A DNA stretch of 36,322 nucleotides, from assembly GCA_947628505.1 (NCBI GenBank), contig CANRAD010000017.1:1-36322 (forward strand), read 5' to 3'. The stretch's first letter is position 1, and every line of letters starts with the position of its first letter. The notes under the pieces are model-generated. The model saw only the letters and a list, made by a program, of their open reading frames with translations, did no database searches and was not told the origin of the DNA. The stretch is from an uncultured Clostridia bacterium. Its GTDB lineage: Bacteria; Bacillota; Clostridia; Christensenellales; Borkfalkiaceae. The translations under genes were made by a program, and so were the position numbers. Of the stretch, positions 1 to 36,322 are shown one piece after another.

Positions 1-283
1 ACCCTCTCAGGTCGGCTACTGATCGTCGGTTTGGTGAGCCGTTACCTCACCAACAGCCTAATCAGACGCGAGCTCATCCATATCCGATAAATCTTTGATC
101 AAACGAAGATGCCTTCAAATGATGTTATGCGGTATTATCAGTCGTTTCCAACTGTTATCCCCCAGATATGGGCAGATTGCTCACGCGTTACTCACCCGTC
201 CGCCATGTATTGCTACATTCGACTTGCATGTGTTAAGCACGCCGCCAGCGTTCATCCTGAGCCAGAATCAAACTCTTAAGTTT
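1..283 (-). rRNA. rrs: 16S ribosomal RNA, 5' part
   Basis: The reverse complement reads as the 5' domain of bacterial 16S rRNA. The universal 27F priming segment (AGAGTTTGATTCTGGCTCAG) lies at about 257-276 on the minus strand. The gene continues beyond base 1, so only about 280 nt are here. The mature 5' end is placed near 283 by analogy with other 16S genes and is uncertain by several bases. Confidence 0.97.
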
Positions 284-489
284 AATTTGTATAAAACCGA
301 TTGCCTTTCGGCAACCGTGGCTCTATCTCGACTAAAAAGTCAAATTATCTTTGCTGACTTTGCTTTGTGGTACTATTTGTACTTCAAAGTTAATTGACAG
401 AAACTTTTATAAAATCGTTTCCTTCTATTCAATTTTTAAACTACGTTTAATCGGCAAATAAAGCCGACCGCTCACCAGCGAGCTTGTCT

Positions 490-519
490 ATAATACCATA
501 ACAAATCGCCGTTTGTCAA
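490..519 (-). promoter_or_regulatory. rRNA promoter P2
   Basis: Minus strand TTGACA (519-514), 18-bp spacer, TATTAT (495-490), followed by about 200 nt of leader before the 16S 5' end. Long A and T tracts at 525-560, directly upstream, look like an UP element. Confidence 0.75.
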
Positions 520-617
520 CCGAATTTTAAAACTTTTTTTAAAAAATTTTAAGGTTTTAAGCTCGTTTTATATCGTTTTACGACGGTTTGAGACATAACC
601 TCGCCGCAAGCCTATTT

Positions 618-646
618 AAAATATCACAAAGTATTTATCTTGTCAA
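618..646 (-). promoter_or_regulatory. rRNA promoter P1
   Basis: Minus strand TTGACA (646-641), 17-bp spacer, TATTTT (623-618). With P2 this gives the tandem-promoter arrangement usual for rRNA operons. The rest of 284-720 is A+T-rich leader and upstream sequence, with no gene that I can see. Confidence 0.7.
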
Positions 647-727
647 TCAAAATCCCGAATTCCCAAAACTTTTCGGGGCAAGTTTGTTTTTGACAATTTT
701 AGAAAAATTTATTCATTTTTCGTGCGG

Positions 728-756
728 TTGACTTTTAACGTGCTTTATTGTATTAT
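728..756 (+). promoter_or_regulatory. Promoter of the small membrane protein gene
   Basis: TTGACT (728-733), 17-bp spacer, TATTAT (751-756). A second -10-like TATAAT at 800-805 lies closer to the start codon but has no good -35. Confidence 0.6.
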
Positions 757-819
757 TGAATGCGGAAGGCGTTCCGCCCGACAATTTACGACAATATACT
801 ATAATATATATTATATGGT

Positions 820-1080
820 ATGGTAAACCGAATGGTAAAGATTTTAAGAATCGTTTTCTGCATACTTGCCGTTGCGGCCGCCGCGGCGGCGATATTTGTG
901 TTCGTCTACGCCGGCTGGCTGTGGGGCCTTATCACCGTGCTTATCTGCGTTGTGTTCACCGCAGGAATGCTCATATGCCGCAACGTGCAGAACGCTCGCG
1001 AAGCGGCCGAAAATCCGCCGCCGCCGAAGGGCGATTTCATAACCGGCAAAATCGAAAACGACGACAAGCGCGACAAATAA
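820..1080 (+). CDS. Small two-helix membrane protein
   Basis: 86 residues of unknown function. Two hydrophobic stretches (about residues 9-29, very Ala-rich, and 32-52) form a probable helical hairpin. A charged cytoplasmic tail with a Pro run and an Asp/Lys-rich end follows. There is no clear ribosome site. ATG 820 or ATG 832 (giving MVKILRI...) could be the start, and the second places the hydrophobic helix right after the start. It has its own promoter upstream and a terminator overlapping its stop, so it is monocistronic. No family recognised. Confidence 0.65.
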   Translation: MVNRMVKILRIVFCILAVAAAAAAIFVFVYAGWLWGLITVLICVVFTAGMLICRNVQNAREAAENPPPPKGDFITGKIENDDKRDK

Positions 1081-1096
1081 AGCCGCGCTTTTTTAT
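1066..1096 (+). terminator. Terminator overlapping the end of the small membrane protein gene
   Basis: Arms AAGCGCG (1066-1072) and CGCGCTT (1084-1090) followed by a T run. The stop codon lies in the loop. Confidence 0.7.
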
Positions 1097-1176
1097 ACCC
1101 TCGCTTAAAGCACGTTCAGCAGCTTTGAAATTTTTCCGCCCCGGCTCTTTCGGGGTTTATGACTATCAGATTAAAT

Positions 1177-1214
1177 TAAAGAAAGCCGCGCGGCAGTTGA
1201 CTGCCGCGCGGCTT
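1177..1214 (-). terminator. Terminator of the four-helix membrane protein gene
   Basis: Perfect 15-bp arms (1183-1197 and 1200-1214) with a 2-nt centre. On the minus strand the stem is followed by TTTCTTTAATTT. It lies 11 bases past the stop codon at 1225. Confidence 0.8.
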
Positions 1215-1224
1215 CGGATTATGT

Positions 1225-1785
1225 TTAAGCGGAAAATTTGATTTTAAGTCTGGGTTTGGGAAGGAATGCGGCCGCCAACATAGCAAGTCCGGAAACTCCG
1301 CAAAGCGTTCCGCCGGCTATTGAGCCCATACCAAGTTTAAGGCTCGCTCTGACTACGTCTACTCCCACTCCGACCTCTTCGATATATTTGGGGTTAAAAA
1401 TTACCAAGTAATTGCTTATGAACAACATTACGGCGGCAACTACAAAACAGCTGCCCGAAACTATGGGGATGACTTTACCGCCAATACCGAAAATATTGAG
1501 CACGGTGCACACAATGCCCGCCAGCGCCAAAAGATATGCTATCGCTATCGGCGAAATGGTAAACACCGCAGACAGTATATTTACCGACATATAATTCGAT
1601 CCCTCATACGCACCCATTTCCCGCACAACCGGCGTGCCGAACGCGACGTTTAAACCGGAGCAATCGACCGACTCTGTGCCGCCGAAGACGATATTCGGAG
1701 CGAACAGCATGAAAACCGCACAAATGCCGAATATTACAGCGCAAATATTCGGCACTCTGTTTATTGTTCTCTCGTTTACATCCAT
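1225..1785 (-). CDS. Four-helix membrane protein, unknown function
   Basis: 186 residues. Hydrophobic segments at about 14-35, 72-95, 104-128 and 152-175 suggest four membrane helices. A loop of about 35 residues after the first helix (containing a Cys) would face the other side. The C-terminus is Lys/Arg-rich (PKPRLKIKFSA), so the cytoplasm is a likely location for it. No enzyme motif is visible. It is divergent from the HTH gene at 1910 and shares its operator region, so it is probably regulated by that protein. It is followed by a strong terminator and stands alone. Confidence 0.75.
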   Translation of the reverse strand: MDVNERTINRVPNICAVIFGICAVFMLFAPNIVFGGTESVDCSGLNVAFGTPVVREMGAYEGSNYMSVNILSAVFTISPIAIAYLLALAGIVCTVLNIFGIGGKVIPIVSGSCFVVAAVMLFISNYLVIFNPKYIEEVGVGVDVVRASLKLGMGSIAGGTLCGVSGLAMLAAAFLPKPRLKIKFSA

Positions 1786-1830
1786 AATTTTTTCCCCCTT
1801 TACGGATTAATTGAACGTTAAAGTATATTC

Positions 1831-1890
1831 AGTCGATTTTTCGACTAAACTAAGTATAGTCATTTTTATGACCATTGTCAAGTATATGAC
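1831..1890. promoter_or_regulatory. Three operator-like palindromes between divergent genes
   Basis: Three 14-bp palindromes of the form GTC-N8-GAC start at 1832 (GTCGATTTTTCGAC), 1859 (GTCATTTTTATGAC) and 1877 (GTCAAGTATATGAC). The starts are 27 and 18 bp apart. They cover the -35 shared by both promoters and the region downstream of the minus promoter. The likely ligand is the HTH protein encoded at 1910. This is inferred from position and symmetry. Confidence 0.6.
1853..1881 (-). promoter_or_regulatory. Promoter of the four-helix membrane protein gene
   Basis: Minus strand TTGACA (1881-1876), 17-bp spacer, TATACT (1858-1853). Its -35 overlaps the -35 of the opposite promoter base for base. 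The whole spacer is occupied by a GTCAT/ATGAC palindrome. Confidence 0.7.
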
Positions 1891-1903
1891 GATAAAATAT
1901 AAT
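1875..1903 (+). promoter_or_regulatory. Promoter of the HTH gene, giving a leaderless transcript
   Basis: TTGTCA (1875-1880), 17-bp spacer, TATAAT (1898-1903). Only six bases separate the -10 from the ATG at 1910, so transcription should begin at or next to the start codon. Confidence 0.75.
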
Positions 1904-1909
1904 AAAATT

Positions 1910-2107
1910 ATGATAATTTACAGACCGTTCTGGGATACCATGCGCAGTCGGGGAGAAACCACTTATTCTCTGATATACAAGCACGGTATAAGCAGCGCAA
2001 CAATAGACAGAATGAAAAAGGGGAAAGGCATAAGCACCGCAAAAATAGACGATTTTTGCCGTATTTTGAACTGTAAAGTAGAAGATATAATAGAATATGT
2101 AAAATAA
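1910..2107 (+). CDS. Small Cro/C1-type HTH regulator (HTH_26-like)
   Basis: 65 residues, essentially one helix-turn-helix domain, from IYRPFWDTM to VEDIIEYVK. The layout (RPFWxTMxxRGxTxYxLI, then SSATIDRMKKG, then FCRILNCKVEDII) matches the short XRE-like family Pfam HTH_26/YozG. I chose ATG 1910 rather than the upstream ATG at 1811 because conservation begins there and a promoter -10 ends six bases upstream. There is no Shine-Dalgarno sequence, in keeping with a leaderless message. Three palindromes in its own promoter and the divergent one suggest that it represses itself and the membrane protein gene. A terminator follows. Confidence 0.85.
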   Translation: MIIYRPFWDTMRSRGETTYSLIYKHGISSATIDRMKKGKGISTAKIDDFCRILNCKVEDIIEYVK

Positions 2108-2125
2108 AACGCCGTTTAAGACGTG

Positions 2126-2168
2126 AATAGCCGCGGGGAGCGAACGCTCCCCGCGGCTATTTGTTTTT
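2126..2168 (+). terminator. Terminator of the HTH gene
   Basis: Perfect 17-bp arms (2126-2142, 2145-2161) with an AA centre, then TTGTTTTT. Confidence 0.85.
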
Positions 2169-2245
2169 AAGTTTTCGGAACCAAAATTCCAACGAACTTT
2201 CGACAGGCTCTAAAAAAGACAGCAAATAGTCAGTCTGCGCATTTT

Positions 2246-2455
2246 TCAGTATTGTATAAGCCCCAACAAATAGTCAGCCGAAACATCGAAGATTTTACAA
2301 AGTTTGAATAAAATATCCACCGAGGACAAATTTTCTCCCTTCTTCCGATTGGTGATATTGCTTTCGGATATCCCCAGCATTTGCGCAAGTTGTTTTTGAC
2401 TTATGCCACTGAATTTTAACGCTTACACTATCCTTTCTTTAAATAAGATTTCCAT
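2246..2455 (-). pseudogene. XRE-family regulator with an in-frame stop
   Basis: Reading the minus strand from ATG 2455 gives MEILFKERIV, then TAA at codon 11 (2425-2423), then an intact HTH_3 domain: ALKFSGISQKQLAQMLGIS, a DNA-contact helix SNITNRKKGEN, and the usual end FDVSADYLLGLIQY before a stop at 2246. Relatives have Lys at the interrupted position, so a single base change (AAA or AAG to TAA) explains it. No other good start lies between the stop and the domain. It could be a true pseudogene, a sequencing error, or expressed from a non-ATG start. The flanks 2169-2245 and 2456-2545 hold no other gene. Confidence 0.75.
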
Positions 2456-2545
2456 AAATTCAGTTTAACTTATTTCATTAAAAACGCTTGACGAATTCAG
2501 CACAACCGAATTGCTGTATTATTATCAACAAAAGGAGAAAATTTT

Positions 2546-2608
2546 ATGCCTCTTATAAATTGTCCCGAATGCGGGCAAAGCGTAATCGACAATGCACAAA
2601 CATGCCCG
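2546..2608 (+). pseudogene. Zinc-ribbon gene fragment
   Basis: A good ribosome site (AAAAGGAGA, 2530-2538) precedes ATG 2546. The first 21 residues, MPLINCPECGQSVIDNAQTCP, are the first half of a double-CxxC zinc ribbon common at the start of small Firmicute proteins. The second CxxC is missing: the frame runs into PRLLGYN and then antisense to the sirtuin gene. So the start and signals survive but the body has been lost by deletion. The exact break, near 2608-2628, is approximate. Confidence 0.55.
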
Positions 2609-2628
2609 CCGCGGCTTTTGGGATATAA

Positions 2629-3348
2629 TCAGACATCGAGCGCGGAAAACACCTTGCCTATGCTGTCGTTTATTACGAGCTCGGCGTTACGGTCGGCGGA
2701 AGTTGCCGACTTGTTTATTACGACAAGGTGCTTGCCGCGGAAATAGCCGATAAAACCCGCGGCCGGATATACGACGAGCGACGTGCCGCCGATAATGAGG
2801 GTGTCCGCCTTTGAAATGGCGTTCACCGCGGCGTCTGTTACGTCGCCGTTCAAGCTCTCCTCATAGAGCACGACGTCTGGCTTTATCACTCCTCCACATT
2901 CGCATTTCGGCACGCCCGAGGAATTTTTTATGTACCCGGCGGTGTAGAATTTGCCGCAACGGGTGCAGTAATTTCTCAGAACGCTGCCGTGGAGTTCAAG
3001 CACGTTTTTACTGCCCGCCGCCTGATGAAGTCCGTCGATATTCTGCGTTACCACGGCTTTCAGCTTGCCCGCTTTTTCAAGATTTGCAAGATAGATATGC
3101 GCGGGGTTGGGGCGCGCATTCAGCCAGAGCATTTTATCGCGGTAAAAATCGAAAAATTCCGACGTGCGGTAGCAAAAAAAGGTATGCGAAACTATTTGCT
3201 CGGGGGGATAGGCGTATTTTTGCGAATACAATCCGTCCTGCGAGCGGAAGTCGGGTATGCCGCTCTCCGTGGAAACGCCCGCGCCGCCGAAAAACACTAT
3301 GTTTCGGCTTTGGTCTATTATCTGTTGAAGCTGTAAAATTTTATCCAT
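2629..3348 (-). CDS. Sir2-family NAD-dependent protein deacylase
   Basis: 239 residues, usual length for a bacterial sirtuin. It removes acyl groups from lysines, consuming NAD+ and releasing nicotinamide and O-acetyl-ADP-ribose. Visible motifs: NAD-binding GAGVSTESGIPDFRS (22-36), TQNIDGLH (101-108), catalytic His120 in ELHGS, zinc ligands Cys128, Cys131, Cys149 and Cys151, GTSLVVYPAA (188-197) and VVINKS (209-214). All core residues are present, so it should be active. The start ATG 3348 lies just before the conserved N-terminus, but I see no Shine-Dalgarno site. A TATAAT lies about 27 bases upstream. It is not in an operon. Confidence 0.93.
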   Translation of the reverse strand: MDKILQLQQIIDQSRNIVFFGGAGVSTESGIPDFRSQDGLYSQKYAYPPEQIVSHTFFCYRTSEFFDFYRDKMLWLNARPNPAHIYLANLEKAGKLKAVVTQNIDGLHQAAGSKNVLELHGSVLRNYCTRCGKFYTAGYIKNSSGVPKCECGGVIKPDVVLYEESLNGDVTDAAVNAISKADTLIIGGTSLVVYPAAGFIGYFRGKHLVVINKSATSADRNAELVINDSIGKVFSALDV

Positions 3349-3628
3349 AATTTATTTATGTTGTGCACAAATCCGATTATATTTTTCAGTCGCATAATAT
3401 ACGATTGTTATGTAAAGCAACGGCTCGGTATGCTATTATCATAAACGGAAAACGTTCCCGGTTGCAACGCCATCGGGATAACCAGCCCGAGCAACCCACA
3501 AGAGGTTCCTCGGACAACGCCCCCGCGCGAAATGACAAAGAAGTAAACGGCTCGGCATATATTTAAAGATTGCGGGAGCCGATATTGCGAAGTTGAAGGT
3601 GCGCAGATACGTAAAAATCACGAAAAAT

Positions 3629-3656
3629 CCCAAGCACGGTTTGCTTGGGGTTTTTT
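3629..3656 (-). terminator. Bidirectional-looking terminator after the DUF1858 gene
   Basis: Arms CCCAAGCA (3629-3636) and TGCTTGGG (3642-3649), with T-rich tails in both directions. It lies 9 bases past the DUF1858 stop. Between it and the sirtuin start (3349-3628) I see no convincing gene. Confidence 0.7.
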
Positions 3657-3664
3657 GCGAACTC

Positions 3665-3862
3665 TTATTCCACGCCCTCGTTGAGCTTTGCGAGAAGGGC
3701 GTCCAAATCGTTGCCGTGAACGAACACGGCTTCCTCGATGGTTTCGCCGTGCGCCATTGCGCATCCGAGGCAGTGCATGCCTACCGCCTGCAAAATTTCG
3801 GCGCTGTTGGGATTGATTTTGAGGCAATCCACTATCAACGTATCCTTTGTTATCTTAGCCAT
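3665..3862 (-). CDS. DUF1858-domain protein
   Basis: 65 residues that match the whole DUF1858 family (hybrid-cluster-protein-associated disulfide domain): ITKDTLIVDCLKINPNSAEI, then GMHCLGCAMAHGETIEEA. The CxxC pair is Cys31 and Cys34. Family members are small soluble proteins, often encoded near redox or metal proteins; their function is not established. The ribosome site GGAGA lies about 8 bases before ATG 3862. It has its own promoter and terminator. Confidence 0.9.
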   Translation of the reverse strand: MAKITKDTLIVDCLKINPNSAEILQAVGMHCLGCAMAHGETIEEAVFVHGNDLDALLAKLNEGVE

Positions 3863-3893
3863 AATACGATCTCCATATTTATTTATTGAAATT

Positions 3894-3923
3894 ATTATAG
3901 CACAACGGAAAACTAATATGCAA
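3894..3923 (-). promoter_or_regulatory. Promoter of the DUF1858 gene
   Basis: Minus strand TTGCAT (3923-3918), 18-bp spacer, TATAAT (3899-3894). Confidence 0.6.
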
Positions 3924-3976
3924 ACCGGCGGAACGCCGTCCGCAAAAGCGCTTTCCGAAACGCGTATTATCCGATT

Positions 3977-4942
3977 TTATTTGTTCTTTTCCTGATGAAC
4001 AACAATCTGCGGGAAAGGAATGGATATGCCGTTCTTATCGAACATTACCTTTACTTCGCGGTTGAGCGCTCTGCTCACGGCAAAGATATCGCCCTCGTAG
4101 CACTCCACGGAAAATTGAAGGTTCACGCCGCTTGCGCCGAGTTCCGCAACTCCGTCGTAGCAAACGTCGCCTATCGCCCCGGGAACGTTGAGGCTCTGAA
4201 TGTTCTGCGCGATTATCTTCTCTATCTTGGGCAGATCCGCGCCGTATTCGACGTCGATAAACGCCTTGGCGATGGAAGGCTTGACGGTGTGATTCAACAC
4301 GCCCTGAATGGAGTTGTTGTTTATTATCTTGATATTTCCCGCCGCTTCGAGTTTCGTCGTTCTTATGCCTATATCGACTACCTGTCCGCGGAAACCGTCA
4401 ACCGTTATCCAATCGCCGACGTTGAACTCGTTTTCAAAGACTATGAAAAGTCCGGCGACAACGTCCGCTATCAAAGACTGCATTCCGAGGCCTACTACCA
4501 AAGTGATAACTCCCGCTCCCGTGATGAGCGCGGTCGCGTCCACTCCCCAGACGTAGAGCACGGCTATAACCAAAACTATCGCCGTCAACCAACGGATGAG
4601 ATTGCTTATAAGCCTCGAAACTGTTACGCTTCTCTGACTCTTCCCGCACAGCTTGGCGATAATGAAGAGCAACACCGTAACTATGACGAGCACTATGGAT
4701 ATTATCTGTATGCACGTTATGGCTTTCGGAACGAGCCCTAAAAGGTCGTTGGCGAAATCCGACCAGCCCGGCCTTGCGCAAAATACGCATTTGGTGCCGT
4801 AGATGTAGTCGTAAAATACATACGAGCACACCGTTCCGGCAATCAGTATTGCGAGAATTACGAGTTTTACGGGTCCCGCGGCCTTCATCTTGCGTTTGAT
4901 TTCCTCGTTTTGTTCGGCAATACTCTTTTTGACTTTAGACAA
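3977..4942 (-). CDS. MscS-family mechanosensitive ion channel
   Basis: 321 residues. A basic N-terminus is followed by membrane helices at about 25-45, 74-97 and 112-133, and a Gly/Ala-rich pore helix at about 135-168 (TGAGVITLVVGLGMQSLIAD). The MscS beta domain starts at NEFNVGDWITVDGFRGQVVDIG and the protein ends with the family's FPQIVVHQ. Such channels open under membrane tension and release solutes during osmotic downshock. Two Cys (52, 55) in the first periplasmic loop are unusual. The size fits small YkuT-like members. ATG 4942 is preceded by GAGGTGAAAAATTGTCTAAAG-type sequence, so the start is moderately supported. Confidence 0.93.
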   Translation of the reverse strand: MSKVKKSIAEQNEEIKRKMKAAGPVKLVILAILIAGTVCSYVFYDYIYGTKCVFCARPGWSDFANDLLGLVPKAITCIQIISIVLVIVTVLLFIIAKLCGKSQRSVTVSRLISNLIRWLTAIVLVIAVLYVWGVDATALITGAGVITLVVGLGMQSLIADVVAGLFIVFENEFNVGDWITVDGFRGQVVDIGIRTTKLEAAGNIKIINNNSIQGVLNHTVKPSIAKAFIDVEYGADLPKIEKIIAQNIQSLNVPGAIGDVCYDGVAELGASGVNLQFSVECYEGDIFAVSRALNREVKVMFDKNGISIPFPQIVVHQEKNK

Positions 4943-4977
4943 TTTTTCACCTCAATGATTTATTGCAACCGGATTTC

Positions 4978-5008
4978 GGGGGTGTTACGGAAAATTCCGC
5001 ACACCCCC
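4978..5008 (-). terminator. Hairpin after the Glu-rich protein gene
   Basis: Arms GGGGGTG (4978-4984) and CACCCCC (5002-5008), with an inner CGGAA/TTCCG pair. There is no clear U tract on the minus strand, so it may be a processing or read-through element between this gene and mscS. Confidence 0.4.
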
Positions 5009-5026
5009 TATCCGAACATTGTAAGA

Positions 5027-5947
5027 TTACGAGCGGCTGTTGGGTATGTCGCTGAACGCCATCTGAACCGCTACTTTTACGAGCCCCTCTTCGAGCAACT
5101 CCTCCGTAGTCTTTAACGGAAGCTGTTTTGCATAGTCCACATTCTTGCGGGTTATGGGCTTCAAACCGAGTTTTTCGCCGACTTTCGCGATAAGTTCTTT
5201 CGCCTGTTTTACTCTGTGGGGATTCTTTATGCGAAGAAGCGTGGGAGCCGCGGCGTTTACGGCCTTGCCCGATACGTCTTCCGCTTTCGCTTTTCCGCAC
5301 TCCTCAACCGTAAGCGGGAGATACAGACAAAGCGTTTTGCCGCGGACTATGACCTTGGCTATAAGGCTCCTTCCGCAGTGAAGTTTTTCCTGTTTCCACG
5401 ATATGGAACTCTTGGCCCCTTCGAACGAGAGCGCGGCGTTCTTGATTTCGGAATACCACGCCTTTACGACGTCGCTCGACTGCATTAAACGCGCCTTATG
5501 GCTTCTGTCGTAACGCTTGTCCTCGTCGAGCTCGGGCGCGGACGCTATCGCCGCTTCGCGCGCGGCCTTGGTCTCCGCCGTTTCGGGCGCCGCCTTCCCC
5601 GCGGGTTCCTCTTTTTCCTCGGGCTCTTTTAAAACAGCCTCTTCTTCAACCTCTTTTCCGGGTTCTTCGGCGGGCTCTTCCTTTTCTTCGGGCTCGCTCT
5701 CCGACTCTTTTTCGGGTTCCCCGGCAACGGGTTCTTCTTCAACCTCTTTTTCGGGTTCTTCGGCGGGCTCTTCCGCTTTTCCCACGGCGGGAGCGACCTC
5801 TTTCACGGCCTTTTGAGACGGTTCGCGTCTTTCGCTTTTGGGTTTAACAAAAATCGCGAAGACGAGTATAAGCCCGAACAACACAACGCCTGCGGCAAGA
5901 CCTATTCCTATGCCCATAGCCGCCGCGCCGGCAAGTAAATTCAACAT
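5027..5947 (-). CDS. Membrane-anchored protein with Glu/Pro-rich linker and conserved C-terminal domain
   Basis: 306 residues. An N-terminal helix (about 3-33) anchors the protein. Residues 40-130 are a Glu/Pro/Lys-rich linker. A folded domain of about 150 residues follows, from RYDRSHKARLMQSSDVVKAW, through SISWKQEKLHCGRSLIAKV and GKTLCLYLPL, to LIAKVGEKLGL and TTEELLEEGLVKV. I recognise this domain from unannotated gut Clostridia proteins, where it can occur in tandem, but know of no function. The linker contains a near-perfect 41-bp DNA duplication (5641-5681 and 5734-5774). The ribosome site GGAGGAAG is well placed before ATG 5947. Confidence 0.85.
   Translation of the reverse strand: MLNLLAGAAAMGIGIGLAAGVVLFGLILVFAIFVKPKSERREPSQKAVKEVAPAVGKAEEPAEEPEKEVEEEPVAGEPEKESESEPEEKEEPAEEPGKEVEEEAVLKEPEEKEEPAGKAAPETAETKAAREAAIASAPELDEDKRYDRSHKARLMQSSDVVKAWYSEIKNAALSFEGAKSSISWKQEKLHCGRSLIAKVIVRGKTLCLYLPLTVEECGKAKAEDVSGKAVNAAAPTLLRIKNPHRVKQAKELIAKVGEKLGLKPITRKNVDYAKQLPLKTTEELLEEGLVKVAVQMAFSDIPNSRS
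5641..5774. repeat. 41-bp duplication in the Glu-rich linker
   Basis: Copies at 5641-5681 and 5734-5774 differ at one base and encode EEPAEEPxKEVEEE twice. This points to recent expansion or ongoing length change of the linker. Confidence 0.85.
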
Positions 5948-5992
5948 ATTCTTCCTCCGTTATAATCCGCAATTATGCGCATTGTTTATTCA

Positions 5993-6020
5993 ATTATATC
6001 ATAAATAAACAGTTTGTCAA
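5993..6020 (-). promoter_or_regulatory. Promoter of the Glu-rich protein gene
   Basis: Minus strand TTGACA (6020-6015), 16-bp spacer, TATAAT (5998-5993). A perfect 16-bp palindrome, AATCAATATATTGATT, lies 20 bp upstream at 6041-6056 and could bind an activator or repressor. Confidence 0.75.
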
Positions 6021-6115
6021 ATTTATACGCAACAAAAATTAATCAATATATTGATTATTTTTCTCTGTTTTTGACGTTTCGGGACAAGTTGCGTCCGTTT
6101 TTTCGCCGGTCGCCG

Positions 6116-6159
6116 AAAAAACGCCTCCGTTCGCTGTTTTCGCCGCGGCGAGACGGAGG
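6116..6159 (-). terminator. Terminator of parE-parC
   Basis: Arms CCTCCGT (6124-6130) and ACGGAGG (6153-6159) with a GC-rich centre; on the minus strand they are followed by a six-T run (6121-6116). Confidence 0.75.
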
Positions 6160-6173
6160 TCGATACGCTAAAA

Positions 6174-8651
6174 TCAGAATTTCATCTGAATGTTGCCGTC
6201 GGGATAAAGCGTCTTGTATTTGAGCGCGACGACGCACGAAACGCTCCCGACGTCCGCGAGCGGCTTTCCCCTGGATACGCGGTTATCCAACTGTATATCC
6301 TCGCTTTCGAATTCCCTTACCGTCTTTTCACCGTCGACGACGGCAATTTTATAAGGCACGGTTACGAGGTCTACGAACATAATTTCCGCTTTGCCCTTTA
6401 TATCGGCTATCATAACGCCCTTGGAGCCCCTTTTGTGCTCGTCGAACACCGACGTGGCGACGCGCTTGAAACATGCGGCCGTAGTGCCGACTATTATCTC
6501 GCCCTCCGAATAATGCTGGGCGGCGAACACCACCTCGTCTCCTTCGTTCAAAGTTATGCCCTTTACGCCCGAAGAAATTCTGCCCTGCGTAGGCACATCG
6601 TCCTTCGAGGCGTTGAGACACGTCGCTTTTTTCGTTACGAAAATCATGGTCGCGTAATCGTCCGGATCATAGTTCTCCGCCCTTACAACCCTGTCGCCTT
6701 CCTTCAATTTCAAGGCCTGGAAAACGCGCTTGCCTATGTTGTATTCCGACCACAGCGTGCGCTTTACCATGCCCTGCGCGGTGAAAAACATCAGTTCTCC
6801 CGAGAAATCCTTTTCCTTTGCGAAAACGGTTACGGGATATTCGCCCTTCTGCGTTTCCGCGAGGCTGTCGAGCTTTGTGCCCGCCGCCTTGAAGTCGACG
6901 GGTTCCATCTCGTCGAGCGGCAATCTCACGCAATTGCCGAAATTGGTAAACGCAAAGACGTCCGCGCCCGATTTGCAGTTCACAACCTGTCTGAACATCG
7001 CGGAAAGGCTCGCGGAGGAGGAAAGCGGCTTTTTTGCGTGGTCCTCGAAGTCCTCTCTCTCCATGAATTTTATGGCGTTCGCCGCGGTTATGCCCACGGT
7101 CCATTCGTCCACATGCCGCTTTATGTCCGCGCGTTTGACGTTTATCGCAGATACGTCCGAAACTATTTTCGTCTTTCTCTCGCTCTTGTATTTCGCCTTG
7201 ATTTCGAGCATCTCGCTCTTTACTATCTTCATTTGAAGATTTTTATCGTCGATTATCCTTTTGAGTTCGGCGATGCGTTTTTCGAGCTCGGCGAGTTCGG
7301 CTTCGAGCTTGGCCACTTCGAGTTTGGCGAGGCGCGCGAGACGGAGGTCGAGAATGGCCTGCGCCTGTTTTTCGGAGAGCGCGAACCTCTCCATGAGTTT
7401 TTTGCGCGCGTCTGCGGTGCTGTCGGCGGATTTTATTATCTTCACGACTTCGTCGACGTTATGCACGCCTATTATGAGGCCTTCGAGAATATGCCGACGC
7501 GCCTCGGCCTCTTTCAACTCGAATTTGCAACGGCGCAAGACGACTTTCTGCTGATATTGCGTGTAATATCTGATTATATCCAAAAGTCCGAGCTGGCGAG
7601 GTTTGCCGCCCGCTATCGCCACCATGTTTATGCCGAACGTACATTCGAGATCGGTATATTTCAAAAGACAATCGATGACGGCGTCGACGTCGGCGTCCTT
7701 TTTGACCGTTACGACGGCGCGCATGCCAGAGCGGTCCGATTCGTCGACTATATCCGAAACGCTGTCCGCGAGGACTTTTTTATCTTCGCGCAACAGCATT
7801 ATCTTTCTCAGAAGCTCCGCCTTGTTCGTCTGATAGGGAAGCTCGGTGATAACTATATGCTTCTTGCCGTAATCGCCCTGCTCCACCGAATATTTGGCGC
7901 GTAGGGTTATTTTGCCGCGCCCCGTCTCGTAGGCCTGTTTGAGCTCGCCGGCTATTACGTATCCGCCCGTGGAGAAATCCGGGCCGGGAATGATTTTCAT
8001 CATCTCGCCCAGCGAAATTTTGGGGTTGTCGATATACGCGCAGCAGCCGTCTATCACCTCCGCAAGGTTGTGCGTGGGGATATTCGTGGCAAGCCCCACA
8101 GCTATGCCGTTGGCGCCGTTTACGAGGAGATTGGGAAATCTGCCCGGAAGAATATCGGGCTCCATCAGAGAATCGTCGAAATTGAAGGAGAACGGCACGG
8201 TCTCCTTGTCGAGATCTCTCAAAAGTTCGAGAGCGAGCGGCTCCAAACGGGCTTCGGTATATCTCATCGCCGCGGCGGGATCGCCGTCCACCGAGCCGAA
8301 GTTGCCGTGGCCGTTCACGAGCGTCATCCGCATGTTGAACGGCTGGGCCATTCTGACCATCGCGTCGTAAACCGAGCTGTCTCCGTGGGGGTGGTATTTG
8401 CCCATGCAGTCGCCCACTATTCTCGCCGATTTTTTGTGCGGCTTGTCCGGCGTGAGCCCCATCTCCATCATGGTGAAGAGTATGCGCCTCTGGACGGGTT
8501 TCAAGCCGTCCTCCACACGCGGAAGCGCTCTGTCGAGAATGACGAACTCGGCGTAGGGGAGCATTGAACCGGGCATTACTTCTTCTATTGACTGTACGTA
8601 GACGTTGCCCTGAGGTATGGAAGTCTGAAATCCGTTAGCCTTTTTTGCCAT
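6174..8651 (-). CDS. parC: DNA topoisomerase IV subunit A
   Basis: 825 residues. This is the DNA-cleaving subunit of a type IIA topoisomerase, probably the decatenating enzyme that separates daughter chromosomes. It shows the start [20 protein letters not shown], the winged helix with [19 protein letters not shown] (quinolone-pocket Ser92 and Asp96, the susceptible-type residues), catalytic Tyr131 in AMRYTEARL, the coiled-coil [18 protein letters not shown], and a C-terminal beta-pinwheel (from about 520). No canonical GyrA box (QRRGGKG) is visible, only HKRGSKG, which favours ParC over GyrA. Its ATG overlaps the parE stop by one base (TGATG), so the two are translationally coupled. Confidence 0.85.
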
Positions 8652-10735
8652 CAGTCGTCCTCCCTTTCTTCGTTGCTATCGGTTTTGAAACGCGCTTTTT
8701 CTATAAATCCGTCGACCTTGTTGAAGTTGGCGTGTAGGGCGAGAAATTCTTTTCTGCCCTCCACCTTGTCGCCCATAAGCATCTCTATGACGCTCGCCGC
8801 CTCCGCCGCGTCCTCTATCGTTACCTGAATGAGATTGCGCGTGGCGGGATTCATTGTGGTATCCCAAAGCTGTTCGGCGCTCATCTCCCCGAGACCTTTA
8901 TAGCGTTGCAGAGAATAGCCTTTGCCCACTTTTTTTATCTTCTCGTCGAGTTCGGCGTCGTCGTAAGCGTATTCCACGACGTCTTTTTTATACACCTTAT
9001 AGAGCGGCGGCATACCTATATATACATAGCCCGAATTTACCAAATCGCGCATATACTTGAAGAAAAAAGTCAAAAGTATGCAGCGTATGTGCATTCCGTC
9101 CTGGTCGGCGTCCGAGAGAATTATAACTTTTTTGTATTTGGTTTTTTCGACGTCGAAGGAGCGGTTGAAGCCCGCGCCTATCGCCGAAATCATTGTTTTG
9201 ATTTCCTCGTTCTGAAGAGCTTGCAGAGCCGTTTTTTTCTGAACGTTCAGAGGCTTGCCGCGGAGGGGCAGAATACTTTGGAACTGCCTTACTCTCGCCT
9301 GTTTCGCCGTTCCGCCCGCGCTGTCGCCCTCGACTATAAACAGCTCGTTCATGTCCGCGTTCTTGCCGGAACACGCCGCGAGTTTTCCCACAAGGTTCAA
9401 ACCGTCGTTTTCGCTCGCGGCTTTCGCGACGTCGCGCTCGGCTCTGTGCTTTATTCTGTCGTCGGCGGCGAATTTGGCTTTCTTTGCGATCTCTTCGAAT
9501 ACCGACTTATTGCCGCGCACCGATTGAAGTTTTGTAAGTCCCTCTATTACGGCCTGCTCCACGGCGGCCTTGGCCTCCGGATTGCCGAGCTTGGTCTTGG
9601 TCTGCCCCTCGAACTCGACGTTCGCCATCTTGACCGTTAAGACGGCCGTCAAACCCTCTTTGACGTCGTCGGCTATAAACGCGGCGTCCTTTGCTTTCAG
9701 AAAGCCGTTGTTCCTCGCATAATCGTTCACGACTTTCAAGAGCCCCGAATGGAAGCCCGTCTCGTGATATCCGCCCTCAACGGTGGAGATATTGTTCACG
9801 AACGAGAACAGGCTCTCCGAATCGTCCTTGGTATGGCAGAGGGCGAACTCTATCTTGATTTTCCCGGCGGGAGCGTTTTTGACCTGAATATCTCTTATAT
9901 CGCTGTAATAGAGCGGCTCGGGATACAATTCGTTCTTGCCGTCGTCGAGATACTTTATAAAATCGGTCAGCCCGCCGTCGAATTTGAAGCAAACGGAACC
10001 GCGGGGAGGTTTTTTGACCTTTACGGCGGCAACGTTGCCCTCTTCGTCAACGTCCTCGTCGTATTCGTAGACGTCCCTCTCGTCGGTTAAAGTTATCTTC
10101 ACGCCCCTGTTCAGAAACGCCAGCTCTTTAAGGCGTTTGAAGATGGTGTCATAATTCCATTCGACCGTTTCGAAAACTTCGTCGTCGGGCATAAAGCGCA
10201 CGAAAGTGCCCTTTTTATCGGTTTTTTCGCCCGTGTCCAGAAGGGGCGCGGAAGGTATGCCGCACAGCCACTTTTTCTTTGCCTTGTCGTATACGGAAGT
10301 GAAGGACATTTTAAAGACGCGCCCTCTGTAAACCTCGACGTTGAGCCATTTTGAAAGAGCGTTCGTAACCGAGGCTCCGACTCCGTGCAAGCCGCCGGAA
10401 AAGGCGTAATTCTCGTTGTCGAATTTGCCGCCCGCGTGGAGTTTTGTGAAGATTATCTCCACGCCGCTCATCTTCGCCTTGCTGTTCACGTCCGTGGGCA
10501 TTCCCCTGCCGTTGTCCTCTACGGACGCGGAGCCGTCCTTATAGAGCGTTACGCTTATCTCGTCGGCATAGCCGTTCGCCGCCTCGTCTATCGCGTTGTC
10601 GACTATCTCCCAGAGAATATGGTGAAGCCCGTTTACTCCCGTGGAACCTATATACATTCCCGGACGTATGCGCACGGCTTCGAGACCTTCGAGTATTTTA
10701 AGGTCGTCGGCGTTGTAATGTTGACTCTTTTCCAT
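8651..10735 (-). CDS. parE: DNA topoisomerase IV subunit B (ATPase)
   Basis: 694 residues from ATG 10735, chosen over GTG 10771 because GGAAG precedes it and homology begins at [21 protein letters not shown]. The GHKL ATPase motifs are [17 protein letters not shown] and [15 protein letters not shown]. The TOPRIM metal site is EGDSAGG and DADQDGMHI. The end has the usual [15 protein letters not shown]. It forms the A2B2 enzyme with ParC. It could instead be GyrB; no dnaA, dnaN or recF is nearby, as would be usual for gyrBA, so I prefer parE. It is somewhat longer than common ParE proteins. Confidence 0.85.
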
Positions 10736-10794
10736 TTCGCTTCCATTAGCCGCCGCATTCCGCGACGGCACATTTAGTTGATATTAACCATATG

Positions 10795-10823
10795 ATTATA
10801 CCATATTTTGTATTAATTGTAAA
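10795..10823 (-). promoter_or_regulatory. Promoter of parE-parC
   Basis: Minus strand TTTACA (10823-10818), 17-bp spacer, TATAAT (10800-10795); leader of about 50 nt. Confidence 0.8.
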
Positions 10824-10850
10824 GTATACCGCTAAAAATAACCGGACGAA

Positions 10851-10887
10851 AAATACGGACAAGCATAGGCTTGCCCGTATTTTTTTA
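10851..10887 (-). terminator. Terminator of the TIR operon
   Basis: Arms 10851-10864 and 10869-10882 pair except for one A/C mismatch. T runs lie on both sides, so it may work in both directions. It separates the TIR operon from the parE promoter. Confidence 0.75.
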
Positions 10888-10923
10888 ATAGCGTTTAATG
10901 TGTTTTACTTAACCTTTTAACAA

Positions 10924-11679
10924 TTATCTCGTTTTTCTCGATCTGATGAGATTCTTCAAAGCCTGAACGGAACGCGTAGTGGTTTCGGTGGCAGTGTATG
11001 CAAACTGCATTTTGTCGCCGGGAACGGTAAGATTGAACGCTTCGGTCTCTATGCTGTAATCCTCGCGCTCGCCGCCTTCGCTCTTGCCCTTATCGTTTTC
11101 CTTTTTAAGGTCCTGAACAACCGTGCCGGTGGATACCGAAACGATATCGGTATAGAAGAATTCCTGCGTATGCTCTACATCCTTCTTTCTGTTCATTACA
11201 GAGAAAGTTATATCATATGTGAACACCTGATCTCTGCTGAAGAACAACCAAGTTATCTGCACGTTCTCGGTTCTCGCCACGCCGTCCGACGTACCGAATC
11301 TGTAGTAACCGTCGTACTTAGGTCCGTAGATGGAGAAAGGCTCCGCCTCGGTTACCTCTTCCTCGTCGAGACCGAGTCTCTTCATTGCTCTGTTTTTGAG
11401 GTCCTTTTCCTTTAATACCTTTTCATAAGCAAGGTCGTATTCCTTATCCCAATTGTTTTTGCGATAATCGTAATCGGCCTGCCAATCCGCCAAGGCTTGC
11501 TTCTGCTTATTGTACTTCATAACGTCGAGCACTATGAGGAAGATACCGATTATAAGCAAAACCAATACGACATGCGTTGCGGTGATGCCGAGATGGGGCT
11601 GCGGAGGTCTAGCGGGAAGACCGTATCTGTCGGTAAAATACGCGTCAAAACTGAATTTGTTTTTTTCTTTTAAATCCAT
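10924..11679 (-). CDS. Single-pass membrane protein of the TIR operon
   Basis: 251 residues, no known family. A Pro-rich N-terminal segment (RYGLPARPPQPHLG) precedes one membrane helix at about 33-51. Next comes a charged, Trp/Tyr-containing helical region (55-110, likely coiled coil), then a beta-rich domain (about 115-240) with repeated Thr/Val strands and a basic C-terminal tail. It lies 48 bases after the TIR gene with its own AAGGAG site, so it is co-transcribed. If the TIR protein is a signalling or defence enzyme, this could be its membrane partner. That is inferred from linkage alone. Confidence 0.75.
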   Translation of the reverse strand: MDLKEKNKFSFDAYFTDRYGLPARPPQPHLGITATHVVLVLLIIGIFLIVLDVMKYNKQKQALADWQADYDYRKNNWDKEYDLAYEKVLKEKDLKNRAMKRLGLDEEEVTEAEPFSIYGPKYDGYYRFGTSDGVARTENVQITWLFFSRDQVFTYDITFSVMNRKKDVEHTQEFFYTDIVSVSTGTVVQDLKKENDKGKSEGGEREDYSIETEAFNLTVPGDKMQFAYTATETTTRSVQALKNLIRSRKTR

Positions 11680-11727
11680 AATTTTCTCCTTTTGTTTTTT
11701 GTTTTGTAAAACACATTTAATTACTAT

Positions 11728-13194
11728 TTATAAACAGGAAGGCCGCGCAACGCCCAAAAGAGCGTAAAGCGCGTTCGCTTCGCCGTTTGTAACGCCTTTA
11801 TTCGCCGCCGCCTGATAGAGCTGACGGTAGTTGGGAGAGGTGTTGAGATATTTCCTCTCGAAGTAGTCGTATTTTATGTAGGCGAGGAAATAATAGTAAA
11901 TTCCCTTGCCGCTCATCGCTATGGCCTCGTTGAGATAGTGCACAGCCTTGTCTATTTTGTCGCGAGGGGCCAGGAACGCTTTTCTGCCTTCAAGCAGACA
12001 TACCGCCGCATAGAACAGCACGTCGGGATCGGTTATCGAGCCCTGAGGAGCTTTCTCGAAATACTTCGCGGCCTCGGAATAGTTCTTGTTCTTCACGAGA
12101 GACTTGAAGTGCTCGCCGTCGAATATGGGAGCGCGCTCGCCGCTTCCGGAGTTCCACGCGGAAGTTATGCTGTGCAGTTCCTGACGCATTGAGTCCATGG
12201 CTTCGCGGTCGCGACGTCTTTGCTCTTCTTCCATGCGCCTTTTGGCCTCTTCTTCCTCTTTGCGCTTGCGGCTCGCGGGCGTATGCTCGTTGACGTATCT
12301 CTCGATTTTCGAAGACGCACCGAACGAATTATAGTCGATGCCCTGTATCTTCTGGGAGTATCCCGGCAAGCTCTCCACCGGCGCGCCGGAGAATACGAAA
12401 GTGAGACTGTCGGCGGCTTTGGTTTTCGCCGCTATCATCTCCATATACCTCGCGTACTCGTTTTTAACCCACTTCGTGTCGAGATAATCCTTGTTGCAAC
12501 AAACGATTATCATACATTCGGCGGAGTTCAAAGCGTAAAGGATATGCGCCTCGTAGTCCGTGCCCGTAACCTGTTTGAGAATACGCTCGGAAAAGAACGG
12601 GCGGTATCCCTTGTCTTTGAGGTCGTCGTAAATGGCGTTTGCCATTTCGTAGTCCCGGGTGTGTTTTCCGTCTTCGCCGGTAACTTTCACGCATATGAAC
12701 ACGTCGTATTCCGTGCCGCTCTTGCGGAGATTGTAAAACTTCTCTCTGACGGCGTCGATTTCATTTCCTCTGCGCTCGTATTCCTCGCGTTTTTCGCCAT
12801 CGGAAAGTTCAAGCGCGCGACGGTAGTTTTTGTCGTCGCAGAAACACGTATTTGCCGTGTCGTGGCAAATGGGCCGCCAGCAATTTTCCACTTCGTCTTT
12901 GAGATACTGAACCTTGCACGACGCAACCGCCATTCCGAAGTACGCTTCGGGCTCGGAATCGTCCTCTTCCGAAGCGCGCATGAACTTGGCGTACGCTTCG
13001 GCGAATTTACAATCGTTCATATCCGCCTGCGCTTTGCTTATGAGGTCGAGCGCGGTGGGCAAAGTGGTCTTTTTGGGAAGCGTATACCTGTTTCCGCAAT
13101 AGGGACAAGTGCCTACTTCTTCGGATTTTTCCGCTTCTATTTCAAGCGCGCCTTTGCACGTTTTGCAGAAAAATTCTCTTACAACTTCTTGCAT
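11728..13194 (-). CDS. Zinc-ribbon and TIR-domain protein with helical repeats
   Basis: 488 residues. Order: zinc ribbon (Cys10, Cys13, Cys30, Cys33); TPR-like helices (about 45-130, AEAYAKFMRASEEDDSEPEAYFGMA); TIR domain (about 161-300, starting YDVFICVKV); charged coiled coil (305-340, KRKEEEEAKRRMEEEQRRR); Sel1/TPR-like helices (360-480). In the TIR domain WVKNE (242-246) corresponds to the segment holding the catalytic Glu of SARM1-type NADases (WVHKE), so Glu246 may allow NAD cleavage. TIR enzymes of this type act in phage defence and signalling, but this architecture is also widespread in gut Clostridia with no proven role. Confidence 0.88.
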   Translation of the reverse strand: MQEVVREFFCKTCKGALEIEAEKSEEVGTCPYCGNRYTLPKKTTLPTALDLISKAQADMNDCKFAEAYAKFMRASEEDDSEPEAYFGMAVASCKVQYLKDEVENCWRPICHDTANTCFCDDKNYRRALELSDGEKREEYERRGNEIDAVREKFYNLRKSGTEYDVFICVKVTGEDGKHTRDYEMANAIYDDLKDKGYRPFFSERILKQVTGTDYEAHILYALNSAECMIIVCCNKDYLDTKWVKNEYARYMEMIAAKTKAADSLTFVFSGAPVESLPGYSQKIQGIDYNSFGASSKIERYVNEHTPASRKRKEEEEAKRRMEEEQRRRDREAMDSMRQELHSITSAWNSGSGERAPIFDGEHFKSLVKNKNYSEAAKYFEKAPQGSITDPDVLFYAAVCLLEGRKAFLAPRDKIDKAVHYLNEAIAMSGKGIYYYFLAYIKYDYFERKYLNTSPNYRQLYQAAANKGVTNGEANALYALLGVARPSCL

Positions 13195-13288
13195 AATCTC
13201 TTCTTGCCCTCCGATATCCGAATTCCAGAGCGCAAGTTTCCTCCCCTGACCGTTTTTTTGCGATATTAATTTATGTTAATACAAAATA

Positions 13289-13317
13289 ATATTATCATTA
13301 ACTATGATAAATGTCAA
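13289..13317 (-). promoter_or_regulatory. TIR operon promoter with operator in the spacer
   Basis: Minus strand TTGACA (13317-13312), 17-bp spacer, TAATAT (13294-13289). A perfect inverted repeat, TTATCAT-TAACT-ATGATAA (13292-13310), fills the spacer, so a bound protein would block polymerase. The divergent XRE gene at 13355 is the obvious candidate regulator. Confidence 0.7.
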
Positions 13318-13354
13318 ACACAAAGTTAATAAAAGTTAGTAAAATTATTATATT

Positions 13355-13702
13355 ATGAAAGAAACGATATTCGGAGCGAGATTGCGGGAGTTGCGCGAAG
13401 AGGGCGGACTTTCGATGAAGCAGCTCGGCGAAGCGCTCGAAGTGAGCGACGCCGCCATATGCAAATGGGAAAACGGAATGGCCGAACCCAAAGCCGGTTG
13501 CATATTGAAATTGGCCGTATATTTTCACTGCTCCGCGGATTATCTGCTCGGCAGAAGCAACGAATTCGCGCGGTCGGGCGAGCGCTATGCCTCGGTCTCT
13601 CTTGGCAACGGCGAGGCGAGAATAGCCGAACTCTACAAAAAACTTCCCGAAGAGCTGAGAGAATTGCTTTTAAAAACGGCCGAGGCCTGGGCGGAAGGAT
13701 AA
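13355..13702 (+). CDS. XRE-family transcriptional regulator
   Basis: 115 residues. The HTH_3 domain occupies residues 5-62 (GARLRELREEGGLSMKQLG, recognition helix SDAAICKWENG, end HCSADYLLGRS). A C-terminal helical segment (80-113, IAELYKKLPEELRELLLK) probably mediates dimerisation. No Shine-Dalgarno is visible before the ATG, and A+T-rich sequence runs right up to it. It diverges from the TIR operon, and the inverted repeat at 13292-13310 sits 45 bp upstream of its start. I infer that it represses the TIR operon and perhaps itself. Confidence 0.88.
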   Translation: MKETIFGARLRELREEGGLSMKQLGEALEVSDAAICKWENGMAEPKAGCILKLAVYFHCSADYLLGRSNEFARSGERYASVSLGNGEARIAELYKKLPEELRELLLKTAEAWAEG

Positions 13703-13737
13703 AAAAAAGCCCCAGGTTCGCGCCGCGGACCTGGGGC
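13701..13737 (-). terminator. GC-rich hairpin with U tail on the minus strand
   Basis: Perfect 9-bp arms GCCCCAGGT (13709-13717) and ACCTGGGGC (13729-13737). On the minus strand eight Ts follow (13708-13701). On the plus strand the tail is poor, although it lies just past the XRE stop. It may end a short minus-strand RNA from 13740-13850, or act as a second terminator for the surface protein gene. Confidence 0.6.
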
Positions 13738-13854
13738 CGAATGACGTATATTTTCGTCCGACGTATATTTTCCGATAAAGCACAGTCTGTTTTCCGGATA
13801 TCAATAATCATTGCGCGCAACGTTCCTCCTCCATGGAAACGTCTGCGCGGCGCG

Positions 13855-13880
13855 AAAAAAGGGCGGGTTTTTACCCGCCC
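13855..13880 (-). terminator. Terminator of the large surface protein gene
   Basis: Perfect arms GGGCGGGT (13861-13868) and ACCCGCCC (13873-13880), followed on the minus strand by six Ts (13860-13855). It is 16 bases past the stop codon. Confidence 0.85.
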
Positions 13881-13895
13881 CTTAACTGTTGTTTT

Positions 13896-16304
13896 TTATT
13901 TGCGTTTTTTGCCTTTCGACTTCTTTTCCGCCTCGAACTGAACGTCTATATCGCCCTTGTTTCTGGGTTTAATCACCCACAGAAGCACTATTCCCACGAG
14001 CGCGGCGCCCGCAATGGAGAGAAGAATTATGGAAGTCATATTGTCCTGCAACCACGTATCCTCGCCGGGAATGGGCTTGACCCTCGCGGAAGCCGCTATT
14101 CCCATATATCCGACTATGGGGTTGCGCGCGTCCTCGCTGCTCGTTACCTTGCATTTTATGAGATAGAAAGCGTTGGCGTCCTGCGGCACGAAGCTGAGCC
14201 CCGAAGCGCTCCAATTATAGTCTTTGTAAAGCTCGTACTCCTCGTCGTCTTTATTCATGTCGGCTATCGGCTTGATTTCGGTGAACCACTCTCTGTGAGC
14301 TTCGAATATCTCGCCTTTCTTCTCCATGAATTCGCTGTACGAGAGCGCTTCGCCCATATCTTCGTAATAGGCGCTGCTGTTGAAAAGATAGAGCTGATAC
14401 GTATCGTTGTAAAGCACGCCGTTTATCTCGAAATCGTCGGCGCTGTACGAAACTCCCACGTATGCGGTATCCTGTTCGCCGGGATCCTCTATGGATATTT
14501 CGGAGACGTTGACCTCGAACGTGAACCAAGGAAGATACTGATCGAGCCCCTTGTCGTCCACGTCGTCGCGCATGTTCCATATGTCGCTCGACTGAAATTC
14601 CTTTATCTCGTCGTCGGCGTCCTTGTCGAGATAATACATCTTATTGCCCGCCGCGTCGGTCGCGTACACCGTGAAAGCGTAAGTTCCCGAGCGGGTTATC
14701 GTTATGCTGAGGTTGTTATAGCTTCTGCCCGAATTGTTGTTTGTGGTGTTGGAATAATAATAAATCGAATAAGTCATATCTTCGTAAGCCGAAACGTTCT
14801 CCTCGAAGAGACTCGATACGTCGGGAAGATAGAAGTAGTTTTTCGAACCTGCGCGCAAGTCCGCCGCCGCCTCGTCGACGAGCGCCTGATAGCTTGCCTG
14901 AATATTCTCCCAATCGGCGCCGTATCTGAACGAAGCGCCGCGGGTATCCTCCGCCACCGCTATATAATTATTGCCGTTTACGGTGATGAGTTTATCCGCG
15001 TCCGCATACCAATCGAGCATTACGTAAGTGGATTGGCCCTTCTGTCCGTCGCTGCTGTTCGTGGTGGAATCGGTGAGCTTTACCATTACCTTTACGGCCG
15101 CGGACGCCTCGAAGTTCTCGTCTTCGAACGCCGCGCCGCAGTCTGCGGGTTGAGGCACGTAGTGATTGGCGTGCGGAACCATATATTGGTCGTTGCTGTC
15201 CTCCACTTTTGCGTACAATCCATCCGTCCAGTATTCGCCCGGAGCGAACGAATTATCCGAAGCCTGTTCTTTCGTGAGCATGAAGTACGATACTTCTTTC
15301 GAGGGCGAGGCCGCAAGAACGTCTATTACGGTATAGTCAAAGGAAATCTCTTCGCCGTCCTTGATATAGTCCACGGACTTGCCGAGGCAAAGAACGGGAG
15401 GCGTTTCGTCGTTGACCTGTCCGCCCGTATAGTGGTCGACGTTGCCGTCTTCGTCGAGGACTTCGTTTATGGGACGTGCCGATCTGTCGTAAACTCTGAA
15501 AGACTGACCGTTGAGCTCGTAAAGGGGCATTCTCACTCTGCCCGCGGGCTCTTCGCCGAATACGGCTTTGAACGAGAGAGGCGTTACCGGTTTCGTCGAC
15601 GACGAGACGTATCTCGCGTAAGTGCCGCCGATATTTGCGAACTCGCCCGTTACCGCGGCTTCGCCGTCGTTGCCCACCTGAACGGAATAAACGCCCTTAT
15701 CATAGCCCGTGAAAGCTATGGTGATGTTGTCGGACGCCAATGACTGAGCGCCGCCGGGCACTTCCGCTTCCGCGTCGTCGGTTATGAGAACGTTGACCGC
15801 GTCCGAATCGCCCTCAACGGGAACGAACACAATATAATTTATCGTTTTCTCGCTCTTGGTCAGAGAATACTGCTGGCTTTCGAAAGTTATGACGAATCTC
15901 TCGAAGTTGAGCTCTTCGAAACCTATCGTCATTGAGAAAAATCCTTCCGCGCCCGTGGGGATTTTGTTTTCGCCCTCGGTTTCGCCGTCCCCCTCCGTCG
16001 AAGGAGTGGAATTGTAGAACCAATTATACGCAAGGTTTTTTCTGAGATTAACCGAATCTGAATCCGAGGCAAAGGTGAACATGGTGTAGTATGTTTCCTT
16101 GGGTTCCTCCTCGCCGGCTACCGGTTCGGCTATTCTGTGCGCCCACACGGCGGCGTCCCCGCCGACGTAAAACACGTTCGAGCCGTGTACGCTGACATAT
16201 CTTTCGGCGTGGGCAAACTTTATCCCCACAAACGAGCAGAGCGACGCCACTAACAACAACGCGAGCGCTATTATCATCAAAGTTTTTACTTTAAGAGTTT
16301 TCAT
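13896..16304 (-). CDS. Large exported surface protein with C-terminal anchor
   Basis: 802 residues from ATG 16304. GTG 16328 would extend it, but the signal peptide (MKTLKVKTLMIIALALLLVAS...AHA) begins at the ATG. The ectodomain is long, acidic and beta-rich with many Tyr, Asn and Asp. Segments such as ITRSGTYAFTVYATDAAGNKM and KGVYSVQVGNDG look like Ig-like or bacterial cadherin-type strands. A membrane helix (about 763-785, MTSIILLSIAGAALVGIVLLW) and a Lys-rich tail end the protein. The anchor type (helix plus basic tail, no LPxTG) is shared with the exported proteins at 25487 and 26690. The substrate or partner is unknown. Confidence 0.85.
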   Translation of the reverse strand: MKTLKVKTLMIIALALLLVASLCSFVGIKFAHAERYVSVHGSNVFYVGGDAAVWAHRIAEPVAGEEEPKETYYTMFTFASDSDSVNLRKNLAYNWFYNSTPSTEGDGETEGENKIPTGAEGFFSMTIGFEELNFERFVITFESQQYSLTKSEKTINYIVFVPVEGDSDAVNVLITDDAEAEVPGGAQSLASDNITIAFTGYDKGVYSVQVGNDGEAAVTGEFANIGGTYARYVSSSTKPVTPLSFKAVFGEEPAGRVRMPLYELNGQSFRVYDRSARPINEVLDEDGNVDHYTGGQVNDETPPVLCLGKSVDYIKDGEEISFDYTVIDVLAASPSKEVSYFMLTKEQASDNSFAPGEYWTDGLYAKVEDSNDQYMVPHANHYVPQPADCGAAFEDENFEASAAVKVMVKLTDSTTNSSDGQKGQSTYVMLDWYADADKLITVNGNNYIAVAEDTRGASFRYGADWENIQASYQALVDEAAADLRAGSKNYFYLPDVSSLFEENVSAYEDMTYSIYYYSNTTNNNSGRSYNNLSITITRSGTYAFTVYATDAAGNKMYYLDKDADDEIKEFQSSDIWNMRDDVDDKGLDQYLPWFTFEVNVSEISIEDPGEQDTAYVGVSYSADDFEINGVLYNDTYQLYLFNSSAYYEDMGEALSYSEFMEKKGEIFEAHREWFTEIKPIADMNKDDEEYELYKDYNWSASGLSFVPQDANAFYLIKCKVTSSEDARNPIVGYMGIAASARVKPIPGEDTWLQDNMTSIILLSIAGAALVGIVLLWVIKPRNKGDIDVQFEAEKKSKGKKRK

Positions 16305-16348
16305 CGTATTTACCGCAATCCAATTCACGAAAATCGTTATACCCGATT

Positions 16349-16378
16349 ATTTTACAATAATATAAAAGAGTTTGTCAA
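16349..16378 (-). promoter_or_regulatory. Promoter of the large surface protein gene
   Basis: Minus strand TTGACA (16378-16373), 18-bp spacer, TAAAAT (16354-16349). The -35 overlaps the last codons of the upstream pseudouridine synthase gene. Confidence 0.75.
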
Positions 16379-17079
16379 TAACTTTTAAACCCGGAAACAA
16401 AAAAATCGAAATTCTTCCAGGGAAACTCGTCCGTGGGAGGCTCCGCGATAAATCTCATCGCCTCGCCCGAGACGGGATGGGCAAATCGCAGAGAATACGC
16501 CCAAAGGGCGAGCTTGCCCTTTACCGCCTTTTCGCCTCCGTAACGCATATCGCCGTAAACCGGACAGTTTATGGCCGCGGTCTGCACGCGTATCTGGTGC
16601 GTTCTGCCCGTGTGCAAGGTTATCTCCGCGAGAGAAAGTCCGCCCGCTTTTTGCCTTATTTCATAGTGAAGAGAGGCGAATTTCGCCCCCTCTTCGCTCT
16701 CGGTGCAGACGTATACCATATTGTTGACCGTGTTTTTTCTGAGATAGTTTTCGAGAGTGGCGCTCTCTTTCCCCGGTACGCCGCAGAGCACGGCGAAATA
16801 TTTTTTTTCGAATCCGCCCTGTCGCATTTTCTCGGAAAGCCGCGCCGAAGCCTTGGATGTCTTTGCGAAAACCATAACTCCGCCCGTAGGTCTGTCGAGA
16901 CGGTGCACAAGCCCGAGATATACGTTGCCGGGTTTACCGTAGGCCTCTTTTATGTAACGTTTTACCGCGTCAAAAAGGTTGTCGTCGCCCGTTTCGTCGG
17001 GACAGCAAGCCATATTCTGCGGTTTTAAAACGACTATTATGTGATTGTCCTCATATAAAATCGTAAGATTATTTTCCAT
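16375..17079 (-). CDS. RluA-family RNA pseudouridine synthase
   Basis: 234 residues from ATG 17079. The family isomerises specific uridines in 23S rRNA or tRNA. The active-site motif HRLDRPTGGVMVFAKT holds catalytic Asp62; GRTHQIRVQ and GDMRYGG are the usual later motifs. There is no N-terminal S4 domain, so it is the short RluA/RluC-like form; the exact target cannot be told. The ATG overlaps the end of the methyltransferase gene, with GGTGAAGG before it, so it is translationally coupled to a second rRNA-modifying enzyme. Confidence 0.9.
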   Translation of the reverse strand: MENNLTILYEDNHIIVVLKPQNMACCPDETGDDNLFDAVKRYIKEAYGKPGNVYLGLVHRLDRPTGGVMVFAKTSKASARLSEKMRQGGFEKKYFAVLCGVPGKESATLENYLRKNTVNNMVYVCTESEEGAKFASLHYEIRQKAGGLSLAEITLHTGRTHQIRVQTAAINCPVYGDMRYGGEKAVKGKLALWAYSLRFAHPVSGEAMRFIAEPPTDEFPWKNFDFFVSGFKSY

Positions 17080-17950
17080 AGCCTTCACCTATGAACAACC
17101 CGCTTGCGCCGCAAGGCAGTTCTATGCCCTCTTCGGTGGGCAAACCCACTTCGTAGGCCTCTGTTCTGCCGGCGAAACGGGAGAGAGCCAGCCGTATAAG
17201 ATTTTTCAAGACCGTCGGCTGTAAGCCGGTGGTATAGCTGTTTATCAGAAAGAACAGCGGTTTGTCGCAAAGCAATTCCGCGCACGAGCGCACGAAGCCG
17301 TAGAGATCTCTTTCGAGCTTCCACATTTCTCCGCCCGGACCTCTGCCGTAACTCGGCGGATCCATTATCACCGCGTCGTATTTGTTGTTTCGCCTTATCT
17401 CCCTCGAAACGAACTTGACGCAGTCGTCAACGATATAGCGTATGCCCGACTCCACGCCAGAAAGCCTCGCGTTTTCGCCCGCCCTTTCGACCATTCCGCG
17501 GGCGGCGTCGACGTGCGTTACTTCCGCGCCCTCTTTCGCGCACGCAACCGAAGCCGCGCCGGTATATGCGAAGAGATTGAGAACCTTTATCTTTCTTTCC
17601 GGTTCGAGAGCGCGCGCCTCGGCGATGAGCTTGCGCATAATCCGCCAATTGACCGCCTGCTCCGGGAAGAGCCCCGTATGTTTGAAGCCCATGGGCTTTA
17701 TAAGAAACGTCAGATCGCCGTGGCTCACCGTCCATTCGGAGGGAAAGGACTTGCGGCGCTCCCACTGTCCGCCGCCGTTCGGACTGCGGCGGTATACGGC
17801 GTTTATGCCCTCGACGGCGAAAAGATCGCGGCCCTTCCAGATGACCTGCGGATCCGGGCGCAGAAGCGTTATTCCCTTCCAATCCTCCAACTTCATTCCG
17901 TCGGACGTGGCCAATATTTTGTAATCTTCCCAATCGTCGGCAACTTTCAT
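17069..17950 (-). CDS. Class I SAM-dependent methyltransferase, RlmI-like
   Basis: 293 residues. An N-terminal beta-rich region (1-85) is followed by a Rossmann methyltransferase domain: motif I LNLFAYTGAASVACAKEGA, the acidic SAM-ribose residue in THVDAA, IVDDCVKF, and motif IV MDPPSYGRG. This matches Pfam Methyltrans_SAM (23S rRNA cytosine-C5 methyltransferases such as RlmI), though an N-terminal PUA domain is not evident. The product pairs naturally with the coupled pseudouridine synthase. A promoter -10 ends seven bases before the ATG and there is no Shine-Dalgarno, so the mRNA is probably leaderless. Confidence 0.9.
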   Translation of the reverse strand: MKVADDWEDYKILATSDGMKLEDWKGITLLRPDPQVIWKGRDLFAVEGINAVYRRSPNGGGQWERRKSFPSEWTVSHGDLTFLIKPMGFKHTGLFPEQAVNWRIMRKLIAEARALEPERKIKVLNLFAYTGAASVACAKEGAEVTHVDAARGMVERAGENARLSGVESGIRYIVDDCVKFVSREIRRNNKYDAVIMDPPSYGRGPGGEMWKLERDLYGFVRSCAELLCDKPLFFLINSYTTGLQPTVLKNLIRLALSRFAGRTEAYEVGLPTEEGIELPCGASGLFIGEGYGK

Positions 17951-17957
17951 AGGGGAA

Positions 17958-17986
17958 ATTATAGCAAAAACGCGCGCGAAAGTAAA
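17958..17986 (-). promoter_or_regulatory. Promoter of the methyltransferase-pseudouridine synthase operon
   Basis: Minus strand TTTACT (17986-17981), 17-bp spacer, TATAAT (17963-17958). Seven bases (TTCCCCT) separate it from the ATG at 17950. Confidence 0.75.
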
Positions 17987-18009
17987 GTAAAAACCCGTGC
18001 AATTTCAAA

Positions 18010-18030
18010 GGCGACGGAAAATCCGTCGCC
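18010..18030 (-). terminator. Terminator of the virion-head operon
   Basis: Perfect arms GGCGACGGA (18010-18018) and TCCGTCGCC (18022-18030). The minus-strand tail is TTTGAAATT, and it stands 6 bases beyond the last gene's stop. Confidence 0.65.
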
Positions 18031-18036
18031 CCGATT

Positions 18037-18525
18037 TTATTTGCTGTAAGTATACAGCACGTTGTATAAAGTTGTGTAATAACTGCCAAGATATCTGCGC
18101 GCGACGTCGTCCGCCGTATACAGATTCATTCTCTCCGCCGGATCCTCTATGGACAGATAGTAATCCCTGACTATTGCGTATCTGTCGACGTAGGGAAGCG
18201 AATAATCGACTATATATCCGACTTTTTCGCTGTCTTCGTCCTCGTTGGGATAGGGTTCGTTGATTTTGAGAGCATACTGCAACTGTTCTCTTACTATGCC
18301 GACGTCGTATTCGAACTGCGCTTCGAGCTCCACGCGCTTCTGCTCGGCAAGGGACGAATTTTGCATGCCGTTGGTGAAAACGAGCTTGTTGAACAGCTCG
18401 ACGTCCCTCTCCTTTTTGAACTGCAACTCGTTTTTCTTTTTCTGCGCGTTTCTGAGAAGTTGCATCTGCACTGCGGAGAGTTTCCCCAGCTCTTCGTCCG
18501 TTATTTCGATAATGTCAAAAGTCAT
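18037..18525 (-). CDS. Small helical protein, last gene of the head operon
   Basis: 162 residues from ATG 18525, with GGAGG seven bases upstream; it overlaps the preceding gene by 11 bases. The first half is a long charged helix (KLSAVQMQLLRNAQKKKNELQFKKERDVELF and on to about 80), likely coiled coil. The second half is Tyr/Asp-rich (YIVDYSLPYVDRYAIVRDYY). No family recognised. Its position after the connector and beta-rich protein suggests a structural or assembly role. Confidence 0.75.
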   Translation of the reverse strand: MTFDIIEITDEELGKLSAVQMQLLRNAQKKKNELQFKKERDVELFNKLVFTNGMQNSSLAEQKRVELEAQFEYDVGIVREQLQYALKINEPYPNEDEDSEKVGYIVDYSLPYVDRYAIVRDYYLSIEDPAERMNLYTADDVARRYLGSYYTTLYNVLYTYSK

Positions 18526-19747
18526 CTGTAACCTCCGCATACGCCGTCAGCGCCGATACTTTCCCGCCGCCTTTCAGCGAGACGTCGAATTTGACGCCGG
18601 ACATATCCGCGCGGACTCTTCCGCGAGCCCCCGCGATAACGCGCACGTTTCTGCCGTCGGTTATCTCAATGTCGGCTTCGCCGTCCAAATCGATATATGT
18701 AAGCGCCTTTCTCTTTACCGTGCCAAAATCGATATCTTTGCATATATATTGATATTTTTCCGCTTTTTGCAGTGTGTAAAGTCTGTTCCCCGAACTCATG
18801 AGGGCCGTTCCGCCTCCGTATGCGCCCGACGAAATCGAAACGTCGACAAGGCACATATCTTTCGAAAAGACGTCATAGCGGTACAAAACTTTTCGGGAGA
18901 GCGCGGCGGAATACGCCGCCGCGAAATAATATCTTCCGTCCGCCCCGAACGCCGATACGGGCGAAGTCATATCTCCCGCAAGCGCGTGGTCGCACAGTGA
19001 AATTTTCGAGCCGTCGAAAGAATACATTCCGTCTTCCGTGCAGAAAAACAGCTTCCCGCCGACTTCCGCCGCCGTTCCCGCGATTGCCGACGGACATTCG
19101 CACGCGTCTTCGAGCTTGAAATTCTCCGGCGCGCCGTATGCGGAGAGCAAAGATATCCCGCGTTCCCTCATTATGACGAGCCTGTCTGAAAAATCGTGTA
19201 GGGAAAGTATCTTGCCCAAGCGTTCCGAAAGATATACGTAGCCCGCGCCGGATATGCCATCGATCCAATCCTCGGCGCCGCCCTCGCCCGACCATTTAAG
19301 AAGATTTCCGTCCGAAGGACTGACGCCGAAGAGCCTTCCGCAGCGGAAAGCGGCCGCTTCGAGCGAAAGCCCCTGCGCGCCCCTTATCGTGCCGTTGGGA
19401 AACTTCTTGTAAGCACAGCTTGCGCACGCCGCAAAACCGTATTTTTCGGACATGTTCGTAACGTCCGTCAGAAAGCCTTTTTCGCCGTCGAAAGCTCCGC
19501 AATCGACGAGCGAGTTTCCCTTCACCGAAAAATATATCCTGCCGCCGCCGCAGACGAAGAAGCCCTTTGCCGCGGGCGAATATCCGAGCAGAGAAAGTTC
19601 CTCTTGCGCTTCGCCCGCGACCGCCTCGCGCGCTTCGAGGGCGGGCGTTACCGCTCCGCCCTCCTTTTTGCAGTTCAACGGCAACGCGCCGACGTACTGC
19701 AAGAGGTCGAGACGGCGGACGGAAGTTTTAGCCGCGTCGCCGTTCAT
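18515..19747 (-). CDS. Beta-propeller-like protein of the head operon
   Basis: 410 residues from ATG 19747, which overlaps the connector stop by ATGA and has GAGGAGA upstream; the frame continues further upstream but only across the connector gene. It is rich in short repeated strand motifs (GKLFFCTEDGMYSFDGSKI, GRYYFAAAYS, KVLYRYDVFSKDMCLVD, NRLYTLQK), as in propeller proteins. The location after the connector is where P22-like phages encode neck/tail-closure proteins (gp10 is beta-rich). The role is inferred from position, and sequence identity to gp10 is not claimed. Confidence 0.75.
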   Translation of the reverse strand: MNGDAAKTSVRRLDLLQYVGALPLNCKKEGGAVTPALEAREAVAGEAQEELSLLGYSPAAKGFFVCGGGRIYFSVKGNSLVDCGAFDGEKGFLTDVTNMSEKYGFAACASCAYKKFPNGTIRGAQGLSLEAAAFRCGRLFGVSPSDGNLLKWSGEGGAEDWIDGISGAGYVYLSERLGKILSLHDFSDRLVIMRERGISLLSAYGAPENFKLEDACECPSAIAGTAAEVGGKLFFCTEDGMYSFDGSKISLCDHALAGDMTSPVSAFGADGRYYFAAAYSAALSRKVLYRYDVFSKDMCLVDVSISSGAYGGGTALMSSGNRLYTLQKAEKYQYICKDIDFGTVKRKALTYIDLDGEADIEITDGRNVRVIAGARGRVRADMSGVKFDVSLKGGGKVSALTAYAEVTDDF

Positions 19748-20298
19748 ACCCATCTCCTCGGCGGAATACTCGCGCCTCTCGCGCTCTTCCGGCGCGCGCG
19801 GTCGATCTGTGCGCGGTATTTGCTCTCCCACATATCCGCGGCCTCTATCTCGCCTTTTATGAGGCAATATTCCGCCGCCGCGCCGCATGCTTCGAGCGTT
19901 TCGTCCACCTCGGCAGAATATTCGCAATCGTCGTCCAGCTCTTTTTTTACGGGCGCATATTCATACGTTACTTCAATCCGCGTCGCTTCGGTTGCGATAT
20001 ACGTGGGGAAAATTTCATACGCCGTTTCTTTTTCGCCGGATACCACCGATAAAATCTTTACCGGAGGGCTGTCGAAATCCCTGAAATAGTACTTTCCGTT
20101 ATAGGATATCATAGTCTGCGTGCGCACGAGCGGGAAATAGTAGCGCGCAAGTTCGTCCTCAACCGCGTTTATGCAGAACACCAGAGTTCTGACGAGTTCG
20201 GCGTCGTTCTCGGGGATTTCTCCCGAGGCCACTTTCCCGGCGACGTCCTCTCTGCCGAGAAAACGCAGAGCGCGCGCCGCCACTTCTTTTATCTGCAT
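19744..20298 (-). CDS. Head-tail connector (adaptor) protein
   Basis: 184 residues from ATG 20298 (GAGGAG nine bases upstream). The N-terminal helices (IKEVAARALRFLGREDVAGKV, AELVRTLVFCINAVEDELARYYF) and the beta segment KILSVVSGEKETAYEIFPTYI resemble phage gp6/gp4-type adaptors that bind the portal ring. The C-terminal helix EYCLIKGEIEAADMWESKYR is also typical. The order capsid then connector fits tailed-phage head modules. The exact family is uncertain. Confidence 0.7.
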   Translation of the reverse strand: MQIKEVAARALRFLGREDVAGKVASGEIPENDAELVRTLVFCINAVEDELARYYFPLVRTQTMISYNGKYYFRDFDSPPVKILSVVSGEKETAYEIFPTYIATEATRIEVTYEYAPVKKELDDDCEYSAEVDETLEACGAAAEYCLIKGEIEAADMWESKYRAQIDRARRKSARGASIPPRRWV

Positions 20299-20309
20299 CC
20301 GCTCTCTCC

Positions 20310-21461
20310 TCAAACGTTTATTATCTTAGCCTGTCCGCAAGGTTTTTTGCATATAAGTTCGGCGTATTTTACGAGCGTTGCACCGTAAGCCGCCTTGCCG
20401 GGAATCTGTTTTAAGATTTTGCCGCTTTCGTCCTCCAACCACTCCCAATCGCAGAGCTGACTCAAAACGAAATCGTCCGTGTTGACGAACAGTATCTCGC
20501 CCTCGGGGCAGTATTTGTCGGCGTATACGGGCACGTCGTTCACGGTTACTACGCCCGTTCCCGTGCGCGCGTCGATAGTGTTCACAACTCTCTTTCTGTC
20601 GGCGATGAGCGCGGCGATTTTCTTCCTCGTCTTATAGGAGCAGAGTATCATATTTATCTTGCTGTTGAAGTTCTCCTCCATATAGTCCAACACGTCGCAC
20701 AGCATTTCCTCCGTGAGCGAGTTCTCCGCATCCGCTATATAGGGCGCGAAATAGGGCTCTTCGCTCTTATCGTATCCGTAGAGAACGGACGAGCCGAAGA
20801 TTGCGCCCAAGCCCGTAAGTTCGTTTCCCTGAGAGCCGTGCACGCAAACGGTTGCGTTGAGCACGGGATCGTTGTTTTCGGTGTTTATCTTAATAGTGGA
20901 ATTTTTTCTGTCTATGGCCACGATATAGACGCCTTTGCCCTCGGAGGGCTGGCCCGCCGCGGGAACTATGTCTATCTGCATGCCCACGTAAAACTCCCTG
21001 AGATTATCCACCTTGAAAGTGTATTCGTCGACCGCCGAGAGCACTTTGCAGAGCTGTCCGGAGCCGTCGCCGTAGAGCATGCGCTGGAAATTCTGTCTCG
21101 CGCTCGAAACGAGCCCCTCCATCTCGGCGTTCACTATGTTTACGAACGCGCCCGAATTGTCGCGCGAGGCCCTTAAAACCTTGTCGCTCACCTCTATTGC
21201 GCCGTATATGTTTTTAAGGGGCGAAGTTATCGAGAGATATCTGTTCTTGTAAGGATCGGGCAGTTCCCCGTCTTCGGCGCAAGCCTTGATGTTGCCCGAA
21301 TTGCCGCGCACGACGGCTATGTTGACTTCTTTCCCGCTTATGTTTTCGGCAGTTTTTTCTATTGCCGCAAAAAACGGCGAAATACCGTCGTTGAGTTGAG
21401 CCGAAACGGCTTTGAGGTAGTATTCTTTTAACGCTTTATCGGCATTTTCGATTGTTATCAA
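20310..21461 (-). CDS. HK97-fold major capsid protein
   Basis: 383 residues. The start is TTG 21461, eight bases after AAGGAG; no ATG fits the frame. The order N-arm helix, spine helix (VNIVNAEMEGLVSSARQNFQRML), beta insert, A-domain (MILCSYKTRKKIAALIADRK, VVTVNDVPVYADKYCPEGEILFVNTDDF) and C-terminal strand (AAYGATLVKYAELICKKP) is typical of HK97-fold capsids. The pattern after the capsid core (DVPVYADxYxPxGxIxFxN) is one of the most widespread of this fold. Full length, no frameshift. Confidence 0.88.
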   Translation of the reverse strand: MITIENADKALKEYYLKAVSAQLNDGISPFFAAIEKTAENISGKEVNIAVVRGNSGNIKACAEDGELPDPYKNRYLSITSPLKNIYGAIEVSDKVLRASRDNSGAFVNIVNAEMEGLVSSARQNFQRMLYGDGSGQLCKVLSAVDEYTFKVDNLREFYVGMQIDIVPAAGQPSEGKGVYIVAIDRKNSTIKINTENNDPVLNATVCVHGSQGNELTGLGAIFGSSVLYGYDKSEEPYFAPYIADAENSLTEEMLCDVLDYMEENFNSKINMILCSYKTRKKIAALIADRKRVVNTIDARTGTGVVTVNDVPVYADKYCPEGEILFVNTDDFVLSQLCDWEWLEDESGKILKQIPGKAAYGATLVKYAELICKKPCGQAKIINV

Positions 21462-21478
21462 AATTCATTCTCCTTTAT

Positions 21479-21898
21479 TTATATATCCAGAAATTGTTTT
21501 GCGAGCTTTCCCGCCTCTTTGACCGATTTGGGAGCGTCCGACGGCGCCGCGCACGCAACGCCGCCCGCAAGCATCGGCGCGCTCTTCCGAACGGCGATAT
21601 CTTTGAGATATTCGCCGACCACCGCGTTTTTTACGCGCTCGTTGGAGAGCGCCGCCTCTATGAGTTGCTCTTCGCCGGGAGAAGGGAGCGGTTCCCCGGG
21701 AATATTCGCTCCTTGTTTCTCCTCGAGTTCTTTCAGCCTCTGACTTCGCCGGGTGAACTCGGCTTCGAGACTACGATAGGCCGATAAAAGGGCTTCGACG
21801 CTTCTGAACTTGCCGATATCCGGCCCTGTATCCATCTCTTTTCTCTCTTCCGCCTCCGCGGCGACCGTTTCGCAAGTCATTTGTTCTCCGTTATCCAT
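21479..21898 (-). CDS. Capsid scaffolding protein
   Basis: 139 residues, acidic, lying between portal and capsid genes where scaffold genes usually are. Features: KFRSVEALLSAYRSLEAEFTRRSQ, a motif at the N-terminus of many small phage scaffolds, then a short coiled coil, a Pro-rich linker, and a C-terminal helix with Lys (VKEAGKLAKQFLDI), which in other phages binds capsid subunits. ATG 21898 follows AAAGGAGG and overlaps the portal gene's end by 22 bases. No protease domain. Confidence 0.75.
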   Translation of the reverse strand: MDNGEQMTCETVAAEAEERKEMDTGPDIGKFRSVEALLSAYRSLEAEFTRRSQRLKELEEKQGANIPGEPLPSPGEEQLIEAALSNERVKNAVVGEYLKDIAVRKSAPMLAGGVACAAPSDAPKSVKEAGKLAKQFLDI

Positions 21899-23706
21899 TT
21901 ATCCTCCTTTTTGCGCTCGTTAAGTTTTTGTCTGTGAATGAGAATATGCGCATATATTCTCTTTTCCTGCTCTTTCTCCCTTTTCGCCGAGAGAAGATAC
22001 GCTGTGTGCTCCTCTATGTGCGCCGAATGGTCGTCGTAATCCTTCACCTCGGCCTCCTCTCTTTCCATAACGGCGTTTTCCTCCGCCGCGCGGGCAAAGT
22101 TCATCTCCTTCAAATCCCGCCCCGCCGAGAACGACGAATAGCCGAGCATATAGAGTATTTTTCTCTTTGAAGAAGGCGATATAACGCCGTTCTCGTCCGA
22201 GAAAAGCCCTTTTTCCATCAACTCGTAAATGACGGTGCGCCTCTGCGCGGGCGTCATGTTCAACTCGCTGTCGGCCTCGATGACGACGTCGTCGGAAGAT
22301 ATGTCGCTGCCTTTGAAACAGCACACCTCGTTAACTCCGTTTTCGCCCGCGTACTTCAAAAGCCTCGCCTCGCCGGCGAATTGTCTGAAAAGGCGCAACA
22401 CCTGCTTTCCGACCTCTTTCATGGCGCGTTTGAGACTCTGATAGGCTACGTTGAGGCGGGCGTCCGTCTGCTCGATTATGAGTTGCAAGCCCGTGGCCGA
22501 AGTTATCCCGGCAAAGCTGTCGGCGCCCTCCGAAAAACCGCTCGTTCCGGACACGCGCACGAACTCCGCCAAGAGGTTTTCTTCCTCTTTCCAGAACTCG
22601 TCGGGAACGCTTCCGAGGGACAGCATTTCCGGCGGCGTTCCGCCCTGTCTGTAAACGAGTATCTTGCCGGGCGCCAGCCCGTCGTCCGTCAACTCGTCCA
22701 TGTCCACGGAGCCGTCCTCCACGGCTACGGTTCCCATAGATATCCTGTTGAGAAATTCGTGTTTTCGGTTTTTCACCGCGTTATACGCCCTTTGCAGAGG
22801 TATAAGTCTTTCGACCACGCTGCTGCCGAAAAAACTTCCCGCGACGGGCACGGACACCTGTTTTACGAACGGATATCCGCGCGTTCCGTCCGCGCCGTTG
22901 ATATACGGGAGCACGCCGTCATAGAGGAGCTTGCCGCCCGCCGTAACGGAGAACCTCCCCTCCGGACGCGCGCGGGTGGGCTTTTCGTAGCGTTCGAGCA
23001 CGAGTTCGTAAGCCTTCGATTCGTCCTCTCCGCCGCTCAAAACGAAATTGAGTTCCTTTGCCTTTCTGCCTTCGAGTCTGACGCCGTAAATCTCGTAAAT
23101 TTCGCACACGGGCAGCGCTTTCGCGTGAATTATGCTCGGTTGCGCGGCTATGCTCTCCTCTTTCTCCGAATACGGAAAAATTTCAAACGGCGACACGGCG
23201 GAAATCTGCACGTTGCCCTCTCTTATGGTTCCGCCGCCGTCAGCCATGCCGACGCGCGCTCCCGTCTCGGAATTCCAGCATATCTTGTAAAACGCCGTGC
23301 CGCATATCTCCGACCACGACGTTGCGGCGCTAAGAACTCCGTCGAGATCGGTATCTTCGCCGGCGGAAGCGAGTATGGCGGCCGCGAGATTTGCGGCGCG
23401 CTTGTCCTTTTCGTCCGCGGACGCCGCGCGCACGGCGAGTTGCGGACGTATGCCGGAAAGTTTGGAAAGGCGCGTGTCCACTACCGGTGCGATGTGATTG
23501 AATACCCTTCTTTGCTCCCACGCGTACTTCTTATCCACCGGACATATCTCCCCCGATCTGTCCAGCGCGCAATATTGTTCGCCCTTTACGAAATTGCAAT
23601 TCAGCTGCCACGCGCGTTCGAGCGGTTTTCTCCTCTTGCGCCTTTTTAAAAAATCTTCTTCTATGTCCGCGCACAGTTGCGACGCGGTGTCGAGTTCATC
23701 AGTCAA
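21877..23706 (-). CDS. P22-type portal protein
   Basis: 609 residues. The start is TTG 23706, nine bases after AAGGAGG; it overlaps the upstream stop by 8 bases. N-terminal ...RAWQLNCNFVKGEQY...RVFNHIAPVVDTRLSKLSGIRPQ and the central stem/wing ATGLQLIIEQTDARLNVAYQSLKRAMKEVGKQVLRL, plus ADSELNMTPAQRRTVIYELMEKGLF, match the P22 gp1-like portal family (Pfam PF16510). It forms the dodecameric ring through which DNA is packaged. It ends in a long charged helical region (about 550-609). Length is right for the family and the frame is intact. Confidence 0.9.
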   Translation of the reverse strand: MTDELDTASQLCADIEEDFLKRRKRRKPLERAWQLNCNFVKGEQYCALDRSGEICPVDKKYAWEQRRVFNHIAPVVDTRLSKLSGIRPQLAVRAASADEKDKRAANLAAAILASAGEDTDLDGVLSAATSWSEICGTAFYKICWNSETGARVGMADGGGTIREGNVQISAVSPFEIFPYSEKEESIAAQPSIIHAKALPVCEIYEIYGVRLEGRKAKELNFVLSGGEDESKAYELVLERYEKPTRARPEGRFSVTAGGKLLYDGVLPYINGADGTRGYPFVKQVSVPVAGSFFGSSVVERLIPLQRAYNAVKNRKHEFLNRISMGTVAVEDGSVDMDELTDDGLAPGKILVYRQGGTPPEMLSLGSVPDEFWKEEENLLAEFVRVSGTSGFSEGADSFAGITSATGLQLIIEQTDARLNVAYQSLKRAMKEVGKQVLRLFRQFAGEARLLKYAGENGVNEVCCFKGSDISSDDVVIEADSELNMTPAQRRTVIYELMEKGLFSDENGVISPSSKRKILYMLGYSSFSAGRDLKEMNFARAAEENAVMEREEAEVKDYDDHSAHIEEHTAYLLSAKREKEQEKRIYAHILIHRQKLNERKKEDKWITENK

Positions 23707-23956
23707 ATTTTGCCTCCTTCAATAATGCGGTAAGTTTGTTTTTCTCCGCTTCGAGTTCCTCGTCGGTAATCTCCCCGTTTTCGCCCAAAATGAGTTTGAC
23801 GGCCTTGATGTCCGGCGGAATCTCTCTCCTTGTTATTTTTTTTCTCACAAGCACGAGTTCGCCGTTTTCAACGGTGAATTCTTCCACCGTTTCGCTCGCC
23901 GAAAGCCCCGTGGCGCACTTTACGAGCGCCTCTTTTACGATATCTCCTCCTTGCAA
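23699..23956 (-). CDS. Small conserved protein between terminase and portal
   Basis: 85 residues. The best start is TTG 23956, about five bases after GAAGGAGGG. The pattern KEALVKCATGLSASETVEEF...REIPPDIKAVKLIL...DEELEAEKNKLTALLKEA is one that I recognise from unnamed small proteins encoded beside terminases in Clostridia prophages. A beta-rich first half and a helical second half suggest a small assembly factor. A second GGAGGAG lies just inside the gene, so initiation is not certain. Confidence 0.7.
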   Translation of the reverse strand: MQGGDIVKEALVKCATGLSASETVEEFTVENGELVLVRKKITRREIPPDIKAVKLILGENGEITDEELEAEKNKLTALLKEAKFD

Positions 23957-23987
23957 TTTTCCCTCCTTCGCAATTTGTCGCCTCCTT

Positions 23988-25424
23988 TCAGTCTTCGTAA
24001 GCGCGCTTCCCGAGTTTCCTTATACGCCTGAGCTTGTCTTGCAGAATGACGCTGTTTTCCCTTTCTTTCGGGGGGCGCGGTCTCGTCATTATATAATATC
24101 TCAACTCGTCCATGCAGTGGTCGTCCCGCTTTACCGGCATATCTCCCGCCGCCCAGAAATAGCCGCGAAACTCTTCTATCATATTGACGCACGTCGAAAA
24201 TATATAGATATCCGGTTCGCCGTTGCCGCGCTTCAAATAGCTTTTAACGCGCGATATCCCCGCGAACACGTCCTTGTTGACGTTGGGATTGACGAGTATT
24301 CCGCGTTCGCAAAACAGCTCGGAAACCGATTTGGAAGAGGCCAGCGTGCGCTGATTGGCCGCGCTGTCGATGAGCGCCCTTATTCTGCCCGCGGAATCGG
24401 TTTTCCAGCCGAGTTTACGGCTTATGTCCTTTATCGCGCGTGCATGGAAATCAACGTCCCTGCCCGCCGCGAAGTGCTCCGCCACCACGTATACGTTCCC
24501 GTCCCAATCCACGCAATACCAATGCGCCGAGAGCGGATTGTTCAATCCCGGATCTATGGATATCGCGTCCTGCCATTCCGACGGAATCTCGAAGGGCTCT
24601 ATAACGTGCACGCTTTCGTCGAACTCCGGATAAACGAGCCCTTTGCCCTCCGAAAATCTGCCGAACTTGCGCGCGTCGAGAGCTTCCGCGCTCAAAGATT
24701 TTTCAAGGAGCGCGGTCTCCTTGCGGGAGAGAAACGGATTGTCTTCCCAAGTCATGAATTCGTGCCATATCTGAGGATTTTTGCCTCTGTTCAGATAGAT
24801 TTCGCCGTATACGAACGTCTTGCCTTTCAACGGCGTCATCGTGCCGAATATATCCCCGCGGCGATCCATAACCCGCATAAGACACTCCTCGTACACATCC
24901 TCGGGCGGCTCTTCGTCGAACCACACGAAATCGAGGCTGGATCCCTGAAACTTTTCCCTGCCCTGGTCGCAACTTTTGAAGCCGAGCGTAGATATCCCCC
25001 CGAAAACGTTTTTAACCGATATCTGGTCGATTACGCCGTTCGCCGGGTTGTCCTTGCGGCCGGATATCATAACTATGTCGGCTATCCATCTCTTCGGCAG
25101 ATATTGAAGTATCTTCGCCTGAGCGACGTCGCGTTGAACCTGTTGCGAAAGCGAAACGCACCAACCGAAGACGTCCTTTTTGTTCTTGCGGTAGGGGTGT
25201 ATCCCCCTCAGCATCCACACGCACTCCACGGCCCCGCACTCGGTTTTCCCCGAACGGTTGCCGCCGAACACCCAACGGTTGCGCTTTTTGCACTTGTGAA
25301 ACGCAAGTTGCTTTTTGTGCTTCTTTCTGCCGGAATTATAGGCGGAGAGCCTGTCCGAACCCCTGCGCTTTTCAAGCTCTTTTTCTATCTCGTCTATGCG
25401 AGATATTATATCTTCCTTCCGCAT
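23988..25424 (-). CDS. terL: Terminase large subunit
   Basis: 478 residues. The ATP motor that packages DNA: Walker A FGGNRSGKT (53-61), Walker B LDFVWFDEE (164-172) with catalytic Glu, coupling motif GTMTP (194-198). The C-terminal nuclease has ISIDPGL (Asp291), ALIDSAANQ and DDHCMDELRYY, the three acidic clusters of the RNase H-like fold. ATG 25424 is preceded by AAGGGG. It is the first gene of the operon. No small-subunit gene lies next to it; the helical protein at 26107 is upstream on the same strand, separated by the convergent gene. Confidence 0.92.
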   Translation of the reverse strand: MRKEDIISRIDEIEKELEKRRGSDRLSAYNSGRKKHKKQLAFHKCKKRNRWVFGGNRSGKTECGAVECVWMLRGIHPYRKNKKDVFGWCVSLSQQVQRDVAQAKILQYLPKRWIADIVMISGRKDNPANGVIDQISVKNVFGGISTLGFKSCDQGREKFQGSSLDFVWFDEEPPEDVYEECLMRVMDRRGDIFGTMTPLKGKTFVYGEIYLNRGKNPQIWHEFMTWEDNPFLSRKETALLEKSLSAEALDARKFGRFSEGKGLVYPEFDESVHVIEPFEIPSEWQDAISIDPGLNNPLSAHWYCVDWDGNVYVVAEHFAAGRDVDFHARAIKDISRKLGWKTDSAGRIRALIDSAANQRTLASSKSVSELFCERGILVNPNVNKDVFAGISRVKSYLKRGNGEPDIYIFSTCVNMIEEFRGYFWAAGDMPVKRDDHCMDELRYYIMTRPRPPKERENSVILQDKLRRIRKLGKRAYED

Positions 25425-25472
25425 ATCCCCTTTTTAGACAATATCTCCCCCTTTTTTTTGCCCGCAAACCGT

Positions 25473-25478
25473 TATAAT
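25473..25478 (+). promoter_or_regulatory. -10 box next to a start codon
   Basis: TATAAT with eight bases to ATG 25487. No convincing -35: the region 17 bp upstream is a T tract. Confidence 0.5.
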
Positions 25479-25486
25479 TGCCTGGT

Positions 25487-26128
25487 ATGAAACTCCTCTC
25501 ATTCCTCTCCCTTATCGCAATGGTCATCCCCGTCGCGCCGCCCGCGCGCGCCCTCGCCGATAAATCGCCCGTTTACGCATACGCCTGTACACGGGAAAGC
25601 TACTTCTGCTCCGAACCGGACGAGCGCAAGGCGCTCTTTGCCGTGCCGTATACATATTGCGTGCGCATTTTAAGCGACGAGGGCGAATGGTATATGGTCA
25701 GCTACGCCGAAAATTCGGATATATATATCGAACTCACGGGATATTGCCTCAAATCCGGCTTGCGGCAAGTTGCAAGCCCTCCGGAAAACCTGTATCTCAA
25801 TCTGCCCGTAACCATAACGTTCGAAGCCACGCCGCCCGCGGGCTCGCTTCCGACAATAGGCCAGATAGACGTCGTCGCGGCATATTACGGCAACTATACG
25901 TTCGGCGCGGAAAAATATTCATACGTTCTGTACAACGGTTCGTTCGGCTATATTCTCGGTTCAACCGAAAATTATCCCGTAAACGAACTGCCGCCGGAAA
26001 AGACCGAACCCCCGCCGACGGACGATTCTCCCGCAATCCTCTCGGCGATCATAATAATAGTTGCGGCCGCGGCGATAACCGTGCTCTTCATATCTGGAAG
26101 AGCCCGTTACGGCGGCAAAAGGCAATAA
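25487..26128 (+). CDS. Exported SH3-like membrane-anchored protein
   Basis: 213 residues from ATG 25487. A signal peptide (MKLLSFLSLIAMVIPVAPPARA) is followed by an SH3-like beta region (30-90: VYAYACTRESYFCSEPDERKA...VRILSDEGEWYMVSYAE), a second such module (about 130-165), a Pro-rich spacer, a membrane helix (about 183-203) and a short basic tail. SH3b domains usually bind cell wall. No Shine-Dalgarno; the -10 lies next to the ATG. It diverges from the terminase gene and is convergent with 26107, overlapping it by 22 bases. Confidence 0.7.
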   Translation: MKLLSFLSLIAMVIPVAPPARALADKSPVYAYACTRESYFCSEPDERKALFAVPYTYCVRILSDEGEWYMVSYAENSDIYIELTGYCLKSGLRQVASPPENLYLNLPVTITFEATPPAGSLPTIGQIDVVAAYYGNYTFGAEKYSYVLYNGSFGYILGSTENYPVNELPPEKTEPPPTDDSPAILSAIIIIVAAAAITVLFISGRARYGGKRQ

Positions 26129-26502
26129 TATTCGTTCACAAGCCTCATCCCCTCCGAAAACCTCTCCGCAATTCTCGCATGTCGGGCGAACTTCATAAGC
26201 GACTTCTTTATCCCCCGTCTGTGCGCGGCGTCGCTCATTCCTTCGCCGCAGCGCATAGACGAGTACTCTTCAAGCGCTTTTTTGTCCTCCTCGCTCATTT
26301 CCGAAATGACTCCGTCGAGATATCCCCACAACTTCGAAAGTTCTTCCTTTGCGCCGACGAGCGCCAGAACGCGCGAGACCTCCCTTTCCCCGTCGCTTTG
26401 AACGCGGCACGACGAACACGCAACTTTCAATATCAGCTTGTCCAAAGTCGAGTTCAACCCCTCCGCGCCGAAATAAAATTTAAGAATTCTCTTGCTTTTC
26501 AA
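26107..26502 (-). CDS. Small helical protein upstream of the terminase, unknown function
   Basis: 131 residues. The start codon is TTG 26502, with no good ribosome site. All-helical prediction: KRILKFYFGAEGLNSTLDKLILKVACSS, a central AKEELSKLWGYLDGVISEMSEEDKKALEEYSSM and a basic helix RRGIKKSLMKFARHARIAERF. The middle and end resemble the layout of small phage late-gene activators (ArpU/RinA-like, sigma region 4-like), but I cannot claim homology. It could regulate the head operon or be a divergent small terminase. Confidence 0.6.
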   Translation of the reverse strand: MKSKRILKFYFGAEGLNSTLDKLILKVACSSCRVQSDGEREVSRVLALVGAKEELSKLWGYLDGVISEMSEEDKKALEEYSSMRCGEGMSDAAHRRGIKKSLMKFARHARIAERFSEGMRLVNEYYCLLPP

Positions 26503-26653
26503 TTTTTTTACGTCCGTTTATGTAAACAAATGTTTGTATTGTAATTGGATTATAACCGTTAAATATGACAAAAAACGCATAATTAAAAAATAAATTATTA
26601 TATTTCGGACAATTTTTATGTGGACATTTGGTTTTTTAACCTCAATCAAACAG

Positions 26654-26682
26654 TTTACAAGCACCGAAAGGTGTGATATAAT
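26654..26682 (+). promoter_or_regulatory. Promoter of the exported beta-rich protein, leaderless
   Basis: TTTACA (26654-26659), 17-bp spacer, TATAAT (26677-26682); seven bases to GTG 26690. The rest of 26503-26650 is A+T-rich and has no gene that I see. Confidence 0.8.
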
Positions 26683-26689
26683 TTCTAAC

Positions 26690-28018
26690 GTGAAAAAACG
26701 GTTGTTGGCTACAATTGCAATTTGCCTTACGGCGGCTTCGGCGTTTCCGTCCGCAATGAACGTATACGCCCTCTCTTCGCGCGCCGCGGACGGCGGATAT
26801 CCCGCCGACTTCACTCAGACTCAGACGTTCGAGGCTCTGAGCGATTTTGCCGTGGGCGGCGAAGACGGATATGCCTTTGCCGACGGCAACAACCTCTACG
26901 TTATAGACGACGGCGTAAGAATGTCTTACAGAATGGCCACGGCTGTTACGGCCGTCGACTATGCCGACGGAGAATTTTATTACAGCGTGGCGGGCAATCC
27001 CTCCTTTGTGTATCTTCTGCCCGAGAGCCAGCAACTTTTGCCGGGCAATGTCTCCGAGCACGTAATGCAGTCTCTCGAACCGAGATTTTCGCACGGCGAT
27101 TATTCCTATAATCTCAGCGGCGGCAAGATAATAATATGGGACGGAAACGAGAGCGTCATAACTCTCGAAGGTCCTTTTTCAAATCTGAAACTCTACGGGG
27201 ACGACCTCTACGCGATAAAGGACAACAAACTTTCCAAAATCACCGACAAGGCCGAAGAGCTTGACAGCAAGATATACGATTACACGGACTACTCTCCCTC
27301 TGCCGACGTCAAAAGCGCCGAGGCCAAAGAGATATTGAAGGAGTATTCTTCATCGCCCAAGCTCGTAACGCTCACGGGCAACAGTCATATGACGCCCGTC
27401 GATCTCGACGACGTGGCCGGCGAAAACTTTGTTCCGTCCGGCGACACCCGGCCGACGGTCGAGGGCGAGAACGCGCTTCTGCTCTGCAAGACGGACAAGG
27501 TCGCCGTAATCTCCATTCGCGGCGACGCGTACATACTCAACCCGGACTGCGTTAAAGATTACATAGGAACGTCCGGAATAACCGAGACGGCGGACGGCAG
27601 ACAGGCGAGCGTAAAAGTTTCCGATGGACATATTTACGCTCTTCCGTACATATCGGCGGCGACCGTTCTCGAAGGCGCAAATTTAACGGGCGGCGAGCAC
27701 ATAACGGTTGAATCAAAGCTCACCTCCGGGCAATTCGAATACGGCGGGTTCTACAAGATAAGCACGCCCGACGGCAAAACGGGATACGTTCCCGTAGGTT
27801 ATGTTTCCGAGTTCAATTTCAGCGAAAATCCGCCCGAAAAGATAGACGATCCCTCGCCGCAGAACGAGGACATGATAAAGACCGTCGCGCTCGTGCTCGT
27901 GGTTGTCGCGCTCGTGTTGGTAGCCGTTGGATATCTCGCCTATGTGGGCACTTCCGACAAGAAGAAAAAGAACAAAAAGCGCAAAGACGAGCAAGAGAAC
28001 GAAGAAGACAAGAGTTGA
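26690..28018 (+). CDS. Exported beta-rich protein with SH3-like domain and anchor
   Basis: 442 residues from GTG 26690, which directly starts the signal peptide (MKKRLLATIAICLTAASAFPSA). The upstream open frame would push the signal peptide inside, so I reject it. Residues 50-200 are short repeated strands with Asp-Gly turns (GYAFADGNNLYVIDDGV, GEFYYSVAGN, GGKIIIWDGNE, DDLYAIKDNKLSKI), propeller-like. An SH3-like module (about 290-400, VTVESK...GGFYKISTPDGKTGYVPVGYVSEF) resembles the 25487 protein. A membrane helix (about 405-427) and a Lys/Glu-rich tail follow. Leaderless, by promoter position. Confidence 0.75.
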   Translation: MKKRLLATIAICLTAASAFPSAMNVYALSSRAADGGYPADFTQTQTFEALSDFAVGGEDGYAFADGNNLYVIDDGVRMSYRMATAVTAVDYADGEFYYSVAGNPSFVYLLPESQQLLPGNVSEHVMQSLEPRFSHGDYSYNLSGGKIIIWDGNESVITLEGPFSNLKLYGDDLYAIKDNKLSKITDKAEELDSKIYDYTDYSPSADVKSAEAKEILKEYSSSPKLVTLTGNSHMTPVDLDDVAGENFVPSGDTRPTVEGENALLLCKTDKVAVISIRGDAYILNPDCVKDYIGTSGITETADGRQASVKVSDGHIYALPYISAATVLEGANLTGGEHITVESKLTSGQFEYGGFYKISTPDGKTGYVPVGYVSEFNFSENPPEKIDDPSPQNEDMIKTVALVLVVVALVLVAVGYLAYVGTSDKKKKNKKRKDEQENEEDKS

Positions 28019-28022
28019 TTTA

Positions 28023-28058
28023 AGCGGCGCCGAAAGATATCGGCGCCGCTCTCTTTTA
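28023..28058 (+). terminator. Terminator of the exported beta-rich protein gene
   Basis: Perfect 11-bp arms (28023-28033, 28040-28050), tail CTCTTTTA. Confidence 0.85.
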
Positions 28059-28093
28059 ATTATTTAAAAATGTGAAAAGCGTTTTAAAATGAG

Positions 28094-28122
28094 TTGACAG
28101 TCAAATATTGATTTGATATAAT
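28094..28122 (+). promoter_or_regulatory. Consensus promoter of the tRNA operon
   Basis: TTGACA (28094-28099), 17-bp spacer, TATAAT (28117-28122): a full consensus match, as expected for stable RNA. Confidence 0.9.
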
Positions 28123-28177
28123 TTTTTAGCATTGAGTTGAGTAAACGCTCGTGTGCGTTTGAAAGCAAGCAAACAAT

Positions 28178-28251
28178 GCGGGTGTAGTTCAATGGTAGAA
28201 CACTAGCCTTCCAAGCTGGTTGCGTGGGTCCGATTCCCATCACCCGCTCCA
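28178..28251 (+). tRNA. tRNA-Gly (TCC)
   Basis: Acceptor GCGGGTG/CACCCGC, discriminator T, anticodon TCC at 28210-28212 in loop CTTCCAA. CCA is encoded. Confidence 0.95.
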
Positions 28252-28290
28252 AAGCTTTTTAGGCTTTAAGCGCGTAATCTTGATGCATAT

Positions 28291-28367
28291 GCGCCTGTAG
28301 CTCAGTAGGATAGAGCAACGGCCTTCTAAGCCGTGTGTCGGGGGTTCGAATCTCTCCAGGCGCACCA
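28291..28367 (+). tRNA. tRNA-Arg (TCT)
   Basis: Acceptor GCGCCTG/CAGGCGC, loop CTTCTAA gives anticodon TCT, encoded CCA. The T stem has two G-U pairs. Confidence 0.95.
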
Positions 28368-28375
28368 AAAAGTAT

Positions 28376-28452
28376 GGCGGGCGTAGCTCAATCGGTAGAG
28401 CGCCAGATTGTGGCTCTGGAGGCAGCAAGTTCGAAACTTGTCGCCCGCCCCA
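28376..28452 (+). tRNA. tRNA-His (GTG)
   Basis: Loop TTGTGGC gives anticodon GTG. The extra 5' G (28376) pairs with C73 (28449), the identity feature of tRNA-His. CCA is encoded. Confidence 0.95.
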
Positions 28453-28483
28453 CTTATCTTTCCCGCTTGCCGCGGGCAAGTAT

Positions 28484-28558
28484 TGGGGTATCGCCAAGCG
28501 GTAAGGCACGGGATTTTGATTCCCGCATTCGTTGGTTCAAATCCAGCTACCCCAGCCA
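28484..28558 (+). tRNA. tRNA-Gln (TTG)
   Basis: Acceptor TGGGGTA/TACCCCA, loop TTTTGAT gives anticodon TTG, encoded CCA. Confidence 0.95.
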
Positions 28559-28564
28559 AATTTT

Positions 28565-28640
28565 GGCCCATTAGCTCAGTTGGCAGAGCACTTGACTTTT
28601 AATCAAGGTGTCCCGGGTTCGAATCTCGGATGGACCACCA
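28565..28640 (+). tRNA. tRNA-Lys (TTT)
   Basis: Loop CTTTTAA gives anticodon TTT. The acceptor strands GGCCCAT and ATGGACC contain one C-A mismatch at position 3-70 (28567 and 28634). Otherwise canonical, CCA encoded. Confidence 0.93.
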
Positions 28641-28670
28641 ATATAAGCGGTTTACGCCGCTTATATGCAT

Positions 28671-28746
28671 GCACCTTTAGCTCAGTTGGTAGAGCAACTG
28701 ACTCTTAATCAGTGGGCCCAGGGTTCGAGTCCCTGAAGGTGCACCA
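28671..28746 (+). tRNA. tRNA-Lys (CTT)
   Basis: Acceptor GCACCTT/AAGGTGC, loop CTCTTAA gives anticodon CTT, encoded CCA. Its last nine bases, GGTGCACCA, recur at 34497-34505. A hairpin (28641-28666) separates it from the previous tRNA. Confidence 0.95.
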
Positions 28747-28751
28747 CATTT

Positions 28752-28796
28752 AACCTAAATTGAACCATTAACATATTGGTTTGGTTTAGGTTTTTT
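28752..28796 (+). terminator. Terminator of the tRNA operon
   Basis: Arms AACCTAAA (28752-28759) and TTTAGGTT (28785-28792) with an inner AACCA/TGGTT pair, then a T run. Confidence 0.85.
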
Positions 28797-28839
28797 GTTA
28801 TTCTTTATATTAAGTCAGCGGCGGTTTATGCCGCGAAAG

Positions 28840-28964
28840 CCGCTTGATATGAGAAAGGGGTGTGTTAGGCTGTTTATTGCCAACGGCAAAACAAAGCCCC
28901 TTGGGCGGTTGTGGCTTGGCTCTTTGCCTTGCCAACGCACCCCATAGAGGCTCAAATCAAGCGG
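28840..28964. other. Long imperfect hairpin downstream of the recombinase gene
   Basis: Outer arms 28840-28853 and 28951-28964 match at 13 of 14 positions. An inner helix pairs 28857-28870 with 28931-28943 (one wobble, one bulged A), then GGCAAA/TTTGCC further in. It could be an element end, an RNA, or the 3' structure of the recombinase message. No open frame of note. Confidence 0.5.
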
Positions 28965-28992
28965 AACGTGGAATAAATAGCCGCGCTATGTG

Positions 28993-30516
28993 TTATTTTA
29001 TATACATTTCCGTAAGTATGGGTATTTGCCTTATGGTATTATAGCCGTGTAGGGTATAGGATATTTTCTTGAAATCTCTGTAAAATAAAAAGCCCGACGT
29101 GCTGTCTGCACTATCGGACTTATCGTCGTTTATTTTTATAGGGCTGTTGAAGTAAATCTCTATTTTATCGTCATACAGTATTATTTCTTTTACAAGGTAG
29201 TTTATGAGCATTTGCGGCTCTAACGCCAACGCCTGTCGGTAATATTCCCGCATTATATTGTCGGGGATTTTTATTGCCGTTTTCTCTTTTTCAATGAGTA
29301 TTCGCCGTTCCAAATCTTCCTGCTGTTCTTCGAGTTCGTGTAGCCGCTTATTCGTAGTGGCTGAAATAATACCGTTTTCAATGGCGTACATAAGATTTTC
29401 CAGCGACTTTGTAACTTTGGCTTTCTCTCTTGTTAGCGTTTTTAAGTTGAGATTATCCGTTATCTGTTTATCCTGAATTTTCAAAAGCTCTCTTACGATT
29501 TTATCAATCGCCTGCGGCTTACTCAATTCGTCTATAACCGCGTTAATGACAAGCTCTTCCAAATACTCTTTATTTACAACCGTCTTTTTACAGCCGTTAT
29601 GGTCTGATTTCCGTCCTATGCACTTGTAATAGTGTATGACCTCGCCATTTCGTGCTGTGCCTGTTTCTGCGCTTATAGGTCTGCCGCAATATCCGCACTT
29701 TAATTTGCCACGCAAAAGATAGACTGTTTTTACACTGCGTTTGCCGAATTTGTTGGCGTTTACTATCTGCCTTACGCTCTCAAATAACTGCTTGTCTATT
29801 ATCGGCGGGTACATATTAGCTACTATCTCATCGCCCTTTGTATATACTCCCGAATACTTTTCGTTGGCGAGTATTCCGTAAACGGTGTTACGCGCAAACT
29901 GTCTGCCCTTATATGTAACGCCTTTTGCGGTTAGCTCTGCAATTATATCCTTTACAAATACGCCTTTGGAATATTGCAAATACATAAATCGCACTGCCTC
30001 GGCTTGCATATCGTCTATGACTAACCTTTGATTTTCCACTCTGTAACCGTATGGAACGCCGCCGCCTTGGTATAAACCCTTTAACCTGTTTTCCCTCATG
30101 CCGCGGCTGACCTTTTGGGAAAGCTCCGCAGAATAGTATTGGTTCATACCTTCGAGCAAACTTTCGAGAATAATGCCCTCCGGCGTGTCGGGGATATTTT
30201 CCATTGCGGATAATACCTTAACGCCGTTATTTTTTAATGTACGCTTGTGTATGGTGCTTTCATACTTGTTACGGCTGAAACGGTCTAACTTGTAGACTAA
30301 AACATAATTCCACTCTTTACGCGCACTATCCTTAATCATACGCTGGAAATCGGGGCGGTTGTCGTTAGTTCCCGTCATTGCCCTGTCTATGTAAGTGTTG
30401 AGTATGAGGATATTATTGCGCTTGGCATATTCCTCGCACACGCGAAGTTGTCCGTCTATGGACTGTTCTGTCTGTTGGTCGCAAGAGTATCTTGCATAAA
30501 TCACTGCTGTTTTCAT
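28993..30516 (-). CDS. Large serine recombinase (site-specific integrase)
   Basis: 507 residues from ATG 30516, preceded by AAAGGAG; upstream in-frame codons lack a site. The resolvase domain has catalytic Ser11 in YARYSCDQQTEQS, and YVLVYKLDRFSRNKYE. The Recombinase domain contains GVPYGYRVENQRLVID...NTVYGILANEKYSGVY. A zinc ribbon (KCGYCGRPIS...YYKCIGRK...GCKK) and coiled coil (residues 370-430) follow. These proteins integrate and excise phages, ICEs and mobilisable elements by staggered cuts at short att sites. It is the likely mover of this element. Confidence 0.95.
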   Translation of the reverse strand: MKTAVIYARYSCDQQTEQSIDGQLRVCEEYAKRNNILILNTYIDRAMTGTNDNRPDFQRMIKDSARKEWNYVLVYKLDRFSRNKYESTIHKRTLKNNGVKVLSAMENIPDTPEGIILESLLEGMNQYYSAELSQKVSRGMRENRLKGLYQGGGVPYGYRVENQRLVIDDMQAEAVRFMYLQYSKGVFVKDIIAELTAKGVTYKGRQFARNTVYGILANEKYSGVYTKGDEIVANMYPPIIDKQLFESVRQIVNANKFGKRSVKTVYLLRGKLKCGYCGRPISAETGTARNGEVIHYYKCIGRKSDHNGCKKTVVNKEYLEELVINAVIDELSKPQAIDKIVRELLKIQDKQITDNLNLKTLTREKAKVTKSLENLMYAIENGIISATTNKRLHELEEQQEDLERRILIEKEKTAIKIPDNIMREYYRQALALEPQMLINYLVKEIILYDDKIEIYFNSPIKINDDKSDSADSTSGFLFYRDFKKISYTLHGYNTIRQIPILTEMYIK

Positions 30517-30609
30517 TGTTTTTAACTCCTTTGATTTTATTTTGCCTTTCGGCAAGGTGCGGGCAAACGGCTTGGACTGTTTACAGCTATATCCAAAATT
30601 TCTTTATAT

Positions 30610-30656
30610 CGCTGTCAAGGGTTGCCGAATGGCAATTCACTTTACCCTTGACAGCG
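30610..30656. repeat. Nested inverted repeat upstream of the recombinase gene
   Basis: Perfect 13-bp arms CGCTGTCAAGGGT (30610-30622) and ACCCTTGACAGCG (30644-30656) enclose a second palindrome, TTGCC-GAAT-GGCAA. Each outer arm carries a TTGACA -35 in the outward direction, so it may be the recombinase promoter/operator or a recombination or replication site. Confidence 0.7.
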
Positions 30657-30697
30657 CAGGCAAAGTCGTTTACGCTCCGCCGGACGAAAGACAAAAA

Positions 30698-31579
30698 TCA
30701 GTTGCATTTGGGCATTTTAGATATTACTTCGGGGCTTACCTTGCCCATAAGCACGCCCTCATCAATACATTGGAAATTGTCAAATAGAAGTAGCTTCCTA
30801 TCGTCCACGCCGTACCCGCAGGCTATATCCTCGTCCAAAATATCGCTCCTGAAATAGGTAGGCAGTTTACCGCCGTATATCAGCCGTTCGTTGCTCTTGC
30901 CTATGTACTTCAATAGATATTTGACGGACTGCATTATATCTTCCTGCCGCTCCAATACTTTAAAATCGTTTCTGCCGAAGTGCTTTAAAAAGTGTGTATT
31001 TTGGTAGGTTGTTTGCACTTTGTGTTGCTTGGTGCTGTAATCTTTTACTTCTATAAGCTCGCCTATCATTTGGGGGATATAAAATATTCCGTGAAAGTGT
31101 AGCCTCTGCATTTCTGGTGAACGTTCCCAAACGCCTATGTATTTCCAGCCCTTACGGCTTGCAAGGTGTTTTAAAGTGTTGTATAACTTTCTTTTAAAGG
31201 TTTCTTCCGTGTGCAGGGCGTTGTCGTATGTGAACGTTACAAAGTAATTCCACTGTTGCAGATATACTTTTCTCATTAGCCGTGTGCGCCGTTTCATTGC
31301 GTTGGTATTTTCCCGCTCTATGTTCTTCTCTATAAATTCTGTTACCTGCTCTGCCGTGGCAAATTCGCCTTTCAGTTGCTCTGCTAAAAATTTCTTGCGT
31401 TCCCGCTTGGGTAGCTGTTGACTTTCCGTGTACGCGCTCTTGAATTTCTCTTTGGGGGTGGGAGTAATAGACTGTTGTTTCTGCCTATGTCTTTTGCGCT
31501 TACCGCTCGGAAAGTTATCCGGGGGAATAGCTATGTAATGACTTCCGTCGTAATAGACTTTGGTGTTTCTATATGGCAT
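30698..31579 (-). CDS. Rolling-circle replication initiator (HUH Rep)
   Basis: 293 residues. After a basic N-terminus come the HUH endonuclease motifs: motif I FVTFTYDN (113-120), motif II LHFHGIFYI (160-168, metal-binding His161 and His163), motif III SVKYLLKYIGK (218-228; Tyr221 or Tyr225 as nicking Tyr). The spacing fits plasmid and phage-satellite Rep proteins that nick one strand and stay bound to the 5' end. It has no helicase domain. It starts 5 bases after the small gene. A Rep next to a serine recombinase suggests an element with a circular replicating form. Confidence 0.85.
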   Translation of the reverse strand: MPYRNTKVYYDGSHYIAIPPDNFPSGKRKRHRQKQQSITPTPKEKFKSAYTESQQLPKRERKKFLAEQLKGEFATAEQVTEFIEKNIERENTNAMKRRTRLMRKVYLQQWNYFVTFTYDNALHTEETFKRKLYNTLKHLASRKGWKYIGVWERSPEMQRLHFHGIFYIPQMIGELIEVKDYSTKQHKVQTTYQNTHFLKHFGRNDFKVLERQEDIMQSVKYLLKYIGKSNERLIYGGKLPTYFRSDILDEDIACGYGVDDRKLLLFDNFQCIDEGVLMGKVSPEVISKMPKCN

Positions 31580-31584
31580 AACTT

Positions 31585-31719
31585 TTATTTCCCGTCCTGC
31601 GATTTTAGTTGCTGGATATGCGCCAAAAGCGTTTCATAAAACGAACGCCGCTCGGTTTCGGGCAATAATTGAATATTAGGTTTGCCTATTGTTTCAACTT
31701 GCAATTCAGTTTTCTGCAC
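31585..31719 (-). CDS. Small accessory protein upstream of rep
   Basis: 44 residues from GTG 31719 (GGAGG eight bases upstream). A longer in-frame version from ATG 31827 has no ribosome site. Sequence starts MQKTELQVETIGKPNIQLLP and ends with a helix (RRSFYETLLAHIQQLKSQ). I recognise this pattern from short proteins next to such Rep genes in Firmicutes; its function is unknown. Upstream sequence contains GTATACC, possibly a -10. Confidence 0.6.
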   Translation of the reverse strand: MQKTELQVETIGKPNIQLLPETERRSFYETLLAHIQQLKSQDGK

Positions 31720-32000
31720 TTTTGGCACCTCCTTGACCGCTGTTTTCGTATGGTATACTACATAAACATGAAGCCTAATTTCCTGTTTCAAAAAGTTTTT
31801 TGGTTTTTTATTAAGGGTTATCCACATAACCTCTCATATCTTTCAGTACAAAAATTTGCAAATGACAACCGGTTTCGGAAAAAAGTTTAAAAAATTTTTA
31901 AAATAGAGCGATTTACACCCGAAAAACGTTCAAAGTAGCCGCCTTGCAAAATAAAAAAACGCCCTATGCAAAAAAGCATAAGGCTATGAAATCTGCCGAT

Positions 32001-32053
32001 GAGCGGGGAAGGGCGATTCGCCAAGCGGGTTAGCGGCGAACGCCCTTCCGCTC
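32001..32053. repeat. Bulged inverted repeat, possible replication origin
   Basis: Arms 32007-32022 and 32035-32049 pair over 15 bp with a single bulged A (32016). Outer GAGC/GCTC pairs extend it, and the loop is AAGCGGGTTAGC. Together with the next repeat it lies just upstream of the rep genes, a usual place for double- or single-strand origins. 31720-32234 otherwise holds no gene. Confidence 0.65.
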
Positions 32054-32092
32054 GGCGTTCATATTTTGGTTTTTTCGTTGGGCGGTTTATTT

Positions 32093-32154
32093 TGTGGCGG
32101 GTGCTTGAACGCGCGGCGTTAGCCGCGCGCTCGTTTATTCAAGCACCCGCCACA
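32093..32154. repeat. Cruciform-type inverted repeat, possible origin
   Basis: Perfect 17-bp arms (32093-32109 and 32138-32154) enclose a second perfect 8-bp hairpin CGCGCGGC-GTTA-GCCGCGCG (32110-32129). The nested geometry recalls rolling-circle or lagging-strand origins. No U tail follows. Confidence 0.75.
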
Positions 32155-32234
32155 GTGCCATTTTAAATTTTTTTATTGCAAAATGGTAGAAGCTGTGATA
32201 TTATAAATCAAATATACTTTTGTAAGGGGTGATT

Positions 32235-32807
32235 ATGATGAAAATTACTTGTATTGTCGGCAGTCCTAATTTAAAAGGCAGTTGCGCTTATCTTGTCGAT
32301 ACTTTGATAAATGGAATAAGCAATTCTGCGGCTATAATTAAAAAATATTGCATAAACGAAATAGCTATGAATTACTGTTACGGCTGTAAAAAATGTTATG
32401 AAAACGGCGAGTGTGTACAAAACGATGACGTTAAAAACGTTGTTCTTGATATTTTAAGCTCGGACTATGTTGTTATTGCCGCCCCGTCTTGGTGGGCTGA
32501 CGTGCCTGCACAACTTAAAACGCTGTTTGATAGGACTACCCCTTACGGCGATACTAACCCCAACCGCAATTACAAAGCCGATAAGCCCATTAAAGGAATA
32601 GCGATAGCTGTTCGTGCAGGCGTGCGAGAGCAAGAAAACCAATTGATTTTAAACGCAATTGCGCACTATTTCGGGCATTTGGGAATTGCAACGGTAGAAA
32701 GAATATCCGTTCGCCAAACCGATAAATTAAATGATTTATTAGAAAATCACAGAGCGGAAATTCAACAAGTTTTTGAATTAGGTAAGGTAATAGGTAAATC
32801 AGTATGA
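32235..32807 (+). CDS. Flavodoxin-fold NAD(P)H-dependent FMN reductase-like protein
   Basis: 190 residues. FMN-binding GSPNLKGSCAYLVDTL, then a Cys cluster YGCKKCYENGEC like that of iron-sulfur flavoproteins (no fourth Cys seen), and VIAAPSWWADVPAQLKTLFDR, the usual flavin loop. It would use NAD(P)H to reduce FMN, quinones or other acceptors. AAGGGG lies 6-7 bases before ATG 32235. It overlaps the peptidase gene by ATGA, so the two form an operon. A+T-rich like its neighbours. Confidence 0.88.
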   Translation: MMKITCIVGSPNLKGSCAYLVDTLINGISNSAAIIKKYCINEIAMNYCYGCKKCYENGECVQNDDVKNVVLDILSSDYVVIAAPSWWADVPAQLKTLFDRTTPYGDTNPNRNYKADKPIKGIAIAVRAGVREQENQLILNAIAHYFGHLGIATVERISVRQTDKLNDLLENHRAEIQQVFELGKVIGKSV

Positions 32808-33493
32808 CAAATGCCCAAGTACAGCAAATAGCAAAGAAGACTATGGACTTTATCAAAACTAAAATAAAAGTCGGTATGTCTTTAATAGAATTAAGACAGC
32901 TTGCCGAAAACAAAATGTTAGAGTTGGGTGCTACTTCATTTTGGTATTGGGATGTTGGCGCATTTGTGTTTTCGGGTAACGAAACAACACTGTCCGTGTC
33001 GGGGAAACACTATCAAACAGCAGACCGTATTATTGAAAATAACGATATAGTTACGATTGATTTAAGTCCGCAGGTTGGTAATGTTTGGGGCGATTTTGCT
33101 CGAACAATTATTATAGAAAACGGCGTTGTTATAAATGATATAAATACAATAAGCAACTTCGAATGGCGAAACGGCTTGCTTATGGAAGGTAAACTACATA
33201 GAGAATTGCTATCGTTCGCAACACCCGAAACGACTTTTGAGCAACTTTACGAATATATGAATAAGTTTATTACTTCAAACGCCTTTATAAATTTGGACTT
33301 TATGGGGAATTTAGGTCATTCCATAGTAACGAATAAGGACGACCGAATTTATATAGAAAAAGGTAATTCCGCTACTCTCGGAAGTGTAAAGTATTTTACT
33401 TTTGAGCCACATATAGCTGTTAAAGGTTCGGCATACGGTTTTAAAAAAGAGAATATCTATTATTTTAATAACTGTAAACTGAAAGAGCTTTAA
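32804..33493 (+). CDS. M24-family metallopeptidase
   Basis: 229 residues, the pita-bread fold only, without the creatinase N-domain. The dimetal ligands are all visible: Asp86 (TIDLSP), Asp97 (WGDFAR), His172 (LGHSI), Glu201 (FEPHI) and Glu216 (KKENIYYF). Relatives are aminopeptidases P, prolidases and methionine aminopeptidases; the short form cannot be assigned a substrate. It is translationally coupled to the flavoprotein. Its stop overlaps the end of the convergent epimerase gene. Confidence 0.88.
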   Translation: MTNAQVQQIAKKTMDFIKTKIKVGMSLIELRQLAENKMLELGATSFWYWDVGAFVFSGNETTLSVSGKHYQTADRIIENNDIVTIDLSPQVGNVWGDFARTIIIENGVVINDINTISNFEWRNGLLMEGKLHRELLSFATPETTFEQLYEYMNKFITSNAFINLDFMGNLGHSIVTNKDDRIYIEKGNSATLGSVKYFTFEPHIAVKGSAYGFKKENIYYFNNCKLKEL

Positions 33494-34383
33494 AAATTCC
33501 GTTCGATAAAGTCAAAATAATTTTTGGGCTTGACCGTACTTTTGTTATCTTTATACCAATTATAGGAACGTTGAAAGCCGACAGGTAACGGTATCAAGTC
33601 AGGCACAATCTCATTTTGTAAGGTGGTGTCAAGCGCATAGCCGTAATCATAGAAAGGAAAGTAATTGCGCTGTTCAATGTCAGCGGTAACGTTTATAAAT
33701 TTCGGCGTTTTACCCATTGCCGCATAGCAAATTTCAACCCATTCTTTAATGGTAATCGGATTGTTGCCGACATTAAAAACTTTTTGTGTAGGTTGAATTT
33801 TAAGCAATATTTCTATAAATCTACACAAATCTTCAACGTGGAAAAATTGCAGGGGCATAGAGCCGTCCTTGGGCAAGTAAAACGGCGCACCTCTTTCGGC
33901 GCAATCAAAAACAAACGCTTCTCGGTAAAGGTTGTTATACTCGCCGTAAAGATAGGGCGGTCTTATAATATAGGCGTTGGGAACTCGTTTTTTTAGAGCG
34001 TTTTCGGCGGCTATTTTATTTGTGCCGTAATCGCCCCATATTTTGTTTTTACCGCACTCATCGCTTTCTTTAAACGGCAATTCAAGCGTTTCGGGATAAA
34101 CTGCGCTCGAACTAATCATAACGAAATTGTCAAAACTTTCAAGGTTGTCAAGCAAGGTATTTATATCTTCGGCGGTGTAGGCGGTTACGTCGATAACCGT
34201 ATCAAAATGCAAGCCTTTTAACCTGCCATTTATATTTTTGCGGTCGCATTGAATAAGTTTTACATTAGGTAATTGCGGCTTTGTATTGCGGTTTAAAACG
34301 TAAACTTCGTTGTCGTTATCCGCAAAATATTCCGCTATAAATTTGCTTACGAAAACAGTGCCGCCCGTAACTAATATTTTCAT
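33490..34383 (-). CDS. NAD-dependent epimerase/dehydratase family protein
   Basis: 297 residues from ATG 34383 (AAGGAG eight bases before it). Rossmann start MKILVTGGTVFVSKFIAEYF; the usual GGxGxxG has Val and Ser in the second and third Gly positions, as in a Firmicute subgroup of this family. Active site: SSSAVYPETLELPFKE for the Ser/Tyr region, a motif-like YGTNKIAAE in which Tyr148-type and Lys are present, then IRPPYLYG. It is an extended SDR acting on a nucleotide-sugar or similar. It may be cargo of the element. Confidence 0.88.
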   Translation of the reverse strand: MKILVTGGTVFVSKFIAEYFADNDNEVYVLNRNTKPQLPNVKLIQCDRKNINGRLKGLHFDTVIDVTAYTAEDINTLLDNLESFDNFVMISSSAVYPETLELPFKESDECGKNKIWGDYGTNKIAAENALKKRVPNAYIIRPPYLYGEYNNLYREAFVFDCAERGAPFYLPKDGSMPLQFFHVEDLCRFIEILLKIQPTQKVFNVGNNPITIKEWVEICYAAMGKTPKFINVTADIEQRNYFPFYDYGYALDTTLQNEIVPDLIPLPVGFQRSYNWYKDNKSTVKPKNYFDFIERNF

Positions 34384-34411
34384 TGCCAACTCCTTGCGTT
34401 TGTTTAATAGA

Positions 34412-34440
34412 ATTATATCAAAATTTATAATCACACACAA
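34412..34440 (-). promoter_or_regulatory. Promoter of the epimerase gene
   Basis: Minus strand TTGTGT (34440-34435), 17-bp spacer, TATAAT (34417-34412). Confidence 0.65.
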
Positions 34441-34505
34441 CGATTTAAAGCATAAAAATAACGCAAGCTGAATTTGGTTCAACTTACGTTATTAGTGGTG
34501 CACCA

Positions 34506-35233
34506 AAAGATACCCGCCGGCATAGCCGGCGGTTCTTCATTTTTTGATAAATCAAAGCGTCACTTCGCTCGCGCAGGCACACCCCTTGTTTACTAGCCGC
34601 GAGCAACGCTCGCGTATGACGACCTGGCGGTCTTTGCGTTTATCACTTGCTACCCGTAAACGGATCCTCGGCATAGTCTATGCTTAATTGCATTGCCTCT
34701 TTATCCTGTTTTAGCTGGTTGGATATGTAATTCTTTATTACCTCGGTATTCTTGCCCGTCGTGCCTACATAGTAGCCACGACACCAAAATTCTCGGCATC
34801 TGTACTGAAACTTTGCCTGCCCAAATTTTTGGCATATCATTAAACTGCTTTTCCCTTTCAAATATCCCATTACTCCCGAAATCGAAAATTTGGGTGGTAT
34901 ACTTAACAACAGATGTACATGGTCTATTGCCATTTCTCCCTCTATTATTTCTATTCCTTTTCACGTGCATAATTCTTTTATTATTTTCATTATTGCTTCA
35001 CGTTGTTCGGCATAAAACATTTTGCGCCTATATTTCGGTGCGAAAACTATGTGATACTTGCAATTCCATTTCTTATGTGCTAAAATTTTACTATCATTCA
35101 TTTGAATGTCCTCCGCTTGTGTCTTTTTATTACAACCGCCAAGTCGTAATCCTATTTTACACAAACGGAGTGATTCTGTCATATTTATCGGCATTAGCCT
35201 TTACTGAACCCCCAGACTATCTGGGGGTTTTCG
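34506..35233 (-). mobile_element. IS200-type insertion sequence
   Basis: Single-gene IS200/IS605 family element, with no tnpB. A perfect hairpin lies at each end: CCGCCGGC/GCCGGCGG (34514-34532) downstream of the transposase and AACCCCCAG/CTGGGGGTT (35207-35229) upstream. The exact cleavage sites are not determined. It abuts the candidate att repeat. Confidence 0.8.
34643..35101 (-). pseudogene. tnpA: IS200 transposase TnpA with an internal TGA
   Basis: From ATG 35101 (GGAGG eight bases upstream) the protein reads MNDSKILAHKKWNCKYHIVF...KELCT, then TGA (34963-34961), then in the same frame KGIEIIEGEMAIDHVHLLLSIP...GVMGYLKGKSSLM...FWCRGYY...VIKNYISNQL...EDPFTGSK. Relatives have Trp (TGG) at the TGA. 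The HUH pair (DHVHLLL) and Tyr (NYISNQ) lie after the stop. So one nonsense change kills an otherwise complete gene. TGA ends several neighbours, so recoding as Trp is unlikely. Confidence 0.85.
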
Positions 35234-35240
35234 CTATACA

Positions 35241-35275
35241 AAAAACCGAACCTTGTAATAGGTTCGGTTTTTTTG
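35241..35275. terminator. Bidirectional terminator
   Basis: AAAAACCGAACC (35241-35252) pairs with GGTTCGGTTTTT (35261-35272), with T or A tracts on both sides. It ends the TerB-like gene on the minus strand or isolates IS200. Confidence 0.75.
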
Positions 35276-35331
35276 TTTTTTTGTTTATTGTTTGATTTGT
35301 TGCCGCTTTATGAAGAACTCATTTAAAAATT

Positions 35332-35793
35332 TCACGATTTGCAGAGCTGACGGATATAACGTTTCTCCTTTAACGAAACTTTCCCGTCGACGGACGTTAC
35401 CAAAAGACAAAGCAGTATTATGTCCGCGCCGAGCTCTTCGTTCGCCGCGGAAAGTATATTAAGCAGTTCTTTCGTGTACTCCTTTATTATGTTTTGCAAA
35501 TCCTTCGAAACTTTCAATTCGGACTTTATCCCCGCCAAATCGCAAAACTCGCCGAACGCCTTGACGAGCGAAGGATAAATATACAGATAATCCTTCTCGC
35601 TTATCGAGCCGTCCGAAACGACCGAACCGATAATAAACGCGGCAAGCGTATTTACGGGATCCTCCCCGTCAAGCCCGAGCCCGCGCAGTCCGTCAACCAC
35701 CGTAACGGCTTTGTCGACTATCAACGCCGCACGTTCTGGAGGCGTTAACGCCTCGACTTCGTTACACAATTTCTGAAATTCAAACATACTCAT
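35332..35793 (-). CDS. TerB-like helical protein
   Basis: 153 residues, all helical. DPVNTLAAFIIGSVVSDGSISEKDYLYI and ILLCLLVTSVDGKVSLKEKRYI are two TerB-like helical pairs with acidic D-G turns (SDGSIS, VDGKVS), as in the metal-binding tellurite-resistance TerB fold, found in many stress or membrane-linked proteins. No Ter operon is nearby, so resistance should not be assumed. AAGGAGA precedes ATG 35793 (ATG 35787 is better spaced). Base composition returns to that of the host. Confidence 0.65.
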   Translation of the reverse strand: MSMFEFQKLCNEVEALTPPERAALIVDKAVTVVDGLRGLGLDGEDPVNTLAAFIIGSVVSDGSISEKDYLYIYPSLVKAFGEFCDLAGIKSELKVSKDLQNIIKEYTKELLNILSAANEELGADIILLCLLVTSVDGKVSLKEKRYIRQLCKS

Positions 35794-35860
35794 ATCTCCT
35801 TTTTGTCAACTTGTCGCGCCGCCGAAATTCCGACGCTGCCGACTTCTTGTTTTCTTAGAC

Positions 35861-35866
35861 ATTATA
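35861..35866 (-). promoter_or_regulatory. -10 box of the TerB-like gene
   Basis: Minus strand TATAAT about 70 bases before the start; the -35 region is T-rich and weak. 35794-35940 otherwise shows nothing. Confidence 0.4.
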
Positions 35867-35941
35867 ATACTTGCGACCGAAAAACAAAAGCAAATAAATC
35901 GCAAAAGCGTTTAAATATTTGCGCCGAACAAATTTCATGCG

Positions 35942-35990
35942 GCGCCGCGCCGGAAGAGCGTTTCCCTCTTCCGGCGCGGCGCTTCTTTTA
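35942..35990 (+). terminator. Strong plus-strand terminator with no gene upstream
   Basis: Perfect 17-bp arms (35942-35958, 35966-35982), tail TTCTTTTA. No plus-strand gene precedes it. The 3' arm end and tail repeat at 36235-36252. Confidence 0.8.
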
Positions 35991-36019
35991 TGTAAATATT
36001 TTTCTTTCACAATTACTTG

Positions 36020-36048
36020 TTGATATTTCAGATCAATCGTGTTATAAT
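36020..36048 (+). promoter_or_regulatory. Promoter of the structured leader and last gene
   Basis: TTGATA (36020-36025), 17-bp spacer, TATAAT (36043-36048). Transcription should start near 36055. Confidence 0.85.
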
Positions 36049-36054
36049 GCTAAT

Positions 36055-36248
36055 GCAACGTCAACAGAATAGATTTCTTTTCCTTCCCCTAAACGGTGGC
36101 GGCATGAATTTTTATACGGAAAAGTCGAAAAATAACGGTAGTAATACCTGTTTCAATCGGCTTTTTCGCAAAAAAGAAGTCTGTTGGCGTTGCAACCAAG
36201 GAACGGTATTCTACGGGCGCCGTTCCTTAAAGGAGCGGCGCTTCTTTT
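36055..36248 (+). promoter_or_regulatory. Structured leader: riboswitch-like attenuator
   Basis: A 14-bp stem joins GCAACGTCAACAGA (36055-36068) with TCTGTTGGCGTTGC (36180-36193), one G-U pair, enclosing about 110 nt with a GGTA-GTAA-TACC mini-hairpin (36137-36148) and CGAAAAA/TTTTTCG pairing. Then AAGGAACGG (36198-36206) pairs with CCGTTCCTT (36220-36228). That excludes an 11-bp terminator stem, 36217-36227 with 36231-36241, followed by TTCTTTTA. The terminator's 3' arm contains AGGAG, the ribosome site of the next gene. No known riboswitch class recognised. Confidence 0.75.
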
Positions 36249-36322
36249 ATGTCTGGTGAAAAAGTATGCTCTTGTTTCGGACACTTCGATGTTGAGATAA
36301 CCGACGAACTGAGAGCAAAAAC
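36249..36322 (+). CDS. GH-motif protein (SLOG/DUF1273-like?), N-terminus only
   Basis: Only 24 residues are present: MSGEKVCSCFGHFDVEITDE and on. The pattern VCSxFGHxDxxITxELR resembles the start of YpsA/DUF1273-like proteins of the SLOG superfamily (nucleotide-binding Rossmann-like), which have a CxFxGHR start. The usual Arg is Phe here, so the match is tentative. AGGAG lies 13 bases upstream inside the terminator stem, so expression should depend on leader folding. Confidence 0.6.
   Translation, partial: MSGEKVCSCFGHFDVEITDELRAK

Follow-up and report, generated by a model that had tools for sequence, protein, structure and literature searches.

The window (the whole 36,322-nt stretch that was analysed, from a genome of Candidatus Coproplasma) carries eight genes at 18037-25424 on the minus strand. 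Frame inspection found all of them open and joined by short overlaps, as the first-pass annotation had described when it spoke of tightly packed, intact genes on one strand. These genes and the features beside them are as follows.

23988..25424, minus strand: large terminase (TerL); Pfam PF03237 (Terminase_6N) 5.4e-14, PF17289 5.3e-5
23699..23956, minus strand: 85-aa protein between TerL and portal; relatives in the order's other families (order-level HMM)
21877..23706, minus strand: portal of P22/SU10 type; PF16510 (P22_portal) 2.7e-15, PF23899 1.1e-11, phrog_156 2e-34
21479..21898, minus strand: scaffold-like helical protein, assigned by position; HMM matches in the order's other families
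20310..21461, minus strand: major capsid protein (MCP); phrog_14242 'major head protein' 1e-40, PF05065 0.0096 (below cut-off)
19744..20313, minus strand: head-tail adaptor of SU10 type; PF24175 (SU10_adaptor) 3.1e-4 (below Pfam cut-off)
18515..19753, minus strand: propeller-like hub; phrog_3287 'virion structural protein' 8.9e-7, with a relative's hub matching phrog_511 at 1.7e-11
18037..18525, minus strand: coiled-coil-like protein (G8), the last operon gene
18010..18030, no strand: terminator-like hairpin, 3′ of the last gene
25478..26128, plus strand: gene y, divergent from TerL; by eye, an N terminus resembling a signal sequence, repeats of SH3-like type and a membrane anchor at the C terminus
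26107..26502, minus strand: gene z, relative of a sigma-70-region-4-like regulator; helix-turn-helix part apparently lost
26618..28018, plus strand: gene v; PF08239 (SH3_3) 5.8e-4 (below cut-off), membrane anchor by eye

TerL has PDB profile matches (5oe8, 4zni, 4dkw), and Terminase_6N has a single match in the window's whole genome. What we take to be its Walker A residues (S or T at one position), its Walker B D-E-E and its nuclease acidic residues D291, D353, D435 and D439 are invariant across 12 aligned rows, so the catalytic motifs are kept, as had been claimed. The MCP would have the HK97 fold, judging from its family; against PDB profiles the capsid gave one match only (E 0.045), and the best for the hub was E 0.023. 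Of the operon's genes the hub shows the lowest conservation, with 26-34% identity across 20 Coproplasma loci, and its start at 19753, which matches the starts of its relatives, is the more likely one and corrects the first reading. No above-cut-off family was found among Pfam and PHROG profiles for the 85-aa, 139-aa and 167-aa operon proteins. We rejected the view of G8 as an orphan, since profile-profile comparison matches it (probability 96%, E 2.3e-9) to a downstream protein of ~305-330 aa that other families carry, and that protein itself matches PF25588 (DUF7934) at 1.7e-121; G8 is probably a short DUF7934 relative.

Podoviruses of the P22, Sf6 and SU10 types carry small terminase (TerS), integrase, replication, tail-spike and lysis genes. 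Their portal, adaptor and terminase families are common to the operon, but those other genes are not: profile searches of the Coproplasma operon recognised no small terminase, integrase, replication, tail-spike, receptor-binding or lysis gene.

Gene y, which has no Pfam match, adjoins TerL in 30 of the 33 Coproplasma loci, the other three ending at contig edges, and is found near TerL in other families too, at other chromosomal sites. For z, comparison with order-level z proteins gave a profile-profile probability of 97.4% (E 1.5e-11) over the 76 columns preceding the helix-turn-helix. When three order-level z proteins were tested against Pfam, one (L257) matched Sigma70_r4_2 at 3.3e-4, below cut-off, and two (L206, L213) had no match; the protein at the z position of a further locus (L060) matches Sigma70_r4_2 at 2.6e-6. 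In Coproplasma the helix-turn-helix of z is apparently gone, and z seems to be an eroded sigma-like activator. Both y and z travel with the operon at several sites and are probably part of the operon unit. In the one Coproplasma genome with a proven empty site (G025) y is gone together with the operon and v is retained; membership of v in the unit is uncertain. The flank genes encode an RNA pseudouridylate synthase (PF00849, 2.8e-30) and a SAM methyltransferase (PF10672, 7.8e-14). Of the two bounds first proposed, an rRNA-modification operon and a terminator, the former is confirmed by this pair; the hairpin is present, but terminator-like sites in the window (14) are not commoner than in shuffles (13.8).

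The first-pass annotation looked to a fixed locus and a dN/dS well below 1 as support for domestication, and to att repeats, absence from most sister genomes or frame decay as signs against it. The capsid gene was found in 33 of 37 Coproplasma genomes (own included), in single copy except in G004 and G011 (gene in two pieces). On its methyltransferase side the operon has this rRNA-modification pair as its neighbour in all 27 other Coproplasma genomes in which that flank is visible, so the locus is fixed. Among the four genomes lacking a capsid match, G025 has a proven clean empty site and the other three are not assessable; with one such site in 37 genomes, the operon is not missing from most sisters. 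Frame decay was seen in part. All eight genes are intact at 25/33 loci, and five of the remaining eight loci are merely cut by contig ends, but frames are broken at 3/33 (the capsid in G011, TerL in G032, the adaptor in G023), and the copy in G252 is interrupted by an island. The loss in G025, the island in G252 and the three broken frames show that the operon is dispensable or that some bins are erroneous.

Selection and inheritance were evaluated on 72 Coproplasma-type loci, reduced to 59 by removing identical capsid DNA and then to those with the genes needed for dN/dS or for host-gene trees. Median pairwise dN/dS was 0.143 for TerL (the lowest among the head genes tested), 0.269 for the portal, 0.303 for MCP, 0.222 for G8, 0.447 for the adaptor and 0.346 for y. 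The medians of the five head genes covered (0.14-0.45) lie well below 1, and the medians of the host genes compared were 0.143 (parE), 0.198 (mtase), 0.170 (rluD) and 0.268 (a neighbouring 810-aa gene). The operon tree recovered 17 of 17 supported clades of the neighbouring host genes (42 lineages) and 12 of 13 supported clades of the more distant secA (24 lineages), with no supported conflict in either case. As a marker secA is not fully unlinked: in 5/29 genomes one contig holds both it and the capsid gene, 13-25 kb apart. The 19 lineages with secA and operon on different contigs gave 9/9 clades, again with no supported conflict. The operon is inherited vertically and co-diversifies with its host within Coproplasma.

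The statement that phage life-cycle genes are missing from the window holds for the operon only. Beyond the tRNA cluster, ~3.5 kb past the operon, lies a serine recombinase gene (28993-30555; phrog_95 integrase, 2.6e-110), followed by a Rep-like gene (30698-31579). Their presence, a gene set consisting of a head only, and a tyrosine-recombinase-like gene seen by eye beside the operon of one relative (G041), directly downstream of the holin-like gene, would suit a prophage remnant or a mobile capsid-forming satellite (cf-PICI) that borrows tails. Capsid-forming PICIs encode head and packaging genes and no tail, as here, and are mobile elements that carry genes for integration and replication; the Coproplasma unit differs in being inherited at a fixed site with no integrase, and none of the integrase, replication, tail and lysis genes that a prophage has beside its head genes was recognised within the operon. 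Composition separates the two neighbours: GC3 is 0.660 for the operon and 0.662 for six window genes of housekeeping function (codon usage correlates at 0.952), which agrees with the host-like codon style, resembling parC/parE, noted at the outset, but 0.491 for the recombinase/Rep element. Among 20 same-genus stretches the recombinase had a partial 30% match in one and the Rep gene in none. We rejected this element as the mobiliser of the operon for its deviant codon usage and lack of conservation. Of the ten window genes outside the operon, the recombinase is the only one with a phage-function match, aside from DNA-methyltransferase-type matches of the rRNA methyltransferase, and no att-like repeat pair bounding the operon was found in the window. 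With the constant flank, purifying selection, co-diversification and host codon usage also against it, a prophage remnant or satellite is very improbable.

In a draw of genomes from the order, the capsid profile found relatives in 139 of 248 genomes and 58 of 115 genera, with one match each in 132 of the 139; genomes of 0.8-1.3 Mb are among those with a relative. The operon occupies different chromosomal sites in different families. In several other families the same operon includes two holins (known as genes only); BhlA holin and Phage_holin_1 were found in 0/16 Coproplasma genomes. In one family (f26) three 20-kb stretches were inspected, and in two of them TerL does not adjoin the operon. 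When ORFs at the loci were clustered, the largest cluster (53 loci) was ignored as mostly antisense operon ORFs, and the X1-X5 counts depend on ORF picking. In other orders, by contrast, relatives are sporadic in one family (f42, 3/38 genomes), hence phage-like there, but present in 5/5 genomes of another (f70), where they are perhaps fixed.

Such a distribution might mean that the operon was captured several times from podoviruses in circulation, and not domesticated once in the ancestor of the order; this concerns history only and is compatible with a GTA-like function (GTA, gene transfer agent). The differing sites between families fit repeated capture, as do the 109 of 248 order genomes in which the capsid gene was not found and the existence of distant phage-type relatives. 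One of these (L289) has two genes missing from the operon, one for a small terminase (phrog_606, 9e-17), the other for a tail-fibre-like protein. Phage isolates are distant as well, with capsid matches of at best about 26% identity (13 records) and TerL matches of 28-33% among the matches listed (12 of 591 records). Against repeated capture, families group in the capsid tree: all nine rows of f19 form one clade (support 1.0), nine rows of f1 fall in a clade of 13 that includes four rows without family label (0.53) and eight rows of f26 in a clade of 10 (0.38). The company of y and z at several sites also speaks against it, and we consider repeated capture rather unlikely.

By description, the closest known system is FpGTA I/II of Faecalibacterium prausnitzii, for which PMC12946183 (2026) demonstrates particles of about 40 nm with about 9 kb of DNA. 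Its ten genes occupy 10.5 kb, with a possible TerS located upstream of TerL, and some strains have another operon that encodes baseplate, fibre, holin and endolysin (PMC12946183). Both it and the Coproplasma operon are short, podovirus-like operons of gut Clostridia with TerL, portal, scaffold, capsid and further phage-like genes and without replication genes. The Coproplasma operon differs in its lack of a recognised TerS, its y and z, its lineage and its host-tree congruence. That paper, which appeared in January 2026, describes FpGTA as the first element of its kind from the microbiome of the human gut; it also lists GTA-like packaging in Christensenellaceae, while the four bins picked out by its search for gene clusters belong to other genera (PMC12946183). 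Among the titles and abstract openings listed, preprints aside, no other paper describes GTAs in this order. RcGTA-type GTAs (Rhodogtaviriformidae) share with the Coproplasma operon a caudoviricete origin, endogenisation and vertical inheritance, but have tailed particles and genes at several loci, while the operon encodes a P22/SU10-type head with no recognised tail genes (PMC9662315). PMC9662315 lists six GTA features, and the three that sequence can test are seen here: caudoviricete-derived proteins, as judged from family profile matches; full endogenisation, often over several loci, the operon being embedded between host genes both in Coproplasma and elsewhere, with a second locus looked for and not found; and, from the trees within Coproplasma, mostly vertical inheritance with host co-diversification. 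The remaining three concern the particles: heads filled mostly with random host DNA, a head too small for the element's whole genome, and delivery of the contents to other cells. For the first of these, the Christensenellaceae packaging events of PMC12946183 give indirect support only.

The fixed locus, dN/dS and congruent trees support domestication of a capsid system, with a GTA as one example, as originally proposed; DNA packaging and transfer are what we infer. It is probable that a podovirus-type head operon was domesticated here, is inherited vertically and functions as a GTA-like particle. Its activator, z or a different regulator in lineages with an eroded z, would turn it on in a few cells, and the P22-type portal would be the base on which capsid and scaffold assemble. 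The terminase, with no recognisable TerS partner in the operon, would pack chromosomal DNA into the heads, choosing sequences hardly or not at all, judging from the intact motor and the missing TerS. Adaptor and hub would close the head, and the coiled-coil protein may serve as a plug or take part in ejection. In several of the order's other families the two holins would free the particles.

A domesticated capsid could also have a role other than transfer, as an intracellular compartment (DNA-filled or empty), a killing or decoy particle (PBSX-like) or a means of anti-phage interference. Under such a role selection and inheritance would look alike; it would fit the lack of a recognised tail fibre or lysis gene in the Coproplasma operon, the two f26 stretches with terminase away from the operon and the conserved membrane partner y. 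The invariant ATPase and nuclease residues of TerL, together with its low dN/dS, fit DNA packaging, and the holins of other families fit release, so we regard a non-transfer role as improbable.

Under a broader reading, possible though somewhat less likely than not, the GTA-like operon would belong to an ancient tail-less podovirus-derived GTA lineage, inherited through much of the order, kept even in the 0.8-1.3 Mb genomes and equipped with its own sigma-like activator and membrane partner. It would be the unnamed gene cluster behind the reported Christensenellaceae packaging; Coproplasma would have shed the lysis genes, and its packaged DNA may be released or used in some different way. Few lineages are known to have gene transfer agents. 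The results suggest that viral-contig databases file pieces of a chromosomal operon as viruses. If the GTA reading is true, packaging events so far seen, in the source cited, only as DNA would gain a gene cluster, a regulator and a partner gene would be open to testing, and DNA exchange by domesticated phage heads would reach through a whole order of gut Clostridia, most of them uncultured.

The source genome (1.71 Mb, 40 contigs, 98.7% complete) supplies the window as one entire contig of 36,322 bases. Its features are as follows.

18037-25424, minus strand: head operon, eight open genes with short overlaps running from 25424 down to 18037, in the order TerL, 85-aa protein (the small gene, 23699..23956), portal, scaffold-like protein, capsid, adaptor, propeller-like hub and 167-aa helical protein (G8, 18037..18525; 162 aa with a later start)
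Downstream of the operon: SAM-dependent methyltransferase (PF10672)
Downstream of the operon: RNA pseudouridylate synthase (PF00849)
25478, upstream, opposite strand to the operon: y, a neighbour probably belonging to the unit
26107, upstream: z, likewise
26618-28018, upstream: v, a neighbour of uncertain membership
Upstream: cluster of six tRNAs
28993-31827, past the six tRNAs: serine recombinase, Rep ORF2/G2P-like gene and 80-aa ORF
11728-13194: TIR and TPR domain protein, close to parC/parE-like genes

Family searches gave firm identities for TerL, portal and capsid, and weaker ones for adaptor and hub. Against solved structures the TerL profile matched 5oe8 (1.5e-12), 4zni (7.2e-5) and 4dkw (1.1e-4), which we take to be headful-type terminases of G20C-, Sf6- and P22-like phages.

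Candidatus Coproplasma, the genus of the source genome, is placed by NCBI taxonomy in Clostridia, Eubacteriales incertae sedis, and by GTDB in Borkfalkiaceae, Christensenellales. The capsid gene is present in 33 of its 37 genomes and in 8 of 24 genomes of the same order outside it. One genome lacking the gene (G025) has a clean empty site, with operon, y and z gone and v and the methyltransferase kept; in another (G009) the contig stops at the methyltransferase, and the other two (G001 and G034, 87% and 77% complete) are also without a close methyltransferase match. The methyltransferase follows the operon in all 27 other operon-bearing Coproplasma genomes whose contig extends that far (19 + 8). 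Among the 33 loci, y adjoins TerL in 30 and z is present in 29; both are absent from the scanned stretch in G004, G012 and G027, and z in G029, all four being cut by contig ends.

By profile coverage, all eight genes are intact in 25 of the 33 loci. Five (G004, G012, G020, G021, G027) are incomplete through contig ends only, and a gene is broken in three: capsid in G011, TerL in G032, and adaptor in G023, where there is an in-frame stop in a locus also cut by a contig end. Selection was measured for TerL, portal, capsid, G8, adaptor and y; the highest value for any single pair was 0.86, in the adaptor.

Median pairwise dN/dS (Nei-Gojobori, pairs with dS 0.1-1.2); pairs have branches in common, so values are not independent.
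TerL: 0.143 (104 pairs)
Portal: 0.269 (135 pairs)
Capsid: 0.303 (213 pairs)
G8: 0.222 (50 pairs)
Adaptor: 0.447 (76 pairs)
y: 0.346 (66 pairs)
Host comparison, parE: 0.143 (68 pairs)
Host comparison, methyltransferase: 0.198 (220 pairs)
Host comparison, rluD: 0.170 (381 pairs)
Host comparison, 810-aa neighbour gene: 0.268 (25 pairs)

A tree of TerL, portal and capsid from 42 Coproplasma lineages was compared with one of the adjacent host genes methyltransferase and rluD. The operon tree contains all 17 well supported host clades; conversely, the host tree contains 25 of the 30 operon clades with support. There was no supported conflict, and label shuffling left at most three shared clades. Since these host genes adjoin the operon, the comparison was repeated with secA, its reading frames picked by homology. 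The operon tree recovered 12 of 13 supported secA clades (reverse, 15 of 18), again with no supported conflict, and operon and secA distances correlate at 0.82. secA is a partly linked marker: in 5 of 29 genomes it shares the operon's contig, at a distance of 13-25 kb; with these five removed the counts are 9 of 9 and 9 of 12, with no supported conflict.

The recombinase and Rep-like gene are probably a small mobile element. Its codon usage differs, with GC3 at 0.491 versus 0.66 both in the operon and in six housekeeping genes, and among 20 same-genus stretches its recombinase has a partial 30% match in only one (L041). Of ten window genes outside the operon, the recombinase alone matches a phage-integration family; the rRNA methyltransferase has weaker matches to DNA-methyltransferase families. 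In the window, the operon is not flanked by a pair of long direct repeats.

In 50,697 phage records the capsid had 13 matches (identity at most 26.5% among the 12 listed) and TerL 591 (28-33% among the 12 listed). The capsid profile matches 63 loci in IMG/VR (50 on contigs shorter than 17 kb), and most keep the operon's gene order; loci with that order are likely pieces of host chromosome. Many short 'viral' contigs among L238-L288 bear the operon, and IMG/VR may thus store its host fragments as viruses. A more distant relative on a 61-kb contig (L289, 29%) encodes both a small terminase and a tail-fibre-like protein, and therefore looks like a real phage. Of two families in other orders, f42 has the capsid in 3 of 38 genomes; f70 has a capsid relative in all five genomes (L131-L134, L138, L145), two of which match more than once, and this is perhaps a second fixed lineage.

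A draw of 248 genomes of the order gave a capsid match in 139, spanning 58 of 115 genera, with exactly one match in 132 of them; carriers include family f26, whose genomes measure 0.8-1.3 Mb. A class-level draw gave 26 of 391, 12 of these in other orders. Among eight loci from eight other families, the seven-gene set from TerL to hub is complete in five and cut by contig ends in three; the methyltransferase pair was not found beside the operon in any of the eight. The site is again shared inside some groups: L312 and L313 (f26) have 17 ORF pairs in common, both flanks included, and a downstream block of genes is common to L202, L204, L206, L210 and L315. L312 and L313 (genomes of 0.8-0.9 Mb) carry the head operon with holin-like genes at their common site, with no terminase within the 20-kb stretch; one is present in L314 of the same family.

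Of 101 further loci (L199-L299, many short), 31 have a recognisable y and 18 a recognisable z. Coproplasma z aligns with the N-terminal part of the order-level z profile. Pfam sigma-70 region 4 matches the protein at the z place in L060 (2.6e-6) and, weakly, z of L257 (3.3e-4), but not z of L206 or L213.

Several loci vary in content. L314 has two capsid genes in tandem (8035-10379, G184). In L317 (about 578-8955, G252) the operon is interrupted: a TerL fragment comes first, next an island encoding a C5 cytosine methylase and two ThsB-TIR (Thoeris-like) proteins, and after it adaptor and hub. In L063 (11480-12394, G041) a tyrosine-recombinase-like gene, judged by eye, lies directly 3' of a holin-like gene, with mobile-looking genes after it. 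Several groups have large v-like proteins encoded upstream of the operon, on the opposite strand (L205, 1527-4214, and seven other loci); they and v have, by eye, a signal-like start and a membrane anchor. In other families (L066, 12749-12988, and 28 further loci) a small CxxC protein is encoded between the small gene and the portal gene, in a cluster containing no Coproplasma locus.

The operon's heads would package chromosomal DNA in the manner of a gene transfer agent (GTA), followed by release and uptake, all three steps being ones we infer. Three of the six GTA features listed in PMC9662315 are found; the other three need experiments. In several families the holins BhlA (PF10960, 2.7e-18) and Phage_holin_1 (1.9e-4), in clusters of 9 and 13 loci, come after the hub and a DUF7934 protein, of which G8 looks like a short relative. 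Neither holin family was found in 16 Coproplasma genomes, and this is the chief gap in the GTA-like mechanism. The nearest published system is FpGTA of Faecalibacterium prausnitzii (PMC12946183), which has an operon of the same kind and 40-nm particles holding about 9 kb of DNA. That paper places 3 of 25 GTA-like events in Christensenellaceae, but its gene-cluster search names four bins, all of other genera. The Coproplasma-type operon is a candidate for the gene cluster behind the Christensenellaceae events.
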